Positions 1 through 64,000 of a stretch of 64,000 bases of DNA are shown piece after piece. Position 1 is the first letter of the stretch. Each line of letters begins with the position of its first letter. The notes below the pieces were generated by a model. It had not been told where the DNA came from and searched no databases. It was given only the letters and a program-made list of their open reading frames with translations. The stretch covers positions 62,001-126,000 of the forward strand of contig CAIYNU010000017.1 of the NCBI GenBank assembly GCA_903927615.1, in the 5' to 3' direction. A program made the translations under genes and the position numbers. This DNA is from an uncultured Rhodospirillales bacterium (GTDB lineage Bacteria > Pseudomonadota > Alphaproteobacteria > Azospirillales > Azospirillaceae).

Positions 1-1490
1 TCGAAGATCTGGTCGCCTTCGATCAGGGGCGCATGAACGATCGGGTGGCTGCCAGTGAAGGTGTTTACAGTCAATCCCGCATCACCTTGATTGTCGTGAT
101 GGTCCTGTCGTTGGGCATCGGTGTTGGCATGGCGCTGTGGATCTCGCTGTTGATCAGCCGCGGTCTCCGTCGGGCCGGCAATCTGGCCCAGGCCATCGCC
201 CAAGGGGATGTCAGTCAGACCATCGTCTATCAGGGCCATGACGAGATCGGTGACCTGATTCTGGCCATGAACGCCATGTGCGATAATCTGCGTGCCACGG
301 CCGGAATTGCCGAGATGATTTCCCAAGGGGATATCGGGGTTCAGGTGACACGCCGATCCGACAAGGATGTCTTGGGTTTGGCCCTGGAAACCATGGTGAT
401 CAACCTGCGGACCTCGGCGGAGATTGCGCAGGAGATCGCCAAGGGGAACCTCACCGTCAGGGTAAAGCGCCTTTCCGATCAGGATGTGTTGGGCATCGCC
501 CTGGAAAGCATGATTCAGAATTTGCGCCAGGTGGTGGTGGATGTTTCGGCCGCCGCCGAGAATGTGGCGGCGGGCAGCGAGCAGTTGAGCGCCAGCGCCG
601 AGACTCTGTCCCAAGGCGTTTCGGAGCAGGCGGCTTCGAGCCAAGAGGCGTCCAGTTCCATGGAGGAGATGGCGGCCAACATCCGCCAGAATGCCGACAA
701 TGCCGGCGAAACCGAGAAGATTGCGCGGCAATCGTCGGTAGACGCGGCCAAGAGCGGCGACGCCGTCAGCAAGGCGGTGGCGGCCATGAAAACCATCGCC
801 GAGAAGATCACCATCGTGCAGGAAATCGCCCGCCAAACGGATCTGTTGGCGCTCAACGCCGCCATCGAGGCCGCCCGGGCCGGCGAACATGGCCGGGGCT
901 TTGCGGTGGTGGCGAGCGAGGTCCGCAGACTGGCCGAGCGCAGCCAGGCCGCGGCGGCCGAGATCAGCGCCCTGTCGTTTCAGACCGTCACGGTTTCGGA
1001 AGAAGCGGGTCAGATGCTGACCCGGTTGGTGCCGGATATCCAGCGCACCGCCGTGTTGGTTTCGGAAATCAGCTCGGCGTCCCGCGAACAGAACACCGGG
1101 GCCGAACAGATCAACGTCGCGATTCAACAACTCGATCAGGTGACCCAGCAGAACGCCGCCGCCGCCGAAGAGATGTCCTCAACCTCGGAAGAACTGTCCA
1201 GTCAGGCCCAGCAACTTCAGTCCAGCATTTCGTTCTTTACGCTCGGCGACATCCAGCCCGCAGGTCCGCGGATGGCTCCGGTGCCGGTTCACGGCGCGTC
1301 CGGATCGGCGGGGCCGGCGATGATGCCGCGTCGGTCAGCGGCTCCGGTGGCCAAACGGGCGCCGCTGGCCAAACGTCAGATGGCGGTGGCGAATGGCGCG
1401 GCGGCGGGGGCCAAGGGGTACGCGCTGAAGCTTGATGACCACTATCAGGCGCATGGGGATGCCGAAGACAGCGGCTTTGAGCGGTACTGA
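1..1490 (+). CDS. methyl-accepting chemotaxis protein, 5' end outside window
   Basis: The reading frame is open to the left edge. The residues before the first ATG (position 33) match the end of the periplasmic region of the next receptor, so the gene starts upstream of the window. What is visible is one transmembrane helix, then three consecutive HAMP-like units (each with a D-x-LG or EIGD core and an NLR end), then a cytoplasmic signalling domain with the conserved hairpin tip ([20 protein letters not shown]). The C-terminus is a basic linker ending in GFERY, which fits the aromatic-x-x-aromatic pentapeptide used by some receptors to dock CheR and CheB. It is the first gene of the local che cluster. 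The ligand-binding part is not visible, so the signal is unknown. Confidence 0.95.
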
Positions 1491-1618
1491 GGGTCGCCGG
1501 CGCCATCGGGCCGGGCCTGGCCGAGCGACGATCCTGACCGGGGGCATGGAGCGACGGACGATCGCGGCGGTGGGCCGTCACTGTTTGAACGCCATTGAGG
1601 GACAAGGAGATCATCGTC

Positions 1619-3868
1619 ATGCGCTTCACCATCAAGGCCCGGTTGGCGTTCGGCTTTGCCGCCATCTTGGGACTCTCGGCGGTTTCGGCCTATTTGGGTG
1701 TGACCAATCTTGGACTGGTGAATGATCAGGTCCGGGCGGTGGTCGACGGTCCGGCGGCGCGGCAGGTGCTGACCCTGGACATGGTCAATGCCCTGTCGAT
1801 GATGGCGCGCACCGAAAAGAACCTGATTCTGGAAGCGGATGAGCAAGGCAAGATGGCCTATGTGGAGCGGCTCAGGAGCGAACGGGCGGCTTATGGCAAG
1901 CTTTTTGACCGCCGTCGGGAGATGGCCGCCGACGAAGGCAAAAAGAAACTCGATGCCCTGCGTGACATTTATAACGAGTATTCGAAATCACAGGATGAAG
2001 TGGTCGATCTGGCGCTGCGCAACGACTTGATCAAGGCGCGGGCGTTGTCCGCCAGGCGCGGCGACGACCTGATCGAAGACGGACTGAAGCGGGTTGCCGG
2101 ATTGAAGAGCGCCAACCCCGACCCCCAGGTGGCGGCCGCGCTTGCCGAGCTGCCGGTGCGGATGCTGCGGGCGCGCGGCAATGAAAAGGACCTGATTCTC
2201 GAGACCGACGACGCCCGGATGAAGGCGGTGGAAGAGGCCACCGACGGCGCGGTCAAGGCGGTCCAGGCTCTGTTGACCACGGTGCGTGACCATGCGGCGT
2301 CCGCTTCGCGGGAAGACGTCCAGCATCTCACCGCCACGTGGGAGGCTTGGCTGTCGGTTCACCAACAGATTCGCGATCTGGTCCTGGATAACAGCCAGAC
2401 CCGTGCCATGGCGATCTCCTTTGGCCGGAACCGTGAGTTACTCAAAAAAATTGATATCGCCGTGGCCGATTTGATGGCGTTCGATCAGGAGCGCATGACC
2501 GAGCGGGTGGCGGAAAGCGATCAGCTCTACACGGAATCACGCAAAACGCTGATCGCGGTGATCGCGGCGGCCTTGATCATCGGCATCGGCATGGCGCTGT
2601 GGCTCTCGCTCCTGATCAGCCGGGGTTTGGGTCGCGCGGGTCATCTGGCCAGGGCGGTGGCCGAAGGTGATCTTAGCCAGTCCATCACGTATAATGGGCG
2701 GGAAGAAATCGGTGACGTGATCCTGCTGTTGAACCGCATGGCAGCCAATCTGCGGGCAACCGCAGGGATCGCGGAAGAGATCTCCCGCGGGAACCTCACG
2801 GTTCAGCCCAAGCGTCTCTCTGACCAGGACGTGTTGGGGATTGCGCTGGAAACCATGGTGGCACGCCTGCGCGAGGTGGTGACCGATGTGTCGTCCGCCG
2901 CCGAAAACGTCGCCGCCGGCAGCGAACAGTTGAGTGCCAGCGCCGAAACCCTGTCCCAGGGGGTTTCGGAGCAGGCCGCCGCCACCGAAGAGGCGTCCAG
3001 TTCGATGGAACAAATGGCGGCCAATATTCGCCAGAACGCCGACAATGCCACCGAGACCGAGAAAATCGCCCGTCAGTCGTCCGACGACGCCGCCAGGAGC
3101 GGCGAAACCGTGACCAAGGCGGTGGTGGCCATGAGAACCATCGCCGAGAAGATCACCATCGTTCAGGAAATCGCCCGCCAGACCGATTTGCTGGCGCTCA
3201 ATGCGGCCATCGAGGCCGCCCGGGCCGGTGAACATGGCCGGGGCTTTGCGGTGGTGGCGAGCGAGGTGCGCAAGCTGGCCGAACGCAGTCAGGCTGCGGC
3301 GGCCGAGATCAGCGCGCTGTCATCCAAGACTGTCTTTGTCTCGGAAGAGGCGGGCACCATGCTGGCGCGACTGGTGCCCGACATTCAACGCACGGCCAGT
3401 CTGGTTGCCGAGATTTCGTTGGCGTCCCGGGAGCAGAACGCCGGGGCGGAACAGATCAACGTCGCGATCGAGCAACTGGATCAGGTCACCCAGCAGAACG
3501 CCGCCGCCGCCGAGGAAATGTCGTCAACCTCCGAGGAACTGTCCAGCCAGGCCCAGCAGCTTCAGGCCACCATGTCCTTTTTCTCGGTGATGGCCGATGC
3601 CCAGGTCAGAAAGCGGTCGGCGTCGGGGCCGGGCCACGCCGGATCCAACGGGTCCGGGCGGACCGGCCCGGCCGGTCAGGTCAACCCGGCCGTTCAGAGT
3701 CCGGATCCCCGTCGCCAGGGCGTCCGGATCGTCAAACGGCCGTCGCTGGCGAAGCGGTCATCGGGAGAACCGCCGGCGAAGATGGGGGGCAAGGGGTTCG
3801 CCTTGAAGCTCGACGACCACCACCATGGCTATAGGGACGCGGAAGATGACGGTTTTGAGCGTTACTAA
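1619..3868 (+). CDS. methyl-accepting chemotaxis protein with tandem helical sensor
   Basis: A full-length receptor of 749 residues. I chose the ATG at 1619 because AAGGAGA lies about 8 bases upstream; an in-frame TTG at 1595 has no such site. TM1 is about residues 8-26 and TM2 about 309-333. The roughly 280-residue periplasmic part contains two related helical segments with the motifs EKNLILE (near 66) and EKDLILE (near 189), suggesting a bimodular helical-bundle (HBM-like) sensor. Two HAMP units follow, then the signalling domain with the usual hairpin tip and a C-terminal tail ending GFERY. It is a close paralogue of the preceding receptor, which has three HAMP units. The ligand is unknown. 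Confidence 0.95.
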
Positions 3869-4361
3869 GACGGGCGCGGCGGCTCTCCAGGCGGGCGGCG
3901 ACGGCGGCGGTCCCGGGCTCCAGGTTCTGACCCTGGGACTGGCTGACGAAATCTTTGCCATCGAGACCGCGCGCGTTCGCGAAGTTCTTGACCTGATGCC
4001 GATCACCCGTGTTCCCAACAGCCACCCGTTCATCAAGGGCCTGATCAACGTCCGGGGCAAGGTCGTCACCGTCACCGACCTGCGCGTCAAATTCGGGATG
4101 GCGCCGGCCGAACCCACGCGGGATACCCGGATCGTGGTCACCGAGGTGCAGATCGGCGGCGAGCCCACCCTGGTCGGGGCGCTGGCCGATCGGGTCCATG
4201 AGGCGACCGAACTGCCCGCCGCCGTGATGGAGGAGGTTCCCAAAATCGGGATGCGCTGGCGGGCCGAGTTTATCCGGGCGATCGGCAAGCGCGGCGACGA
4301 TTTCATCATCATCGCCGATATCGATCAGGTCTTCGCCGCCGCCGACCTGATCGCGCCCTGA
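3846..4361 (+). CDS. cheW: CheW chemotaxis coupling protein
   Basis: CheW links receptors to the histidine kinase CheA in the polar arrays. The protein (about 171 residues) has the CheW SH3-like core: [11 protein letters not shown] near the start, then [20 protein letters not shown], then the VTEV strand and a final IADIDQVF strand. The start is uncertain: ATG at 3846 (MTVLSVTK) is taken, but an in-frame ATG at 3825 also exists; neither has a strong ribosome site. Either way the gene overlaps the 3' end of the preceding receptor, which suggests translational coupling and makes these receptors its likely partners. Confidence 0.92.
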
Positions 4362-4403
4362 TCCCTCACGCCGTAACCCGAACGTTGATCGGCCCTTTGC
4401 TGC

Positions 4404-5255
4404 ATGCCTGACACCTTTTCAGACAGTCCCCGCCTCTCGGATCGAGAGTTCGACCATCTGGCCAGGCTGGTCGAGGCGCAAGCCGGCATCCGCATGCCGC
4501 CGGGCAAGCGGACCATGCTGGAAGGTCGCCTGCGCCGCCGGCTGCGGGAACGGGGGATGCGCGATTTCAGAGAGTATTGTCATTTTCTGTTCGACCAGGG
4601 CGGTTTGGAGGAAGAGCTGGGCGATCTGATCGATGTGGTCACCACCAACAAGACCGATTTCTTCCGGGAGCCCAAACATTTCGAAATTTTGTCCGGTGCC
4701 ATCCTGCCCGGCCTGGTCCGGCGCGGCGTCGGCATCAGCCGTCCGCTTCAGGTGTGGAGCGCGGGCAGCTCGATCGGCGCCGAGGCCTATACCCTGGCCA
4801 TGGTGCTGGCCGAATACAGGTCGAGTTGTCCGGGTTTTCATTTCCGGATTCTCGGCACCGATATCTGCACGACGGTGCTGCGGACCGCCAGCCGGGCGAT
4901 CTATCCCGAGGACATGGCGCAGCCGATCGGGCATGATCTCCGGCATCGCTATCTGCTGCGCAGTCTTGATCGCAAAGCGCGGCAAATCCGGATTATTCCT
5001 GAGTTGCGGGCGGCGGTCGAATTTCGTCACCTGAATTTCATGGCGAGCGAGTACCGATTACCCTCGATGCAAGATGTGGTGTTTTGTCGTAACGTTATTA
5101 TTTATTTTGACAATGTGGTGCGGTTTGCCGTGTTGTCGCGCATTTGCTCGTGTATTGCGACTGGCGGTTATCTATTCATGGGGCATTCGGAAACTCTTTC
5201 TGGTTTTACCTTGCCACTGCGCCAGGTCGCCCCCACCGTTTATGTCAAGCTATAA
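4404..5255 (+). CDS. cheR: CheR chemoreceptor glutamate methyltransferase
   Basis: CheR uses S-adenosylmethionine to methylate receptor glutamates for adaptation. The 283-residue protein has the all-helical N-terminal domain, the TTNKTDFFRE motif (residues 80-89), the SAM loop SAGSSIGAEAY (119-129, a slightly divergent form of SAGCSTGEEPY), the CRNVIIYFD motif and GYLFMGHSETL near the end. Both upstream receptors end in a possible CheR docking pentapeptide. Codon use changes sharply in the last third: about 5070-5250 is AT-rich (for example the codons of NVIIYFD), unlike the GC-rich flanks, although the protein motifs continue unbroken. Confidence 0.95.
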   Translation: MPDTFSDSPRLSDREFDHLARLVEAQAGIRMPPGKRTMLEGRLRRRLRERGMRDFREYCHFLFDQGGLEEELGDLIDVVTTNKTDFFREPKHFEILSGAILPGLVRRGVGISRPLQVWSAGSSIGAEAYTLAMVLAEYRSSCPGFHFRILGTDICTTVLRTASRAIYPEDMAQPIGHDLRHRYLLRSLDRKARQIRIIPELRAAVEFRHLNFMASEYRLPSMQDVVFCRNVIIYFDNVVRFAVLSRICSCIATGGYLFMGHSETLSGFTLPLRQVAPTVYVKL

Positions 5256-5297
5256 TGTCGGGGTATCGGGATTGGAAATAGGGTGGGATGACGCGAA

Positions 5298-5957
5298 ATG
5301 AGTTACGATCACCACGATGCGTTTCGGGATCGTTTGAACGCCTTACCACTGGGCGCCGGGCGGCGGGGGATTGCGGCCATGGTTTTGGTTGAAATTGTTC
5401 GCTGGACGCCCGATGCGGACTCCCAATGTTCCAAGACGGCGGAAGCGTTGGGTGACCTGTTGAACCTTCGGATTGGTGACGTCTTGCTGGCGCTGGAGAC
5501 ACTCGGCTCGCTCGGTGTGATCGAACAGGTTCGCGAAGGGGCAATCGCCGCCATCCATCTGAGGCCGATGGCCCAGACGAAAACCGGCGAACAGTTGCAG
5601 GCGGAGATTGCCCAGGCGATCCAGAGCCATAGTGCCTGGAAGCGCCGTTTGCGCCATGCCATCGACACCGGCAGCGCCGATTTTACCGTCGAGGAGGTTG
5701 CCCGGGATGACCTTTGCGAATTCGGCCGGTGGCTGGCCGGGGCGTCTTTTGCCGAACGGGACCGGGATGGTCCTTACAAGGTGATCTGCCATCTTCATGC
5801 CCAATTTCACCGGGTGGCTGCCGCCACCCTGCAATTGGCGCTGAGTGGCCGTCAGGAGGACGCCGAGCGGGCCATGAGCGCCAGCGGGGCCTATTCCCAG
5901 GCGTCGTTGCGTCTGAGCACGGCGCTGAATAGCTGGCGCGGCTCGGTTGCCACATGA
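5298..5957 (+). CDS. winged-helix-like plus CZB zinc-binding domain protein
   Basis: This 219-residue soluble protein sits between cheR and cheB and overlaps cheB by the ATGA tetranucleotide. Residues about 20-90 look like a small helical, winged-helix-like domain ([20 protein letters not shown] then a strand region). Residues about 108-215 fit the chemoreceptor zinc-binding (CZB) domain: H111-x-x-W114, C140-x-F-G-x-W145-L, then H167-x-x-x-H171. Those His/Cys/His/His residues are the expected Zn ligands. CZB domains are known in receptors and diguanylate cyclases and can sense zinc or oxidants. A stand-alone protein with a possible nucleic-acid-binding head is unusual. The CZB assignment is fairly secure; the function of the head is inference. 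Confidence 0.75.
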
Positions 5958-7087
5958 GCCGGCCGCTGCCACGGAAGTTGCGGGTCCTGGTGGTCGATGA
6001 TTCCGCCTCCGTCCGCGAGACCTTGAAGGAAATCATCGGTTCGGATCCCGATCTGATGGTGATGGGGACGGCGTCTGACCCTTATGCCGCGGCCCGGCTG
6101 ATTGCGGCGGAGGTTCCGGACGTCATCCTGCTCGACATCAAGATGCCGCGGATGGACGGCATCACCTTTTTGCGCAAGATCATGCAGCAACGGCCGATTC
6201 CGGTGGTGATGTGCTCGTCCCTGACCCTGGACGGCACCGAGACGCTGTTCGACGCCTTGGAGGCCGGGGCGGTGGACATCATTCCCAAGCCGAAGGTGGG
6301 CTCCCGGGAATTCCTGATGGAAGCCCGCATCTGGGTCTGTGACGCCATCAAGGCGGCGGCGCGGGCCAAGCTCCGGCTCCGGCCGACCCCCGGTCTGACC
6401 GGTGCAGGTCCCGAAGACAAGCGGCAGTTGGGGACCGCCAAGCTGACCGCGGATGTCATTCTGCCGCCGCCCCGGCCACGGAAGAACCCGACCCCAGGGC
6501 AGGGGACCGAAACGGTGGTTTGTATCGGCGCATCGACCGGCGGTACGGAATCCCTGAGAACCCTGTTGGAAAGCTTCCCGCTGGACATGCCGGGCACCGT
6601 CATCGTCCAGCACATGCCGGAAAAGTTCACCGAGGCCTTTGCCCGGCGGCTCGACGGGCTGTGCGCCGTGACGGTCCGGGAGGCCCGGGAAGGTGACACC
6701 ATTTTGCGCGGGCAGGTCTTGATTGCCCCCGGCAACCGGCATACCCTGATACGTCGGAGCGGCGCCCGTTATTTCGTCGAAATCAAGGACGGTCCTCTGG
6801 TTTGCCGCCACCGGCCGTCGGTGGACGTGCTGTTCCGGTCGGCGGCCCAATATGCCGGAGCCAATGCCATCGGGATTCTGATGACCGGGATGGGAGATGA
6901 CGGCGCGCGGGGATTGCTGGAGATGATGCAGGCCGGCGCGCACACCGTGGCCGAGGACGAGTCCACCTGCGTGGTGTTCGGCATGCCCCATGAGGCGATC
7001 AAGCGGGGGGCCGCGCGCAGTGTGCTGCCGTTGGATCGGTTGCGGGATGACATCATTCGCACGTGCGCGACGCGGGAGAGCGTCTGA
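5954..7087 (+). CDS. cheB: CheB receptor methylesterase/response regulator
   Basis: CheB removes methyl groups from receptors after phosphorylation by CheA. The 377-residue protein has an N-terminal receiver domain (VVDDSASV acidic pocket, phosphoacceptor D61 in LLDIKMP) and a C-terminal methylesterase domain. The catalytic triad is visible: S194 in IGASTGG, H220 in VQHMP and the Asp in TGMGDDG (near 315-316). Its ATG overlaps the stop of the CZB gene and its TGA overlaps the cheD start, so the three genes are very likely translationally coupled. An approximately 40-residue Pro/Lys-rich linker joins the two domains. Confidence 0.97.
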
Positions 7088-7758
7088 TGTTACACCATCG
7101 CCCCGCTCGAACCCGGCTGTCACCGACCCGCAATCTGCTGCCGGGTGATCTTTATTGCGACCGCATGCCCCAGTGCTTGGGGACTGTGTTGGGGTCTTGT
7201 GTTGCCGTCTGTCTGTGGGATTCTCAGTTGCGCTTTGGCGGCATGAATCACTTTATCTTGCCCGACCGGCCGTCGAATGCCGAGTCCTCGACCCGGTTCG
7301 GCGATGTCGCGATCCCGCGACTGGTCGAAGCCATGCTGGAACTGGGCAGCAATATCCGTCATCTCCAGGCCAAGCTGTTCGGCGGCGGCTATGTGTTGCG
7401 GGCGGGGGATCCGGCGTTGTCCACCGGGCGGCGCAATGTCGGGATCGCGATTTCCGAATTGCGGCGCTGGAGAGTTCCCATCGTGGCAAGCCGGTTATCG
7501 GGAACCCAGGGTCTGGTGATCCGCCAGTGTACCGATTGCGGCGATGTCTGGGTGCGTCCCACCGGCGTCATGGACCGAAAGCTGGAACCGGCCGCCGACT
7601 TCGAGGACCTGTCCTGGTTTTCCGAGGATGTTGCGACCCCGCTGGTCGCCCGTGACCGGGAGGGCTTGCCCGTCGCCATCCATACCCGCTCGTCGGTCGG
7701 TGCGACCCAATGGTGCGAGACCTGCACCTCATCGCCGTTCGCCTGGCGGCGGACGTAA
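7087..7758 (+). CDS. cheD: CheD receptor glutamine deamidase
   Basis: CheD deamidates receptor glutamines to create methylation sites and in some species works with CheC. The catalytic cysteine is C38 in VLGSCVAV, the histidine is H55 in GGMNHFILP, and T33 lies in the expected position before the cysteine. I chose the ATG at 7087, which shares bases with the TGA of cheB (TGATG); an in-frame GTG at 7063 lies inside cheB. The 223-residue product carries about 50 residues after the core, including a CxxC-like WCETC near the end, longer than typical CheD. No cheC is present in the window. Confidence 0.93.
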   Translation: MLHHRPARTRLSPTRNLLPGDLYCDRMPQCLGTVLGSCVAVCLWDSQLRFGGMNHFILPDRPSNAESSTRFGDVAIPRLVEAMLELGSNIRHLQAKLFGGGYVLRAGDPALSTGRRNVGIAISELRRWRVPIVASRLSGTQGLVIRQCTDCGDVWVRPTGVMDRKLEPAADFEDLSWFSEDVATPLVARDREGLPVAIHTRSSVGATQWCETCTSSPFAWRRT

Positions 7759-7810
7759 CGGACGGTGGTTTGTCCTGCCCTGAACCCGGCGCCCGACGAT
7801 CGAAGGCCGC

Positions 7811-9928
7811 TTACCGGTCGGAGGTCACGGCCGGGACGGCCCCGGTCTTGCCGGCGAGCCGGGAAATCAGATCCTGGATGCCGGGCTCGGCATTGGCGGC
7901 GGCGGAGGCGGCGGTTGGCGGATGGGCCGGTGCTGCAACCGGCGCGACCGAGAAGGCGGCGATGTCCGAGGCGTAGGGCAGGGCCCGAATCGGCAACCCG
8001 GTGTGGGCGTCCATCATGAAGTCGTGCCAGAGTTTGGCCGGCAGACTGCCGCCCGTGACCTTTTTCATCTCATCGTTGTTATCGTTGCCGAGCCAGACCG
8101 TGGTCACATAGTCGGCGGTAAAGCCGGCGAACCAGGCGTCACGGTAGTCGCTGCTGGTACCGGTCTTGCCGGCGGCGGGTCGATCGAGGCGCGCCGCCTT
8201 GCCGGTGCCATAGGCCAGGACTCCGGTCATCATGCCGGTCAGGGCCGATACCGCGGCGGGGTCGGCCACCGGTTCCGCCGTGGAGCCGTGCCGTTTGTAA
8301 AGCACGGCGCCGTGGCTGTCGCGAATCTCCAGAATGGCGTGGGGGATCACCGGCCGCCCGCCGTTGGCGATCCCGGCATAGGCGGCGGTCAGCTCAAGGG
8401 GCGTCACCTCGCTGGTGCCGAGCGCCAGGCTGAGGTCATGGCCAAGCGGCGAAGTGATGCCCAGGCGCTGGGCCAGGGTCCGCACCCGCTCGACGCCCAC
8501 CTGTTCCAGAACCCGGACCGCGCAGGTGTTAATGGAGTGGGCGAGGGCGTCCCGAAGCGGGACCAGGCCGCGAAAGCCCTTTTCGTAGTTGACCGGCTGC
8601 CAGTGACCGATCCGCAGCGGCGCGTCTTCCACCGTGGTGTCGGGGGTGTAACCGGCGCCCAGCGCCGCCAGGTAGATGAACGGCTTGAACGACGATCCGG
8701 GCTGACGCAACGCCTGGGTGGCGCGGTTGAACGGGCTTTCGGCATAACTGCGTCCGCCGACCAGGGCGCGCACCGCGCCATCGGGTGACAGCGCCACCAG
8801 CGCGCCCTGGCTGACCTGATTCTGCGGCCCTTGGGCGGCCAGCAGCTCCGCCAGCCGCAGTTCGGCGGCTTGTTGCAGGTGCAGGTCAAGGGTGGTGAAG
8901 ACCACCAGATCCTCGTGGTCGTAACCGATGAAGCTGCCGACATGATCGGAAATCCAGTCGGCAAAGTAGCGGCCCAGGCCGGCGGCGGTGGTCGGGCGGG
9001 ACGATGGCGGCTCCAGGATCGCGGCGGCGGCATCGGCCGGGGTGATGAAGCCGGCGTCGATCATGGTCGACAGCACCACTTGGGCGCGTTGACTGGCTTC
9101 GTTGGGGTTGTTGACCGGCGAGTACCGCGACGGCGCCTTGAGCAGACCGGCGATGATCGCCGATTCGTACAAGGACAGGCGGCCCACGGGTTTGCCGAAA
9201 TAAGTCTCGGCGGCGGCATCGACGCCATAAGCGCCGGCGCCCAGATAGACCCGATTGAGGTAGGCGGTGAGAATCTGATCCTTGCTGTAGACGTGTTCCA
9301 GCCAAAGCGCGAGAAGCGCCTCCTGAACTTTGCGACGAAGCGTGCGGTCAGGCGACAGAAACAGGTTTTTTGCGAGCTGCTGGGTCAGCGTCGAACCGCC
9401 CTGGACCATATGCCCATGCCGGAGATTGACCCACACCGCGCGTCCCAGTCCGACCGGGTCGATGCCGAAATGGTAAAAGAAACGCCGGTCTTCGACAGCG
9501 ATGACCGCTTCGACCAGATGGCGCGGCAAGCGGTTGGCGTCGATGATGGCGCCCTGGATTTCACCGGTTCGGGAAAAGCGGGTTCCGTCGGCCGCGATCA
9601 GGGTGACCGCCGGACGCCGGACATGCTGGGCGACCTGATGGACGTCGGGCAGATCATAACCGTAATAAAGCACGATCACGGCCAGCGCCAGAGCGCCCCA
9701 GATCGCCCCCACCACCGTCCATTTGGCCAGGAAGACCAACAGGTTGAGGCCCGCGGCAGCCATCGCTTGCCGGCGTCGCCCGGTGGTTTTGGACGGCTGT
9801 GAGCGTGATCGCTTTCGGGCGGCGCTGCTGGGCGGCGGCGGCCGCCACGGTGCGGCCACCAGGGGTGGTGGTGGCGGTGGTGCGGCAGGCGAAGCGCCAC
9901 GACCGGACGGAGGACCCTTGAATCGCAA
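7811..9928 (-). CDS. bifunctional penicillin-binding protein, PBP1A family
   Basis: A 705-residue class A penicillin-binding protein that polymerises and cross-links peptidoglycan at the inner membrane. It has a proline- and arginine-rich cytoplasmic tail (about 1-55), a TM helix (about 60-90), a GT51 glycosyltransferase domain with catalytic E146 in VEDRRFF and the QGGSTLTQQL motif, and a transpeptidase domain with S412-x-x-K415 (SSFK), S465-x-N467 (SIN) and K588-T-G590. All active-site motifs are intact. It is convergent with cheD and lies 36 bases downstream of the Uma2-like gene on the same strand. The C-terminal Ala/Pro tail is variable. Confidence 0.95.
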   Translation of the reverse strand: MRFKGPPSGRGASPAAPPPPPPLVAAPWRPPPPSSAARKRSRSQPSKTTGRRRQAMAAAGLNLLVFLAKWTVVGAIWGALALAVIVLYYGYDLPDVHQVAQHVRRPAVTLIAADGTRFSRTGEIQGAIIDANRLPRHLVEAVIAVEDRRFFYHFGIDPVGLGRAVWVNLRHGHMVQGGSTLTQQLAKNLFLSPDRTLRRKVQEALLALWLEHVYSKDQILTAYLNRVYLGAGAYGVDAAAETYFGKPVGRLSLYESAIIAGLLKAPSRYSPVNNPNEASQRAQVVLSTMIDAGFITPADAAAAILEPPSSRPTTAAGLGRYFADWISDHVGSFIGYDHEDLVVFTTLDLHLQQAAELRLAELLAAQGPQNQVSQGALVALSPDGAVRALVGGRSYAESPFNRATQALRQPGSSFKPFIYLAALGAGYTPDTTVEDAPLRIGHWQPVNYEKGFRGLVPLRDALAHSINTCAVRVLEQVGVERVRTLAQRLGITSPLGHDLSLALGTSEVTPLELTAAYAGIANGGRPVIPHAILEIRDSHGAVLYKRHGSTAEPVADPAAVSALTGMMTGVLAYGTGKAARLDRPAAGKTGTSSDYRDAWFAGFTADYVTTVWLGNDNNDEMKKVTGGSLPAKLWHDFMMDAHTGLPIRALPYASDIAAFSVAPVAAPAHPPTAASAAANAEPGIQDLISRLAGKTGAVPAVTSDR

Positions 9929-9964
9929 GCCGCAGTACTACCTTAAGTTTTCCCGCTTTTGGGT

Positions 9965-10507
9965 TCAGGCCCCGACAACACCGGTCTGAGCATAGAGCAC
10001 CGACAGCGGCAGGTCCAGGCCGGCGGCATCCAAACGCAGTCGGGAGTCACGGTCGAGCAGGAGGTCGGTGATCCAGCGGGCGCCGGCCAGCCGGCGATGA
10101 ACTTCGCAATAAATGCGACGGTCCTGGACCAGCACGATCTCGCGGCACCCCGGCAAAGCCCGAAACGCCGGTAGCTTGACCTTGCGGATGAGGTCCTCGT
10201 CTCCGCCGCCCAACACCTCCAGAATCGTCAGCGCATCGGTGTTCAGCGTGCGGCCGGGCAGGGGCGGGCATCCGGCCACCACCAACGCAGCATGCAGCAG
10301 GGTCCCAGGCTGGCCAGGGTCGATCAGGCCGGCGCTGATTCGCAAGGTATAGGGGGGCTTGCGGGCGAGCGCCGCGAACAGATGACCGGCAAAATTACCC
10401 AGCAGCACCTGACGCGCTTCGCTCGTCGCCAGTGGCGTTGCCATTGCGGGCGGCGCGGCGGCAGCCGCCTCGGGCAGGCGGCTCGGTGGGAGAACGGGGC
10501 GGGTCAT
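9965..10507 (-). CDS. degenerate Uma2-family nuclease-like protein
   Basis: This 180-residue protein resembles the second half of Uma2/DUF820 proteins, a PD-(D/E)XK nuclease-like family: ILEVLGGGDEDLIRKVKLPAFRALPGCREIVLV has the usual acidic EV residue (E97) and a lysine (K111), followed by a strand-rich end and a PLSVLY motif. The expected PD-V-V acid upstream is replaced by HAALVV (residues 72-77), and the N-terminal part is Ala/Pro-rich and unlike the family. It may therefore be inactive or a diverged binding protein. It lies directly upstream of the PBP gene on the same strand. The family call is moderate and the function unknown. Confidence 0.5.
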   Translation of the reverse strand: MTRPVLPPSRLPEAAAAAPPAMATPLATSEARQVLLGNFAGHLFAALARKPPYTLRISAGLIDPGQPGTLLHAALVVAGCPPLPGRTLNTDALTILEVLGGGDEDLIRKVKLPAFRALPGCREIVLVQDRRIYCEVHRRLAGARWITDLLLDRDSRLRLDAAGLDLPLSVLYAQTGVVGA

Positions 10508-10579
10508 GACCAGTCGGCCTTGGGGACGCGGCGCGTCACGGTCATCCTACCATAAATCGGGGTGGGGGTTGGCCGAGGA

Positions 10580-10966
10580 TTACGGAAGCTGGCTCAAATA
10601 GGCGGCGAAATCGGCGTCGTATCGCAGCAAATGGGTATCCAGCGTTTTTTTCAGGTGCGGCCACAGGTCGGCGGTCGTGCTTTCCCGTCCAACCGCAAAA
10701 GCAGAGATAAATTCTGAAAGTATGCTCATAATGTAATCATGGCTGCGTTTATGATGAAACAAATTCGGATAGTTGTGCTGCTTCATGATGGCTTCTTCAT
10801 GGGAAAAATGCAATAACATCGAGGCTTTCAACATATTGAGAGCATAAGCAACCCGATTGCGATCGAGCGCCTGGCCGTTGAGGAGCTGCCCAAGCTCGCT
10901 TCCGATGGCCTCGATGGTCTTATGGTCTTCCTCATTGGATGTCTCATAAACTTGAATAGATGCCAT
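10580..10966 (-). CDS. bacteriohemerythrin
   Basis: A 128-residue single-domain hemerythrin that binds O2 at a di-iron centre in the cytoplasm. All seven ligands are present: H15, H53, E57 (HFSHE motif), H72, H76 (HKRSH) and H112 with D117 (HLLRYD). Such proteins buffer, deliver or sense oxygen and are abundant in microaerophilic spirilla. The gene is more AT-rich than its neighbours. It ends 72 bases from the start of the Uma2-like gene and could be transcribed with it. A second hemerythrin lies at 52321. Confidence 0.93.
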   Translation of the reverse strand: MASIQVYETSNEEDHKTIEAIGSELGQLLNGQALDRNRVAYALNMLKASMLLHFSHEEAIMKQHNYPNLFHHKRSHDYIMSILSEFISAFAVGRESTTADLWPHLKKTLDTHLLRYDADFAAYLSQLP

Positions 10967-11103
10967 TTTATCACACTCCCTGTGTCAGGCGGTTCCGGCC
11001 GTATCCCAGCAAGTATGGACCAATCGCCGATGGTACCAACCCCATCTTCGCTTACTGCGTTGCGATAGGCAAGACCGGCGCGGCGGTCCGTCGTGAAAGG
11101 TCA

Positions 11104-11134
11104 AAAAAAGGCCTTTTTTGTGCCATTTTTTGGC
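11104..11134. other. A/T-tract palindrome and adjacent hairpin
   Basis: Positions 11104-11119 form a perfect 16-base palindrome (six A, GGCC, six T), followed at once by a small hairpin with GCCA and TGGC arms around a T5 loop (11122-11134). It lies between the divergent hemerythrin and DUF2076 genes. The first element is terminator-like because it ends in a T tract, but there is no gene reading into it on the plus strand, so it may be a protein-binding or mRNA leader structure. Confidence 0.5.
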
Positions 11135-11162
11135 GCTCAGTCGATCGGTAGGGTCATGGCGA

Positions 11163-11191
11163 TTCGCCACGACGACGTTCGCCACGACGAC
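11163..11191. repeat. tandem 15-base repeat upstream of DUF2076 gene
   Basis: Two copies of TTCGCCACGACGAC at 11163-11176 and 11178-11191, in a 15-base period, end just before the ribosome site (AAAGGAG) of the DUF2076 gene. They lie in its 5' leader. The same gene also ends in a tandem duplication. Confidence 0.7.
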
Positions 11192-11204
11192 AAAGGAGCC
11201 TTTT

Positions 11205-11783
11205 ATGAGCGACGTACCAGCAGCCGCCCACCCGGTTCCCGGGGGACAAAATGCCAGTCCGCCGGTGCCCCAACCCAACGACGAGGATCGACGGGCGATT
11301 ACCGAGTTCTTTGACCGGTTGCGTGAGGTTGACGTGCCGCGTGATCCGGGGGCCGAGGCGCTGATCACCGAAGTGATCAACCGGGACCCCAAGCTGCGTT
11401 ATAGCCTGACCCAGCTGGCCTTTTTTCAGGAGCATGCCCTGGCTGCGGCCCAGAACCGGATTCAGGACCTGGAATATCAGTTGGCCCAGAAGCAAGGTGG
11501 ATTCTTTGCTTCGCTGTTCGGTTCGAAAGCGGCACCGCTTCCGCCGCGGCCGGTCCAGCCGCCCGGGGCGGCCCCGGGCATGTTCAGCCCGTCGCGCGGC
11601 GGTTTCCTGGGCGGTGCCGGCGGCTTGGCGGTGGGGGTCTTGGGGGGTGCGCTGCTGGGGGCGGCGGTGATGTCGGCTTTGACCGACGAACCCGCCGCGG
11701 CGGCTCCGGCGCCGACCCCTGTCCCGCCCGATATCGACACCGATGACGATGGCGGCGGTTTCGACATCGACGACGATTACTGA
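11205..11783 (+). CDS. DUF2076 family protein
   Basis: The 192-residue product starts at the ATG at 11205, which follows AAAGGAG by 7 bases; the open frame runs further upstream without support. The N-terminal half is helical and matches DUF2076 (DRRAITEFFDRLREVD, then YSLTQLAFFQEHAL and a heptad-like segment). It is followed by a Pro-rich linker, a Gly/Ala hydrophobic segment (about 135-165) and an acidic tail ending DIDDDY. DUF2076 proteins are poorly characterised; localisation at the envelope is inferred from the hydrophobic segment. It is convergent with the PspF-like gene. Confidence 0.8.
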   Translation: MSDVPAAAHPVPGGQNASPPVPQPNDEDRRAITEFFDRLREVDVPRDPGAEALITEVINRDPKLRYSLTQLAFFQEHALAAAQNRIQDLEYQLAQKQGGFFASLFGSKAAPLPPRPVQPPGAAPGMFSPSRGGFLGGAGGLAVGVLGGALLGAAVMSALTDEPAAAAPAPTPVPPDIDTDDDGGGFDIDDDY

Positions 11784-11801
11784 GACGACGACGATTACTG
11801 A
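11766..11801. repeat. 18-base tandem duplication spanning a stop codon
   Basis: The last 18 bases of the DUF2076 gene, including its TGA, are repeated directly downstream (11766-11783 and 11784-11801, 16 of 18 identical). The second copy contains the stop codon of the convergent pspF-like gene (TTA complement at 11795-11797), so the two reading frames share the repeat. Confidence 0.75.
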
Positions 11802-12841
11802 GAGGTTGGGGACGGCGGATCGTCGCCGGCCGTTGCCAGCCCGTGCTTGACCAGCAAGCGGCGGAACTGGTGGTAGCCGAGGCCCAGGCCGGCCGCCGCT
11901 TGTTTCTGGTTGAAGCGGTGGCCGATCAAGGCCGCTTGCAGCAGGCCCCGTTCGAAGGCCCGGACCTGGCTGTCGAAATCACCCGACGGGTCGGGCTGGG
12001 CGGGGGCCGGCGGTGCCTGGGGTGCGGAGGGGGCCGGCGGTGCCGCGATCGCCCGGAACGGCGAGGCGAAGGGGTCGAGGATGATCTCGGCCACCCGGGC
12101 CGCGGGGTCGGTGCACCGATGGACCGAGCGTTCCACGGCGTTCTTGAGTTCCCGGATGTTGCCCGGCCAGGGGTGGTTCTGGAGTCGGGTCAGCGCCCCG
12201 GGCGTGAAGCCAGGGAACACCGATCGCCCCAGTTGCCGGCTCATGCCCACGGCGAAATGTTGTGCCAGCACCGGGATGTCCTCGGGCCGGAACCGCAGCG
12301 GCGGCAGGGTGATGACCTCGAAGGCCAACCGGTCGAGCAGGTCGGCGCGGAACCGGCCGGTCGCCGCCAGCCCCGGCAGGTCGGCGTTGGTGGCGCCGAT
12401 CACCCGGACATTGCAGGCCAGGGTCTGGGTGCCGCCGACCCGCTCGAACTCGCCATACTCCACGGCGCGCAGCAGCTTTTCCTGCACCGCCGACGAGCAC
12501 TGGGCGATTTCGTCCAGGAACAGGCTGCCCCCTTGGGCCAGTTCGAAACGGCCGGGATGTCGGCGCACGGCCCCGGTGAAAGCCCCGGCCTCGTGGCCGA
12601 ACAGTTCCGATTCCAACAGGCCTTCCGCCAGCGCCGCACAATTGAGCTTGACCAGCGGCCGATCCCATCGTCGGGACAGGAAATGGAGCCGGGCCGCCAC
12701 CAACTCCTTGCCGGTGCCGCGCTCGCCGATCACCAACACCGGCCGGTCGAGGGGCGCGGTTCGCGAGACCGCGTCCAGCATGCCCAGGAAGGTCGGGGAT
12801 TCACCGACCAGCGGCGGCAGGGTTCCGGGCTCGTGGTCCAT
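11795..12841 (-). CDS. PspF-like sigma-54 transcriptional activator
   Basis: A 348-residue AAA+ enhancer-binding protein with no N-terminal sensory domain, as in PspF. The ATG at 12841 (MDHEPG) is chosen because homology begins there. Walker A is GERGTGKE (39-46), the sigma-54 contact loop is GAFTGA (86-91), Walker B is SLFLDEI (106-112), and a Fis-type helix-turn-helix is at the end (QKQAAAGLGLGYHQFRRLL). A Pro/Ala linker separates AAA+ and HTH. PspF normally activates phage-shock genes and is held in check by PspA; no pspABC genes occur in the window, so its targets are elsewhere or different. Confidence 0.85.
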   Translation of the reverse strand: MDHEPGTLPPLVGESPTFLGMLDAVSRTAPLDRPVLVIGERGTGKELVAARLHFLSRRWDRPLVKLNCAALAEGLLESELFGHEAGAFTGAVRRHPGRFELAQGGSLFLDEIAQCSSAVQEKLLRAVEYGEFERVGGTQTLACNVRVIGATNADLPGLAATGRFRADLLDRLAFEVITLPPLRFRPEDIPVLAQHFAVGMSRQLGRSVFPGFTPGALTRLQNHPWPGNIRELKNAVERSVHRCTDPAARVAEIILDPFASPFRAIAAPPAPSAPQAPPAPAQPDPSGDFDSQVRAFERGLLQAALIGHRFNQKQAAAGLGLGYHQFRRLLVKHGLATAGDDPPSPTSQ

Positions 12842-12984
12842 GGCGCCCCCTATTTCATAATATCGAGATGCCGTAATGGGCCTGCGCTCTGGCGATCGCC
12901 GGCGCTGGTGGCTGCCCCGCAGAATGATGGTGGTCAACCACGGGGTCCGGTTGAGCCGGCCCCAAGCATCATCTGGGGACAGCC

Positions 12985-13105
12985 ATGGAGGACTATGCCG
13001 GAATCGAGGTGTCGCCGGAACAGAGCAGCGTGTGCGTGGTTTCGTGCGGGAGGCAAGGTCGTGCGGGAGGCGAAAGTGGCGTGCGATCCAGAGGCCCGCT
13101 GTGGC
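12985..13105 (+). pseudogene. IS110-family transposase N-terminal remnant
   Basis: An ATG at 12985 opens a frame reading MEDYAGIEVSPEQSSVCVV, which is the N-terminus typical of IS110 transposases (first catalytic Asp replaced by Glu here). A frame change near 13045 restores GKVVREAKVACDPEA, the next block of the same family. Nothing of the remaining roughly 300 residues is left. The rest of the 12842-13345 gap shows no gene; it is the scar of an insertion sequence between pspF-like and sulP. Confidence 0.75.
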
Positions 13106-13345
13106 TCAGCCCTTAGGACAGACTCCCTTTCCGTCTTCAGCATTACGCCACTAGATCGCCAGATTTCTTATCGCTTTGGACGCGCCCCCGTGTCGACAGT
13201 GCAGATGCTGGTCTCGTCGAGACACGCTCCGGGTCCGGCGGGGGGGCCAGGTCGGCTCCCCCCATTCCCTGTTTGTGCCCGCACGCGGGCGTAGTTTCAC
13301 TCATCTAAACGACGACACTAACCGCATCCGCCGACCGAAGATGTG

Positions 13346-15160
13346 CTAAACTAGGTAATACAATCCAGTTTCGATAGTCTTGTGATTTCTAATGCTTGCG
13401 CAATGGTCGCAGGCACTGACATCGGTGAATCGCTCGCAGGCAAAACGCACCGCCTTGAGGGTAGCAGAGTCGGCGTCGTCGCGCCCTTGCGGAAAAATAT
13501 GCTCGGGAGCATACCAATCTTGAAAATTCAGGCGGTTGATGGCCGCCAGAAAGTCTGGACGAACGCCGGCAAGGATCACTGTGATCCCAAGCTTATCAGC
13601 GTCCCGTAAAAAATGCTCGATTCGTTCCAAGCAAACAGCATCAGGATTACGAAGGCGCTTGATGCGAAGAACGATGACGCGAGTGCCCTGAGTAACTGCC
13701 CGCCGTTTGATTTCATGCAAATAGCGGTCCAGTTCAGGCGCCGCACCAAAGAATACCTCGCCTTCAAAATCGAATATGATGGTTGAAGTGCAGATGAGGT
13801 CGTTAGCCTCACGCTCGCGCACGACACGTTCAGGACTGATGACCATCTCTGTTGCCCGAAGTTTTGCCGCGCGCGGGACGAACAGCACAATCGACATCGC
13901 GACACCCACCAAGACCGAATATTCGACGCCAACGAATACCGCTGTCAAGGCGGTGATCAGCACCAGTCCGGCGTCATAGGTCGTGGCCCGAAAGGCATAG
14001 CGAATGCGTCCCGGGTCAATCAGCCGTGCCGCCGTAACCACCAACAGGCCGGCCAAGGCAGCCTTAGGGATGTACGGGGTCAACGGCCCGAACAGCAGCA
14101 GCGCCCCCGCGACGGCCCCGGCGGCGATGACTCCCGACATCCGCGTCGCCGCTCCCGCTTGAAAGTTGATCGCCGACCGTGAAAGGGAGCCCGAACCTGG
14201 CAAGCAGCGAAAGAACCCACCGACGAGATTGCCGACCCCTTCTGCTAGGCACTGTCGGTTGTAGTCTAACTCCTGGCGAGTATGGATAGCGATGGACTTT
14301 GCCACCGCCAGTGCTTCGACCAGCCCCAGAAAGGCAATGGCGAAGGCGCTGGAGGACAGTTCGGATATCCATTCGAACTTGATTTCCGGAATATGCGGTG
14401 AGGGCAGGCTGGTCGGCACCGCCCCGACCACGGCGATGGCTGCCTTGCCAACAGCGTCCGGTTGGGTCCATCCAAAAAGAAACGCTGCCCCGGCCACCAG
14501 CACCAGCGTCACCAACATATCCCATGGCGGAAGCCGGTAGACGCGCACCACCTTGCGCAGGATAAGGGCAAGCGCAACGGTCGCCACGCTGATCGCCACC
14601 GCCTTGAGATTAGGTGAATCGCCGTGAGCGAGAGTCAACCAGACTCGATTCAGGATCGTTTGGTGCGCCGTCCCGAGATCTTTGACGCCGAGAAGGTTGG
14701 AGATTTGCCCAATGGCCAGCAACAGCGCGGCACCGCCCATGAAGCCAAGAATGACGGATTCGGAAATGTAGCGCGTCAGGTCCCCCAACCTGAATACCGC
14801 AATCAGAATCTGGATGGTGCCGACCATGACGCCAAGAAGAAACATGCCCTCGGCTGCTTCGATATGCGCATCAGGATCGAAGAACGCCAGGGCGCTAAAG
14901 ACCACGAGGGAAATCGCGCTGGTCGGACCGTTGATCAAATGCGACGAGGAGCCAAGACAAGAGGCCACGGCGGTGATGATGATGGCCGAGTACAGGCCGT
15001 ACCGCGGGTCGACACCGGCTAGGAGGGCGTAGGCCATGCCTTGGGGCAAGGCGATCGCGGCGACCGTCAACCCAGCGAGGAGGTCACAGCGAGCCTGCTC
15101 CCATCGATAGGTAACGCGGAAGTTCTGGCCGATCAATCCTGCCCTAATCAGTGCAACCAT
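13346..15160 (-). CDS. SulP-family anion permease with STAS domain
   Basis: A 604-residue inner-membrane transporter of the SLC26/SulP family, which carries sulfate, bicarbonate or other anions. The signature LTVAAIALPQGMAYALLAGVDP lies near residue 30 and about 12 hydrophobic helices extend to about 420. The cytoplasmic STAS domain (about 440-560) follows, with an unusual Cys/His-rich tail (FTDVSACDHCASIRNHK). The substrate cannot be fixed from sequence; the neighbouring sulfate-binding protein makes sulfate plausible. A truncated second sulP copy lies at 16801-17007. An 8-base inverted repeat is present in its upstream region (GACACCGC/GCGGTGTC near 15190-15210). Confidence 0.92.
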   Translation of the reverse strand: MVALIRAGLIGQNFRVTYRWEQARCDLLAGLTVAAIALPQGMAYALLAGVDPRYGLYSAIIITAVASCLGSSSHLINGPTSAISLVVFSALAFFDPDAHIEAAEGMFLLGVMVGTIQILIAVFRLGDLTRYISESVILGFMGGAALLLAIGQISNLLGVKDLGTAHQTILNRVWLTLAHGDSPNLKAVAISVATVALALILRKVVRVYRLPPWDMLVTLVLVAGAAFLFGWTQPDAVGKAAIAVVGAVPTSLPSPHIPEIKFEWISELSSSAFAIAFLGLVEALAVAKSIAIHTRQELDYNRQCLAEGVGNLVGGFFRCLPGSGSLSRSAINFQAGAATRMSGVIAAGAVAGALLLFGPLTPYIPKAALAGLLVVTAARLIDPGRIRYAFRATTYDAGLVLITALTAVFVGVEYSVLVGVAMSIVLFVPRAAKLRATEMVISPERVVREREANDLICTSTIIFDFEGEVFFGAAPELDRYLHEIKRRAVTQGTRVIVLRIKRLRNPDAVCLERIEHFLRDADKLGITVILAGVRPDFLAAINRLNFQDWYAPEHIFPQGRDDADSATLKAVRFACERFTDVSACDHCASIRNHKTIETGLYYLV

Positions 15161-15291
15161 TGACAGTATCCCCTTATGGCGATGACGACACCGCGCTCTG
15201 CGGTGTCGGCTGATTTACGGTGTCGACGATACTTGTCGCCACGCTGCCCAGAGAACCGGACGCGCTCTCGATCGACCGGCATTAGCTGTTT

Positions 15292-16755
15292 TTACTGCCG
15301 CGATGGACTGACTGGCTGATCGGCATTGGCATCAAACAGATTTTCGATTGCTTTCGGTCGCAGGTGGGCCAGCGTCAGCAGCCATCCGCCGCCAACCACC
15401 ATGTAAATGACGAAAATCCAGATCAGCAACCCGTTGGGATACTCCGGCGGAGGAAACAGGGTGCTGCCGGGAATGCCGATCACACCAATGAACGGCAGGA
15501 TCATGAAACCGCATGCCAGAACCGAGGTTACGACAGCGGTTGCGGACAACTCGCCCAGCCGATGCAGATAAGCCGGCGCGGCGAGCGAGATTAAAAAGTA
15601 GACCACGAGAAAGCCGAAGGTGCTCAGCGTGCCGAAATAGCCCTGGCTATCAAAATCGGACACCCCGAACCGGGTGGGTGCGAATCCAATCACAAGCACC
15701 AGCGTGGCGACGAGAGCAACCGCCAGATGCGGGGTTTTGTTGCGCTGGTGGGTCATGCCCAGCGCCCCGGGAGCCAACCCATGCCGCGCCATGGAATAGA
15801 GAAGGCGGGCGGTGGCGCTCATCGACGCCAGGGTGCAGGCAAAGAAACTCAGCAGGATACCAATGTTGATCAGCACCCCGAGCGAGGGCACCCCAAGTTG
15901 TTCAGAGATCAGGAGCAGAGGTGATTCGGTTTTTGCCAAATCTCCACCGGTTTGGCTAAAATATAGTACGACCACGTAGGCCATGAAAATAAACAACAAA
16001 GAGGACAAAACCAAACTATGGACCACTGAGCGGGGAATTGCTCGTAACGGGTCTTTTGCTTCTTCGCCGAGCGAGGTGGAACTTTCAAAACCGGAAAAGC
16101 CGAAGACGACCAGCACGATCCCCATCAGGACATTGCCAGGACTTGCTCCGCTTAGGGTCACCTGCTGCCAGTCAATCGCAAAGCTGGTATTGCGCCAGAT
16201 TAGAAATCCTAGTGCCAGAACCGCAATAACAGCAACGCCTTCAAAGGCCAGCATTGACTTTGCGGAGAGCTTAATGTCCCTCCATGCGAGTAATGACGCC
16301 AGAAAAATTGCGGCGGCATAGAGCAGCAACGCAGGAACCTTGATCCCGCCAGCCTCTAGCAGGCCATTACCGGTCACGACGAAGCCGCACAGGGTCGACA
16401 TCCCGGTAAAAGTATAGGCGAAGAGCAGAGCCCAGCCGCCAAGGACACCGGCGATCGGTCCGAGCCCTTTCACAATATAGCTGTAGAGTGATCCGGCCGA
16501 CGAGGACCGACGGGCAAATTGGTTAATGTTCAAGGCGACCAGCACCAGCCCGATCGTACCCAAAAGAAAGCTGAGCCAGGTAGCATTCCCGGCAGAGGCA
16601 TAAATCAATCCAAGGAGCGCTGCCGGGACAGTGGACGGGGCGATGATCGCGACCGATTGAGCAAAAACTTCGAAATAGTTCAGGCACGGACCTTTGAGGC
16701 CGGACGGGATCAGGCGCACGAGAACTTCAGCAGGTTGACCAGGCGATGTACTCAT
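15292..16755 (-). CDS. APC superfamily amino-acid permease
   Basis: A 487-residue transporter with about 12 hydrophobic helices and APC-family features: a Ser/Gly-rich TM1 unwinding region (APSTVPAALLG), FARRSSSAGSLYSYI after TM2, and the GFSGFESSTSLGEEAKDPLRAIPRSV motif in the middle. Amino acids or polyamines are the likely substrates; I cannot say which. It shares strand with sulP (131 bases downstream) and may be co-transcribed. The composition is a little richer in AT than the flanking housekeeping genes. Confidence 0.88.
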   Translation of the reverse strand: MSTSPGQPAEVLVRLIPSGLKGPCLNYFEVFAQSVAIIAPSTVPAALLGLIYASAGNATWLSFLLGTIGLVLVALNINQFARRSSSAGSLYSYIVKGLGPIAGVLGGWALLFAYTFTGMSTLCGFVVTGNGLLEAGGIKVPALLLYAAAIFLASLLAWRDIKLSAKSMLAFEGVAVIAVLALGFLIWRNTSFAIDWQQVTLSGASPGNVLMGIVLVVFGFSGFESSTSLGEEAKDPLRAIPRSVVHSLVLSSLLFIFMAYVVVLYFSQTGGDLAKTESPLLLISEQLGVPSLGVLINIGILLSFFACTLASMSATARLLYSMARHGLAPGALGMTHQRNKTPHLAVALVATLVLVIGFAPTRFGVSDFDSQGYFGTLSTFGFLVVYFLISLAAPAYLHRLGELSATAVVTSVLACGFMILPFIGVIGIPGSTLFPPPEYPNGLLIWIFVIYMVVGGGWLLTLAHLRPKAIENLFDANADQPVSPSRQ

Positions 16756-16800
16756 TTTGTGAACCCTTCTACATAAAATTTCCCTTCAGGGAGTTCTCGT

Positions 16801-17007
16801 GAGCCATATTCCGTGGGAGAATGCCGTCAGTGGTGGTATAGAGGCCGACCCGTGGGTCGGCGTCAGCGATCAGGGCATGGGCCATGCCCTGGGGCAGCGA
16901 GATCGCCGCCACGGTCAACGCCGCCGGAAAATCCCTGCCGATGGTCTTCCAGGGCAGTTGCGCACCGAAAATATGGTGCCGGACTCGGCGATACCCGCAT
17001 CGGTCAT
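16801..17007 (-). pseudogene. truncated, frameshifted second sulP gene
   Basis: From an ATG at 17007 (complement, preceded by GGGGAA) the frame reads MTDAGIAESGTIFSVRN. After a frameshift near 16958 it continues LPWKTIGRD, then FPAALTVAAISLPQGMAHAL and the DADPRVGLYT block, which is the N-terminal signature of SulP transporters. It stops matching after about 65 codons, so over 500 residues are missing. It is distinct in sequence from the intact sulP at 13346, so it is the remnant of a different paralogue and not a recent copy. Confidence 0.8.
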
Positions 17008-17062
17008 GATGTTCCCCGAAATGCCGTTGTTTGAATGATGGTAAAAGCCAATGCTGGACCGT

Positions 17063-18127
17063 TTAACGGGGCTTGGGCGTATAGACGGTATCGATGATGC
17101 CGTTGTCGGCGAAGAATTTCTGCTGCGCGTCTTCCCAGTCCCGGGCGATACTGGTCACCGGGAACAGGTTCATGGGCGGCAGAAGCGCGGCATATTTCTT
17201 CAGTATCTCGGGCTTGTAGGGCCGATAGCCGTCGCGAGCGATGATCTCTTGAGCGTCATCGCTGAACAGGTAGAGCAAGTAGGCACGTGCCAGCCGAGCC
17301 GCGTCGGCTTTGGTCAGGTTGGCATCGACCCAGGCCACGGTCGGTTCGGCCAGGATGCTCACCGGGGGATAGACGATCTCCAGATTACCTTTGGACTCGG
17401 CAACTTCGCGCAGTGCTTCGTTTTCCCAGGCCAAGTGAACATCGCCGATCTGCTCGATGGCGAAGGCGGTGCCGGCCGCGCGGGCGGCTGGCACCAGGAA
17501 AGGCGCGTGCTCGTACAACGCCTTGAGAAAGCTGCGGGCCTCTGCTTCACTGCCGCCGCGGGTAACCACCGCGCCCCAGGCCGCGAGCGCCGTAAGCTTG
17601 CCGTTGCCTGACGTCTTGGGATCGGGGGTCATGACCTCGACGCCTGGTTTGACGACATCGGGCCAGTCGCGGATATCGTGGGGATTGCCATGCCGGACCA
17701 CGAAGACGATGGTCGACGTGTAGGGGTGCGAGTTGTTGGGCAGGCGCCCGGCCCAGCCATTGGCGAGCAAGCCGCGCTTATGCAATGCTTCAACGTCAGA
17801 TGGCAGTCCGAGCGTCACTACGTCGGCCTTCAGTTCTCCCGACACAACCTGACGGGCCTGTCGAGACGAGCCACCATGGGATTGGTGAATCTCGACGGAA
17901 GGGCCGCCGTCCTTAAGGGTGCGAGCCTGGAAGTGAGGATTGATGTCCTTGTACAACTCCCGAGTCGGATCATAGGAAACGTTCAGAAGTTGTATCCGTG
18001 CCGAGCTTTCGCTATTTTTCGCCACAATTAGGGTGAGGCCCAGGGCCGCTGCCACCAATGCGCCGACGTTGAGCCAGGACACCGAAGCAAACCACGAGCC
18101 CGCGTTTCGCCAGGAAAACGTCGCCAT
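17063..18127 (-). CDS. sulfate ABC transporter periplasmic substrate-binding protein
   Basis: A 354-residue Sbp/CysP-type binding protein. The start at 18127 is preceded by a GAGGGG ribosome site; the frame extends 16 codons further without support. A signal-anchor helix is at about 20-38, then LLNVSYDPTRELYKDIN, SHGGSSRQARQVVSG, ADVVTLGLPSDVEAL and TPDPKTSGNGKLTALAAWG, all characteristic of the sulfate/thiosulfate binding family. No cysT, cysW or cysA permease genes are beside it, so it either pairs with a transporter elsewhere or is an orphan left by rearrangement; the adjacent sulP remnant supports the latter. Confidence 0.88.
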   Translation of the reverse strand: MATFSWRNAGSWFASVSWLNVGALVAAALGLTLIVAKNSESSARIQLLNVSYDPTRELYKDINPHFQARTLKDGGPSVEIHQSHGGSSRQARQVVSGELKADVVTLGLPSDVEALHKRGLLANGWAGRLPNNSHPYTSTIVFVVRHGNPHDIRDWPDVVKPGVEVMTPDPKTSGNGKLTALAAWGAVVTRGGSEAEARSFLKALYEHAPFLVPAARAAGTAFAIEQIGDVHLAWENEALREVAESKGNLEIVYPPVSILAEPTVAWVDANLTKADAARLARAYLLYLFSDDAQEIIARDGYRPYKPEILKKYAALLPPMNLFPVTSIARDWEDAQQKFFADNGIIDTVYTPKPR

Positions 18128-18219
18128 TGCCCCCCCTCTGCCTGGGATATCAGGAAGCCAGCAAGGGCCCCCCAAAACCGCAGACGTTTATGTGAAATAC
18201 CAAAGCGTACACCACTTGA

Positions 18220-18248
18220 TCGATAGGATATGTTTTCTCTGCTGTCAA
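18220..18248 (-). promoter_or_regulatory. sigma-70-type promoter for the sulfate-binding protein
   Basis: On the minus strand a perfect -35 TTGACA (18243-18248) is followed after 17 bases by TATCGA (18220-18225). It sits about 95 bases upstream of the chosen start at 18127. The -35 is consensus, the -10 only fair. Confidence 0.5.
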
Positions 18249-18592
18249 CCGCAAGTGTAAAGAGGTAAATGCCAAAATGGCTTGGGCCCGTTTTTGATGG
18301 CCGCCGCGATCACCGCTCGGAATCCAGGCCGATAAATCACAGTCGCTGTACGGGAAATGCCAAACGTTGGACGCAGAAGTAAAACAAATTACCCGTGTTC
18401 AACGCTGAGTTCCGAGCCGTGATGGCTTGCCCCTTGGTCGCGACTGGGAATGCTGCAAAAAGACCGGGGTCGAGCCCTCGCGCATGGAGGGGTAGTTACT
18501 GTCAAATGTCGCGGAAAAGTACAAGTATCATCTATTATGAAATGAAAAAACATATTATATAGCAACGAATTATAGTACAACGCGCAGATGTT
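18249..18592. other. intergenic stretch with AT-rich end
   Basis: No gene is seen here. Positions 18520-18592 are strikingly AT-rich for this genome and contain A6CATATT (18545-18556), a 12-mer that recurs at 24212-24223 upstream of the pseudo-ATPase gene. The AT-rich end runs directly into the metK remnant and may be its old promoter region. Confidence 0.4.
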
Positions 18593-18977
18593 TCCGAAGC
18601 TCATCCCGATTAGGTCGGTGAGCGCATTTCCGCCCTCATCGTCGATCTGGTTCCGGGCGCGGCCCCCGACGCTCGAGTCGGCGCGGAAACCCGGTGTCTG
18701 ACCAACCTGATCGTGCCGGCGGGCAAGGTGCGTGGTCCGGCGTTGGTCACGCCCGACCGGCTCGAAGCCGTGGCGCGCCACGCGGTCAAAGACGTCGGCT
18801 GCGAGCGGGACGGTTTCCATTGGGAAAACGCCGAAGTTGAGGTCCCCGTCCATTCCCGGTCGGCCGACATCGCAGTCGGTGTCGACGCCGGCGCTGCTGC
18901 TTGGCCCCGACGCCAGGCGCAAGGCCACTCTGCGATCCGAGAATGGCAAGCGGGTGGGCGTGACCATGCATCAGTGA
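18593..18977 (+). pseudogene. metK: metK (S-adenosylmethionine synthetase) remnant
   Basis: The frame reads SEAHPD then TAG where MetK has SEGHPDK, continues VGERISALIVDL, then ARVGAETRCLTNLIVPAGKV, RGPALVTPDRLEAVARHAVK, DVGCERDGFHWEN and HSRSADIAVGVDA, a continuous match to alphaproteobacterial MetK. In another frame (18894-18977) it resumes LGPDARRKATLRSENGKRVG and ends. The start codon is missing, lysine is replaced by amber, about 50 codons are deleted in the middle, and the last half of the gene is gone. This is a dead copy; an essential metK must exist elsewhere. Confidence 0.85.
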
Positions 18978-18981
18978 GGGG

Positions 18982-19014
18982 GATTCACGGCGGCCGAAGA
19001 GGCCGCCGTGAATC
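18982..19014. terminator. perfect 14-base hairpin after metK remnant
   Basis: GATTCACGGCGGCC and its exact complement flank a 5-base loop (GAAGA). It directly follows the end of the metK remnant and faces the convergent acidic-protein gene. No T tract follows, so terminator function is inferred only from position and stem strength. Confidence 0.5.
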
Positions 19015-19114
19015 GACGCATGACCGCCGATGAGGGCGCCGAAGTCTCGCTCGAAGCGCCGCCGGTTTCGCCATTGGTCGCCGCGGCCGACGTCGCCTTG
19101 GGCGCGGACCGAGC

Positions 19115-19531
19115 CTAGCCCGCCGCCGGCTTGGGCTGGGGTTCGGCCGTCGGGACGGAGGCGTCGCCGGACTCGCCGTCGTCGTCTTCCGCGTCCTCGG
19201 TGGAAGAGCGGCGCTTGGCCCGTCGGGCCCCGGACTTGGCGATGGCAGAGTCAAAGCCGCTTTCCGCGCCGTCTTCGAGGCCGCGGCGGACGATGCTGTC
19301 CTGGGGCAACAACTCGACCAGGAAGACCGCGCTGAAAACCACGCCATAGGACAGGCCAAAGGCGGTGTGGTAGACGCCGGATCGCGCGGAAGATTTGACC
19401 TTCTGGGCCGCGGCCTTGGCGGAAACGGTGGCCTTGGACGCCGCGTCGCTGAAGGGGCTGGTGGCGCTCTCGATGGCCTCCCCCAGGTTGGCCAAAGGAT
19501 CGACGCTCACGGTTGCTTCGTTGGTAGTCAT
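19115..19531 (-). CDS. small membrane-associated acidic-tailed protein of the metal locus
   Basis: The 138-residue product starts at 19531, preceded by AAAGGAGAAAG. Residues about 5-55 are Ala-rich and amphipathic (DAASKATVSAKAAAQKVKSS). Residues about 57-80 are hydrophobic (YHTAFGLSYGVVFSAVFLVE), followed by a conserved-looking LLPQDSIVRRGLEDGAESGF block. The tail is basic, then Glu/Asp-rich, then Pro-rich. I do not recognise a named family. Its location beside P-type ATPase genes, and the Gly/Ala hydrophobic segment, suggest a membrane accessory protein; that is inference. Expression is from the minus strand, away from the ExoD-domain gene. Confidence 0.7.
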   Translation of the reverse strand: MTTNEATVSVDPLANLGEAIESATSPFSDAASKATVSAKAAAQKVKSSARSGVYHTAFGLSYGVVFSAVFLVELLPQDSIVRRGLEDGAESGFDSAIAKSGARRAKRRSSTEDAEDDDGESGDASVPTAEPQPKPAAG

Positions 19532-19802
19532 GGAATCTTTCTCCTTTACCAGTCGCGCTGCAATCGACCGGGTCACGCGAACCAGCCAATTGTATTTGGG
19601 CTTTTCGTGTCGTTTCCCCAGGATTATGGGCATCGAACACATCAAGGATGGCCCTGGGGTTCAACACCCGCAAAAGGACCATCCACAAAATACCAAACCC
19701 CATCGGGATGTCATTTGTTTCGTCCGAGGTTGCGTATTCACCATGCTGTGGCTGTGATTTATTGACCTGGACTCCGAGCTGTTCAGCCAACCTCTATCCC
19801 GC

Positions 19803-19831
19803 TTGACGCGGCCCGTCGCGCCATATATCCT
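19803..19831 (+). promoter_or_regulatory. strong sigma-70-type promoter for the ExoD-domain gene
   Basis: TTGACG (19803-19808), a 17-base spacer and TATCCT (19826-19831) form a near-consensus promoter 30 bases upstream of the ATG at 19861. The rest of the 19532-19802 gap shows no gene. Confidence 0.6.
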
Positions 19832-19860
19832 ACACCCTAGTAGACATATCGAAAAAGCGG

Positions 19861-21168
19861 ATGCCTGTCAATTCCATGATCATGTCGCTGCCTATCCGCC
19901 ATCGTGTGAATTTTCAACCGCAAGGGTGCCGCGAGCAGGTTCGTGCGTTCCCAAATCACGGCGCTTGGCAGGATCTTAGGGACCCAAAATTGTCCGTTCG
20001 CTTGCGCAAGGTTCTGACGGACGCTCCCGGCAAGCAATTTTTTTCCGTCAAAGAAATCATTGCAACCCTGGAGGGGCATCGTGGCCATCCTGGATCAAGT
20101 CACGGCGCCTCGCTGGCACTGTTTTCCGCTGCGGATCTGTTCGGGGCCAACGACGTCGACGCGGTTGCAAGCCAGGTGTCCATGGCCGTCGGGGCCAGTC
20201 TGGCCACGGGCCAACCATCGATTTCCGTTCCCCGGTCGATTCTGCGGCGTCGGATTCCCAGAAACTCGCTCGCCATCCTGATCCACGGTATCGCCAATTT
20301 GATGGATTCCGCCGACGGGGTGATGCGGCAGCGCTGGAACTGGGTTTTCCACCCGATGATGAGTAAGGTGCTTGGCCTGATGATCTTTTTGCTGGGCGTG
20401 GCCAGCATGGCGCCGTTCGTCGGCGGCGGGGTACAGCACGCGGCTTCAGCCTTCCTGATGGGCATCGGCATGGCCCAGGGTGACGGGGTCGCGGTGATGA
20501 TCGGCGCGGCGGCCGGCGTTGCCGCCTTGGCCATCGCCGCTCTTGAACTGAGCAACGGCCGCCAGGTTTGGTCGAACATCAAGTCCTGGCTTTTGGACTG
20601 CGCCCGCGCGCTGGGCCTGGACGCCTTGGCCCGGTTGCTGGATCGCTGCTGCAACGGCTTGGGTGACATCATCCGCTTACGGTGGGGCCAAGTGTTGCTG
20701 GTCCTGATGTCGGCGAGCAGTCGCGCCGAATCTGAGGGGCGCCGCGCCGTCCAGTGGAGTGGTGATGGAAAACGCCCGGTTAAATTGCGGACCCTCGATG
20801 CGCGTCGCAGGGCAATTCAATCTTTGAAGGATAAACCGGAAGTGGACCTCGAGCGCTTTTACGTTTTCTCCATCGATTCGCCCTTGGACCAAACCAAGCG
20901 CAAGATTATCGCGGAGCAGATCGACCAGCACGCCGCCACCTTCGAGCGGGCGGTCACCTATAAGTGGCTGAAGCGCGGCGAGGAGCGTTTCCTTCGCCTG
21001 ACCGTGGACCCGGCGTTGATCGAGATCGTATTCCATCCCGACCGCGTCGAGTTTTACGGCGGGGCGCCGGCCTGGGCCAGGCTGCATTTCACCAGTGCTG
21101 TCCAGAACCAACTGAAGGATCGGCTGATGGACCTCCTGAAGCTCGCGGGCTTCGTGACCGCAGTCTGA
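19861..21168 (+). CDS. ExoD-domain membrane protein with extra C-terminal domain
   Basis: A 435-residue protein. Residues about 43-235 resemble ExoD (exopolysaccharide synthesis ExoD): an N-terminal LSVRLRKVL helix, GQPSISVPRSILRRRIPRNSL (118-137), a RWNWVFHP motif (158-165), then hydrophobic helices and the MGIGMAQGDGVAVMIGAAAG block (200-219). ExoD proteins are usually about 200 residues. Here a further 200 residues follow, with a helix-rich linker and a mixed alpha/beta end (ERFYVFSID, WLKRGEERFLRLTV, then a final amphipathic helix) that I cannot assign with confidence. The start could also be an internal ATG (19882). It converges with the P1B ATPase gene. Confidence 0.75.
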   Translation: MPVNSMIMSLPIRHRVNFQPQGCREQVRAFPNHGAWQDLRDPKLSVRLRKVLTDAPGKQFFSVKEIIATLEGHRGHPGSSHGASLALFSAADLFGANDVDAVASQVSMAVGASLATGQPSISVPRSILRRRIPRNSLAILIHGIANLMDSADGVMRQRWNWVFHPMMSKVLGLMIFLLGVASMAPFVGGGVQHAASAFLMGIGMAQGDGVAVMIGAAAGVAALAIAALELSNGRQVWSNIKSWLLDCARALGLDALARLLDRCCNGLGDIIRLRWGQVLLVLMSASSRAESEGRRAVQWSGDGKRPVKLRTLDARRRAIQSLKDKPEVDLERFYVFSIDSPLDQTKRKIIAEQIDQHAATFERAVTYKWLKRGEERFLRLTVDPALIEIVFHPDRVEFYGGAPAWARLHFTSAVQNQLKDRLMDLLKLAGFVTAV

Positions 21169-21199
21169 TCGCCGTCACGAGGAGAGCGCAAACGCAATA

Positions 21200-21225
21200 C
21201 CCCCGAGGAGCCCGCTCCTCGGGGG
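21200..21225. terminator. bidirectional GC-rich hairpin between convergent genes
   Basis: An 11-base perfect stem (CCCCCGAGGAG paired with CTCCTCGGGGG) and a 4-base CCCG loop lie between the 3' ends of the ExoD-domain and P1B ATPase genes. There is no T tract, but its placement fits a shared terminator. Confidence 0.65.
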
Positions 21226-21252
21226 GTCATCGTCTGTCTCGCGACAGATCGG

Positions 21253-23814
21253 TCAGAAGTCCTGCACGCCATGCTCACTCAGCAGCAGGGCCAGTTTCTC
21301 CCGTTCGGCCTGGATCTTGGCGGCTTTCCTGAGCGGCAACAGGCCGTTTGCGACCGCCGCTAAACCGCCGACCTGATTGAAAACCATGGAATGCATGACG
21401 CCAAAATTGGAGAACAGAGCGCCAGCGATGCAAACCGCATTCGTTCCTACGATCATATACCAGCTATTGCGAGTGTTGCGGTGCAGCTCGGTCGAGATGT
21501 CGCGCACCTGTAGAAGTTTTTCCAGGCTTTCTTCCATGAAGACGATCTCGGCCGTGTCTGTGGCGATACTGGAAGCGCCACGCAGAGAAATGGACACGTC
21601 CGCCTGCTTGAGTGCGATAGAGTCGTTGACGCCGTCGCCGATGAAGCACACCCGGCGGCCTTCTTCTTGCAGGGTCTTGACGTATTGGGCTTTGTCCTGG
21701 GGCAAAACTTCGGCGAAATAGCGGTCCATGCCCAACTTGCGCGCCAGCCTCTCGGTCGGACGCTGATGATCGCCGGAGATGATGGCCAAGTGCCTGGCGC
21801 CCCGCTCACGCAGGCCGGAAATCACATCCTGCGCCTCATTGCGTTCGGCGGCCCGCAGCTCCAGGGCGCCACCCAGGGCGTTGTCCACGCCCACCAGGAT
21901 CATGGAATTGCCTTCGTCGTGGACCCGTTCAACCTCGTGATCCAACTCAGGCGGCAGCTTGATGCCCTCGTGCCGGAGATAGCGGGCGCTGCCGACGCGC
22001 ACGATATGCCCGTCCACACCCACCGACACGCCGTAACCCACCGCGTATTTGGTCTCATCGGTGTCGGGCATGGGCAGGTTCAGGTGATGGAAGCGGTCCA
22101 AGATCGCTTTGGCGATGGGATGGCTGAACTTGTTCTCGGCTGCGGCCGCCCAGCTCAGTATCCGGGTTTCATCGTAGCGGTCATAGGTCAGGATGCGCCC
22201 CACTTCCGGCCGTTCGCGGGTCAGGGTGCCGGTCTTGTCGAACAGGAAGGTATCGACTTCGCGCAGGCGTTCCAGGGCACGGCCCGACTTGACCAGAATG
22301 CCCTGCTGCGCCGCCAGGTTGAGCGTCGACAGCATGGCGATGGGCGCCGCCATGCGGATTCCTGTGCCCAGGTCGCAATTGACCACAGCCACGGCCGGAT
22401 TGACACCCCGGGTCGCCAGGGTCAGGGCCCCCAGCGCCAGGGTGGGCAGAACGGCGCTGTCGGCCAGTTGCACGGCCCACGATTGGGCCTTCAGGGTATA
22501 GCCCGAGGTTTCATTGAGTATTTGGGCCAGCTTGGCTGCCGTGGTCTCCTCGCCCGCACAGGTCACGGCCACCCGCACCTTGCCGGCGATCATCGTGGTC
22601 GCTGCAAAGACCTTGTCGCCCTTTACCTTTTCCACCGGGGCGGATTCGCCGGTCAGGGCGTGCTGGTCGACCATCCCCATGCCGTCGACCACCTCGCCAT
22701 CAACGGGGACGGATTCGCCCGTGTGGATGACGATGATGTCGCCGGTCTTGATCTGGTGCAGCGAGGTTTCCACCACGGTTCCGTCGACCTCCAGCCAGAC
22801 GAAACGGGCTTGCTTACCGAACACGCTGAGCAGCATGCGCTTGGAATTCCGCTCGGTATGTTCCACGAGCTTGCGCGCCACGCTGAGCGACAGGCCGAGA
22901 ATCGACCCGGCCAGGACTTGGTTGGTGGCAAGGCAGGCCGCCACCACCACCGCGTCCAGAAGGTCCACGCCCAGGCGCTTCTCTTTGACCACCACGTCGT
23001 AGGCGCCCTGGAAGGTGGGGATAACGGAATACAACAAGACGGCGGCGCTGAGCGGCGCCAGGGCTGGCGCAATAAGGGTGGTAAAGGCGGCTAATACCAC
23101 CGCGGTTACCGACACGGGCAAATCGTAATCGACTTTCGACAGAGAGAAGTCGTCGGTCTTCGCCAGAGCGGCATCCAGCAGATCGACGATGTGACGCTTC
23201 TGTATATGTTTCTGGTTGTACTGGACCAGGACGGTGCCGGTCAGTTCCTGGATGGTGAACTTATCTACGCCGAAGGCATTGACCAAGTCGTTCTCGATGG
23301 CCTGGTGCAACGCCGCGCGGCGGCGCAGAATGGGATTTTCGAAGCGGATGCGACCGGGCATCTCGTGACGCACGACCCAGGTGGACAGGTGTGTGCCATA
23401 GCGCTGCATCTGGGTGCGGGTGGGAGTCCCCAGGCCGAAGGCTTCCGCCAGGGTGACGGGCCGCTGAGGGGGAATGGCGCCGCTGAGAGTCTGCGAAATT
23501 TCACGGAGCTGCCGGTTGATCCCTGACGCGCTGGGCGTGAAGCGAATTTCCGCCTTTCGGTCGCGCGCATCGACCACCACGCGCTCGACGAAGGGCAGCG
23601 AAAATGCACGTTCAAAGAACAGCCGAGCCGTGGCGCCCGCAGGACGGCCGGCGAAGCCTGCATCGAAAATGCGCAGCGTGCCGTGTTCAGAAACATCCAC
23701 ATGGGTAGCCGCGACCGTGACGGGATGATTCGAGCGTGTTATCAGGCTCTTAGCGCCTTCGAGGGAGGGCCGCCCTCGGCTGTTGAGATAGGACATCGCA
23801 GGTTTATGCCGCAC
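21253..23814 (-). CDS. P1B-type metal-transporting ATPase with HMA-like, CxxC-free N-terminus
   Basis: An 853-residue heavy-metal P-type ATPase with complete catalytic machinery: TGES (388-391), phosphorylated D526 in DKTGTLT, SHP (H565-P566) and GDGVND (726-731). The N-terminus has two HMA-like folds (about 45-115 and 140-225) with no CxxC; the second has the PGRIRFENPILRRR motif. The transmembrane metal-site motif is VVNCDLGTG (C480), with a single Cys and no CPC or SPC. Such atypical motifs occur in less-studied P1B subgroups, including the P1B-6 group of FezB. The transported metal is unknown. The start is GTG at 23814 or ATG at 23796; neither has a clear ribosome site. Confidence 0.9.
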   Translation of the reverse strand: MRHKPAMSYLNSRGRPSLEGAKSLITRSNHPVTVAATHVDVSEHGTLRIFDAGFAGRPAGATARLFFERAFSLPFVERVVVDARDRKAEIRFTPSASGINRQLREISQTLSGAIPPQRPVTLAEAFGLGTPTRTQMQRYGTHLSTWVVRHEMPGRIRFENPILRRRAALHQAIENDLVNAFGVDKFTIQELTGTVLVQYNQKHIQKRHIVDLLDAALAKTDDFSLSKVDYDLPVSVTAVVLAAFTTLIAPALAPLSAAVLLYSVIPTFQGAYDVVVKEKRLGVDLLDAVVVAACLATNQVLAGSILGLSLSVARKLVEHTERNSKRMLLSVFGKQARFVWLEVDGTVVETSLHQIKTGDIIVIHTGESVPVDGEVVDGMGMVDQHALTGESAPVEKVKGDKVFAATTMIAGKVRVAVTCAGEETTAAKLAQILNETSGYTLKAQSWAVQLADSAVLPTLALGALTLATRGVNPAVAVVNCDLGTGIRMAAPIAMLSTLNLAAQQGILVKSGRALERLREVDTFLFDKTGTLTRERPEVGRILTYDRYDETRILSWAAAAENKFSHPIAKAILDRFHHLNLPMPDTDETKYAVGYGVSVGVDGHIVRVGSARYLRHEGIKLPPELDHEVERVHDEGNSMILVGVDNALGGALELRAAERNEAQDVISGLRERGARHLAIISGDHQRPTERLARKLGMDRYFAEVLPQDKAQYVKTLQEEGRRVCFIGDGVNDSIALKQADVSISLRGASSIATDTAEIVFMEESLEKLLQVRDISTELHRNTRNSWYMIVGTNAVCIAGALFSNFGVMHSMVFNQVGGLAAVANGLLPLRKAAKIQAEREKLALLLSEHGVQDF

Positions 23815-23862
23815 AATTGTGAAGATGGTTCAAAGCGTCGTGCCGCCCAATCGCGGGGCTGA

Positions 23863-24153
23863 TCAGCCGCCAAGGCGCGCACGCACCTCGGCGCGCTTGG
23901 CCTTCCAGAAGCCCGTGCGCGGCGCGGCCGATGGCGGAACCTGCTTCTGGCGTCTGCGTTTCTCGGCCATCTTGTCGGTGGCGTCCTCGATCTTCCCCAC
24001 CACCAGGCCGGCGACTTTGGTATAGGCCTCCCCAATCGCCCCCACCGCCGATTGGAAGCCGCCCTTCAACCGGGAAACGGGGGAACCCGCCGTGGCGGGA
24101 TCAACGGGTCCGGCCGGCGCTGGCTGCGGGGCCTGGTCAGTGTCCGTGGTCAT
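23863..24153 (-). CDS. small basic-tailed accessory protein of the metal locus
   Basis: A 96-residue protein starting at 24153 behind AGGAGACTTG. The first 25 residues are Pro/Ala/Asp-rich. Residues about 27-62 form an amphipathic, Gly/Ala-rich helix (LKGGFQSAVGAIGEAYTKVA then GLVVGKIEDATDKMAE). The last 30 residues are strongly basic (KRRRQK, KAKRAEVRARLGG). No TM helix or known family is evident. It sits 48 bases upstream of the P1B ATPase gene on the same strand, so the two are probably co-transcribed. A membrane-curving or scaffold role would be speculation. Confidence 0.7.
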   Translation of the reverse strand: MTTDTDQAPQPAPAGPVDPATAGSPVSRLKGGFQSAVGAIGEAYTKVAGLVVGKIEDATDKMAEKRRRQKQVPPSAAPRTGFWKAKRAEVRARLGG

Positions 24154-24200
24154 GGAATCAAGTCTCCTGTCCCGGGGAGGGGGCGCGGCATTGCCCCGTC

Positions 24201-24239
24201 AGGCTAATCACAAAAAACATATTGTCAACTAGTTTTGTG
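24201..24239. promoter_or_regulatory. divergent promoter region with inverted repeat
   Basis: Between the divergent 96-residue-protein and pseudo-ATPase genes lies a 7-base inverted repeat (CACAAAA 24209-24215, TTTTGTG 24233-24239). On the minus strand TTGACA (24223-24228) and TAGCCT (24201-24206), 16 bases apart, could be a promoter for the 96-residue protein. The repeat arms bracket this -35, a good place for an operator. The A6CATATT 12-mer shared with 18545-18556 lies inside. Confidence 0.4.
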
Positions 24240-24278
24240 GGATTGTAGACTTCTGGCGCCCCTTCGGAGTAGCCCTTG

Positions 24279-26834
24279 ATGACCGATGACGCCGAGCCGG
24301 TTTCGGCCACGAACAATCCCTCTCCCACGGTCATTGGCCGGCGCAATCCCGGCGACGCGCCGGCCCGACCGGTCGGCCGGGCCGAGTGCTTGGACCTGCG
24401 CATCCAGCAGGGCCGCCTTAGCTTCACCCACCCGGCCTTCAAGGGCGAAGGTTCGGACGCCATCGTGCGGCGCTTCCTGGAAGCGGCTTTTTCCCTGTCC
24501 GAGGTGCGGGCGGTCGACATCTGCCGCGAGCGCGGGCATGTGGCCATCGAACTGACGCCACTGGCCGATCCGGCTCAGGTCTGGCCGCGCCTGGGGGGGA
24601 TGCTGCGCAACCACTTCGTCGCCGACGATTCTCGATTGGTCCGGGGCATCGCCACCATCAGCCTGGCGCCCCCGGAACCGGGCGCCAAGATTCACATCGG
24701 CAAAGTGGGGCAAAGCCTGGCGGTATTTCGCGGCAAGGAAATCACCCCCAGCGTCTTGCGCATCTCGAATCCGCTACTGCGCCGCCGCGACGTGCAGTAT
24801 CGCCTGCGGGAGAACCTGCGTTGGGTCCATGGGGTGCATGACATTCGCTCGAACCGCCTCTTTGGCAGCGCCACCGTCTTCTACGATCCCGGCGTGATCG
24901 ACACGGATACGCTGCTGCACCAGTTGAATCTGGCGTGGCCAAGTCTGATCGACGGCCCGTCTCCGCAGCGGGTGCCCTACAAGTTTTTCATCGGCGGCGG
25001 CTTGCTCGGCTTGTGCGCCACCGCGACGTTCGCCTATCCCGCTCTGCTCCCGTGGGCCACGGTGGCCGTGATCCTGTATTCCCTGCCCAACGTATACAAC
25101 GCTGCGCGAGAGCTGGCCAAAGGTAAAGTGGGTCTGTACGCGATGTTTACCGCCCGCTTGGCCCTTTTGATGGTGACGCAGCTTCCGCTGGTCTTGTCCC
25201 TGAATGTCACCCTCACCCAGATGTGGACACATTTGGCGCGAGGCCTGGCCCGGAACGCCGAGCGGCGCCTGTTTGCCGGCCAGCGGCGGCGCTTTGTGTT
25301 GGCCCGAGTGCGCGATCCCAATACCGGCACAATCAATGTGGGTGTGGATCAGCTACCGCCGGATGCCATGATCGTGTCGGAGGCGGGCGAGTACATCCCT
25401 GTGGACGGCGTCATCGTCGATGGACTTGCCGCCATCGACGAATATGTGCTGACCGGCGTTCGCTCCCTGGTGAACAAGAGCACGGGCGACACCGTTTACG
25501 CCGGCACCCAGGTGAGCGATGGCCACATTGCCGTGCGGACCATCAAGAAGGGTGGCGCTACCGCGTCGGCGGCCCTGGCGGCCTCGCTGCCCTACAGGCT
25601 CGTCGCCGATCTGCCCTCCACGGAAGAAGCCCAACGCATCGGCGACCGCAACGCCCGTTTCGCCCTGGCGGCGGCCGGCGTGGCACTGGCGGTAACCGGC
25701 ACGCCGCCCCTATCGCAGGCCATTATCCGCCCCGATTATGCCACCGCGCCGTGGCTCAGCTCGCATTTGTCGGCGCTGACCGCCATTGCCGATGGCTTGC
25801 CGCAGGGCGTGCTCCTGCGCAACCCGTCGGCGCTGGACATCCTGCCCACCGCCGATATCTTCGTTTTTGACGATGGGGTCGATTTTGATCGCAAGCACCT
25901 GACTGTCGCCCGCATCGTCGCCCCGGATGCTCTTCAGGCGAGGGAGGCGCTGGCACTTGCCGTCGCGGCGTTTGCCGGCCACGACACGGCCCGGGCGGAT
26001 GCCCTGAATCAGGCGGCGCTGTCGCTTGGCGTTTCGCACGTCCCCATTGGTTGCCGTAGCACCCGCGCCGGCGCCGTTCGCATCCGCGACAAGGCCGGGC
26101 GTCACTTCACGGTGGCGACCCACGCCTTTGCCCGGCAGCATGGGTTTACTCACTTGCCGAGTTTCCTGCCCTCGCAACTGGCGGGGGGCACCGCCGACGC
26201 CGATCTGGCTCCGGTGGTGGTCGCCCATGACCGGACTGTCGTCGGGGTGATCCTGTTCAACCGGCGTGGCCGGGGTATCGTGTCCGATACGGTCGCAGCA
26301 CTGAGGGCGCGCAACAAGCAGGCGCGCTTCCTCCATCTGTCCTCGTCGCGCCAGGACCTGGCCGAGGCGCGAACCGCCCATTTGGGTTTGGACGCGGTCT
26401 TCGGCGGCGCCGACCCTCTCGCCAAGGCTACCGCGCTGCGCAATCTCAGCCAGCGGGCCATTTGGATCGGCAAGGGCTCGGATCCCAGCGGCGCCCTGGC
26501 TCGGCAGGCCAGCGCCGTCAGCATCTCCGTCGACGGGTTGGGCCACCTGGGCGAGGACCAGGCCGATATCGTGCTGCTGCGGAGCGATCCCTTGGCGATC
26601 CTGACTGCCGACACGCTGTCGCGGCAGCACGCCGCCCGCCTGAAAGCCGACTACCGCGCGATCAATACCGCCAATGTGGCGGGCTTGGCCGGCGCCCTCT
26701 TGGCTGGATTCGGCACCATGGAGGTTAGTTTGCTGTCCCATGTCGGCACGGCGGCCGTGTATTTTTCTCGCAAGTCCGCGCTGGAGCGGGGGCCGTACCG
26801 AGCCCCGTCCCACCACGCCCGATCCACGGCGTAA
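24279..26834 (+). CDS. catalytically dead P-type ATPase paralogue (pseudo-ATPase)
   Basis: An 851-residue protein that aligns along its length with the P1B ATPase at 21253: HMA-like domains (including ISNPLLRRRDVQYRLREN), TM helices, actuator, and P and N domains. The catalytic signature motifs I could check are lost. TGES has become TGVR (392-395), DKTGT is DDGVD (531-535), the HP motif is HDTARAD, GDGVND is GKGSDP, and the membrane Cys is absent (DYATAPWLS). The frame is open, GC-rich and free of stops, so selection has kept the protein while ATP hydrolysis is very unlikely. It could be a structural or regulatory partner of the active ATPase. ATG at 24279 is preferred over TTG at 24276. Confidence 0.85.
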   Translation: MTDDAEPVSATNNPSPTVIGRRNPGDAPARPVGRAECLDLRIQQGRLSFTHPAFKGEGSDAIVRRFLEAAFSLSEVRAVDICRERGHVAIELTPLADPAQVWPRLGGMLRNHFVADDSRLVRGIATISLAPPEPGAKIHIGKVGQSLAVFRGKEITPSVLRISNPLLRRRDVQYRLRENLRWVHGVHDIRSNRLFGSATVFYDPGVIDTDTLLHQLNLAWPSLIDGPSPQRVPYKFFIGGGLLGLCATATFAYPALLPWATVAVILYSLPNVYNAARELAKGKVGLYAMFTARLALLMVTQLPLVLSLNVTLTQMWTHLARGLARNAERRLFAGQRRRFVLARVRDPNTGTINVGVDQLPPDAMIVSEAGEYIPVDGVIVDGLAAIDEYVLTGVRSLVNKSTGDTVYAGTQVSDGHIAVRTIKKGGATASAALAASLPYRLVADLPSTEEAQRIGDRNARFALAAAGVALAVTGTPPLSQAIIRPDYATAPWLSSHLSALTAIADGLPQGVLLRNPSALDILPTADIFVFDDGVDFDRKHLTVARIVAPDALQAREALALAVAAFAGHDTARADALNQAALSLGVSHVPIGCRSTRAGAVRIRDKAGRHFTVATHAFARQHGFTHLPSFLPSQLAGGTADADLAPVVVAHDRTVVGVILFNRRGRGIVSDTVAALRARNKQARFLHLSSSRQDLAEARTAHLGLDAVFGGADPLAKATALRNLSQRAIWIGKGSDPSGALARQASAVSISVDGLGHLGEDQADIVLLRSDPLAILTADTLSRQHAARLKADYRAINTANVAGLAGALLAGFGTMEVSLLSHVGTAAVYFSRKSALERGPYRAPSHHARSTA

Positions 26835-26879
26835 CGCCCATTTTTCCGCAAGCTCCAGGTCAAGACAGGGAACGAGCCA

Positions 26880-27506
26880 ATGGGAGCGTGTTGCCGTTCG
26901 TGTTCGGAAACCGCCGAAGGCATGACGGCCCGTTATCGTCGGGTGCTGACCGCCGTATTGGTCATCAACGCCATCATGTTCGTGGTCGAGAGCATCTGGA
27001 GCCTGATCGCAGGATCGACGGCGCTACAGGCCGATGCCCTGGATTTTCTGGCTGATACGTTTACCTATGGGTTGACGTTGAGCGTTCTGGATTCAGCGCC
27101 TGATGTTCGAGCGCGCGCTGCTTTGTTTAAGGGGGGCAGTCTCGGGGCAATGGCGTTCCTGGTGCTTGCTGCGGCAACCTGGCGCGCCATCGCGGCAGTT
27201 CCACCCGAACCCGAAACAATGGGGGTGATCGCGGTCCTCGCTCTGACGGCAAATTTCACCAGCGTTCTGCTGCTCTATCGATTCCGTGATGGCGATGCGA
27301 ACATGGCGTCGGTCTGGCAATGCAGCCGCAATGATGCCATCGGCAACCTCGCGGTCATCGCCGCGGCAATCGGCGTCACGGTCAGTGGGAGCGTATGGCC
27401 CGACATCGCCGTTGCGGTCGCCATGGCGGGTTTGTTTCTGGGATCGTGCCGGAAAATTTGCAGGCGGGCCTTGGGGGAGTTAGAGTCCCTTGAAATCCCT
27501 GGATAA
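26880..27506 (+). CDS. short CDF-type cation transporter
   Basis: A 208-residue inner-membrane protein with about six helices related to cation diffusion facilitators but without the C-terminal cytoplasmic domain. The start carries a CCRSC metal-binding-like motif (residues 4-8). TM2 has D55-x-x-x-D59 and TM5 has C148-x-x-x-D152 (CSRNDAIGN), which would form the transport site, with Cys replacing the usual His. Short CDF-like proteins with CSRNDA are a known variant. It lies 45 bases after the pseudo-ATPase on the same strand and is probably co-expressed, consistent with metal handling. Confidence 0.8.
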   Translation: MGACCRSCSETAEGMTARYRRVLTAVLVINAIMFVVESIWSLIAGSTALQADALDFLADTFTYGLTLSVLDSAPDVRARAALFKGGSLGAMAFLVLAAATWRAIAAVPPEPETMGVIAVLALTANFTSVLLLYRFRDGDANMASVWQCSRNDAIGNLAVIAAAIGVTVSGSVWPDIAVAVAMAGLFLGSCRKICRRALGELESLEIPG

Positions 27507-27610
27507 CCGACCGGGAGGGCCATGCCGCGTCGCTGGGGTCACCAAGGCCACGTGTCGTCCGGTGCCTTGGAACAACGCCTCGATGGCCGGGTCTTCGTCG
27601 GCCCTCCATC

Positions 27611-27720
27611 GCCACGGCAGTCGTGATCCTTGCGCGACCAGTGGCATCGGACTGGGTATCGCGGAGGCGCTCTGGCCGCGGGTGGCTGCAACGTGTGATG
27701 CTCAACGGCCAAGGCGACGC
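27611..27720 (+). pseudogene. 3-hydroxybutyrate dehydrogenase-like SDR N-terminal remnant
   Basis: Pieces of the Rossmann N-terminus of a short-chain dehydrogenase are legible across several frames: TAVV, then ATSGIGLGIAEA (the TGxxxGIG loop), then LAAGGCNV, then MLNGQGD. This order matches 3-hydroxybutyrate dehydrogenases. At least three small indels separate the pieces, and nothing follows the hairpin at 27707. The flanks of the 27507-27917 gap show no intact gene. Confidence 0.65.
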
Positions 27721-27734
27721 TTGTCGCCTTGGCC
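27707..27734. other. perfect 12-base hairpin at the end of the SDR remnant
   Basis: GGCCAAGGCGAC and its exact complement flank a 4-base loop (GCTT). The stem begins inside the last recognisable codons of the SDR remnant. There is no T tract. A similar strong hairpin ends the metK remnant at 18982. Confidence 0.55.
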
Positions 27735-27807
27735 GACTGATGGGGCAGGGGCGGGAACCCCAGACCGTCAGTTGAACGGCGACATCGGAGATATATACCA
27801 ATATTGT

Positions 27808-27905
27808 GATGTAAGAATACCGGCTGGGACCTCAAGGTCGCGCCCGGGGCCCGGATCGTGCCCGAGCCGACGCCCGAGGAGCTGGCCGCGTTGCGCCGCA
27901 AATAA
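27808..27905 (+). pseudogene. 3' end of an unidentified gene
   Basis: After a TGA the frame reads GWDLKVAPGARIVPEPTPEE and then LAALRRK and TAA, with codon use typical of this genome, ending 13 bases before the enoyl-CoA hydratase start. The 5' part is replaced by an AT-rich junction (27790-27815). It looks like the tail of a deleted gene once upstream in the same operon; I cannot identify it. Confidence 0.45.
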
Positions 27906-27917
27906 GGAGACCGTGAC

Positions 27918-28703
27918 ATGACCGATTCGCCCTTGCTGTTGCGTGACGACGCCGACGGCGTCGCGACCCTGACCCTGAACCGGCCCCAGGCGCGCAATGC
28001 CCTGTCCCAGGGTCTGCTGGAGGCGTTGGGGACGGCGCTGGCCGATCTGGCCACCGACCAAGGCGTGCGCGTGGTTGTGCTGGCCGGCGCCGGTCCCGCC
28101 TTTTGCGCCGGCCACGATCTCAAGGAACTGCGGGCGGCGGGCTACCAGCGCGGCTACACCGAATCCCTCTTCGCCGCCTGCGCCGAGGTCATGACCGCGA
28201 TCGTGCGCCTGCCTAAACCGGTGATCGCCCGGGTCCACGGCATCGCTACTGCCGCCGGTTGTCAGTTGGTGGCCAGTTGTGACCTGGCGGTGACGGCCGA
28301 CGATGCCCGCTTCGCCACGCCCGGCGTCAATATCGGCCTGTTCTGCTCGACGCCGATGGTCGCCCTATCCCGCGCCGTCGCCCCCAAACAGGCCATGCAG
28401 ATGCTGCTGACCGGCGATCTGATCGACGCGCCCACCGCCCTTCGCTTCGGTCTCGTCAACGAACTGGTGCCGGCCGCGGATCTGGTGGCGCGCACCGCCG
28501 CCCTGGCGGGCCAGATCGCCGCCAAATCGCCCCTGACCCTGGCCATGGGCAAGGAGGCCTTCTACCGGCAGGCCGAACTGTCCCTGGACCAAGCCTATGC
28601 CTACACCCGTGAGGTCATGGTGCGGAACCTGGAAGCCCACGACGCCCGGGAAGGCATCGACGCCTTCATCGACAAGCGGGCGCCGGTGTGGTGCGGGCGC
28701 TGA
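27918..28703 (+). CDS. enoyl-CoA hydratase/isomerase family protein
   Basis: A 261-residue crotonase-fold enzyme. The NRPQARNALS motif (20-29), the oxyanion-hole blocks AGPAFCAGHDLKEL and GIATAAGCQLVASCDLAV, and a GIDAFIDKRAPVW end are visible. The end is typical of the ECHDC3-like branch, which often lacks classical hydratase glutamates; the substrate is therefore uncertain. AAGGAG lies 10 bases upstream of the ATG. It is intact though flanked on both sides by gene remnants. Confidence 0.9.
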   Translation: MTDSPLLLRDDADGVATLTLNRPQARNALSQGLLEALGTALADLATDQGVRVVVLAGAGPAFCAGHDLKELRAAGYQRGYTESLFAACAEVMTAIVRLPKPVIARVHGIATAAGCQLVASCDLAVTADDARFATPGVNIGLFCSTPMVALSRAVAPKQAMQMLLTGDLIDAPTALRFGLVNELVPAADLVARTAALAGQIAAKSPLTLAMGKEAFYRQAELSLDQAYAYTREVMVRNLEAHDAREGIDAFIDKRAPVWCGR

Positions 28704-28735
28704 CCGCCGGTTCCGGTCCGGACGGTCGGGTAAAC

Positions 28736-29607
28736 GTGCGCCGGCCAGCGAGCGTGCCGGCGCGCTGTTTCTGGCGCTGGCGCCCGGCGACCATGTGGTG
28801 ATCCCGCCGGTGATGTATTGGGCATTGCGTCATTGGCTACTGACCTTCGCCACGCGCTGGGGGCTGGCGGTCGAGGTTGTGGATCCCACCGACCTGAACG
28901 CCATGCGCGTGGCGGTCGTCCCCGGGCGGACCAAGCTGGTCTGGGTGGAAACCCCGGCCAATCCGCTGTGGACGGTTTCGGACATCGCGGCGCTGGCCGA
29001 CATCGCTCACGCCGCGGGCGCCCGCCTGGCGGTGGATTCAACCGTGGCCACGCCGGTCTTGATCCGGCCGCTGGCGCTGGGTGCCGACATCGTCCTGCAT
29101 TCGGCATCCAAGTATCTGAACGGCCTTCCGACTTGGTCGCGGGGGCGCTGGTCACCGGCAGCGACGACGCGTTCTGGCAGCAAATCAAGATCAATCGGGC
29201 GCAGATGGGCGGCATCCTCGGTGCCTTCGAGGCCTGGCTGTTGCTGCGCGGCATGCGGACGCTGTTCGCCCGGGTCCCGTTGGCCTGCCGCTTGGCCCAG
29301 ACACTCGCCGAACGCCTGACGGTCCATCCCGAGATTCTGGACGTCTTGTATCCCGGGCTCCCCGGCTTTCCCGGCCACGAGACCGCGCGCCGGCAGATGG
29401 CCGGCGGCTTCGGCGCCATGCTGTCGATCCGGATGAAGGGCGGCGCGACGGCCGCCATCGCCGTTGCGGCCAGGGTCGGGCTGTGGAAACGGGCAACCTC
29501 GCTGGGCGGCGTCGGAAGCTTCATCGAGCATCGGGCCAGCGTCGAAGGCCCGACCAGCCCGGTGCCGCCGGATCTCCTGCGTCTGCCGGTGGGTGGTCGT
29601 GGCCGCC
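28736..29607 (+). pseudogene. Cys/Met-metabolism PLP enzyme, truncated and frameshifted
   Basis: The frame beginning at 28736 matches trans-sulfuration enzymes (cystathionine gamma-synthase/lyase, methionine gamma-lyase) from about a quarter into the protein: ALFLALAPGDHVVIP, WVETPANPLW, AVDSTVATPVL and the PLP lysine in SASKYLNG. One base is missing near 29125. In the next frame SDLVAGALVTGSDDAFW continues, to GVGSFIEHRASVEGPTSPVP and the end. The N-terminal quarter and the last residues are absent. A single frame later joins the downstream protease frame by chance. Confidence 0.85.
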
Positions 29608-29687
29608 GTGAAGAATTGAAACCCGTGACTTGTCTGGCTATAACAGGACGGTCGAATTGTTCTGTTCACAAAACCACCGTTGTGCCG

Positions 29688-31235
29688 ATGTCCACCAGCA
29701 TGTGCCGGAGAGTGTCTGCCGCCACCGTGTACGCCATCGCCTCGCTCTTTTGGGGGCTAGGCTTGCCGGGGCGGACGGTCGACGCTGCCAACTCCGGTCC
29801 GGTCGCGGGGGAGCAGGTTGCCGAGGTCTATTACGATGGCACCGAACAGCCCGCGACCAGGAGCCTGACCGCCGGACCGGCAGCCCCGAGCCACCATGCC
29901 CGCGGTTTGAAGTTCAAAACGCCCGAGGTCTACGGGGGGTTCGAGCGAGAGACGCCTTATCGGGCGCTGGTGCCGCCCGCTGCCGATCTCTCGGCCTATT
30001 TTCCGCCCCCCAAGGACCAGGGAAATCAGGGCTCCTGCGTGGCCTGGTCGGTCAGTTACGCCATGCGCGGTTACTATGCCAATCGCGCCATGAGGCGCGG
30101 CGGCAGTCAGTCGGTGGCGCTGAGTCCTTCCTTTGTCTATAACCAGATTGCCGATTCCAGCGAAGGGTGTGATTCCGGATCAGACATTGCCGATGCTCTG
30201 GCCCTGCTGAAGGAGACCGGAACCGTCACGTTGTCGCGCTTTCCCTACCGGGATTCCAACTGTTCACGCCGTCCGACCGCCGACGACCTGAATGCCGCCG
30301 CGCAATTCCGGATCCAAAGCTGGCATACGGTCGACATCTCCAATGTCGTCAATATCAAAGGTCAGATCGTCCGTGGCGATCCGGTTGTGGTCGGAATGTT
30401 GATTCCTGATGACTTTTCTGAGTTGAAAGGCGATGCGGTTTACAACGATACCGGACAGGATGGCGATGGCCACGCCATGGTCGTGGTCGGCTACGACGAC
30501 CACCGGCACGCCTTCAAGCTCATGAATTCCTGGGGTCAGGATTGGGGCCAGGGTGGTTTCGGTTGGGTGTCCTATAACAGCTTCAAGGCCCGCACCAGTG
30601 AAGCCTATGTGGCTTCCGTGCCCAACCTGCCGCCCCTGGTCGCCGACCCGACCGTCAGCCCGACCACCGTCAGCCCGGTGGTGAAACCGGCCGACAACCC
30701 GGCGGTGGACACGCCCGTTGCGCCCGAAGCCCCCAGTGTTACGCCGCCCCCGGGGTTGAAGGCCAACGGCCAGGCAGCATTCGAGAAGTTTCTCGGCGCG
30801 CGTGCTCACAAGGCCTTCGCCATGGCCGACGACGGCAGCTTTGGCTGGACTGGAGGCCAGGCTTCCGTGGATCGCGCCGCGGCCGAAGCGGTCGCCACGT
30901 GCAACCGATACACCGATACCCCGTGCCGGCCGGTCAGGGTGGACGACCAACCGGTTCGCCCGTCCCCCGCGGCGGACGACATCGATCCCCCCGAGGGGCT
31001 GTCGGCTCATGGGCAGGCCGCGTTCAGGACGTTCCTGTCGGCGCGCGACTACAAGGCGTTTGCCATGAGTTCCGATGGCGCCTTCGGCTGGCGCTCCGGC
31101 AGAGCCTCCGTCGAAGACGCGTCACAGGAAGCGATCGCCGCCTGCGAGCAGCACACCGACCGGTCTTGCCGCCTGGTCAAGGTCGATGGCTGGCAAGGCT
31201 CCAACAAGCGGAAGTCCGACCACGACGGCAACTGA
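29688..31235 (+). CDS. secreted papain-like (C1) cysteine protease with two C-terminal repeats
   Basis: A 515-residue protein with a signal peptide (about 1-34). The C1 peptidase domain has catalytic C117 in GSCVAW, preceded by Q111/Q114 for the oxyanion hole, H262 in GDGHAMVVVGYD and N280 in NSWGQDWG. A Thr/Pro/Val-rich linker (about 315-352) leads to two 65-residue repeats (356-420 and 437-501), each GL-x-A-x-GQAAF, KAFAM, DG-x-FGW, A-x-A-x-x-C, C-R. Each repeat has two cysteines, so a disulfide is likely. The frame is open far upstream into a pseudogene; ATG 29688 or 29700 starts the signal peptide. The target is unknown. Confidence 0.85.
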   Translation: MSTSMCRRVSAATVYAIASLFWGLGLPGRTVDAANSGPVAGEQVAEVYYDGTEQPATRSLTAGPAAPSHHARGLKFKTPEVYGGFERETPYRALVPPAADLSAYFPPPKDQGNQGSCVAWSVSYAMRGYYANRAMRRGGSQSVALSPSFVYNQIADSSEGCDSGSDIADALALLKETGTVTLSRFPYRDSNCSRRPTADDLNAAAQFRIQSWHTVDISNVVNIKGQIVRGDPVVVGMLIPDDFSELKGDAVYNDTGQDGDGHAMVVVGYDDHRHAFKLMNSWGQDWGQGGFGWVSYNSFKARTSEAYVASVPNLPPLVADPTVSPTTVSPVVKPADNPAVDTPVAPEAPSVTPPPGLKANGQAAFEKFLGARAHKAFAMADDGSFGWTGGQASVDRAAAEAVATCNRYTDTPCRPVRVDDQPVRPSPAADDIDPPEGLSAHGQAAFRTFLSARDYKAFAMSSDGAFGWRSGRASVEDASQEAIAACEQHTDRSCRLVKVDGWQGSNKRKSDHDGN

Positions 31236-31389
31236 TGCCGCGGTGCAAAGCGAGAGGATCGGCTGAAAATGCGGTCGAAGTGCGCCTGGAGCACCTTAAC
31301 GAAGGTTGCTCCTTATTCGGACCCGGGCGGGGTCTACGCTCCAGGCGTTCATCATGGCCCGGGCCGGCCGACAGGACGGGAAGGTCCGC

Positions 31390-32265
31390 ATGCAGACCTA
31401 TGACCTTACCCTCAAGGACCTTTTGATGGACGGTGCGCCGGTTCTGCTTCAGCAGGTGGCCGGGCTTGAAGGCGTGCAACTGGCTCCCCTGGAGGTGCCG
31501 GTGGTGGGGGGCGGTCGGCTTGACCTCTTCGGCGAGATCGGTGGCGACGCTGCGGTCCATGTGGAACTTCAGGCCGCCAATGCCCGCGATATGGCCGTTC
31601 GCATGCTCGGCTATCTGTGGCTGATCCTGCGCCGGAGCCCCGGGGCTAAAGTCCGGCAGTTGGTGCTCTACGTCGGCCGGGAGCCCCCGACCATGGCGAC
31701 CGGGATCGACGGTCCGGGCCTCACCTATCGCTATACCTTGGTCGATGCCCGCGACCTGTGCGCCGAGGCGCTGCTGGCCAGCGACCATCCTTGTGACATC
31801 ATCATGGCCTTCTTCGCCGCCACCGACGACCTGCGGGCCAGGGTCCGGGCGGTGGCGGGCCGCCTGGCCGCCCGTCTGGCCCACGACCCGCCCAAGCTGA
31901 GGGATGCCCTGGTCCGTCTGCTCCTGCTCTCGCCCCTACGCAGGGCCGAGCCCATTGTTCACGAGGAGATAGCTGCCATGCCGATCACCATCGATCTCGA
32001 GACCCACCCCTTCGCCAGCACGTTCTTCTTGAAGGGTCTTGCCGAAGGAAAGGCCGAAGGAAAGGCCGAAGGAAAGGCTGAAGGAAAGGCCGAAGGAAAG
32101 GCTGAGATGCTGCTGCGTCAGGTTCGGCGCCGCTTCGGGAAGCTGCCCGATTCGACAGAGGCGCGGATCCGCGCGGCGGACAACGAGCAACTTGACGACT
32201 GGAGTGAGCGGTTCGTCGATGCCCAGACCCAGGCCGACGTCTTCGGCTCCGACCTGTCCAACTGA
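31390..32265 (+). CDS. Rpn-family PD-(D/E)XK nuclease/transposase-like protein with DUF4351 end
   Basis: The 291-residue product starts at 31390 behind GGGAAGG. The N-terminal domain has E35, D45 (RLDLFGE) and E59-L-Q61 (VHVELQA), the core of Rpn/TIGR01784 recombination-promoting nucleases. After a helical middle there are five EGKA repeats (about 219-238), then a DUF4351-like end (LLRQVRRRFGKLPDSTEARI). Rpn proteins cleave DNA and are associated with mobile elements. Active-site residues appear intact. The repeat is encoded by perfect or near-perfect 12-base units, so its length could vary between strains. Confidence 0.85.
   Translation: MQTYDLTLKDLLMDGAPVLLQQVAGLEGVQLAPLEVPVVGGGRLDLFGEIGGDAAVHVELQAANARDMAVRMLGYLWLILRRSPGAKVRQLVLYVGREPPTMATGIDGPGLTYRYTLVDARDLCAEALLASDHPCDIIMAFFAATDDLRARVRAVAGRLAARLAHDPPKLRDALVRLLLLSPLRRAEPIVHEEIAAMPITIDLETHPFASTFFLKGLAEGKAEGKAEGKAEGKAEGKAEMLLRQVRRRFGKLPDSTEARIRAADNEQLDDWSERFVDAQTQADVFGSDLSN
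32041..32100 (+). repeat. five 12-base tandem repeats in rpn-like gene
   Basis: Five in-frame copies of GCC/T-GAAGGAAAG encode AEGK repeats. One unit differs by a C to T change. Copy number change would keep the frame. Confidence 0.9.
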
Positions 32266-32268
32266 CCC

Positions 32269-32313
32269 GCCATGGATGGTTCCGCCATGGATGGTTCCGC
32301 CATGGATGGTTCC
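32269..32313. repeat. three perfect 15-base tandem repeats
   Basis: Three identical copies of GCCATGGATGGTTCC follow the stop of the rpn-like gene and end 20 bases before the 3' end of the two-receiver gene. The unit contains an NcoI-type palindrome CCATGG. Confidence 0.9.
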
Positions 32314-32332
32314 GGATGTGAGGGTTTTCCTC

Positions 32333-33136
32333 TCATTCAAAGGCTGGAATGGGCCGCCGTCCGGTGAGAAATTCCTCTTTGGACGCGGCGATGAAGCGGT
32401 TCCAGACCTTGACCAACTGGACCAGATCCACGGACTTCAGCAAGTAATCGTCGGCGCCATGCTTGCGGGCGTTGAGGACGCTTTCCATCGCCGAGTCGTC
32501 GGTGAACACCACCCGATAGGTGGTCGGCCGGGCCTTTTTGATCTGGCTGATCAGCTTGAGGCCCTCATTGTCCCCCAAATGGCTGTCGATGAACAGCAAA
32601 TCGAAGTGAATGGACTGAAAGGCCCGTTCGGCTTCGGCGGCGCTGTCGGCGCGGTACATGCGGTGCCGGATTTTCAGAATCCCCAATCCCACGGTCAACG
32701 CGCCGATGATTTCTTCCGATTGGTCGGCGGCCAGAATAGATACCGGGCGGCGCTCCCGCTCGTGGTAGGCCGTCAGGATGTCTTTGACGACCTGTTGGCT
32801 GACCGGCTTGCGAACCATGTTCTTGGCGCCCGCTTCCCGGGCTGCGGCCAAATTCTCCTGGGTGCATTCACCGCTGATCATGACGACGAAGGCATCCTCG
32901 TCATACGCGCGGATTTCCTCGAGCGCCGCCAGGCCATTGAGCACCGGCATGCGGATATCGAGCAGAACGATGTCGCACCGCTGCGCCTTGTAGATGGCGA
33001 CCGCCTCTTTGCCGTCGGAGGCGTCACAAAACTCGGGCAGGCCCTGACCGAAGGGAAAGGCGCTACGGATCAGCAGACGCATGCTACGGCTGTCGTCGGC
33101 GACCAGTACTCTTATCTTGCGTCCTTCACGACTCAT
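32333..33136 (-). CDS. response regulator with two receiver domains
   Basis: A 267-residue protein with two tandem receiver domains and no output domain. The first (about 8-125) has the acidic pair ADD (13-15), phosphoacceptor D60 in LLDIRMP and K110 in VRKP. The second (about 132-250) has D138, D184 in LFIDSHLGD and K-x-V near the end, with one acidic pocket residue missing, so it may be less active or a dimerisation partner. The partner kinase is not visible. Stand-alone dual receivers act in phosphotransfer or as sinks; the role here is not determinable. Confidence 0.85.
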   Translation of the reverse strand: MSREGRKIRVLVADDSRSMRLLIRSAFPFGQGLPEFCDASDGKEAVAIYKAQRCDIVLLDIRMPVLNGLAALEEIRAYDEDAFVVMISGECTQENLAAAREAGAKNMVRKPVSQQVVKDILTAYHERERRPVSILAADQSEEIIGALTVGLGILKIRHRMYRADSAAEAERAFQSIHFDLLFIDSHLGDNEGLKLISQIKKARPTTYRVVFTDDSAMESVLNARKHGADDYLLKSVDLVQLVKVWNRFIAASKEEFLTGRRPIPAFE

Positions 33137-33243
33137 TGATCGTCATCGCCATATCGTCACGGGTTGGTTGGAGGATTCCTGAAATCCCGCCACCATGGAT
33201 ATAGCGTGATGACACCCATCATGCAATTGAAACATTTGTGTCA

Positions 33244-34572
33244 TCAAGTTCTCTTCCAGGTGGTTGTTCCGGCCATATCCTCAAGTCCGATACCGGCCGC
33301 CGCCAGGTCCTGGCGGATGCGGTCGGCTTCAGCGAAGTTGCCAGCCCGGCGGGCGGCGGTTCGTTCGGCGATGCGGGTTTCGATGGCGGCGTTCTGGAGG
33401 CCGGTCTTGAACCAGGTGTCCGCTTGATGCCGGAGCAGGCCCAGCAGGTTGCCCGCGGCGGCCAGCGCCGCGGCCAGGCGTGTCTGCTCGGCGACTGTTC
33501 CGGCTTTGTTGAGTTGGCCCGCGAGTTCGTGAAGGTGGCTGAGCGCCAGCGGGGTATTAAGATCGTCCTCCAGGGCTGCCAGCGTCGGGAACACCAAGGC
33601 GTCGGGGGCTTGGTCCGGGGCCGGCCGCGCTCCCCCGGCGGCGAGGTTGGCATGGCGGAGCGCGGTATACCAGCGATCCAGTGTCGCCCGGGCTTGGGTC
33701 AGACCGTCGGTGCCGAACATCAGCGGCTGGCGGTAGTGTGCCGAGAGCAGGGTCAGGCGAATGACTTCGGCGTCCCACCCCTTCCGGAAGAGCTGGCCAA
33801 CGGTGGGGGGCACGTCATCCGGGAGGGTGACCAGGCCGCTGTGCAGCCAGACCCGGGCGGGCAGGGCGCCGTCATGGACGCACCGGCCGATGGCCAGTTG
33901 GTTCTCGTGATGGGGAAAGAGTTCATCGACGGTGCCGGCGTGGATGTCGAAGGTTGGCCCCAGGTGATGGTGGGACAGCGCCGAACAGGCGACGTCCCAC
34001 CCGGGTTGGCCGAAACCCCAGGGACTGGGCCAACCCGGCCGGCCGTCGGTTCCGGGCTTCCACAGCACAAAGTCGGCGGGATCGCGCTTGAAGGAGATGG
34101 CCTCGGATCGGACCTGCCCTTCCGCATCCCCGCGAGGCCGGCGCGACAACTGGCCGTAGCGGGGGATCGAGGCCACGGAGAACAGCACATGCCCCGCGGC
34201 GGCGTAGCCGTGGCCGGCGTCGACCAAGGCCTGGATCAGCGCGATGGTCTGATCGGTATGCTCGCTGGCGTGCGGTTCCCGGTCGGGACGCAGGATGCCG
34301 AGCGCATCCAGGTCCTGATGGCCCGCTTCGTGGGCCGGATGGCTTGGCCCGGGCATGGCCAGGTCGGGGACCGCGCGAATACAGGTGACTTGGGGATACA
34401 GGCGGAGCAAGAGTCGGTGCAGAAGGTCGAAGACCACAACCTTTCGGGCGTCGGTGATGGTCGCCTCGTCACAGACCGTCGGGCCGCAGACGTAAAGGCC
34501 GACCCGGCCCGCCCTCAGCGGCTCAAAGCGATCCTTGCGGCGGGTGAGGGAGTTATGGAGGTCCAACGGCAT
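33244..34572 (-). CDS. cysteinyl-tRNA synthetase-like protein lacking HIGH and KMSKS motifs
   Basis: A 442-residue protein with clear overall similarity to CysRS: CGPTV (29-33), VVFDLLHRLL, PADFVLWKP, SALS, FDIH, FPHHEN (219-224) and RLTLLSAHYRQPL (272-284). The catalytic signatures are gone. HIGN is TITD (38-41), KMSKS is replaced by LPDDVPP (about 250-256), and WHIECSA is WDVACSA. Zinc ligand C29 remains but the Glu after HHEN is Gln225. The frame is intact, so this is probably a diverged pseudo-synthetase, not decay. A functional cysS should exist elsewhere. It lies 93 bases downstream of gltX on the same strand. Confidence 0.8.
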   Translation of the reverse strand: MPLDLHNSLTRRKDRFEPLRAGRVGLYVCGPTVCDEATITDARKVVVFDLLHRLLLRLYPQVTCIRAVPDLAMPGPSHPAHEAGHQDLDALGILRPDREPHASEHTDQTIALIQALVDAGHGYAAAGHVLFSVASIPRYGQLSRRPRGDAEGQVRSEAISFKRDPADFVLWKPGTDGRPGWPSPWGFGQPGWDVACSALSHHHLGPTFDIHAGTVDELFPHHENQLAIGRCVHDGALPARVWLHSGLVTLPDDVPPTVGQLFRKGWDAEVIRLTLLSAHYRQPLMFGTDGLTQARATLDRWYTALRHANLAAGGARPAPDQAPDALVFPTLAALEDDLNTPLALSHLHELAGQLNKAGTVAEQTRLAAALAAAGNLLGLLRHQADTWFKTGLQNAAIETRIAERTAARRAGNFAEADRIRQDLAAAGIGLEDMAGTTTWKRT

Positions 34573-34665
34573 CGTGCGACTCCTGAAATGCGTTTTGTGA
34601 TGTCGCGATGGAAGGTCATCGGACCTCGCCTCAGGCCGCCGAACGGTTCAGGCGAGAATACCCGT

Positions 34666-36009
34666 TCAAGCCAGCAGCCCGTTCAAGCGAGCCACAGCGC
34701 GCGGACGTCCAATCAAGGGTAGCAGACTTTTCAGTTCCGGTCCATGGTCGGTGCCGGTCAGCGCCAGCCGGAGTGGCAGGAACAATCCCTTGCCCTTGAT
34801 TCCGGTGGCAACCTTGATCTGTTCGATCCAGTGGCCCCAGGTGGTCTCATCCCAGGGTTCGGGTGGCAGCAGACTGGCGGCCTGACGGGTCAGGGCCGGG
34901 TCGGTGAGGGTCGGCGTGACCGGCGCATGGCTGATTTGCCACCACAGCGTGGCGTCGGCCAATCGCGTCAGGTTGGGCCGCACCGCCAGCCAGAACCGCT
35001 GGTCGACACCGTCCAGTCCCAGGGCGGCGAGTCGGTCGGCGACGCCGGCGAAGGGGGTCAGATGCAGCAGTCGGGCATTCAGACGGGTCAGGTCTTCGGG
35101 GTCGAACCGGGGGGTGGCGCGCGAGACCCGAGTCAGATCAAAGCTCTCGACCAGCTCCGCCAGCGTCAGATGCGCTTCAACGGCGTCGGCGGTGCCCAGG
35201 CGGGCCAGCAAACAGAGCAGCGCCATCGGCTCGATGCCGTCGTCGTCGCGCAGGGACGCGATGCTGAGGCTGCCCAGGCGTTTGGACAGGCCGTGACCGG
35301 CCGCGTCGGTGAGCAGCGGCAGGTGGGCAAAGGTCGGCACCGGGCCGCCCAGGGCTTGCCAGAGCTGAATCTGCACGGCGGTATTGGCCACATGGTCTTC
35401 GCCGCGGATGACGTGGCTGATACCGAAGGCGATATCGTCCACCACCGATGACAGGGTGTACAGCGGCCGCCCGTCTTCGCGGACCAGCACCGGGTCGGAC
35501 AGGTCGGCGCCGTCGAACTGGGCCGGACCGCGCACCAGATCCGACCAGCTCACCGGCTGGTGGTCGAGTTTGAAGCGCCAGTGGGGGTGTCGCCCCGCGG
35601 CCTCGAGCCGCGCCCGCCCGGCGGCGGAGAGGTCCAGCCCGGCCCGGTCGTAGAGCGGCGGCAGGCCGCGGGCCAGCAGGCTCTTGCGCTTCAGCCCGAG
35701 TTCCTCCGCGGTCTCGTAGCAGGGATAAAGCCGTCCGGCGGCCTTCAGCCGGTCGGCGGCTTCGGTGTAAAGCGCCAGCCGATCGGACTGCCGGGCCTTC
35801 CGGTCCCAGGTCAGCCCAAGCCAGCCAAGATCGCGCTCGATGCCGGCGGCGAACTCGGGCGTCGACCGCTCATCATCGGTGTCGTCGAGTCGCAACAAAA
35901 CGGTGCCACCGGCCCGGCGGGCGACCAGCCAGTTGACCAGCGCCAGGCGAATGTTTCCAACATGGAGCAGGCCGGTCGGGCTGGGCGCAAAGCGGACGGT
36001 AAGGGACAT
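34666..36009 (-). CDS. gltX: glutamyl-tRNA synthetase
   Basis: GluRS charges tRNA with glutamate. The start at 36009 ([13 protein letters not shown]) is chosen by homology; the open frame extends 94 Pro/Ala-rich codons further upstream without support. HIGH is present as LHVGN and KMSKS as GLSKRLG, with a Rossmann fold ([11 protein letters not shown]) and a shortened anticodon domain, giving 448 residues. Alphaproteobacteria often have two GluRS proteins; which type this is cannot be decided here. It is followed by the CysRS-like gene on the same strand. Confidence 0.92.
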
Positions 36010-36098
36010 GGTGCGGTGTCTCGAACGGAAAACGGGCGATTCAGGAGCAGGCGATTCGGGAGGGAGCGCGTGGGGGCCGCCTGGAACCGGTGGCGTGG

Positions 36099-36515
36099 TC
36101 AGGGCGGGCAGACGACCCGGCCGTATTGGTCGCGGTAGCATTGGATCGGCTGCTGGTAGAGCGGCGGCGGCGGTGGTGGTGGCGGAACAATGTAGGTGGG
36201 GGGCGGGACGTAGACCGGTGGTGGTGGATAGCCGCCGGCAAGGCCGTGCTCTCTCAGGCATTCCAGCTCGTCCTGGCCGTGGCTGCGACACAGTTCACGG
36301 ACACTGCGCTCGGCTCTCCGGGGGTCTTCGCGCTCGATGCACCGTTCCATGCATTCCTTGTAATTCTTGCCGGGGCCGGAACAATATTCATTGCACCGGG
36401 TGTCTGCGCTGGCGCTGTTGGGAAAACCGGCCCAGCCAACGGCGGCCAGTATCAGCGCCGCAGCCGTAACGGCGATCCTTGGCCGGGCCGGGTTGGGTGT
36501 GCATCGGTTGATCAT
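36099..36515 (-). CDS. secreted cysteine- and proline-rich small protein
   Basis: A 138-residue protein with a signal peptide (about 1-37, cleavage near ASA-D). The mature part has a helical Cys-rich segment (RCNEYC, KECMERC, ELC, ELEC), a run of PPPP/Y/V repeats (about 95-120) and a final [14 protein letters not shown]. The eight cysteines suggest disulfides in the periplasm. I do not recognise the family; similar Pro-rich exported proteins are common in this order. It is upstream of gltX on the same strand with a gap of 89 bases. Confidence 0.7.
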
Positions 36516-36760
36516 CGTGGGTCTCCAGACAGGGCCTCCTGACGGCGGGGGCGTAGGGTGATATTTAAGGGTTCATGAGGGCCGGCAACAGGCTAATCGA
36601 CGACCGCGGGGCGGTCTGAGGCTAAAATGCCCATGAGGACCGGGCGGTTGGGGATGGCTCCGTCATCACCGGATCAAGACCGCGATGGTCAAAAGCCCGG
36701 AATGGATGATAGACACGGATAATAGAAAAATAGAAACGTGAGAAAGGATCGAAACGCGCC

Positions 36761-38398
36761 ATGACCCGTCAGACCAACAATCCTTACGAGATCGATCTTG
36801 ACCGCAATGCGGCCAATCATGTACCGCTCTCTCCATTGTCATTCATACGACGCGCCGCCGCGGTTTATCCGCATCGGACGGCGGTGATTCATGGGACAAT
36901 TCGGCGTAATTGGCAGGAGACCTACCGGCGGTGCAATCGTCTGGCTTCGGCCCTGGCGCGCCGGGGCATCGGGGTTGGCGACACGGTGGCGGTGATGGCC
37001 CCCAATGTGCCGGAACTGTTCGAAGCCCATTTCGGCGTGCCGATGGTCGGTGCGGTCCTCAACGCCCTGAATGTTCGCCTCGATTCGGAAGCGATCGCTT
37101 TCATTCTGGGGCACAGCGAGACCAAGGTGCTGATCACCGACCGGGAGTTTGCCGCCGTGATCAGGCCGGCCCTGGCCAGGCTCGAGCGCCCGATTCTGGT
37201 GGTCGACATCGATGATCCCACGGCCAGGGGCGGCGAATGTCTGGGCGAACTGACCTACGAGCAGTTCCTGGACACCGGCGATCCCGACTTCGCCTGGACG
37301 CTCCCCGACGATGAATGGCGGGCGATTTCGCTGAATTACACATCGGGGACCACCGGCAATCCCAAGGGTGTCGTCTATCATCATCGGGGCGCCTACCTGA
37401 ACGCCATGGGCAATATTCTGACCTGGGCGATGCCGCACCATCCCGTGTATTTGTGGACTTTGCCGATGTTCCACTGCAATGGCTGGTGCTTTCCGTGGAC
37501 GGTGACGGCCATGGCCGGGACCCATGTCTGTTTGCGCACCCTGTCGGCCCGGACGATCTTCGAAGCCATGGCCGATCATGACGTGACGCATTTCTGCGGC
37601 GCGCCGATCATCATGGGCATGCTGATCAATGCGCCGGTCGAACAGCGCCGTCCGATTCCCGCCGGAATCCGGATGATGACCGCCGGTGCCGCGCCGCCGG
37701 CCGCGGTGATTGAAAAGATGGAGCGGCTCGGTTTTCAGATTATTCATGTCTATGGCCTGACCGAAGTCTACGGACCGGTGACGGTGTGCGCCTGGCACGA
37801 GGTTTGGGATGAACTGCCGGTGGAGCAGCAGGCGGTCTTCAAAGCGCGCCAGGGCGTCAACAGCCCGGTGCTGGAGGGGTTGATGGTCGCCGACGCCGTG
37901 ACGCTGCAACCGGTCCCGGCCAACGGCCAGGTGATCGGCGAAGTCTTCATGCGCGGCAATGTCGTGATGCGCGGCTACCTCAAAAATCCCCGCGCAACGC
38001 AGGAGGCCTTCGAAGGGGGATGGTTTCATACCGGCGATCTGGCGGTGATGCATGAGAATGGCTATATCGAGATCAAAGATCGTTCGAAAGACATCATTAT
38101 TTCAGGCGGCGAGAATATTTCCACCATCGAGGTGGAATCGGTGCTTTATCGCCATCCGGCTGTCCAGGAAGCTGCCGTAGTCGCGCGGCCGGACGAGAAA
38201 TGGGGCGAAACGCCGTGCGCCTTCGTGACCCTCAAGCCGGGGGAAGAGGTGAGCGAAGCCGATCTTATGGCTTTTTGTCGCCAAAACCTTGCGCATTTCA
38301 AGTGTCCGCGCCATATCGTCTTCACAGAGCTGCCCAAGACATCCACCGGGAAAATTCAGAAGTTCGTTTTGCGGCAAAAGGTAAAAGGCGTGCGGTAA
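36761..38398 (+). CDS. acyl-CoA synthetase (AMP-forming)
   Basis: A 545-residue adenylate-forming enzyme that activates an acid to its CoA thioester in the cytoplasm. The P-loop motif is YTSGTTGNPKG (193-203), followed by HVYGLTEVYGP, GWFHTGDLAV, KDRSKDIIISGGENIS and the catalytic lysine in TSTGKIQKF near the end. The sequence type (NNPYEIDLDRNAANHVPLSP start, FHCNGW) is that of medium-chain or DmdB-like ligases; the substrate cannot be assigned. A MarR regulator follows 144 bases downstream on the same strand. The 36516-36760 gap shows no gene. Confidence 0.92.
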   Translation: MTRQTNNPYEIDLDRNAANHVPLSPLSFIRRAAAVYPHRTAVIHGTIRRNWQETYRRCNRLASALARRGIGVGDTVAVMAPNVPELFEAHFGVPMVGAVLNALNVRLDSEAIAFILGHSETKVLITDREFAAVIRPALARLERPILVVDIDDPTARGGECLGELTYEQFLDTGDPDFAWTLPDDEWRAISLNYTSGTTGNPKGVVYHHRGAYLNAMGNILTWAMPHHPVYLWTLPMFHCNGWCFPWTVTAMAGTHVCLRTLSARTIFEAMADHDVTHFCGAPIIMGMLINAPVEQRRPIPAGIRMMTAGAAPPAAVIEKMERLGFQIIHVYGLTEVYGPVTVCAWHEVWDELPVEQQAVFKARQGVNSPVLEGLMVADAVTLQPVPANGQVIGEVFMRGNVVMRGYLKNPRATQEAFEGGWFHTGDLAVMHENGYIEIKDRSKDIIISGGENISTIEVESVLYRHPAVQEAAVVARPDEKWGETPCAFVTLKPGEEVSEADLMAFCRQNLAHFKCPRHIVFTELPKTSTGKIQKFVLRQKVKGVR

Positions 38399-38542
38399 GC
38401 CGTCGGGGCCGCCCCGGTCGGGTCCTTCGGCCGGGGCGGGGTGTGCGGTCGGATGGTGCTCGGGCTTCTAGACGAAAGTGTCGACCCGAATGAAGCCATT
38501 GACGGCGCAACCGAAAAAAGGGCAACAATGTCACGTTGAAGC

Positions 38543-39079
38543 ATGTCGGAGCCAAGCCGGGCCGATCGATCAGAGGTTAAACGAGACACCACCATGCAAG
38601 TGCAAATTTCGACGGTGGGGATTGCCGCTCTGATCGAGCGGGCATCGCGTTTGATACATTCCATTGGCTATGCCGAAGGGTTGTATCCGGCGCAGTGGAC
38701 GGCCCTTCGTTTCTTTTCCGAGGCGCCCCCCTCATCGCGTACAACTGCCGGCCTTGCCCGTTTTCAGGGGATGAGCCTGGGGCCTGTGGCGCGCACCGTG
38801 CGGACCCTGGTTGAGAAAGGCCTGCTGGCCCGGGCCGCCAACCCATCGAGTCGACGCGCCGACCTGATCGCGGTGACGGCGGCGGGGCAGGTTCTGCTGA
38901 AACGCGATCCTCGGGCCGCCGTGGCCGGGGCGATCGAAACCATGCCCCCCGAACACCGGGAGGCGCTGGCCATGGCCATGGAGACGCTGTTGCACGGCTT
39001 GCTGGCCATCCAGCGATACCCCGAGCACGATCATGCCGCGGATGCCGTCGAAACGCCTTCGGAAACGGAAGTCGGGTGA
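38543..39079 (+). CDS. MarR-family transcriptional regulator
   Basis: A 178-residue winged-helix protein. The helix-turn-helix lies about 70-100 (TAGLARFQGMSLGPVARTVRTL), followed by the wing with NPSSRRADLIAVTAAG, which has the MarR R-x-D-x-R-like pattern (SRRAD), and helices for dimerisation. The start is either 38543 or the ATG at 38594 (MQVQIS); neither has a strong ribosome site. The C-terminal tail is acidic. It may control the adjacent acyl-CoA synthetase. Confidence 0.82.
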   Translation: MSEPSRADRSEVKRDTTMQVQISTVGIAALIERASRLIHSIGYAEGLYPAQWTALRFFSEAPPSSRTTAGLARFQGMSLGPVARTVRTLVEKGLLARAANPSSRRADLIAVTAAGQVLLKRDPRAAVAGAIETMPPEHREALAMAMETLLHGLLAIQRYPEHDHAADAVETPSETEVG

Positions 39080-39109
39080 GTGCTGTGGGCCGGCGGGGTT
39101 GTGTTGGCG

Positions 39110-39817
39110 TCAGCCGTAGAACCGGGCGATGCGCTCTGCCGGAACGCCCAGCCGGTAGAGCGTGAGGCACACGAGGTTGCGAAGACTCCGCCGCAGATAG
39201 CCGGCACGGCGGAAGCGATCCGCCGAGGTGATGGCGGTGCCGTCCAATGCCATCAAGCGGGTGCGGCCGAGGCGGCGGACCAGATCCACATCCTCCATCA
39301 ACGGCCACCGACGGAAGCCCCCGACGCCCCGATACAAGGATCGGGATAGCAGCAAGCCCTGGTCACCATAGGGCAGGGCGAACCATCGGCAGCGGTGGGC
39401 CACCCAACGCTCCAGGCGTCGGGCGGCCGGGGCGTCGTCGTCAAGACCGAGTCGAAAGTAACCGGCGCGACCGTCGGTCCGGGGATCGGTCAGGAAGGCC
39501 GGAATCGCGAGCAGGGCCTGGGTGTCCAGGCGGGTGTCGGCATGAAGGAACAGCAAGGCCCGTCCGGTGGCGGCGTCGGCTCCCGCCGCCAATTGTGACC
39601 CGCGACCGCGCGGTGCGCTGATGACCCGGGCGCCTCCGGCCCGGGCCACGGCCACCGTGTCGTCCCCCGAGCCGCCATCCACCACCAAGATCTCCATGTC
39701 AATTCCGGTGGACGGGTGATGCCCGGCAAGCGGCGCCAGGCAGGCCAGGGTTGCCGGCAGCATGACGGCAGCGTTGAGCGTCGGGATGACCACGGTCAGC
39801 GCGGGGGCCGCGGTCAT
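39110..39817 (-). CDS. family 2 glycosyltransferase, TIGR04283 type
   Basis: A 235-residue GT-A glycosyltransferase with no TM helix. It has VVIPTLNAA, the DXD-like VVDGGSGDDT, the HADTRL metal-site motif, and YGDQGLLLSRSLY followed by GGFRRWPLMEDVDL. This pattern is that of the rSAM/selenodomain-associated transferase 2 group; the usual partner (TIGR04282) is not in the window. Its start overlaps the stop of the upstream unknown gene by 4 bases (ATGA), so it is co-translated with the two unidentified genes. Confidence 0.85.
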   Translation of the reverse strand: MTAAPALTVVIPTLNAAVMLPATLACLAPLAGHHPSTGIDMEILVVDGGSGDDTVAVARAGGARVISAPRGRGSQLAAGADAATGRALLFLHADTRLDTQALLAIPAFLTDPRTDGRAGYFRLGLDDDAPAARRLERWVAHRCRWFALPYGDQGLLLSRSLYRGVGGFRRWPLMEDVDLVRRLGRTRLMALDGTAITSADRFRRAGYLRRSLRNLVCLTLYRLGVPAERIARFYG

Positions 39818-41157
39818 AGCCGGCCCAAACGTGCCGTCAGAATCCGCTGGGCTTCGTCGGGGCCAGCGATGAGTTCGATCAGGCGCACCAAACGCATCAA
39901 GCTCTCGGTCTGGGTGGGTTCATCGGCGTCGGGGGGGGGGCTATGGCGCTCCAGTTCCGTGCAGATGGTGGCCAGCTTGCGCTCCACGTCCTTGCGAATG
40001 CCGACCGCGTCGGCAACGCGCGCACAGCGCCGGAGCGATAGCGCCGCCTTTTCGGCGTTTTCCATCTGCTCGAGGGTCGGTACGGCGGCGGCGCTCCCTC
40101 CTCCTGATCCGGGCGGTGACGACAGGTTCTGAAACAACTCTTGATTGGCTTTTACCACAACATTATCGAGTACAAATGTTGCAATTTCGCGTCGCACGAC
40201 TTGTGCCTGTTGGGCACCGGCGTGGTCACGCTGTCCGCCCATGGAGCGTTCGAGGGAGGTCAGGCGGGCGACCAGTTGCTCGGCGGTTTGGGATGCCGCA
40301 ACCGGATCGGTCGCAATGCTTTGGTGCTGGCGCAACTCCTGGGCCTGGTGGGTCAGCGCCGTCAGCGCGTTGGCGCCCACGGCTTTACACAGGTCGGCAT
40401 GGTCGGCGCTGGAGCAGGGCAGGGGCAGGTCAGTCAGCACCTGGAGCAAGTCGCCGGGGCGTGCCATTCGCGCCAGCAGCACCAGGACAAAGGTTTTAAC
40501 CTTGCGGATTGAGTCTGCGGCCAGTCGGGCGATGGTGGTCGACACCAGTTCGAGCTCAATGGGCGAAAAACCCAGGATCGGCCGTTCAGACAGGTGGAGC
40601 TTGACGGTTTCGATTTCGGGCGCGATGGCCAGAATGTCGGCAATGTCCAGGAGTTGTTGCCGGACATCTTCGGTAATGGTGACGTTCTCGGCGCCGATCC
40701 GGTGTCGGCCGATGCTGGTGTCGGCGGCAAGGAAACTTGTTAAGTGCTGCGCGGCATCTTGCCAAAGAGGGAGGCCGGTCGCGAAAATATCCCGATGATT
40801 GAATGGGTCTGTGGCGCGCAATCTATCATCGATGCTTTGAAGGAGAGTCTGTTCTATACGGTTGTGCACAATGATCCAGCACGGTTGGACGATGGTGCGC
40901 GACAGCCGGCCGATTTTGGCCCGATACCGGTCGGCGGGATCAAACAAGTCTTCCACCGGCCGGAACAGCAGGCGCTGGGCGGTCATCGGGCGCGGCGGTC
41001 GCAACCGGACCAGGCGTGGCCGGATCTGGTCGAGGACCACGCGCACCCGCCCGCGATCGGGCGCCTGTTCCACCAGTTTCAGGACGTCCAGGAGGCGCTT
41101 GTCGGGCAAACCGAGGCTGGCCAGGGCGATGCGGCGCCACTCCTCAAGCGTACTCAT
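39814..41157 (-). CDS. unrecognised 447-residue protein, middle of a coupled operon
   Basis: I do not recognise a family. The protein is predicted mostly alpha-helical, without a signal peptide or clear TM segment. The first 100 residues are basic (RPRLVRLRPPRP), the centre has regular helices with Gln/Leu heptads (TALTHQAQELRQHQ, TAEQLVARLTSLERS), and about 345-365 is a Gly/Ser linker. It overlaps the upstream gene by 4 bases and the downstream glycosyltransferase by 4 bases, so the three products are likely made in fixed ratio. Confidence 0.7.
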   Translation of the reverse strand: MSTLEEWRRIALASLGLPDKRLLDVLKLVEQAPDRGRVRVVLDQIRPRLVRLRPPRPMTAQRLLFRPVEDLFDPADRYRAKIGRLSRTIVQPCWIIVHNRIEQTLLQSIDDRLRATDPFNHRDIFATGLPLWQDAAQHLTSFLAADTSIGRHRIGAENVTITEDVRQQLLDIADILAIAPEIETVKLHLSERPILGFSPIELELVSTTIARLAADSIRKVKTFVLVLLARMARPGDLLQVLTDLPLPCSSADHADLCKAVGANALTALTHQAQELRQHQSIATDPVAASQTAEQLVARLTSLERSMGGQRDHAGAQQAQVVRREIATFVLDNVVVKANQELFQNLSSPPGSGGGSAAAVPTLEQMENAEKAALSLRRCARVADAVGIRKDVERKLATICTELERHSPPPDADEPTQTESLMRLVRLIELIAGPDEAQRILTARLGRL

Positions 41158-42266
41158 TTGAAGTCCGCCTTGCGGGTCTCGTTCCTTTGGACCTGCTCAT
41201 AGTCGAGAACACCAGTGCGCCAGTCTTCATTGGCGCGGACCCAGCGCCGGTGGACCGTCTTCAGGGTCGTCGCCTGCGATTCGTTGATGGTTTCCAACTG
41301 ACTTTTCGGCAAAATTGGTAATAAGGGAAAACTATTGGCGATCATGGCTTCGCGTTCCCGGCCTCCTTTGGTGGCGGCGTCACGGAATTCTCCGATCAAA
41401 TAGTCCCAACCATCGAGCAACCAGGCCAACTGTTTGACTTGCTCTCTGATCGCGGAAAAATGCTTCTCCCAGGTGTTCAGCAGTTCCGTCAGCGACTCCG
41501 TTTCGCTGAAAACATTGGCAACAACCTTGACCGTCATCTGATTGGTCAAGTCGGCGATATTGGCCTCAAACTCTCCAAGATACGCGATCTCATCGGGCAG
41601 TTCGGACGACCATTTGCGCAGATTCTGACTGAATTGCAATAATTCATCAGACAAGGCCCGTAACCGCCCGGGTTCGGTGGCCTGCGGCAAGCCAATCGGG
41701 GCAATCAATGTGCTTAGGGCTTCGATCCGGACATAGAGTTCATCTTGAGGCACATTAAAGCGTTTGGCCACTTGTCTCAGGGTTGCTTTGAGTTCTTTTT
41801 GGGCCGCGATGGAATCCAATCCGTGGGCGATCAGGTTGGAGGGCGAAACGTTGATCAGTTTGAGTAATTGGAGGATCAACAAAAAGGTTGTCATAATCTG
41901 ATATTGTTTTTCACCGTCCAGAATTTCTTTGGCTTTGTGGGCAGCCCGGGGCCCGGCCAAGCCCTGGGCCGCCACATCCAGTGTGACATAGCGCATCTTG
42001 ATGGGGTCATCGACATTATGCTTTTGGATGCGATCAAACAGGACGCGGTCATGCAGGGTGGTGGTAATCGTCTCCAGAATCGACTTCCACGGCATAATAT
42101 AGTAGCCCTTGCCACCCGACAGGCTCGGCAGCACGAATTCATACCGCTGGGAACCGTCGTCGCGGCGCATCCGGGCTTGGGACAGGGCCGGAGTGGTGAA
42201 GAAAACGGCAATGCCGCGCTCGGCCCAAGTATTGGCCACCAGGCCGGCCATCTTCTGGGTACTCAT
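41154..42266 (-). CDS. unrecognised 370-residue protein, first gene of a coupled operon
   Basis: No family is recognised. The N-terminal third has mixed strands and helices (GIAVFFTTPALSQARMRR, YYIMPWKSILE); the rest is helix-rich with coiled-coil-like stretches (LSDELLQFSQNLRKW, LTELLNTWEKHFSAIREQVK). It has no signal peptide or TM helix. The gene is noticeably richer in AT than neighbours. Its stop overlaps the next gene's start by 4 bases (ATGA). Context gives only the downstream glycosyltransferase, so a role in polysaccharide or cell-surface work is a guess. Confidence 0.7.
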   Translation of the reverse strand: MSTQKMAGLVANTWAERGIAVFFTTPALSQARMRRDDGSQRYEFVLPSLSGGKGYYIMPWKSILETITTTLHDRVLFDRIQKHNVDDPIKMRYVTLDVAAQGLAGPRAAHKAKEILDGEKQYQIMTTFLLILQLLKLINVSPSNLIAHGLDSIAAQKELKATLRQVAKRFNVPQDELYVRIEALSTLIAPIGLPQATEPGRLRALSDELLQFSQNLRKWSSELPDEIAYLGEFEANIADLTNQMTVKVVANVFSETESLTELLNTWEKHFSAIREQVKQLAWLLDGWDYLIGEFRDAATKGGREREAMIANSFPLLPILPKSQLETINESQATTLKTVHRRWVRANEDWRTGVLDYEQVQRNETRKADFK

Positions 42267-42417
42267 TGATGCAATCGTTTAGTGTGAGATCAAAAGATTT
42301 CGGGAGTCGGGTGCCGACTCTGGCAACCGCGCCGTATGATAGCAGTCTTGGGCGACATATGCCGACGAAAAAAGAGTATACGGAGCGGGCGCGGGACGTG
42401 AAAACGGTTCATCGGCA

Positions 42418-43326
42418 TCAGTCGGGCCACCGCTTATGCAACCACAGCCATTGATCGGGGCGCTCGCGGATCCAGGACTCCAGAAGCCCATTGACCTGGG
42501 TCATCAGCGTGCGGATATCGGCCGCGCGGTTGCCGCTGTCGGGTAACGGTATGGGCGGCAGCACGGTCAGGCGAAACCGGGCCCCGCCCAGACGCTCGGT
42601 ACGGGTTGGCAACACCGGGCAGCGGAACTTGAGGGCCAGTTGGGCCACCGCCGGGGCGGTCATGGCTGGCCGTCCGAAAAAGGCCACGGGAATGCCGTCG
42701 TTCATCTTCTGGTCCACCAGCATCGCGACGGTGCCGCCCTCGGCCAGGGCCGCGACGATGGCCCGGGCGCCGTCACGGCCTTTGGGCACCAGCCGGCCTT
42801 GCCCGGCGCGCCGGCCTGCGGTCATCAAGTCTTGAATGAGCGGGTTATTGGGCCGGCGGTAGATCGAAGTCAGCGTCAGGCCGTAGCGGGAAGCTCCGAT
42901 GGGCAGCAACTCCCAGTTGGCCAGATGGCCGCTGAACATCAGGCAGGGTTGGTGCCGGCCTTCGGCCGGGCGCGGCAGATGCTCGGCCCCCACCACTTCG
43001 ATTCGGCCCTGGGCCTGATCGTTCCACAGGTGCTCCAGGTGGGGATGTTCGGCCATCACCCGACCGAGATTGTCCCACATGCCCTGGAGAATCTCCCGAT
43101 GACGCGAATCGGGCAGATCGGGCAGCGCGCGCCGCAGGTTGGTCAGGGCCCGGCGGGAAAAGGGCAGCCAGGGTCCGATCCCGCGCCCAAGCCAGCCGCC
43201 CAGGGCCGAGGCCCAGTCCACCGGCAACACGGCGATGACGTGATACAGCAGATGAATGGCGGCTGCCTCGGCGGGGTAGAGCAGGTACCGGCGCAGCCGT
43301 CGGGCGACGGCGCTACGATCAGACAT
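42418..43326 (-). CDS. lipid A biosynthesis lauroyl/acyl transferase (LpxL family)
   Basis: An approximately 302-residue membrane-anchored acyltransferase that adds a secondary acyl chain to Kdo-lipid A. The catalytic HxxxxE is H-L-A-N-W-E in SGHLANWE; YRRPNNPLI and LVDQKMNDGIPVAFFGRPA follow, and the end WLWLHKRW is typical. I take the start at 43326 (MSDRSAV); 43335 is also possible. It overlaps the 3' end of lpxK, so it belongs to the lipid A operon. Confidence 0.9.
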   Translation of the reverse strand: MSDRSAVARRLRRYLLYPAEAAAIHLLYHVIAVLPVDWASALGGWLGRGIGPWLPFSRRALTNLRRALPDLPDSRHREILQGMWDNLGRVMAEHPHLEHLWNDQAQGRIEVVGAEHLPRPAEGRHQPCLMFSGHLANWELLPIGASRYGLTLTSIYRRPNNPLIQDLMTAGRRAGQGRLVPKGRDGARAIVAALAEGGTVAMLVDQKMNDGIPVAFFGRPAMTAPAVAQLALKFRCPVLPTRTERLGGARFRLTVLPPIPLPDSGNRAADIRTLMTQVNGLLESWIRERPDQWLWLHKRWPD

Positions 43327-44380
43327 GAGGTCCAAGGGCCTCCGGCCTTTGGTGAGAGCCCGGGGTGAAAGCCCCGGGTGCCGGCGACAGTATCGCGGTC
43401 TGGAGCAGCTTCGCCATCGCTTCCGGGTCCCGCCAGGTCAAGGTGACGGGCAACACCCGAACCTCGCGGCGGATCGCGTCCGGCAACCGGACCCCATCCT
43501 TGGCGGTGGTGACCGGTACCGCGTTCAAGGCGCGGGCACGGGCGAGCAGCGTGGCCACGTCTGCGGGCCGGTAGCGGTGGTGATCGGGGAAGGGGGCGGT
43601 GCCGACCAGTTCGGCGTCGAGCGCGCGACAGGTTTCAAAGAATTTCTCCGGTCGGCCGATCCCCGCGAAGGCGAGCAACCGCTGGCCCCGAAGCGACGCC
43701 GCCACCCCCGGGTCCGGCGTCAGTCGGGCCTGGAACAGCGGCAGGGCGTGACCGGTCACGGCCGTCCGCCGGACGAGTTCGGCCTCGAGTTCGGTCCGGT
43801 CGCAGCCCACCATCACCAGTGCCGAGGCCCGACCGAGGCCACGGGCGACCGGCTCGCGCAAGGGGCCTGCGGGAATCATCCGGCCATTGCCGAAGCCGAC
43901 CGAGCCGTCCACCACCACCAGCGCCAGCCGGTAACCCAGGGCGGGATTCTGAAAACCGTCATCCAGCACGATGGCCTGGGCCCCGGCGGCGGCGGCGGCC
44001 AAGGCCCCGGCGGCCCGGTCCCGGGCAACCCAGGTCGGCGCCGCTTCGGCCAGCAGCAGGGGTTCGTCGCCGACGTCGTCGGCGTCGTGGCGGCCGGGCG
44101 CCACCCGCACCGGACCTTTGAGCCGTCCCCCATAACCCCGGGTCAGCAAATGGGGTGTGATCCCCCGGTCCAGCAGCAGGGTTGCCAGCGCCAGCGCCAC
44201 CGGTGTTTTACCGGCGCCGCCGGCGACCAGATTGCCGACGCAAATTACCGGCGGGCCGGGGTCGAGGGGGAGCGTTCTCAGTCGGCGGAGCCGGCCGCCC
44301 AGGTCATAGAGCCAACCCAGCGGTGTCAGCACAGCCGCTTCACGTCCCGGCGCCCGGTACCAGAAGCCGGGGGCCTTCAT
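43319..44380 (-). CDS. lpxK: tetraacyldisaccharide 4'-kinase LpxK
   Basis: LpxK phosphorylates the 4' position of the lipid A disaccharide at the inner membrane. The 353-residue protein starts MKAPGFWY, has the P-loop VGNLVAGGAGKTPVALAL (48-65), LTRGYGG, VLDDGFQNPAL and FPDHHRY near the end. It lies 16 bases after waaA and overlaps the acyltransferase. An approximately 35-residue extension beyond the usual end (SPAPGAFTPGSHQRPEALG) is low in complexity. Confidence 0.93.
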   Translation of the reverse strand: MKAPGFWYRAPGREAAVLTPLGWLYDLGGRLRRLRTLPLDPGPPVICVGNLVAGGAGKTPVALALATLLLDRGITPHLLTRGYGGRLKGPVRVAPGRHDADDVGDEPLLLAEAAPTWVARDRAAGALAAAAAGAQAIVLDDGFQNPALGYRLALVVVDGSVGFGNGRMIPAGPLREPVARGLGRASALVMVGCDRTELEAELVRRTAVTGHALPLFQARLTPDPGVAASLRGQRLLAFAGIGRPEKFFETCRALDAELVGTAPFPDHHRYRPADVATLLARARALNAVPVTTAKDGVRLPDAIRREVRVLPVTLTWRDPEAMAKLLQTAILSPAPGAFTPGSHQRPEALGPHV

Positions 44381-44396
44381 GGCGGCGGCGGCCAGG

Positions 44397-45704
44397 TCAT
44401 GGGCCAGCGGTCTCCGGCGGCGAAATCCCGGCGTCGACCAGCAGGGGGTGCAAAGCCGTCAGGGCGACGGAAACCACCTGGCGATGGGCCGTGGTGAGCC
44501 GGCCGGCGGCGTCGGCCAGCCGGCGGCGGGTCTCGGCATCGGCGAGCAACTGGCCGACGGCTTCGGCCAGTCGGGTGCCGTCGGGAACCGGCCAGGCGGC
44601 CCCGGCCTCAATCAACTGTTTGGCGATTTCCGCGAAATTTCCCATATGCGGACCGAACACCAGGGCGCAGCCCAACTGCGCCGGTTCGATCGGGTTCTGG
44701 CCGCCGTGCGGTACCAGGGAGCCACCGACACACACCACCGGCGCCAGCCGGTACAACACGCCCATTTCGCCAAGGGTGTCGGCGACATAAGCGTCGTCGC
44801 CCGCCCCCGGCAACGCGCCGTTGGACCGGCAGCCGGCGGTCAGGCCGTGGGTTGTCAGCAGGGCCTGGATCTCGCGCCCCCGGTGGGGATGCCGGGGCGC
44901 GATGACGGTCAACAGGCCGGGCAGGCGGGCGGCCAGGGCCTTGTGGACCTGGGCCGCGATGGCGTCCTCGCCGGGATGGCTGCTGGCCAGGAGCCATACC
45001 GGCCGCCCGGTCAGGGACTGGGACAGGGCCGACAGGGAGTCGGCGGCGGCGGGGGGGGGCTCGGAGGAATATTTCAGGTTGCCGGTGGTTTTGACCTCGG
45101 TGGCCCCCAAGCCGCGCAGGCGTTCGGCATCGGCGGCGGTCTGAGCCAGACACAGCCGGAAGGCCCCCAGCAGCGGTCCGATGAACCCGGGGACGCGGTG
45201 CCAGCGCCGGAACGAACGCTCGGACATGCGGGCGTTGACCAGCGCCGCCCGCAACCGCCGCCGCCCGATCTCCCACAGCATATTGGGCCAGATTTCCGAC
45301 TCGATCCACAAGATGAGGTCGGGTTGCCAGTGATCGAGGAACCGTGAGACGTAGCCCGGCCGATCCACCGGCACGAACTGGTGGATGGCCCGCACCGGCA
45401 GACGCCGGGACATCAATTGCGCCGAGGTGACGGTGCCGGTCGTGACCAGGATATGAAGCCGGGGGTCCGCCGCGATCAGGCGATGGATCAGCATCAGAAT
45501 CGACAGGGATTCGCCAACGCTGGCGGCGTGGAACCAGACCAGCGGTCCCGGCGGCCGGGGACACGACGACACGCCCAGGCGCTCATCCTGACGCGCCGGG
45601 TCTTCCTTGCCGGCGATACGGCGACGATGGAGGTAGTACCGGATCACTGGCCCTCCCACTTGGGTCAGGCCGCGATAGAGTGTTTGAAGCATACCAGTGA
45701 TCAT
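44397..45704 (-). CDS. waaA: Kdo transferase WaaA
   Basis: WaaA adds Kdo residues to lipid IVA. The 435-residue protein has an N-terminal membrane anchor, WFHAASVGES (57-66), the WIESEIWPN motif, LVNARMSERSFRRW, a GNLKY stretch and the nucleotide-sugar end GGSLVPHGGQNPIEPA. The start at 45704 lies in a gap of 68 bases after the glycosyltransferase gene. It is in the lipid A cluster with lpxK and the LpxL-type gene. Confidence 0.95.
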   Translation of the reverse strand: MITGMLQTLYRGLTQVGGPVIRYYLHRRRIAGKEDPARQDERLGVSSCPRPPGPLVWFHAASVGESLSILMLIHRLIAADPRLHILVTTGTVTSAQLMSRRLPVRAIHQFVPVDRPGYVSRFLDHWQPDLILWIESEIWPNMLWEIGRRRLRAALVNARMSERSFRRWHRVPGFIGPLLGAFRLCLAQTAADAERLRGLGATEVKTTGNLKYSSEPPPAAADSLSALSQSLTGRPVWLLASSHPGEDAIAAQVHKALAARLPGLLTVIAPRHPHRGREIQALLTTHGLTAGCRSNGALPGAGDDAYVADTLGEMGVLYRLAPVVCVGGSLVPHGGQNPIEPAQLGCALVFGPHMGNFAEIAKQLIEAGAAWPVPDGTRLAEAVGQLLADAETRRRLADAAGRLTTAHRQVVSVALTALHPLLVDAGISPPETAGP

Positions 45705-45773
45705 AGACCTGCCGTCCGCCGGCTCTGTAGCATACCCTTGTACGCCGCGCCCGGTCTTTCGGGCAACGCCTTG

Positions 45774-46841
45774 TCAAGGGGCGGCGGTATCCGGATCCGT
45801 CGGTTCGGACGGGCACGGGATGGGGCGCGTCGAGCGAAAAGTCGTGAAGGGTTGAAGGTTGCTGAGAAACTGCTCGGCCGAGGCCCGCCACGAGTATTTC
45901 AACGCGAATTCACGACACCGTTCGGGAGAGAAGGTCAGGGCCGTGCGGACCGCCCGACCCAGGTCGGTGTCCAGGCAGCCCACATCATTGGCCCCATCAA
46001 TCACGTCCAGCGGTCCCGCTACCGGATAGGCGGCAACCGGAACCCCGGAGGCCAAAGCCTCCAGCAGCACCAAACCGAAGGTATCGGTGCGCGACGGGAA
46101 CACGAAGACGTCGGCGGCGGCATAGTACTTGGCCAGCTCCTCGCCATGTTGGGCGCCGACGAAACGGACCTGGGGATAGCGGTTCTTCAACTCGGCCAGT
46201 TGCGGGCCGCAGCCGACCACGTACTTGGTGCCCTCCAGGTCGAGGGCCAGAAAAGCCTCGATGTTCTTTTCGATGGCAACTCTGCCGACATACATGGAAA
46301 TCGGCCGTGGGTCGGTCAGGAACGACTTGTCGCGAGGACGGAACAATTCGGTGTCGACGCCGCGGGTCCAGTGGCGGATATTGGTGAAGCCGCGGGCGCG
46401 CAAGGCCTGTTCGATCGAGGCGGTGGCGACCATCATCGCCGCCGCGGGACGGTGGAAACGGCGGACCACGGCGTAACTGAGGAACAGCGGAATGGGGGCC
46501 CGGTCGCGGATGTATTCCGGAAACCGGGTGTGATACGCGGTGGTGAACGGGATGCCCCGTTTGATGCAGTACCGTCTTGCCGCGTGGCCGAGCGGCCCCT
46601 CGGTTGCAACATGGATGGCGTCGGGATCCATGGCATCAATCAGCCGGCACAACTTGCGTCCGGCGGCAATGGCCAGCCGGATTTCCGGATAGGTTGGCAA
46701 GGGCACCGTCCGAAACCGCTCCGGTCCGATGACCTCGACGGTGTGGCCCATTTTTTGCAGCTCGTCGCGTACGGTGGCAATCGTTCGGACGACCCCGTTC
46801 ACCTGTGGATACCAGGCGTCGGTCACCACCAGAATGTTCAC
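45774..46841 (-). CDS. GT4 glycosyltransferase
   Basis: A 355-residue GT-B glycosyltransferase. I chose GTG at 46841 (reading MNILVVTDAW) because it shares the GTGA overlap with the stop of the upstream phosphoesterase and homology begins there; the longer open frame adds 39 unlikely residues. NILVVTDAWYPQVNGVVRT, GRVAIEKNIEAFL and RTDTFGLVLLEALASGVP (the E-x7-E type motif) are visible. Pairing with a LpxH-like phosphoesterase is frequent in alphaproteobacteria. The sugar and acceptor are unknown; a glycolipid role is likely. Confidence 0.88.
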   Translation of the reverse strand: MNILVVTDAWYPQVNGVVRTIATVRDELQKMGHTVEVIGPERFRTVPLPTYPEIRLAIAAGRKLCRLIDAMDPDAIHVATEGPLGHAARRYCIKRGIPFTTAYHTRFPEYIRDRAPIPLFLSYAVVRRFHRPAAAMMVATASIEQALRARGFTNIRHWTRGVDTELFRPRDKSFLTDPRPISMYVGRVAIEKNIEAFLALDLEGTKYVVGCGPQLAELKNRYPQVRFVGAQHGEELAKYYAAADVFVFPSRTDTFGLVLLEALASGVPVAAYPVAGPLDVIDGANDVGCLDTDLGRAVRTALTFSPERCREFALKYSWRASAEQFLSNLQPFTTFRSTRPIPCPSEPTDPDTAAP

Positions 46842-47644
46842 GCCGCCGCCCTGACCGGTTGTTGCCGAAGCACCTCCGTCCAGTTGATGATCTCCAGCTC
46901 CCCGGTCGTGTGTTCGACCAAGGCGGTGCAGGATTCTACCCAATCGCCGTCGTTGCAATACAGGATACCTTCCATGTTGCGCATCTCGGCCGTATGGATA
47001 TGGCCACAGATGACACCGTCAACCTCGCGTCGCCGCGCTTCTTCGGCCAGGGCCGTCTCGTAGTTGCCGATATACTCGACGGCCGATTTGGCCCGTTGCT
47101 TCAAGTAAGCGGCGATCGACCAATAGGTAAAGCCCAACCTGCGGCGGACGAAATTGAGCCCGGTATTGAGGTGAAGCAGCATGATATAGGCTTGGTCGCC
47201 GATCAGTGCCAGCCACTTGGCATATCTGACCACCGCGTCGAATTGGTCGCCATGAATGACCAGGAAACGGCGTCCGTCGGCGGTCTGATGGATGATCTCG
47301 TTCACCACCGTCACGCCACCGAACTGTATGCCGATATATTCCCGGGCCGTTTCATCGTGATTGCCTGGAATGTAGAAGACATGGGTGCCTTTGCGCGCCC
47401 GGCGCAGGATTTTCTGAACCACGTCGTTGTGCGATTGGGGCCAGTACCAATTCCGCTTCAATCGCCAGCCGTCGACGATATCGCCAACCAGATACAGATA
47501 CTCTGAATCACTGTATTTCAGGAAGTCGAGCAGATACTCAGCCTTGCTGCCCCGCGTGCCCAGGTGGACGTCCGAAATCCAGATCGAGCGATAGGTTCGC
47601 TTGCCGGCTACGGGCTCCATTAACTGACTCGACACAGGCTCCAT
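46838..47644 (-). CDS. UDP-2,3-diacylglucosamine diphosphatase-like metallophosphoesterase
   Basis: A 268-residue calcineurin-like phosphoesterase with all metal motifs: SDVHLG, GDIVDGW, GNHDE, HGDQFD and GHIHTAEM. It resembles LpxH-type hydrolases, which cleave UDP-diacylglucosamine in lipid A synthesis, and is placed upstream of the lipid A genes. It could instead act on another nucleotide or lipid pyrophosphate. Two ATGs are possible: 47644 (GGAG 7 bases upstream) and 47620; they arise from a 24-base duplication of the first codons (MEPVSSQL-MEPV). Confidence 0.85.
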   Translation of the reverse strand: MEPVSSQLMEPVAGKRTYRSIWISDVHLGTRGSKAEYLLDFLKYSDSEYLYLVGDIVDGWRLKRNWYWPQSHNDVVQKILRRARKGTHVFYIPGNHDETAREYIGIQFGGVTVVNEIIHQTADGRRFLVIHGDQFDAVVRYAKWLALIGDQAYIMLLHLNTGLNFVRRRLGFTYWSIAAYLKQRAKSAVEYIGNYETALAEEARRREVDGVICGHIHTAEMRNMEGILYCNDGDWVESCTALVEHTTGELEIINWTEVLRQQPVRAAA

Positions 47645-47654
47645 TAACTGACTC
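47613..47654. repeat. duplication at the start of the LpxH-like gene
   Basis: An 18-base identical block (47613-47630 and 47637-47654) with a 24-base period duplicates the start codon and first residues in frame. It creates two candidate starts eight codons apart. Confidence 0.9.
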
Positions 47655-47829
47655 CATTGGCGATCCGCAAAACCGGTAGGCCTATACCGCTAAAATGCCC
47701 CTTTGCCAATCGAACCCAAGCCATCCCAAGGCGGGGTTGGTCAAAATTCTCAAAACCATCATACGTCCATCGCATGTGTGTAACAGGTTTGTCATGGCTT
47801 TGCAAGGATGCACCGCAACAGGGGACGGT

Positions 47830-49173
47830 TTACAGGCCGGCGATGGTCATGCCGTCAACCCGAACGGTTGGGGCATCCACGCCGTAACGGAATTCCAGGT
47901 CGCTGGCGGGCTCCAGGTTCAGGAACATCTCCTTCAGATTGCCGGCCACCGTGATTTCGCTGACCGGGTAGCTGAGTTCGCCGTTCTCGATCCAGAAACC
48001 GGTGGCGCCGCGACTGTAGTCGCCGGTAATGCCGCTGACACCCATCCCCATCATCTCGGTGATGTAGAAGCCGGAGGGAATCTCGGCGATCAGGTCCCGG
48101 GCCGACTTGGTGCCGGCCGCCATATAGAAGTTGGCGGGCGAAGGGGTGGGCGGGGCCGAGGTTCCGCGGGACGCATGGCCGGTGGTCTCCAGGCCAAGCT
48201 GGCGCGCCGAACGCAGGTCCAACAGCCAGGTGGTCAACCGGCCATCCTCAATGATGGTGCGGCGGCGGACGGTGACGCCCTCGCCGTCAAACGGGCGCGA
48301 GCGCAATCCCCGGCGCACGAACGGGTCGTCGATCACCGCGACTCCGGGGGCGAAGATCGCCTGGCCCAACCGGTCCTTCAGAAAACTGGTGCCGCGCGCA
48401 ATGGACGGACCGCTGATGGCGCTGGACAGGTGGGAGAGCAGCCCACGCGACACTCGGGGGTCGTAGACCACCGGCACCTTCTGGCTTTGGACCTTGCGGG
48501 GATTGATGCGTCGCACCGCCCGTTCGCCGGCGTTCCGACCGATTTGGGCCGCGCCCGGCAAGTCGGCGGCATAGACTTTGGAGCTGAAGTCGTAGTCGCG
48601 CTCCATGCCGGTGCCGGTGCCGGCCAGGACCGCGGCCGACAGGCTGAACCGGCTGATGCCGTAGCCGCCCGAAAAGCCGTTGGAGGCCGCCAGTGCCACC
48701 TGCGAACGGCTCCAACCGGCGTCGGCGCCTTCGGAGTTGGTCACCCCGGGCACCGCCAGCGCCGCATCCTCGGCGTCCCGGGCGGTCTGGATCAGCGTTT
48801 CGGCGGTGGGTTCGGTGGTGTCGCAGATGTCCAGTTCCGGGCCGTCCAGGGCCAGCAGCGCGGGATCCGCCAGGCCGCAGAACGGGTCCTCGGGGACCAC
48901 CCGGGCCATGGCCACCGCCCGCTCCACCAACTCGGCCAGCATTTCGGGGCGGCGATCGCTGGCCGATACGATGGCCTGTCGCCGGCCGATGAAGACCCGC
49001 AGGCCCAGGTCCCCCGACTCGGCGCGCTCAACGGTTTCGGGGTTGCCCAGGCGCAGGGATACCGACAGGCTGGCGGCGTTATAGAGCACCGCATCGGCGG
49101 CGTCGGCCCCAGCCGCGAGGGCCTTCCCGATCAGAGTGTGCAGCAGGTCGAGGGCTTCTGCGTCGGCGGTCAT
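47830..49173 (-). CDS. pmbA: TldE/PmbA subunit of the TldD/E metalloprotease
   Basis: A 447-residue PmbA (TldE) protein; with TldD it forms a cytoplasmic protease used in peptide maturation. I start at 49173 (MTADAEALD), where homology begins. The glycine-rich SNGFSGGYGISRFSLS, the RINPRKVQSQKVPVVYDP block and the C-terminal MMGMGVSGITGDYSRGATGF are characteristic. As expected for the E subunit there is no HExxxH zinc motif. tldD is not in the window. It is downstream of radC on the same strand. Confidence 0.93.
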   Translation of the reverse strand: MTADAEALDLLHTLIGKALAAGADAADAVLYNAASLSVSLRLGNPETVERAESGDLGLRVFIGRRQAIVSASDRRPEMLAELVERAVAMARVVPEDPFCGLADPALLALDGPELDICDTTEPTAETLIQTARDAEDAALAVPGVTNSEGADAGWSRSQVALAASNGFSGGYGISRFSLSAAVLAGTGTGMERDYDFSSKVYAADLPGAAQIGRNAGERAVRRINPRKVQSQKVPVVYDPRVSRGLLSHLSSAISGPSIARGTSFLKDRLGQAIFAPGVAVIDDPFVRRGLRSRPFDGEGVTVRRRTIIEDGRLTTWLLDLRSARQLGLETTGHASRGTSAPPTPSPANFYMAAGTKSARDLIAEIPSGFYITEMMGMGVSGITGDYSRGATGFWIENGELSYPVSEITVAGNLKEMFLNLEPASDLEFRYGVDAPTVRVDGMTIAGL

Positions 49174-49231
49174 GACGGGTCTCCGGTGGCTCGGGCGGGG
49201 CTTCGGCGGGGCGTGGGCGACGGGGCTTTGG

Positions 49232-49972
49232 TTACAAGAGCCCCAGCGTCTTGAAACTGGTGGTTTTGCCGCGGGCAATGATCAGGTGGTCGTGGACGGT
49301 GATGCCCAAGGCCGCGGCGGCGCGGACCACTTCCTTGGTCAGAAAAATGTCGTCACGGGACGGGGTCGGGTCGCCGGCGGGGTGGTTGTGGACCAGGATC
49401 ACCGCCTGGGCGCCCAGCTCGAGGGCGCGCCGGACAATCTCGCGCGGGTAAGCGGGGGTATGGTCAATGGTTCCGCGCTGTTGCACCTCGTCGGAGATCA
49501 GCGCGTTTTTGCGGTCGAGAAACAGCAGGCGCAACTGTTCGGTGGTCTCGTGGCCCATGGCCGCCTGGCAGTAATTGACCAGGGTGTCCCAGCCGGCCAG
49601 AACCGGCCGGTTCATCACCTGCCCACGGGTGGCGCGCAAGGCCGCGGCACCGACCACGGTCAGCGCGGTGATGGTGGCGTCGCTGAAGTTGAAGGCCTGG
49701 CGCAGGCGGTCGGGCGACGCGGTGACCAACGCCCACAGGCTGCCGAATTCCTGGATCAGCGCCTTGGCCAGCGGTTTCACGTCACGCCGGGGCAGGGCCG
49801 GGAACAGCAGCAGCTCCACCAGCTCGTATTCCTGGAGACCGTCCGCGCCGGCCCCCAGGAACCGCTGACGCAAACGGTCCCGATGGCCGATGTAGTGGGG
49901 CGGCGGCTTGGCCGGGTCCGCCGGTTCGGCGGGGTCGGCGGCGTGCTGGGAAGGGTTGGCCGGCGCGGTCAC
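49232..49972 (-). CDS. radC: RadC-family JAMM/MPN protein
   Basis: A 246-residue RadC protein with an N-terminal helix-hairpin-helix-like domain (LLFPALPRRDVKPLAKAL) and a C-terminal MPN domain with the metal motif VHNHPAGDPTPSRDD. Despite its name its role in repair is uncertain. It lies 11 bases downstream of map on the same strand, as in many alphaproteobacteria. Confidence 0.95.
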   Translation of the reverse strand: MTAPANPSQHAADPAEPADPAKPPPHYIGHRDRLRQRFLGAGADGLQEYELVELLLFPALPRRDVKPLAKALIQEFGSLWALVTASPDRLRQAFNFSDATITALTVVGAAALRATRGQVMNRPVLAGWDTLVNYCQAAMGHETTEQLRLLFLDRKNALISDEVQQRGTIDHTPAYPREIVRRALELGAQAVILVHNHPAGDPTPSRDDIFLTKEVVRAAAALGITVHDHLIIARGKTTSFKTLGLL

Positions 49973-49983
49973 AGGGCGGCGCC

Positions 49984-50802
49984 TCAGTAGGGTGGTTTGG
50001 TGAACCCGGCGGGCGACAGGGTGAAGATTTCGCAGCCGTCCGGCGTGACGCCCAGCGAGTGTTCGAACTGGGCCGACAGCGATTTGTCCTTGGTGACGGC
50101 GGTCCAGCCGTCCCCCAAAACCTTGACCTCGAAGCGGCCGGCATTGATCATCGGTTCGATGGTGAAGAACATGCCTTCACGCAACACCAGCCCGGTGCCG
50201 GGCTGGCCGTAATGCAACACCGAGGGCGGCTCGTGGAACACCCGCCCCAGACCGTGGCCGCAGAAGTCCCGCACCACCGAGAACCGGTTCGCTTCGGTGT
50301 ACTGCTGGATGGCGTGGCCGACATCCCCCAGCGTCGCTCCCGGCCGGACCGCCGCGATCCCCAGCATCAGGGCCTCGTAGGTCACGTCGATCAGACGACG
50401 GGCCTTCAGGGTCACGTTGGTTCCGGCCAGATACATCCGACTGCTGTCGCCGTACCAGCCATCCAGGATCGGCGTCACGTCGATGTTCAGGATATCGCCG
50501 TCGTGGAGCCGCTTTTCGCCTGGGATGCCGTGGCAGACCACATGATTGATCGAAACGCAGGTGGCCTTGGGAAACCCCCGATAGCCCAGCGGCGCGGGAA
50601 TGGCGCCATGGTCCCGGATAAACTGTTCGCACATGCGATCAAGTTCCCCGGTGGACACGCCCGGCTGGACATAGGGCGTGATGAAGTCGAGGGTGGCCGC
50701 GGCCAGCCGACCGGCCGCCCGCATCCCCGCGAAGTCTTCGGGGCGGTAAATGCGGACCGGTTGGCCGCCATCTTCCTGGTTCGCCGTCTGCGCCTGATTC
50801 AT
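49984..50802 (-). CDS. map: methionine aminopeptidase type I
   Basis: MAP removes N-terminal methionine from new proteins. The 272-residue protein has all five metal ligands: Asp in LNIDVTPI, Asp in GDSSRMYL, His in CGHGLGRVFHE, Glu in FTIEPMI and Glu in SAQFEHSLGV. It is between sfsA and radC on the same strand. The N-terminal extension (about 1-20) is short and polar. Confidence 0.97.
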   Translation of the reverse strand: MNQAQTANQEDGGQPVRIYRPEDFAGMRAAGRLAAATLDFITPYVQPGVSTGELDRMCEQFIRDHGAIPAPLGYRGFPKATCVSINHVVCHGIPGEKRLHDGDILNIDVTPILDGWYGDSSRMYLAGTNVTLKARRLIDVTYEALMLGIAAVRPGATLGDVGHAIQQYTEANRFSVVRDFCGHGLGRVFHEPPSVLHYGQPGTGLVLREGMFFTIEPMINAGRFEVKVLGDGWTAVTKDKSLSAQFEHSLGVTPDGCEIFTLSPAGFTKPPY

Positions 50803-50888
50803 GGGTTCACTGGTGTCGTGGCTAAGGCTGTCGTCGAGGGAACACTGCGGTCGGGTTACGCTTTACGTCGGGTTGCCTCGAATTCCCG

Positions 50889-51605
50889 TCACCGCCCGGC
50901 GAAGGGCAGGGGCCGGTCGATGTCCACACCATGGAGGGTGACGGTACAGGCGTAACAAATGGCCTCCACTCCGGCCGCTTTCGCGCGATCGAGACCCACG
51001 GCATAGACCGGATCCAGATCGTCGGCAACACGGAAGGTGTCACAGTCGGCGCGTTGAACAAGATAGAGCATCACCGCCCGGCCGCCAGAGGCCACCACGG
51101 CGCTCAACTCTTCCAGATGGCGGGCGCCCCGGGCGGTCGGACAGTCGGGGAACTCGGCGACCCGGCCGCAGCCCTGGCCGGGGCGGCGCAGGTGGACGTT
51201 TTTGACCTCGACGTAACAGGGCGGGCGGTCCGGGGATTCCAGCAGCAGGTCGACCCGGGACGCCTGACCATAGCGGACTTCGCGGCGCAGGTGCGGATAG
51301 CCGGTCAGCTCCGGAATCCGCCCGGCGGCGATGGCTTCGGCGACGATGCGGTTGGGATGCAGCGTGTTGACGCCGACCAGCGCGCCGTCGGCCTGGATCA
51401 CCTCCAGGGTCAGCGGGTACTTGCGCTTGGCATTGAGCGAACGCGACAGCCAGACCGCCGAGCCGGGCCGATCCAGCCCGATCATGGCGCCGGAATTCGG
51501 AACATGGACGGTCGTCGCTGCGCCGTCGGCCAGCACCACATCGGCCAGGAACCGCTTGTAGCGCCGGACCAGATGGGCCGGGAGCAGCGGGGTGTCGAAG
51601 TTCAT
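50889..51605 (-). CDS. sfsA: SfsA-family protein
   Basis: A 238-residue SfsA homologue with start at 51605 ([13 protein letters not shown]); the longer open frame has no support. [45 protein letters not shown] and [18 protein letters not shown] are family signatures, and the fold belongs to the PD-(D/E)XK superfamily. SfsA was named for sugar fermentation stimulation; biochemical function is still unclear. It begins the sfsA-map-radC-pmbA run. Confidence 0.94.
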
Positions 51606-51720
51606 GGGCTCCCTTGCCTTTTGTCGCGGACCGGTCATTGTTGCACGGGGCGTGCCTGCCAGGGGAGCCGTTCGTGGACCAGCCACCCGATCATAGCGTG
51701 ACCAGCGGCGGGGATCGGTG

Positions 51721-52140
51721 ATGATTCCGGTGACGCGCACTATTGCCCTCGACGAGCGGGAACTCGAGGAGACGTTCATCCGGGCCTCGGGTCCGGGCGG
51801 TCAAAACGTCAACAAGGTGTCCAGCGCGGTGCAGCTTCGGTTCGACGTCCGGCACTCGCCGTCTCTGCCCGAACCGGTGCGCGAGCGGCTGGAGCGGCTG
51901 GCCGGCAGTCGGTTGACCCGCGACGGCGTGTTGATCATCACCGCCCAGCGGTTCCGGACCCAGGAGCGCAACCGCGAGGACGCGGTGGCCCGGCTGGTCG
52001 AACTGGTGCAGCGGGCCGCGGTGGCGCCGGTGCCGCGTCGGCCGACCCGGCCGACCCTGGGCAGCCGCCAGCGCCGGTTGGAGGCCAAGGGCCAGCGGTC
52101 GGTGGTCAAGAAGCTGCGCGGCGAGCCGTTCGAAGAGTAG
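51721..52140 (+). CDS. arfB: ribosome rescue peptidyl-tRNA hydrolase ArfB
   Basis: A 139-residue ArfB/YaeJ protein, which hydrolyses peptidyl-tRNA on stalled ribosomes. The catalytic GGQ is in [15 protein letters not shown] and the basic C-terminal tail ([19 protein letters not shown]) that enters the mRNA channel is present. ATG at 51721 is preferred; a GTG lies one codon upstream. Divergent from sfsA. Confidence 0.93.
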
Positions 52141-52320
52141 CGGTGTCTCAATCCCGGCCGGTTGAGGCAGCGGCATGATGGCGCGCCGTTGCCTGTCGGT
52201 TGATCGCCCGTTGACGGCGCCTGTCGTCATAAGGGATGATCGGTACGTCAGCTCTTGGATCGGATTGTCCGGGTCGTCGACCGCAGTGTCGCAGTGAGGG
52301 AACGTGGCGGGAGGGGCGCG

Positions 52321-52755
52321 ATGGCGCTGGTGCAATGGCAAGCGGAGTTGAGTGTCGGCGTTGAAATCTTGGATCAGGATCATCGCAACCTGTTTTCCAT
52401 GCTGAACGAGTTGTACGATGCCGTTCAGTCTGGAATTGAGCTGGCCGTCCTGACCTCACTGTTGGATCGGCTGGCGCAGTACACCCAGGATCATTTCCAG
52501 CGCGAAGAAGCCTTGATGAAAGCGTGCGGATATCCCGATATCGCCGCTCATTGCGACGAACATGAGCAATTGGCAGTCAAGGTGAGCGAATTACAACGGC
52601 GACTGGCCGGCAGTTCCCTGGAGTTCCTGAGTCTGGAATTGCTGGTGCTGTTCAAGACCTGGCTGGCCTCTCACATTCGTGTTTCCGATTTTCAGTACAA
52701 GCCCTATCTGGTGGCATGGACCCGAAGCCACAGTGAAACGGCGCCCAAAGCCTGA
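52321..52755 (+). CDS. bacteriohemerythrin
   Basis: The 144-residue product starts at 52321 behind GGGAGGGG. All di-iron ligands are present: H21 (DQDHRNLF), H58 and E62 (HFQREE), H77 and H81 (HCDEH), H118 and D123 (HIRVSD). It is a classical single-domain bacteriohemerythrin and unlike the one at 10580 has the typical W-x-x-x-x-SVGV start. It stands alone, so function (oxygen delivery, sensing or storage) is unknown. Confidence 0.95.
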   Translation: MALVQWQAELSVGVEILDQDHRNLFSMLNELYDAVQSGIELAVLTSLLDRLAQYTQDHFQREEALMKACGYPDIAAHCDEHEQLAVKVSELQRRLAGSSLEFLSLELLVLFKTWLASHIRVSDFQYKPYLVAWTRSHSETAPKA

Positions 52756-52895
52756 GTGTCTGCGCGTATACCGCGGTTATTCGCGAACCGGCGGCGTCCG
52801 GGCCACAAGTCGTCTGGCAACCATGGCCCACACTTCGCTAGAATGCGTCCTCAGTCGGTGAGGGGTGCCCGCTCGGGCGCCGAAAGGGAGGAAGC

Positions 52896-53477
52896 GTGAC
52901 GATACCAGCCCGTTTGTTCGCGGTGGCGATGGCGGCGATTCTGCTGAGTCTGCTGGAGGCGGTTTCGGCGGTGCCGGTCCGGGCGCAGGTCTCGTTGCTG
53001 GCGCCCTCGGATCTGATCGTCGCGGTCGGTGCCGGTGATGTCGACAAGGTCAAGAGCCTGCTGATCCATGGCGGCAAGCCCGACAGTACCGATATCCATG
53101 GCACCACGGCGCTGATCTTTGCCATCAAGGCCGGCAATGCCGACATGGTCGCGGCCCTGCTGGCCGGCGGCGCCCATGTCGGCATGACCGACAAGGAAGA
53201 CAACACGCCGTTGATCTGGGCCGCCGACGTTGGGGATGCGGCGATCGTCAAGCAGTTGCTGGCGGCCCGCGCCAAAGTCAACCAGGAGAACCGGCAGGGT
53301 CTGACCGCGTTAATGGCGGCGGCCCGCAACGGCAGGACCGAGGTGATGGAGGTGCTGTTGAACGCAGGGGCCGCGATCGATAAAAGCGACTACACCGGTC
53401 GGGACGCCCTGGCCTGGGCGGCCGAGAGTCGCACGCCGGCGGCGGCGGCGCTGTTGCGCCGGTTTGGCGCCCACTGA
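52896..53477 (+). CDS. exported ankyrin-repeat protein
   Basis: A 193-residue protein with a signal peptide (about 1-30, ending VRAQ) and four to five ankyrin repeats (for example GTTALIFAIKAGNADMVAAL and GLTALMAAARNGRTEVMEVL). GAGG-type ribosome site (GGGAGGAAGCG) precedes the ATG. Ankyrin repeats bind proteins; here probably in the periplasm. Partner unknown. The 3' end is 16 bases before the cbiB start chosen here. Confidence 0.9.
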   Translation: MTIPARLFAVAMAAILLSLLEAVSAVPVRAQVSLLAPSDLIVAVGAGDVDKVKSLLIHGGKPDSTDIHGTTALIFAIKAGNADMVAALLAGGAHVGMTDKEDNTPLIWAADVGDAAIVKQLLAARAKVNQENRQGLTALMAAARNGRTEVMEVLLNAGAAIDKSDYTGRDALAWAAESRTPAAAALLRRFGAH

Positions 53478-53493
53478 CCGACGGTTGTCGCCC

Positions 53494-54489
53494 ATGCCCC
53501 CCGCCGTTGGTGGTCCCGGACCGCTGCTGCTGTTGCTGGCGGCGTTGATTGCCAGTGGTGGCATTGGCCTCATCGGGGGGCTGGTCTTGAGGCTGCCGCC
53601 GGGGCCGGCGACGCTGGTCGCCCGGTTGGCTGCCGACCTGGATCGGCGCTTGAACCGCGTTGAACGCGGCGACACCACTCGGTTGGTCCGCGGTGTGCTG
53701 GTGGTGCTGGTGATTGCCCTGCTGGCCGCCCTGTCGGGCGAAGTCGTTCATCTGGTGAGCCAGGGATTACCCTATGGGTGGGGGCTCGAGTTGGTGGTGC
53801 TGCTGGGCTGCCTGCGGGTGGGGGAACCGTGGCAGCGCATCCGGGGGGTCCGTCGTGCGCTGGTGCATCGGGGCCTGGAAGCGGCGCGGATCGAGGTTCA
53901 GCCGTTGACCCGGCGTTCGGTCAGCGTCCTGGACGATCACGGTGTCGTTCGGGTGGCGGTGGAAGCCGCGGCCAAGCATCTGAGTCAGGGCGTGGTGGCG
54001 CCCGCGTTCTGGTACATTCTGCTGGGGTTGCCCGGCGTTATGTTGTGGACTGCGGTCGATGCCTTGGACGAGACCATCGGTTTGCGCACGCCGCGCTACG
54101 AGCATTTCGGGTTGACCGCAGCCCGACTCGACGATGCCCTCAATTTTCTTCCGGCCCGGCTGGCCGGTGCCCTGATTGCCCTGTCAGCGGCATTCCTGGG
54201 CAGTGCCGCCCCGCTCGCGGCGCTGCGGACCATGATTCGGGACGCCCGGTATCACCGCTCGCTGAATGCCGGTTGGCCCGAGGCGGCCATGGCCGGCGCC
54301 CTGGGTTTAGCCTTGGGCGGCCCGTACCAGGACGGTGCGATGACGGTCCGTGAAGTGTGGATCGGCCAGGGCCGAGCCCGTGCGACCGCCGCCGACATTG
54401 GCCGGGCACTGGCACTTCATGCCGTCACCTGCCTGGTGTTGGTCGGCCTGATCGGCGTGCTGATGCTGGCGCTGGCTTCGGTAAACTGA
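53494..54489 (+). CDS. cbiB: adenosylcobinamide-phosphate synthase (CbiB/CobD)
   Basis: A 331-residue membrane protein of cobalamin synthesis that attaches the aminopropanol linker. Hydrophobic helices, RVEPW-like LRVGEPW, a conserved SVAEN-like EAAAKHLSQGVVAPAFWY segment and the typical NAGWPEAAMAGALGLALGG block are present. The start could be 53464 (overlapping the ankyrin gene) or 53494. No other cob genes are in the window. Confidence 0.88.
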   Translation: MPPAVGGPGPLLLLLAALIASGGIGLIGGLVLRLPPGPATLVARLAADLDRRLNRVERGDTTRLVRGVLVVLVIALLAALSGEVVHLVSQGLPYGWGLELVVLLGCLRVGEPWQRIRGVRRALVHRGLEAARIEVQPLTRRSVSVLDDHGVVRVAVEAAAKHLSQGVVAPAFWYILLGLPGVMLWTAVDALDETIGLRTPRYEHFGLTAARLDDALNFLPARLAGALIALSAAFLGSAAPLAALRTMIRDARYHRSLNAGWPEAAMAGALGLALGGPYQDGAMTVREVWIGQGRARATAADIGRALALHAVTCLVLVGLIGVLMLALASVN

Positions 54490-54490
54490 G

Positions 54491-54676
54491 TTAAAGACCG
54501 GTCGGGTTCCGGCGACTCTGGGGCAACGCCAATTCGTCCGGCCACGGCTGGCAGGGCCTGACCGGCTGATCCCACGACTCGGCAGGGGGCGGCTGCGGGG
54601 CGGGCACGCCTTCACACCCGCCCGACACCGGAACCTGGCCGGGGTCTTGCGGGGTCTCGGGCGGCACCGATGGCAA
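54491..54676 (-). CDS. small Pro-rich ORF after rpmJ, doubtful
   Basis: A TTG-initiated 61-codon frame with GC-biased third positions directly downstream of rpmJ; the product is Pro/Gln-rich with two cysteines. No ribosome site, no recognised family. It may be an uncoded stretch of the rpmJ 3' region. Confidence 0.25.
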   Translation of the reverse strand: MPSVPPETPQDPGQVPVSGGCEGVPAPQPPPAESWDQPVRPCQPWPDELALPQSRRNPTGL

Positions 54677-54688
54677 CCGGACCGGGGC

Positions 54689-54814
54689 TCAGCCCTGGCG
54701 CGCCTTGAAGCGCGGATTGGTCTTGTTGATCACATAGACCCGGCCCTTGCGGCGGATGATGCGGCAATCTTTGTGCCGGTTCTTCATGGACTTGAGAGAA
54801 TTCACGATCTTCAT
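54689..54814 (-). CDS. rpmJ: 50S ribosomal protein L36
   Basis: A 41-residue L36 of the long, zinc-ligand-poor type: [20 protein letters not shown] followed by [20 protein letters not shown]. It keeps one Cys only, so it is a C-minus form that does not bind zinc. Alphaproteobacteria usually have this form as a stand-alone gene away from the ribosomal operons, as here. Confidence 0.95.
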
Positions 54815-55059
54815 GGCGGATGTCCCGAACGAAAAGGTGGCTGCCGGAAAGGCGGCGACCATAGGGGGCGTGGCCGGCACTGTCAACAGGCAGCAACCGT
54901 TGTGCCGGCGTTTCCCGACCATCGCGTGCATTCGACGCGGGCGGGAACGCTGATTGCTGTCGGTGCTTTGACCCGTGCCCTGTCATACGCTAAGACTGAC
55001 AGGGGTGTCGGAATGCCGGCACTTTGTGGCCGCGGCCGGTGAGGGCGAGGGACAGAGGG

Positions 55060-55677
55060 GTGGCAAGCGGTTCGAAAATCTGGACAGTGCGCGGGATTCC
55101 GGCCGAATTGCAGACGGCTGTCTCCGCCGCGGCCAAGGCCGGTCGACAGACATTGGGGGAATGGACCGCGACGGCGCTGAGTAACGCGCTGGGCGGCGGC
55201 GAGGCCGAGCGGCCATCCTCCACCCCGCCGGCGCCACCGGCCATCGTGATGGACGAGGCGGTTCACGAGCGGTTGGCCGCCCTGGAGATGCGGCTTGCGG
55301 CTTTGGAACGGGTGGTCGAGGGCCAGGGCCAGCGCGCCGAAGGCACCCAGTTTCGGGTTGAGGGTCTGGAGCAGTACGCCGAGGGATTGGACCGCCGGTT
55401 GGCCATGGTTATTTCGACCCTGGGGCAACGACTCGATACCTTGGAAGCGCGGGGTTCCCAACCGTTGCCGGCGGCGCCCTTCGAGACCCCCGAACCGCCG
55501 CATGGGCTGTTTACCCGGGGGGTTGGCAGCCGCAAGCGCCTGACCGCCGCGGGAGAGGAGGAATTGCAGCGCCTGCTTGCCGTCGGCGCCGACGATGCCG
55601 CCATCGCCGCCCGCCTGGGCATCCACAAGCGCATCGTGTGGGCCCGCCGGCTGACCGGAACCGGCGCCGATGGCTAG
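55060..55677 (+). CDS. RHH-like and HTH-containing coiled-coil protein, function unknown
   Basis: A 205-residue protein starting at GTG 55060. Residues about 1-35 ([20 protein letters not shown] then [15 protein letters not shown]) resemble a ribbon-helix-helix DNA-binding domain. Residues about 65-135 are a strong coiled coil with repeated [19 protein letters not shown] and RLDTLEARG units. The end (about 165-200, [20 protein letters not shown] and [12 protein letters not shown]) looks like a helix-turn-helix. Two DNA-binding-like heads joined by a coiled coil suggest a bridging or structural protein; I do not recognise the family. Confidence 0.6.
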
Positions 55678-55841
55678 CGCCGCCCCGGAATGCCCCGAGA
55701 CCGGGCCCGCGCACCGTTGCCCGCGCACCGTTGCCGGTGACGTTTGGTGGGGTTCACGCGGGCCAAGCGGGGATCGGACCTTCGTCCGGACGACCATGGA
55801 TGTTACTGTCGCGACCGAAACATGGGCAGAAGGGGGGACCG

Positions 55842-57053
55842 ATGGCGACAGAAGGCGGGGCCGGTAACGAAGCCGGAACGGCGCGGGTGGCAAATCGCTG
55901 GCAGGATCCTTTGCTGCTGGACGAACTGCTGAGCGAGGAAGAGCGGTTGATTCGCGATACCGCCTACACCTATTGCCGGGATCGGCTGTCGCCGCGGGTC
56001 CGGGACGGCCATCGGCATGAGCGGTTCGATCGCGCGATCATGACCGAGATGGGGGCGCTGGGCTTGCTGGGCGCGCCGTTGGCCGGCTATGGCTGTGCCG
56101 GGGTCAATCATGTGGCATATGGTCTGATCGCCCGCGAGGTCGAACGGGTTGACAGCGGCTACCGCTCGGCGCTGTCGGTTCAGTCGAGTCTGGTGATGTT
56201 CCCGATTCACGCCTATGGCAGCGAGGCGCAGCGGCGGAAGTATTTGCCCCTGCTGGCCAGCGGCGAGTGGATCGGCTGTTTTGGCCTGACCGAGCCCGAT
56301 GCCGGCTCGGACGCCGCGGCGATGACCACGCGGGCGCGCAGCCGCGGTGACGGCTACGTCCTGTCCGGTACCAAGACCTGGATCACCAACGCCCCGATTG
56401 CCGATTTGTTTATCGTTTGGGCCTGGACCGACGATGGCGATATTCGCGGGTTCATTCTGGAAAAGGGCATGCCCGGCCTGTCGGCCCCGGCCATCGAGGG
56501 TAAATTCAGTTTGCGCACGTCACCTACCGGTCAGATTGTGCTGGATCAGGTGGCGGTCTCCGCGGATCAGATGCTCCCGGGTGTCAGCGGGCTGAAGGGG
56601 CCGTTCGGCTGTCTCAACAAGGCCCGCTATGGCATTGCCTGGGGCACCATGGGGGCGGCTGAATTCTGCTGGCACAGTGCCCGGGACTACACCTGCGAGC
56701 GCCGGGCGTTTGGCCGGCCGCTGGCGGCGAACCAACTGGTTCAGAAGAAACTTGCCGACATGCAGACCGAGATCACCCTGGGCTTGTTGGGGGCCTTACG
56801 TCTGGGGCGGTTGATCGACGCCGGCACCGCCTCGCCAGAGGCGATTTCTCTGATGAAGCGTAACAATTGCGGCAAGGCGTTGGACATCGCCCGTACGGCT
56901 CGCGATATGCTGGGCGGCAACGGCATATCCGACGACTATCACATCATCCGCCATGTGATGAATCTGGAGACGGTCAATACCTATGAAGGGACGCACGATA
57001 TCCACGCTTTGATCTTGGGCCGGGCCATAACCGGGATCCCCGCCTTCAGTTGA
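55842..57053 (+). CDS. glutaryl-CoA dehydrogenase-type acyl-CoA dehydrogenase
   Basis: A 403-residue flavoprotein starting at 55842 behind GGGGGG-rich ribosome site. It has [34 protein letters not shown] and the catalytic Glu in [20 protein letters not shown]. The end [15 protein letters not shown] is the hallmark of glutaryl-CoA dehydrogenases, which oxidise and decarboxylate glutaryl-CoA to crotonyl-CoA. Lysine/tryptophan or aromatic degradation is the usual context; neighbours do not add evidence. Confidence 0.9.
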
Positions 57054-57107
57054 ACCGCGGCTGCGCCCGACGGCCGCCGCCGTCGTCGCGCCGGCCGCAG
57101 GGTCAGG

Positions 57108-57620
57108 TCACGGGGAAGAGCGGGTGGAGTCGGGCGCCGCGGGCGCGAGGCCGACGGACGGGAAGGTGCCGTATTCAAGGGCGGCGGACCAGAAGCGTTC
57201 CAACCGGTGCATGATTTCGTTGCAGCGTTCAAATTCCACGCCACTGAAACCGGCGGCATCAAGAGCGGCGATCTGTCGTTCGAACATGGCCTTGATCCGG
57301 CCGCGCAGGTCCAATCCCTTTTCCGACAGCCGCACCCGCACCGATCGCCGGTCATGGGGCGACCGTTCTTGGCCGAGATAGCCATTCTCGACCATTTTCT
57401 TGACGTTGTAGGACACATTTGAACCGAGGTAATAGCCGCGGGCGGTCAGTTCGCCCACAGTCATTTCGTCTTCACCTATATTATACAGGATCAGGCTCTG
57501 CACGTTGTTGATGTCTTGGATGCCCAGCCGATCGAGTTCATTTTTCAGCACTTCCAGAAAGTGCCGATGCAATCGTTCGATCAAGAGGATGCTTTCATAA
57601 TACGGCTGATGCACCGTCAT
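57108..57620 (-). CDS. LdtR-type MarR regulator
   Basis: A 170-residue winged-helix regulator. NNVQSLILYNIGEDEMTVGE and LTARGYYLGSNVSYNVKKMV form the DNA-binding part and DRRSVRVRLSEKG is the wing. This pattern is that of LdtR, a MarR regulator of alphaproteobacteria linked to cell-wall L,D-transpeptidase and stress genes. It is followed by a 342-base intergenic region to maeB (57621-57962) that shows an AT-rich stretch (57690-57840) but no gene. Confidence 0.88.
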   Translation of the reverse strand: MTVHQPYYESILLIERLHRHFLEVLKNELDRLGIQDINNVQSLILYNIGEDEMTVGELTARGYYLGSNVSYNVKKMVENGYLGQERSPHDRRSVRVRLSEKGLDLRGRIKAMFERQIAALDAAGFSGVEFERCNEIMHRLERFWSAALEYGTFPSVGLAPAAPDSTRSSP

Positions 57621-57962
57621 CTCCTATGGCTTGAACCAGTCCTGCCGCCGCCCACCGCAGTCCGATGCCCGGCCTGAATAATACAGATGTGTGATGATAG
57701 GCGTCCTACTTGTTTTCCGCAAGGTATGCCACCGTGTTATCTGCGCCCTCGAATGGTGTACGTCCGGGTGCCGCCCGGCCGCTCCAAGCGGCGACCATGA
57801 CAATAAGACTTTAATTAACCGTAAATCAACAACCAGCCCACTGTCGGCGGGCGTGTCCGAGCGGCGGGACGGGATGACCCCATGGCGGCCGGGGGACACT
57901 CGTCATCCCCCGGATCTCTCCCCCGGCCTTCGGGTCTTATCTCCGGTACCCCTGTTTCCGGT

Positions 57963-60269
57963 TCAGGGAAACGGCGGCGGTTGATGGGCTGCGGCCTCGG
58001 CTGCGACCTGGGCATCCACCGCGGCGACCGCCGACATGTTGACGATCCCGCGCACGGTGGATGACTGGCTGAGAATATGGGCCGGTTTGGCGGTGCCCAA
58101 CAGGATCGGCCCCACCGACAGGCAGTCGGACACCGAGCGCGCCAGGTTGAGGGCGATGTGGGCGGCATCCAGCGAAGGCATCACCAGCAGGTTGGCCTCT
58201 CCCTTAAGCCGGGAATTGGGGAACAACCGGTGGCGGATGTCTTCCGAGAGCGCGGCATGGGCCTGCATCTCGCCTTCGACTTCCAGATCAGGGGCCCGCC
58301 GGAGGATCAACTCCAGCGCGTGGCGCATTTTGAGCGCCGACGGCGTGGTCTGGCTGCCGAAATTGGAATGGGACACCAGGGCGACCTTGGGCTGCATCAG
58401 GAATCGCCGCACCGCCGCCGCCGCCAGAATGGTCATTTCGGCGATCTGTTCGGCGGTCGGGTCGTGGTTGACGTGGGTGTCGCACAGGAAAATGGTGCCC
58501 CGGCGTAAGATCAGGGCGTTCAGCGCCGACGCATGGCTAACGCCCGGTTGCAGGCCCAGGATGTCGATGGCGTTTTTAAGATGGCCGGCGGCATTGCCGA
58601 CGGCACCGGCAAGCAGCGCATCGGCTTCGCCCCGATGGACCATCAGGGCGCTGATCACGGTGGTGTTGGTGCGGACCACCGTTTGGGCGGCGGACGGGGT
58701 GATGCCGCGCCGCTCCATCAGTAAATGGTAGAGTGCCCAGTATTCGGAATAGCGCGGATCGCTCTCGGGGTCGCACAGGTCGAAGTCGGTGTCGAGGGCC
58801 AACCGCAGGCCGTGGCGGGCGATCCGCCGGAGTACCACGTCGCGTCGTCCGATCAGGATCGGTCGGGCCAGTCCCTCGTCCACCACCACTTGAACGGCCT
58901 GGAGCACCCGCGGGTCTTCGCCTTCGGCATAGGCGACTCGCTTGATATTCAGTTTGGCCCGGGCGAACAGCGGGCGCATGGCCTGGCCCGATCGATAGAC
59001 GAACTGGCTGAGCCGTTCCCGGTAAGCGTCGAAATCGTCAATGGGGCGGGTGGCGACGCCGCTGTCCATGGCCGCCTTGGCCACCGCCGGCGCGATGGCC
59101 ACAATCAGTCGCGGGTCGAAGGGCTTGGGAATAATGTAGTTCGGGCCGAATTTCAGCGGGGCGTCGCCATAAGCCGCCGCCACCACGTCGCTGGACTCGG
59201 CGTGGGCCAGATCGGCGATGGCCTGCACCGCGGCGTGCTTCATCGCTTCGTTGATGGTGGTGGCCCCCACGTCAAGGGCGCCGCGAAAGATGAACGGAAA
59301 GCACAGGACGTTATTGACCTGATTGGGAAAGTCCGACCGGCCGGTGGCGATCACGGCGTCGTCGCGAACCTGCCGGACCACGTCGGGGAGAATTTCCGGA
59401 GTCGGGTTCGCCAGTGCCAGAATCAGGGGCTGGGGTCCCATGGTGGCGACCATTTCGGGCTTCAGCACCCCGGCCGCCGACAGGCCCAGGAAGATATCCG
59501 CGCCGACGATGGCCTCGGCCAGCGTGCGGTGGGGGGTGTCCCGGGCGTAGCGGGCCTTGCGCTGGTCCATCAACGCGGTCCGGCCCTGATAGACCACGCC
59601 GACGATGTCCGTGACCGTGATGTTTTCCAGGGGGATGCCGACCAGATCCACCAGCAGGTCCAGACAGGCCAGCGCCGCCGCGCCCGCCCCCGACGACACC
59701 AGCTTCACGTCCTTGAGGTCTTTCCCCACCACCCGCAGGCCGTTGAGCACGGCGGCGGCGACGATGATCGCGGTGCCGTGCTGGTCGTCGTGAAACACCG
59801 GAATCTTCATCCGGGCGCGCAGCTTGGCCTCGACTTCGAAGCATTCGGGCGCCTTGATGTCTTCCAGGTTGATGCCGCCGAAGGTCGGCTCCAACGAGGC
59901 GACAATGTCCACCAGCTTATCGACGTCGGTTTCATTGACCTCGATATCAAAGACATCAATGCCGGCGAATTTTTTGAAAAGAACGCCCTTGCCTTCCATG
60001 ACCGGTTTGGCCGCCAGCGGGCCGATGGCGCCCAGCCCCAGTACCGCGGTGCCGTTGGTCAGCACCGCCACCAGATTCGCTCGGGCGGTCAGGGTGCTGG
60101 CCTCCCGAGGGTCGGCCACGATCGCCTCGCAGGCGGCGGCAACCCCCGGCGAATAGGCCAAGGCCAGGTCGCGTTGGTTGGCCAGCGGCTTGGTCGGGAT
60201 GACCTCGATCTTGCCGGGCGTTGGATAGCGATGATAGTCGAGTGCGCTTTGCGACAGGCTCTTGGTCAT
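57963..60269 (-). CDS. maeB: NADP-dependent malic enzyme with phosphotransacetylase-like domain
   Basis: A 768-residue enzyme that converts malate to pyruvate and CO2 with NADPH. The N-terminal malic enzyme part (about 1-430) has [36 protein letters not shown], a [13 protein letters not shown] nucleotide fold and [10 protein letters not shown]. The C-terminal part (about 435-768) is the phosphotransacetylase-like domain, normally regulatory. MaeB fusions are typical of Proteobacteria. A tRNA gene follows its start region on the same strand after 185 bases. Confidence 0.95.
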
Positions 60270-60454
60270 GGCGGCCCCCAGACAGGATGTTTCATCCCGT
60301 CCACAGCCGTCTGCCTTTTCACCTTGATGTCGGCGCCCTACACTCGGCGCCTTGATACCGGGTCACGCGGCGCCGGGCGGGACGGTTGGCTTAGGCCCCA
60401 AGCGGGCCGCCACCGGAAGCCGGGGCCGTCGAGGGCCAGGGCCTTCGAAAAAAA

Positions 60455-60541
60455 TGGTGCGGTCGAGAAGACTCGAACTTCCACGGGATCTCTCCCACAG
60501 CGACCTCAACGCTGCGCGTCTACCAGTTCCGCCACGACCGC
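60455..60541 (-). tRNA. tRNA-Leu (GAG anticodon)
   Basis: Reading the minus strand, the 87-base sequence including CCA folds as a class II tRNA: acceptor stem GCGGTCG with CGACCGC, D-arm with GGCGGAACTGGTAGAC, anticodon stem CAGCG/CGCTG with loop TTGAGGT (anticodon GAG), a long variable arm and a T-arm with GTTCGAGTC. CCA is encoded. Confidence 0.95.
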
Positions 60542-61055
60542 ATAGCCACTTGGCGTGCCCTTGGGTGGCGGTGGATAGCAAATCCCCGGCGGCGGATCAA
60601 GTCCCTTTTTGCCACTTTTTGCCACCGGCCGTTTTGCCGCCGTCCGGCGGGGTTTTGATGGCCGTGACAACCGGTGATTATGGTTCCAAGTGACGGTTGG
60701 GGAATCGATCATCCGTTCCCAAGCGACTTGGCAAATTATAGTAATCAATCCGCCGTCAGGTCTTGATGCCTGGAATAAGTTGTGATAGACGCTTGAGTGA
60801 TACTCTCGAATCGCTTCCCATTGCTTGTGTCATATCGGTGACATCATCCTGACCAAGAGTGACCCGCTGTTCATATGCCGAGGCTGCGGCGCCGCTCTGT
60901 TGAAGCGGACGTGGCTTCGGATCGACCGGAGGGGCATCGACGGGAAGCGAGCGGGTTGTTCGAACTGTTGGGATCAGTCTGACAAGGGTCCCCCCATGTG
61001 ATCATCGATGCCTGATGGCTATCCCAGCGATAAGGCAAACGCAGGAGGATGCTGT
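60542..61055. other. intergenic stretch with an open frame lacking a start
   Basis: No intact gene is seen. On the minus strand 60756-60993 (ending with TGA) reads through 75 codons of plausible protein: LIPTVRTTRSLPVDAPPVDP, then KPRPLQQSGAAASAYEQ, then DDVTDMTQAMG, and SLKRLSQLIPGIKT at the end. No ATG or GTG precedes it in frame, and the frame is closed upstream by TGA, so it may be a 5'-truncated remnant. I cannot identify it. Confidence 0.35.
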
Positions 61056-61448
61056 ATGACTATAGGATGTGCACCGACTTTGGCCGTAGGATTTGGTCAG
61101 GCGATCACGCTTGGCTTAAAAAAATACGTAACCTTTAATGGCCGGGCGTCACGCTCGGAATACTGGTACTTTCTGCTATTCTATATGATTCTCAGTATCA
61201 TTACCAGGATTCTTGATGCCGCGATCGGAGCGCCGGTGCTGTCGACCTTGCTGATTGTTGTGGCGTTCATTCCGTTGCTTTCCATTCTAATAAGGCGACT
61301 CCATGATATCGGTCGTTCGGGATGGTGGTACTTAATCTGGATTACCGTTATCGGGGCGTTTGTTCTGCTGTACTGGCTGTGCCAAAAGGGCGGTGTTGAC
61401 GATAACCAGTATGGTCCCGGGCCCGTAGCGCAACCGACCGCGTCGTAG
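61056..61448 (+). CDS. DUF805 family membrane protein
   Basis: A 130-residue inner-membrane protein with a perfect AGGAGG ribosome site 8 bases before ATG 61056. KKYVTFNGRASRSEYWYFLL is the DUF805 signature, followed by three to four TM helices, RRLHDIGRSGWWYLIWITVI and a C-terminal YGPGPVAQP. DUF805 proteins (YhaH/YhaI-like) are widespread with unknown function. Confidence 0.92.
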   Translation: MTIGCAPTLAVGFGQAITLGLKKYVTFNGRASRSEYWYFLLFYMILSIITRILDAAIGAPVLSTLLIVVAFIPLLSILIRRLHDIGRSGWWYLIWITVIGAFVLLYWLCQKGGVDDNQYGPGPVAQPTAS

Positions 61449-61629
61449 CGTGGTTCGGCGCTGATCCGTTATTCTGGCCGATTCGGTACCGCGAACCCGT
61501 TATCCGGAGCGACGGCCCAGAGGGGCCATCGCTCCGGCCGGTATCGGCGGCCCGGCAACGGGCCGGCTTGCCCGGCGACGCCCCGGGGCCTATAACGCCG
61601 GGTACGTTCATCCTGGCAAGGGTCGCCCC

Positions 61630-62931
61630 ATGTCTCGTCGAGTCGCGTATCTGAATGCTCGTTTGCTGGACCCGGCGACGGGGCTTGATGGGCCGGGGGC
61701 GTTACTGACCGAGGGCGCGTTGATTGCCGACCTGGGGCCGGGGCTGTTTGCCGACGGCGTGCCCGAAGGCATCGAGCAGATTGACCTCGGTGGCTTGTGC
61801 CTGGCGCCCGGTCTGGTGGATCTGCGGGTCGCGGTGGGCGAACCGGGCAGCGAGCACAAGGAAACCATTCTCACGGTGAGCCAGGCGGCGGCGGCGGGGG
61901 GCATCACGGCACTTGCCTGCCTGCCCAATACCGACCCGCCGCTGGACTGCGTCTCGGGCATCGAATTCATCGCCCGGCGCGCCCGGGAGGTGAAGCTGGT
62001 CAAGGTGTTTGCCCAGGCGGCGCTGACGCGCGGCATCGAGGGCAAGGAACTGACCGAAATGGGGCTGCTGGCCGAAGCGGGAGCGGTGGCGTTCACCGAC
62101 GGCATCCGGGCGGTGGCCAGCGCCCAAGTGATGCTGCGGGCGTTGAGTTACTCGACGGCGTTTGACCTGCTGGTGGTTCAGCACCCGGAGGAACCGTCGC
62201 TGGCCGGGGGCGGCATGATGAACCGGGGCGAGGTTGCGACCCGGCTGGGGTTGGCCGGGATTTCACCGGTGGCGGAAGTGATCATGGTCGAGCGCGATCT
62301 GCGATTGGTGGAACAGACCGGCGCCCGTTACCACGTGGCCCATGTCTCGACCCGGGCCGCCATCGACGCGATTCGTCAGGCCAAGCGGCGGGGGCTGAAC
62401 GTGACCTGCGACACCGCGCCGCACTATTTCACCCTGACCGAGGTCGATGTCGGCAGTTACCGCACCTTCGCCAAAGTGTCGCCGCCCTTGCGCAGCGACG
62501 GGGATCGGCGGGCGGTGGTCGAAGGGTTGGCCGATGGAACCATCGACGCGATCGCGAGTGATCATAGTCCCCACGACCAGGACAGCAAGCGCGTGCCGTT
62601 CGCCCAGGCGGTGTTCGGGATCGTCGGCGTCGAGACCCTGCTGCCGTTGACGCTGGCCTTGGTCCATAAGGGGCAATTATCGTTGATGGCGGCTCTGCGG
62701 GCGCTGACCGTTCGTCCGGCGGAGTTGCTCAAGCGCCCGCTGGGGCGGTTGCGGCGGGGCGGGGCGGCCGATCTGGTGGTGTTCGATCCGGACCTGCCGT
62801 GGCGAATCGACGTCGACGCCTTTCGCTCCAAATCCAAGAATTCACCGTTTGACGGGTTGCCGGTGTCTGGGCGGGCGGTCCGCACCGTCGTGGATGGCCG
62901 GACCGTCTTCAATTCGGCTTCAGGCCATTAG
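61630..62931 (+). CDS. dihydroorotase-like protein (PyrC/PyrX), missing the first metal motif
   Basis: A 433-residue amidohydrolase. The usual DxHxHxREPG is DLRVAVGEPG (64-73), so the first two zinc-ligand histidines are R66 and A68. The later HVST, DTAPHYF and SDHSPHD blocks are kept. This matches non-catalytic PyrX/PyrC'-type dihydroorotases that stabilise aspartate carbamoyltransferase, although pyrB is not in the window. It may still be annotated dihydroorotase; activity is doubtful. It is followed 41 bases later by plsY. Confidence 0.85.
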   Translation: MSRRVAYLNARLLDPATGLDGPGALLTEGALIADLGPGLFADGVPEGIEQIDLGGLCLAPGLVDLRVAVGEPGSEHKETILTVSQAAAAGGITALACLPNTDPPLDCVSGIEFIARRAREVKLVKVFAQAALTRGIEGKELTEMGLLAEAGAVAFTDGIRAVASAQVMLRALSYSTAFDLLVVQHPEEPSLAGGGMMNRGEVATRLGLAGISPVAEVIMVERDLRLVEQTGARYHVAHVSTRAAIDAIRQAKRRGLNVTCDTAPHYFTLTEVDVGSYRTFAKVSPPLRSDGDRRAVVEGLADGTIDAIASDHSPHDQDSKRVPFAQAVFGIVGVETLLPLTLALVHKGQLSLMAALRALTVRPAELLKRPLGRLRRGGAADLVVFDPDLPWRIDVDAFRSKSKNSPFDGLPVSGRAVRTVVDGRTVFNSASGH

Positions 62932-62972
62932 TCTTGGTCAATCAGCCGTAGTCAATCATGAGGGGTGAGGCG

Positions 62973-63587
62973 ATGGACGGCACGGTCCTGTGGTCTCTGG
63001 CGCTGGCGGCGGTGGGGGGGTACCTGCTTGGTTCGGTGCCGTTCGGCCTGGTGTTAACCCGGGCCGCCGGGTTGGGCGACATTCGCACCATGGGTTCCGG
63101 CAATATCGGCGCGACCAACGTCTTGCGCACCGGTAACAAGGCGCTGGCCGCGGCCACCCTGCTGCTGGATGGCGGCAAGGGGGCGGCGGCTGTGCTGCTG
63201 GCGGGTCTGGTGGGCTTTGATGCGGCGCTGGCCGCCGCCGCCGGGGCCATGCTGGGTCACAGCTTTCCGGTCTGGCTCGGCTTTCGGGGCGGTAAGGGCG
63301 TGGCGACGGCGCTGGGGATTCTGTTGGCGGCAGCCTGGCCGGTGGGGGTGGCGGCGTGTCTGGTCTGGCTGGCGACCGCCGCTCTCTTCCGCATCTCGTC
63401 GCTGGCGGCGCTGGTGGCCATCGGAACCAGCCCGCTGGTGGCCTGGGCCGTGGCGGGCGGTCCGGTAGCGGTGGCCGCGGCGTTCATCGCGCTTTTGGTG
63501 GCGGTTCGCCACGAAGCCAATATCCGCCGGTTGTGGCGTGGCGAGGAACCTCGGATCGACCTCGGGCGCAAACCGTCTTCCCCCTGA
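62973..63587 (+). CDS. plsY: glycerol-3-phosphate acyltransferase PlsY
   Basis: PlsY makes lysophosphatidate from acyl-phosphate and glycerol-3-phosphate. The 204-residue membrane protein has SVPFGLVLTRAAGLGDIRTM, GSGNIGATNVLRTGNK, WLGFRGGKGVATALG and a final VRHEANIRRLWRGEEPR, the three conserved PlsY motifs. ATG 62973 is preferred over 62958, being preceded by GAGGGGTGAGG. It lies after the pyrC-like gene, a common alphaproteobacterial order. Confidence 0.95.
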   Translation: MDGTVLWSLALAAVGGYLLGSVPFGLVLTRAAGLGDIRTMGSGNIGATNVLRTGNKALAAATLLLDGGKGAAAVLLAGLVGFDAALAAAAGAMLGHSFPVWLGFRGGKGVATALGILLAAAWPVGVAACLVWLATAALFRISSLAALVAIGTSPLVAWAVAGGPVAVAAAFIALLVAVRHEANIRRLWRGEEPRIDLGRKPSSP

Positions 63588-63700
63588 GACGTGCCCTTTT
63601 TTCGGTGACGGTAGAACCCTATTTCAAGTACAGACAGGGGTGGGGGATCGAGCCCGAGAGGGCGGCGCTGTCCGGTGCCCGCCCGTCTTCGATACGACGC

Positions 63701-63745
63701 TCGCCTTCAAGAAGTTCGCCCTCAAGAAGTTCGCCTTCAATACGA
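63701..63745. repeat. three 15-base tandem repeats
   Basis: Three copies of TCGCCYTCAAGAAGT (the last diverges after TCGCCTTCAA) lie 19 bases upstream of the final gene. Confidence 0.75.
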
Positions 63746-63763
63746 ATACGGGTTGCGCCGGTC

Positions 63764-64000
63764 ATGGAGTGGCTTACGGCTCTTGCGCTCGTTGCGATCG
63801 TTACCGGGATCACCATCACCGTGGTGGTGCTGTTGGCGGTTCGCACGTTGCGGCGGAGCCTGGACGATGGGACGCTGCGCCAGGCGCACCAGATCAAAAG
63901 ACTGGTGGAGACCGTGACGCTGTTGAATCAGCAACAGCAGAACGCCCAGGTCAAAATCCAGAGTCTGATCGAAGCCAATCGGCGGTTGGGCGAAGAAGTA
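63764..64000 (+). CDS. membrane-anchored coiled-coil protein, 3' end outside window
   Basis: The visible 79 residues are an N-terminal TM helix (about 5-24, ALVAIVTGITITVVVLLAV) followed by a coiled coil with Gln/Leu heptads (QIKRLVETVTLLNQQQQN). This start is typical of RmuC-like or other membrane-tethered coiled-coil proteins, but the diagnostic part is beyond the window. No strong ribosome site is seen (the ATG follows GCCGGTC). Confidence 0.6.
   Translation, partial: MEWLTALALVAIVTGITITVVVLLAVRTLRRSLDDGTLRQAHQIKRLVETVTLLNQQQQNAQVKIQSLIEANRRLGEEV

Follow-up and report, generated by a model that had tools for sequence, protein, structure and literature searches.

Gene content of the locus

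The window analyzed here is a 64,000-nucleotide stretch of contig CAIYNU010000017.1 from an uncultured Rhodospirillales bacterium. It encodes an intact P1B-like ATPase, a full-length ATPase paralogue, two small proteins, an ExoD-family protein with an additional domain and a short CDF transporter, each found where a preliminary description of this DNA had placed it (Table 1). The conserved set extends further than was recognized at first: upstream, it also takes in the genes for a SulP transporter, a permease for amino acids and a sulfate-binding protein (13346-18175). The suspected metK remnant at the boundary is indeed a fragment, an intact metK being present elsewhere in the host genome, and in three other loci, metK fragments or a second metK adjoin the module. 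The 'gene graveyard' assumed on the opposite side has to be reduced to the broken metY-like gene, given that the enoyl-CoA hydratase gene is intact.

Table 1. Features of the locus and its surroundings (positions in the window)
Feature	Position	Strand	Remarks
SulP-family anion transporter	13346-15160	-	occasional member, 5/15 loci of the window's subgroup
APC-family amino-acid permease	15292-16755	-	co-conserved in the window's subgroup, 15/15
Sulfate-type periplasmic binding protein	17063-18175	-	occasional member with SulP, 4/15 loci of the window's subgroup
metK (SAM synthetase) fragment	18569-18877	+	47% identical
Small protein 1	19115-19531	-	138 aa; core member, in 28/29 complete loci
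ExoD-family membrane protein	19861-21168	+	PF06055 plus C-terminal domain of ~107 aa
C-terminal domain of the ExoD protein	20827-21165	+	separate gene in most other loci
Active P1B-like ATPase	21256-23814	-	853 aa; HMA_2 N-terminus; TM4 N-C-D-L-G-T-G-I-R; DKTGT intact
Small protein 2	23863/23866-24153	-	96 aa; immediately upstream of the active ATPase gene
Pseudo-P-type ATPase	24276/24279-26831/26834	+	852 aa; ORF from TTG 24276, ATG at 24279; TM4 IIRPDY
Short CDF transporter	26880-27506	+	208 aa; gap of 46 bp to the end of the dead ATPase; not co-conserved
Enoyl-CoA hydratase gene	27918-28700		intact
metY-like gene	28765-29594		split between frames

The active ATPase matches TIGR01525 (1e-123), contains an HMA_2 domain (PF19991, residues 148-210) without a CxxC motif, and retains all the catalytic P-type motifs, namely DKTGT (at 526), TGE and GDGxND (GDGVND at 726), in agreement with its original portrayal as an intact, HMA-like P1B ATPase with a VVNCDLGTG membrane motif. 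Its TM4 reads AVVNCDLGTGIRMAAP, the VVNCDLGTGIR stretch having C, S or A at the variable position among the homologues (NxDLGTGIR), and none of the Cys/Pro motifs of the classical P1B-1 to P1B-5 exporters (CPC, SPC, TPC or CPH) is found in this segment. Nor does the protein group with ordinary Cu, Zn or Cd exporters in the tree, a placement that the preliminary description had proposed to check. Judging by these residues, the active ATPase defines a P1B-like subgroup with a predicted oxygen/nitrogen-rich TM4 site. The sister clade consists of other HMA_2 ATPases with unusual TM4 segments (genomes or loci G055/G056 and L049/L050), the motifs of which differ from that of the active ATPase; homologues of small protein 1 and of ExoD were not detected in their loci, and in one pair among such ATPases (L034), the partner has a damaged GDGxND motif.

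The paralogue (E1-E2_ATPase match, 2e-20) lacks DKTGT (DDGVD instead), TGES (TGE) and GDGxND, so that its characterization as a full-length ATPase without catalytic residues is accurate, and its AlphaFold model (pLDDT 85.9) matches solved P1B ATPases and shows the full P-type fold. The phosphorylation motif is absent in every dead copy, and the TM4 aspartate that aligns with that of the active pump is kept in nearly all of them. The dN/dS values of the dead copies (0.11-0.39 among the homologues) show that they are subject to purifying selection. A search of plasmids for the dead ATPase at E 1e-15 gave no match; a diverged homologue in pMRAD05 was recognized by its gene context.

Small protein 1, which is likely to start at ATG 19531 rather than at TTG 19645, has a weakly hydrophobic YGVVFSAVFLVELLP segment and a charged tail and belongs to no Pfam family. 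Small protein 2 resembles family F6 when the sequences are compared by eye. The ExoD protein contains a clear PF06055 domain (4e-21, residues 45-227; 75.5 bits against a gathering score of 23.8), and the extra domain reported earlier has a predicted beta-alpha-beta4-alpha fold with no Pfam or PDB sequence match, the best PDB match by fold (PA4090, 2jpi; E 0.1) being too weak to use.

Conservation of the gene set

A database scan with two search patterns identified this ATPase in another 42 loci from Pseudomonadota, Verrucomicrobiota and Planctomycetota; because one of these patterns was DLGTGIRM, this stretch may look more invariant than it really is. The synteny comparison that had been proposed thus yielded recurrence of the core set in several phyla, and recurrence of the same set in this many loci is more than can be expected by chance. 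Flanks of 3.5 kb or more in both directions are available for 29 loci, 28 of which contain the dead ATPase; small protein 1 is likewise present in 28. In the window's own subgroup, ExoD and the permease are found in all 15 loci, with small protein 2 in at least 9. The expectation that the neighbours are conserved together with the ATPase therefore holds for the paralogue, small protein 1 and, in the window's subgroup, ExoD, but not for the CDF transporter, which, notwithstanding its Cation_efflux match (9e-15), was rejected as a component of the system. Additional transporters occur in particular lineages: in Methylobacterium and in loci of the Verrucomicrobiota type, CorA separates the two ATPases, and four Methylococcaceae or Planctomycetes loci have a Ca/H exchanger nearby. 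A search of the congeners for a clean empty site found only flanking synteny.

In the phylogenetic tree, all 37 dead copies form one clade and the 40 active ATPases form another (support 99 each), that is, a single ancestral pair. Over 34 loci, the distances among the active ATPases match those among the dead ones (r 0.905, reached in 0 of 5000 permutations), which partly reflects the shared history of linked genes.

Two subunits or two proteins

A P-type pump is generally assumed to rely on a single catalytic ATPase chain. The presence of the active ATPase nearly always beside a dead copy and a small membrane protein, in several phyla, suggests a pump system of two subunits that has not been described before, in line with the initial view of the locus as an undescribed one combining an active P-type ATPase with a dead one. 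From the sequences, we estimate roughly even chances that this is a heteromeric P-type pump in which the pseudo-ATPase is an obligatory subunit and small membrane proteins act as organizers, and which probably moves a hard divalent cation.

The strongest competing explanation, which we nevertheless regard as rather improbable, is that the two proteins act independently, the active ATPase as a stand-alone exporter and the dead one as a sensor or regulator, that is, a cation-binding membrane receptor outside any pump complex. Such independence would fit three observations: the two genes are transcribed divergently rather than as one operon in the window and its closest relatives, the dead copy evolves faster than the active ATPase, and the Methylobacterium copies have lost large parts of the A and N domains. 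The pairing persists, however, across phyla in divergent and tandem arrangements alike.

Comparison with ferrosomes and other known systems

The preliminary description suggested that the locus could be fez-like, which would imply a ferrosome-like organelle, with the pump filling a compartment with iron and the small proteins giving it its shape, in the manner of FezB and FezA. The broad plan is indeed the same, both systems combining an HMA_2-type P1B ATPase that lacks CxxC with small membrane proteins, and ferrosomes depend on both FezA and FezB, according to a review (PMC12574912). The details disagree, however. P1B-6 ATPases have an HN motif in TM6 (PMC9374683), and the P1B-6-like ATPases of Azospirillales, which served as proxies, combine DYSCALKL in TM4 (the SC type) with LHNGTT in TM6, whereas the active ATPase has no SC motif in TM4 and no HN in TM6, its clade showing FNQ or TNN instead. 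In the phylogeny proposed for comparison with P1B-6 and FezB, the active ATPases and P1B-6 fall into separate clades (supports 99 and 100), the latter represented by the Azospirillales proxies rather than by named FezB proteins. The host genome contains no DUF4405 (FezC-type) match at E <= 1e-3, the published fez loci used for comparison have no ExoD or pseudo-ATPase, and no link to iron was found. Membership in the ferrosome family is accordingly not supported, and a ferrosome-like organelle appears unlikely; the locus may still operate in a fez-like way, with a pump and small membrane proteins organizing a membrane domain or compartment. The FezC/DUF4405-like cytochrome itself is found in Desulfovibrio-type clusters and is not essential in every ferrosome system; in a scan of 289 alphaproteobacterial genomes, the surroundings of the 30 best DUF4405 matches (~1.5 kb in each direction) contained no P1B-6 ATPase.

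The mycobacterial PacL/CtpC platforms (DUF1490, DUF6110) similarly join a P1B ATPase to a small protein that combines a membrane segment with a charged region rich in Ala. Small protein 1, in contrast, matches neither family (28 members scanned, E <= 0.1), no pseudo-ATPase has been described in PacL systems, and CtpC keeps the CPC motif (PMC9374683). In KdpFABC (P1A), too, the P-type ATPase depends on another large membrane subunit as well as on a small one, but KdpA is channel-like, not a dead P-type ATPase, and the sequences are far apart.

Substrate and proposed mechanism

The TM4 site offers Asn, Asp, Thr and Arg rather than Cys-Pro-Cys, which makes export of a hard divalent cation (Mg, Ca, Mn or Fe(II)) from the cytosol the probable function of the pump, TM4 residues alone being no proof of substrate. 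No metal riboswitch was found in the window or in 23 loci. Transport of a non-metal (for example, an anion, a proton or a small organic substrate) linked to the metabolism of sulfur or amino acids would agree with the invariable APC permease of the window's subgroup, with the proximity of SulP, the sulfate-binding protein and metK in some loci, and with a TM4 site that requires no thiol ligand. We consider it improbable, given that none of these sulfur genes was detected in the loci of Methylococcaceae, Planctomycetes and Methylobacterium and that SulP, in an Sbp-SulP pair, also occurs without the ATPases in a congener (G047).

Finally, the possibility that this genome recently duplicated an ATPase gene and that the dead copy is now decaying as a pseudogene among unrelated genes can be practically dismissed: the metK fragment and the broken metY-like gene do lie close by, but the frame is open at full length in more than 30 loci with conserved neighbours, and the dead copies form a single clade that combines loss of the phosphorylation site with purifying selection. 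The pair is therefore old and conserved, and its dead member is not undergoing decay.

In the heteromeric pump that we favour, the core would consist of the catalytically competent ATPase and its obligatory dead paralogue, with small protein 1 as the third member, and with ExoD, its C-terminal domain and the permease as lineage accessories. The paralogue, which keeps the transport fold and the TM4 aspartate and would need no phosphorylation, most likely sits beside the pump in the membrane as a non-catalytic subunit that may scaffold it, gate it or feed ions to it, while small proteins 1 and 2 might arrange the complex in a patch of the membrane or in a compartment. More tentatively, and with less than even chances, the obligatory heterocomplex with its hard-ligand TM4 (NxDLGTGIR) could, together with the small membrane proteins and ExoD, build a cation-loaded compartment or platform.

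If the heteromeric pump is real, its dead subunit, kept in at least three phyla, would be the first conserved pseudo-ATPase partner in the P-type superfamily as far as the open literature searched shows, no paper with such phrases having been found. Proteins of obscure role, such as ExoD and several small proteins, gain a shared context, and the substrate is testable in cultivable carriers of the system, for example, Methylococcus capsulatus, Xanthobacter, Rhodoblastus acidophilus and Azomonas macrocytogenes.

An active pump and a catalytically dead paralog

The window holds, where the preliminary description placed them, two P-type ATPases, a short CDF transporter, an ExoD protein extended by an additional C-terminal domain, and two small proteins (see the table). 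The active ATPase is intact, with an HMA_2 domain (PF19991) and no CxxC, and its TM4 carries AVVNCDLGTGIRMAAP at the place of the CPC of Cu/Zn pumps. The dead ATPase is full length and has lost catalysis at the sequence level: DDGVD stands in place of DKTGT, and TGES and GDGxND are both absent. Its structure model, with 21 homologues included, confidently shows the full P-type fold (pLDDT 85.9, pTM 0.83), and the top PDB matches are P1B ATPases.

The phosphorylation site is missing in all 37 dead copies examined, most of which retain RPD[YF] in TM4 (HQDW in Methylococcaceae), with the Asp aligned to that of the active pump. In the tree, dead and active copies form a clade each (SH-aLRT 99 for both), the pairwise distances of the two proteins are correlated (r 0.905 over 34 loci), as expected of two linked genes travelling together, and close pairs give dN/dS values of 0.11-0.39 (dead copies) and 0.03-0.23 (active copies). 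Recent decay is thereby ruled out: the second ATPase is a genuine protein under selection. A limited phrase search of the literature returned no paper using phrases for an inactive P-type ATPase.

Coordinates of the module, the metK copies and adjoining genes
Feature	Locus	Position	Remark
Window	G000:C17	62001-126000	
SulP	window	13346-15160	
APC permease	window	15292-16755	
Sulfate-binding protein	window	17063-18175	
metK fragment	window	18569-18877	beside module
Small protein 1	window	19115-19531 (-)	
ExoD protein	window	19861-21168 (+)	
Active ATPase	window	21256-23814 (-)	853 aa
Small protein 2	window	23863-24153 (-)	
Dead ATPase	window	24279-26831 (+)	
Short CDF	window	26880-27506 (+)	
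Enoyl-CoA hydratase, metY-like	window	27918-29594	metY-like gene split between frames
Large ORF	window	28818-31235	
metK fragment	L057	16577-16896	beside module
metK fragment	L098	8459-8548	beside module
Second metK	L072	13785-14984	intact, beside module
Enoyl-CoA hydratase, metY-like	L055 (Rhodoblastus)	198-2767	both intact, adjoining module

Distribution and conserved neighbors

Among 385 sampled alphaproteobacterial genomes, the active ATPase occurs only in the window genome and three more distant ones, and is absent from four congeners. The first informative relative was plasmid pMRAD05 of Methylobacterium radiotolerans (42% over 90% of the protein), where the ATPase is surrounded by an ExoD protein and a small protein 1 homolog (E 3e-16) and where a shortened degenerate ATPase with LLDDGVEW, adjoining CorA, lies across the origin of the record. 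When 84,980 species genomes were scanned in one pass with both ATPases as queries, 44 loci emerged, 42 with an NxDLGTGIRM ATPase, a motif whose invariance is partly ascertainment because DLGTGIRM was one of two search patterns. The carriers are Rhodoblastus, Azomonas, Rhodovastum, Acidocella, Hansschlegelia, Methylopila, Xanthobacter, Chenggangzhangella, Methylobacterium, several Methylococcaceae, Verrucomicrobiota and Planctomycetota, and one contig labeled Bacteroidetes.

The proposed co-conservation of the neighbors holds in part: of the 29 loci whose active ATPase has 3.5 kb or more of flanking sequence on each side, 28 contain the dead ATPase, 28 small protein 1 and 19 ExoD. The CDF falls out of the set; its query matched in two of them, each time a more remote CDF at another place in the locus. 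Within the 15 loci of the window's own subgroup, the dead ATPase, ExoD and the APC permease are universal, small protein 1 is found in 14, small protein 2 in at least nine, SulP in five and the sulfate-binding protein in four, so that the window set extends upstream to 13346. Most relatives encode the C-terminal domain of ExoD separately, as a gene of about 107 aa; in the window and in Azomonas it is fused. In the Methylococcaceae and Planctomycetes loci ExoD was not found, and the ATPase pair has other companions there: small proteins of families F4, F5 and F8, or an EcsC protein. In two Methylococcus loci (L075, L079), the active ATPase and small protein 1 are each present as a second copy, apparently with no dead partner nearby.

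Class and likely substrate of the pump

Grouping with ordinary exporters is not seen: the active ATPase falls outside the Cu/Zn clade, and it is sister to a set of HMA_2 ATPases whose TM4 motifs are unusual in other ways. Assignment to P1B-6, the class of the ferrosome ATPase FezB, fails on TM4, TM6 and tree position alike, as judged against P1B-6 proxies with no named FezB among them; those of Azospirillales carry an SC motif and LHNGTT and form a separate clade. The window genome yielded no DUF4405/FezC-like protein, and small protein 1 matched neither DUF1490 nor DUF6110.

Conserved polar residues lie in or near the membrane helices of the active pump (N479, D481, T484, R487, N792, N813, N823), and D481 is preceded by Cys, Ser or Ala, so that a thiol there is dispensable. 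From these sequence features, the substrate would be a hard cation, with Mg, Ca, Mn and Fe(II) among the candidates. CorA is encoded between the two ATPases in loci of Methylobacterium and of the Verrucomicrobiota type, and four other loci have a Ca/H exchanger nearby; both are compatible with such a substrate, if weakly so.

Two other Azospirillales genomes (G055, G056; loci L034-L044) encode about six P1B-like ATPases each, most with TM4 motifs free of Cys (VTPGYTMR, VSEFGYGMR); one pair there has a partner with GAGIDD instead of GDGxND, and L038 has DRAGT instead of DKTGT.

Genomic setting

Backbone synteny with the congeners G049 and G047 breaks off near 12.8 kb and picks up again near 32.3 kb, and the module lies inside this variable 19 kb stretch (12900-32300), which, together with the patchy distribution, suggests horizontal acquisition. 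The three metK fragments and the intact second metK at the module suggest that this housekeeping-type gene moved with it and then decayed repeatedly. The enoyl-CoA hydratase gene of the window is intact. By eye, the downstream portion of the large ORF looks like a papain-type (C1) cysteine peptidase bearing C-terminal repeats, with remnant sequence ahead of it. The congener G047 has a sulfate-binding protein and SulP pair without the ATPases (L151, contig C8), and the window genome encodes another SulP, with 77% identity, on contig C22 (L144).

Possible mode of action

Small protein 1 and the dead ATPase probably act together with the pump, judging from their conservation. By analogy with the PacL/CtpC platforms (PMC9374683) and FezA/FezB (PMC12574912), the small proteins may organize the pump within the membrane; that the system forms a membrane compartment is speculative. 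The reading we favor, at about even odds, is a heteromeric pump in which the dead ATPase would serve as a pseudo-ATPase subunit.

Follow-up and report, generated by a model that had tools for sequence, protein, structure and literature searches.

P-type ATPases are taught as a single catalytic chain which provides both the ATP work and the ion path, with helpers that are at most small or unrelated. In KdpFABC, the P-type ATPase subunit works with a second membrane subunit, KdpA, a channel-family protein. Dead paralogues that partner a live one are known from pseudokinases and from the degenerate halves of heterodimeric ABC transporters. P1B6-like ATPases are encoded together with a small single-helix PacL-type helper, and the P1B6/PacL passages of the paper in question describe no pseudo-ATPase (PMC9374683). 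In apicomplexans, a guanylyl cyclase is fused to a P4-ATPase domain, and in the relevant part of PMC7858053 the Asp of the P. falciparum alpha protein appears to be needed. Literature searches, judged by titles and the beginnings of abstracts, returned no recognisable pseudo, inactive or heterodimeric P-type ATPase, and a search on the gene set described here gave no paper about this cluster among the matches listed.

The window, that is, the whole 64,000-nucleotide stretch of DNA analysed, carries the gene of a pseudo P-type ATPase of 851 aa (24279-26834, +) near that of an active ATPase of 853 aa (21253-23814, -). We propose, with a probability of roughly 0.6, that the pseudo-ATPase and the active ATPase at 21253 form a two-ATPase complex in which the former is a dedicated non-catalytic subunit. 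If true, the pseudoenzyme-partner principle of kinases and ABC transporters extends to the P-type ATPase superfamily; the dead-with-live logic is the same, and the folds are unrelated. The arrangement would resemble KdpFABC in joining a P-type ATPase to another membrane subunit, and would differ from it in that KdpA is not a P-type ATPase. The apicomplexan system, as presented in that part of PMC7858053, likewise has a P-type fold serving beside another function, but is fused and eukaryotic.

The frame of the pseudo-ATPase is uninterrupted over its 851 codons, as the initial annotation had stated, and runs from an ATG at 24279 to a stop codon at 26832-26834, with GGAG about 9 bases 5' of the start and an in-frame TTG at 24276. 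Its only Pfam match is the actuator domain PF00122 (73 bits, cut-off 28); the HAD domain PF00702 has no Pfam match in it, though it was found in the active neighbor. By descent it is a member of the P-type ATPase superfamily, given the PF00122 score over the cut-off and a fold that matches P-type ATPases. The catalytic motifs DKTGT, TGE and GDGxND are all absent from the window copy. TGVR replaces TGES (residues 392-395, 25452-25463, +), which removes the actuator Glu, DDGVD replaces DKTGT (residues 531-535, 25869-25883, +) with its first Asp (D531) retained, GKGSDP replaces GDGVND (residues 731-736, 26469-26486, +), and the remnant of the N (ATP-binding) domain (25923-26318, +) lacks HP. These losses, listed in the initial annotation, were confirmed against the active neighbor. 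Since D531, the HAD motif II Ser (S688, 26340-26342, +) and the HAD motif III Lys (K716, 26424-26426, +) are kept, the "complete loss of catalysis" read from them applies to the ATP-driven cycle, but not to every catalytic residue.

The active partner has TGES, DKTGT and GDGVND, the M4 sequence NCDLGTGIR, and Pfam actuator, HAD and HMA_2 domains. A CPx or related Cys motif in M4, the mark of P1B heavy-metal ATPases, is found neither in the pseudo-ATPase (IRPDYATAP) nor in the partner (NCDLGTGIRMAAP). The lone M4 Cys of the active protein is Pro in the pseudo-ATPase, so the loss of a membrane Cys is real, but it says little because Ser or Ala stands there in 5 of the 20 aligned active homologues. 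The proposal that the pseudo-ATPase is a metal-binding scaffold is unsupported, because no metal-binding Cys motif was seen in the protein. Like the systems treated in the P1B6/PacL passages of PMC9374683, the cluster encodes a small single-helix protein, here called F13, and the active partner has an HMA_2-type N-terminus; unlike P1B6-like relatives, the partner lacks the M4 SC and M6 HN motifs (M6 reads HSMVFN, not LHNG), and F13 has no Pfam match at E 0.01. Classification of the active pump as P1B6 (ferrosome-type) was rejected on the grounds of its M4 and M6 motifs.

The predicted model of the pseudo-ATPase (mean pLDDT 80.8) combines a P1B-type architecture with two additional N-terminal domains and still has the N-domain fold. 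The extra domains are predicted alpha/beta units (residues 38-202, 24390-24884, +), which differ among homologues and have no Pfam match. The best structural match of the model is 7r0g_B (Z 28.8, rmsd 14.6 over 591 residues), the matches being P1B ATPases with Kdp structures also among those of the structure searches; by sequence, the matches among solved structures are ordinary pumps, the best being of P1B type. The protein is thus like CopA and ZntA in its eight predicted long helices and the same order of actuator, P and N domains, and unlike them in lacking TGE, KTGT, HP, ND and CPx. For the active protein, single-chain prediction gave a poor model (pLDDT 62), which was not used for comparing the pair.

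Searching with the window protein was misleading. It gave no orthologue among 82 genomes of the family, 385 of the class and 398 of the phylum, own genome included, where its own copy was the sole pseudo-ATPase returned and any other matches were ordinary ATPases; the query sets comprised 59, 82, 82, 385 and 398 genomes with the own genome counted, the order set being the same 82 as the family set. The pseudo-ATPase was not found in the other four species searched of the window genus, nor was a relative found in the viral contigs searched. The family emerged only via a search with the active neighbor and a reading of the adjacent genes. This query returned nine close relatives (57-74% identity) and a distant one (39%), and eight of the nine close ones have a pseudo-ATPase in the same locus, 33-44% identical to the window copy, the ninth lying at a contig edge. 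A profile built from ten pseudo-ATPase rows and scored on the eight genomes carrying these loci separated full-length pseudo-ATPases (1117-1304 bits) and the first piece of a reduced one (616) from active relatives (375-424) and all others (at most 211). At E 1e-90, this profile found a pseudo or active match in 1/220, 4/229, 3/208 and 4/218 sampled relatives, each set including its centre, and a plasmid of Methylobacterium radiotolerans with a pseudo-ATPase was added as a named record.

In total, 18 pseudo-ATPases were found across 15 genomes or records of Alphaproteobacteria, Gammaproteobacteria and Verrucomicrobia, namely the window genome, Rhodoblastus acidophilus, Azomonas macrocytogenes, Xanthobacter oligotrophicus, five MAGs from the search with the active neighbor, M. 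radiotolerans, G1123, G1092, G1411, G1443 and G1699. All 15 also have an active relative of the 21253 ATPase, in the same locus in 14; the exception is G1092, with about 1.3 Mb between the active gene and its two pseudo-ATPase genes. The pseudo-ATPase family is real, conserved and tied to one active ATPase lineage, and the recurrence of the live-plus-dead pair across phyla points to the dead copy as a functioning partner rather than a gene in decay. The reverse dependence does not hold, because G1262, G1486 and G1614 hold an active relative only, and this pump type can thus exist without the pseudo-ATPase. No pseudo-ATPase was found in these three genomes at E 1e-90, a threshold that would miss reduced genes of the M. 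radiotolerans type in the remainder of the genomes, and no reduced one was seen in the stretches fetched from them (19 kb, 16 kb and a 3.3-kb contig); their active relatives form a clade of their own with DMGTGIR in M4. In the tree, the pseudo-ATPases form one clade (support 1.0) and the active proteins another (support 0.972), and a recent local duplication as the origin of the pair was rejected on account of these two separate clades, the deep order of which may be distorted by long branches.

Alignment counts cover 18 pseudo and 20 active sequences; the rows of L098, which is the L066 locus again, and those of the more distant ATPases from L054, L056 and L071 are not included. The core losses are common to all homologues: the Glu of TGE, the His of HP and the final Asp of ND are absent from 18/18 pseudo-ATPases, and the Lys of DKTGT is gone in 17/18. 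Retained are the P-site Asp (17/18), the motif II Ser/Thr (17/18), the motif III Lys (16/18), the first Asp of GDG (12/18, not including the window copy) and the M4 Asp (18/18), which in the window is D486 in the signature RPDYATAP (25728-25751, +). Every one of these residues is present in 20/20 active sequences. The pseudo lineage has as its signature an M4 (R/G)PD(Y/F) combined with a P-site (F/L)D(D/N); its most divergent member, L117 (9188-11863, G1411), has VRPDY in M4 and Glu-Lys at the P site.

With Asp, Ser and Lys kept, the pseudo-ATPase might still be capable of some phosphate chemistry. The P domain might accordingly act as a HAD-type phosphatase, or D531 might be phosphorylated by another donor, for which the frequencies of Asp, Ser/Thr, Lys and the first GDG Asp just given would speak. 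We consider such a residual enzyme improbable, given that the second Mg-binding Asp is gone in every member, that the window copy also has Lys within GDG, and that one reduced member is without both the HAD Ser and the Lys.

Selection on the family was estimated as NG86 dN/dS from homologue pairs of at least 55% identity, and thus not from the window copy, the nearest relatives of which are about 42-44% identical. Pseudo-ATPase pairs gave 0.15, 0.19 and 0.22 among three genomes and 0.21 between the two copies within G1092, and the active pairs of the same three genomes gave 0.05-0.07. The homologues are thus under purifying selection. Per domain, pseudo-ATPase values in the three-genome comparison were 0.08-0.35, none being higher. 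When neutral drift was simulated at 0.3 substitutions per site, frames acquired a mean of 6.5 stops and 0/100 remained open, and the intact frame is therefore not a matter of chance. A decaying pseudogene would account for the motif losses and for faster evolution than that of the partner, and decay would have been visible as a dN/dS near 1 or as frameshifts; with all 18 frames open, dN/dS well below 1 in each domain and a conserved M4 signature, we regard it as extremely unlikely.

Pairwise distances among pseudo-ATPases are about 2.5 times those among their active partners and correlate closely with them (r = 0.911), none of 20,000 label permutations reaching this value (largest 0.807); one of the two pseudo copies was used for Spartobacteria and for G1092. 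Correlated distances would also arise from inheritance of the whole gene cluster. Together with the linkage in 14/15, this co-divergence supports the non-enzymatic role as partner subunit that the initial annotation had proposed, in which the two proteins would presumably be physically associated.

The two proteins are constrained in different regions. Over 11 matched pairs, M3-M4 is the best-conserved part of the pseudo-ATPase (identity 0.58) and the N domain the least (mean pairwise identity 0.34), and in the active protein the P domain ranks highest (0.86-0.88). In the pseudo-ATPase, constraint has shifted away from the ATP-binding domain and onto M3-M4, where both proteins share an Asp. 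Such a pattern, in a gene surrounded by transport genes, could also be expected if the pseudo-ATPase were a passive transporter, a separate channel or carrier in the same pathway as the active pump. This explanation seems rather unlikely to us, as it does not say why most members retain the actuator and P-domain folds.

Actuator, P and N domains are all retained in 15/18 pseudo-ATPases. The ATP-binding domain is missing in the other three (L068:4184-6412, L119:1839-4649 and L099:33668-35509), and full length, which the window copy does have and from which the initial annotation had argued, is thus not the key point. L099:33668-35509, annotated as hypothetical protein MRAD2831_RS63730 on M. radiotolerans plasmid pMRAD05, is a pseudo P-type ATPase in stripped-down form, in which the actuator domain was not seen by profile alignment either. 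Along the lineage, the ATP-binding and actuator domains have been shed step by step, with the membrane core left in place. These reduced members make it testable which parts of a P-type ATPase stay useful without the chemistry, and the most reduced one, a hypothetical protein on a Methylobacterium plasmid, illustrates how ordinary annotation hides the system.

In eight loci, the pseudo and active genes are adjacent and face away from each other, and TAGTTGACTA occurs within one mismatch in the interval of 6/8. The window copy of this element, TAGTTGAC(A), lies in the divergent promoter region (24222-24231, -). The sole other match within one mismatch in the distinct loci is elsewhere, in L063, and 0.25 chance matches are expected over the whole window; the count is descriptive because the motif was chosen after seeing the sequences. 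A small ORF (96 aa; 23863-24153, -) lies between both ATPase genes, upstream of the active gene, and weakly similar small ORFs occupy the same place in several loci.

A shared element in the divergent promoter region would also suit a regulator or sensor, which would bind the same ion in the M4 site and switch the active pump while not being a fixed subunit itself. The M4 Asp kept in every member and the actuator, P and N domains kept in most of them agree with this, our second choice and a doubtful one. The domains which would carry the signal are lost in the reduced members, and a subunit fits the linkage and co-divergence at least as well.

A dedicated subunit could work as follows. An ancient P-type ATPase paralogue would have lost its ATP-driven cycle, and the active and dead proteins would be packed together in the membrane. 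The active protein would hydrolyse ATP and transport a cation without CPx cysteines to hold it. The dead one may contribute membrane surface, a P-domain with a regulatory role and perhaps a share of the ion path, and F13 might help assembly. More tentatively, the two may form a heteromer in which the dead protomer, through its M4 Asp site, adds a further ion path or a gate that is powered in trans as the live protomer hydrolyses ATP; we see this as conceivable, with the odds against it.

The neighboring genes suggest that a hard cation or metal is handled together with sulfate. F13 (19115-19645, -; one hydrophobic helix by eye) and an ExoD-like protein (PF06055; 19861-21168, +) are each found in 14/15 pseudo-ATPase-bearing genomes or records, missing only in G1443, a 5-kb contig. 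An APC-superfamily permease (PF00324, PF13520; 15292-16755, -) occurs in 13/15, being absent there and on the Methylobacterium plasmid. Two F13 members had no Pfam family at E 0.01, and two further members did not match PacL/DUF1490 or DUF6110 at E 1. A sulfate-binding periplasmic protein (17063-18175, -; TIGR00971 and NF008022 above cut-off) is accompanied by a SulP permease in 6/15. A J-domain-like small protein was seen in five of these genomes or records and a TauE-type exporter with at least 200 residues in three, counts that cover the loci other than those fetched last. Absences of genes from loci are not firm because the flank lengths differ.

In the window, the intact SulP-family sulfate permease gene with a STAS domain, assigned by profile matches, lies at 13346-15160 (-). 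A sulfate-binding protein beside or near a SulP permease, as here and in L065, L067, L068, L069, L092 and L094, is an unusual combination, and no ABC permease is among the gene families shared by the pseudo-ATPase loci. An ORF of 97 codons (16772-17062, -), located between the genes of the APC permease and the sulfate-binding protein, scores 43 bits with the SulP profile and resembles a broken-off piece of a second SulP gene. The J-domain-like protein (L062:10235-10843, L063:10592-11050, L064:13946-14380, L065:10950-11384 and L069:13150-13578) has an HHPDRGG-type motif by eye and a hydrophobic C-terminal stretch, and two members had no Pfam match at E 0.01. Directly downstream of the pseudo-ATPase gene, 46 bases 3' of it, begins a short CDF-family protein (208 aa; 26880-27506, +), which is not in the gene families common to other loci. 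Na/Ca exchanger-type and CorA-type proteins lie near the active ATPase in two loci (L096:12993-14159 and L099:35512-36405), a hint at hard cations. At the beginning of the window, 33-7758 holds chemotaxis-type genes, with two methyl-accepting receptors and CheR-, CheB- and CheD-like ORFs recognised by eye.
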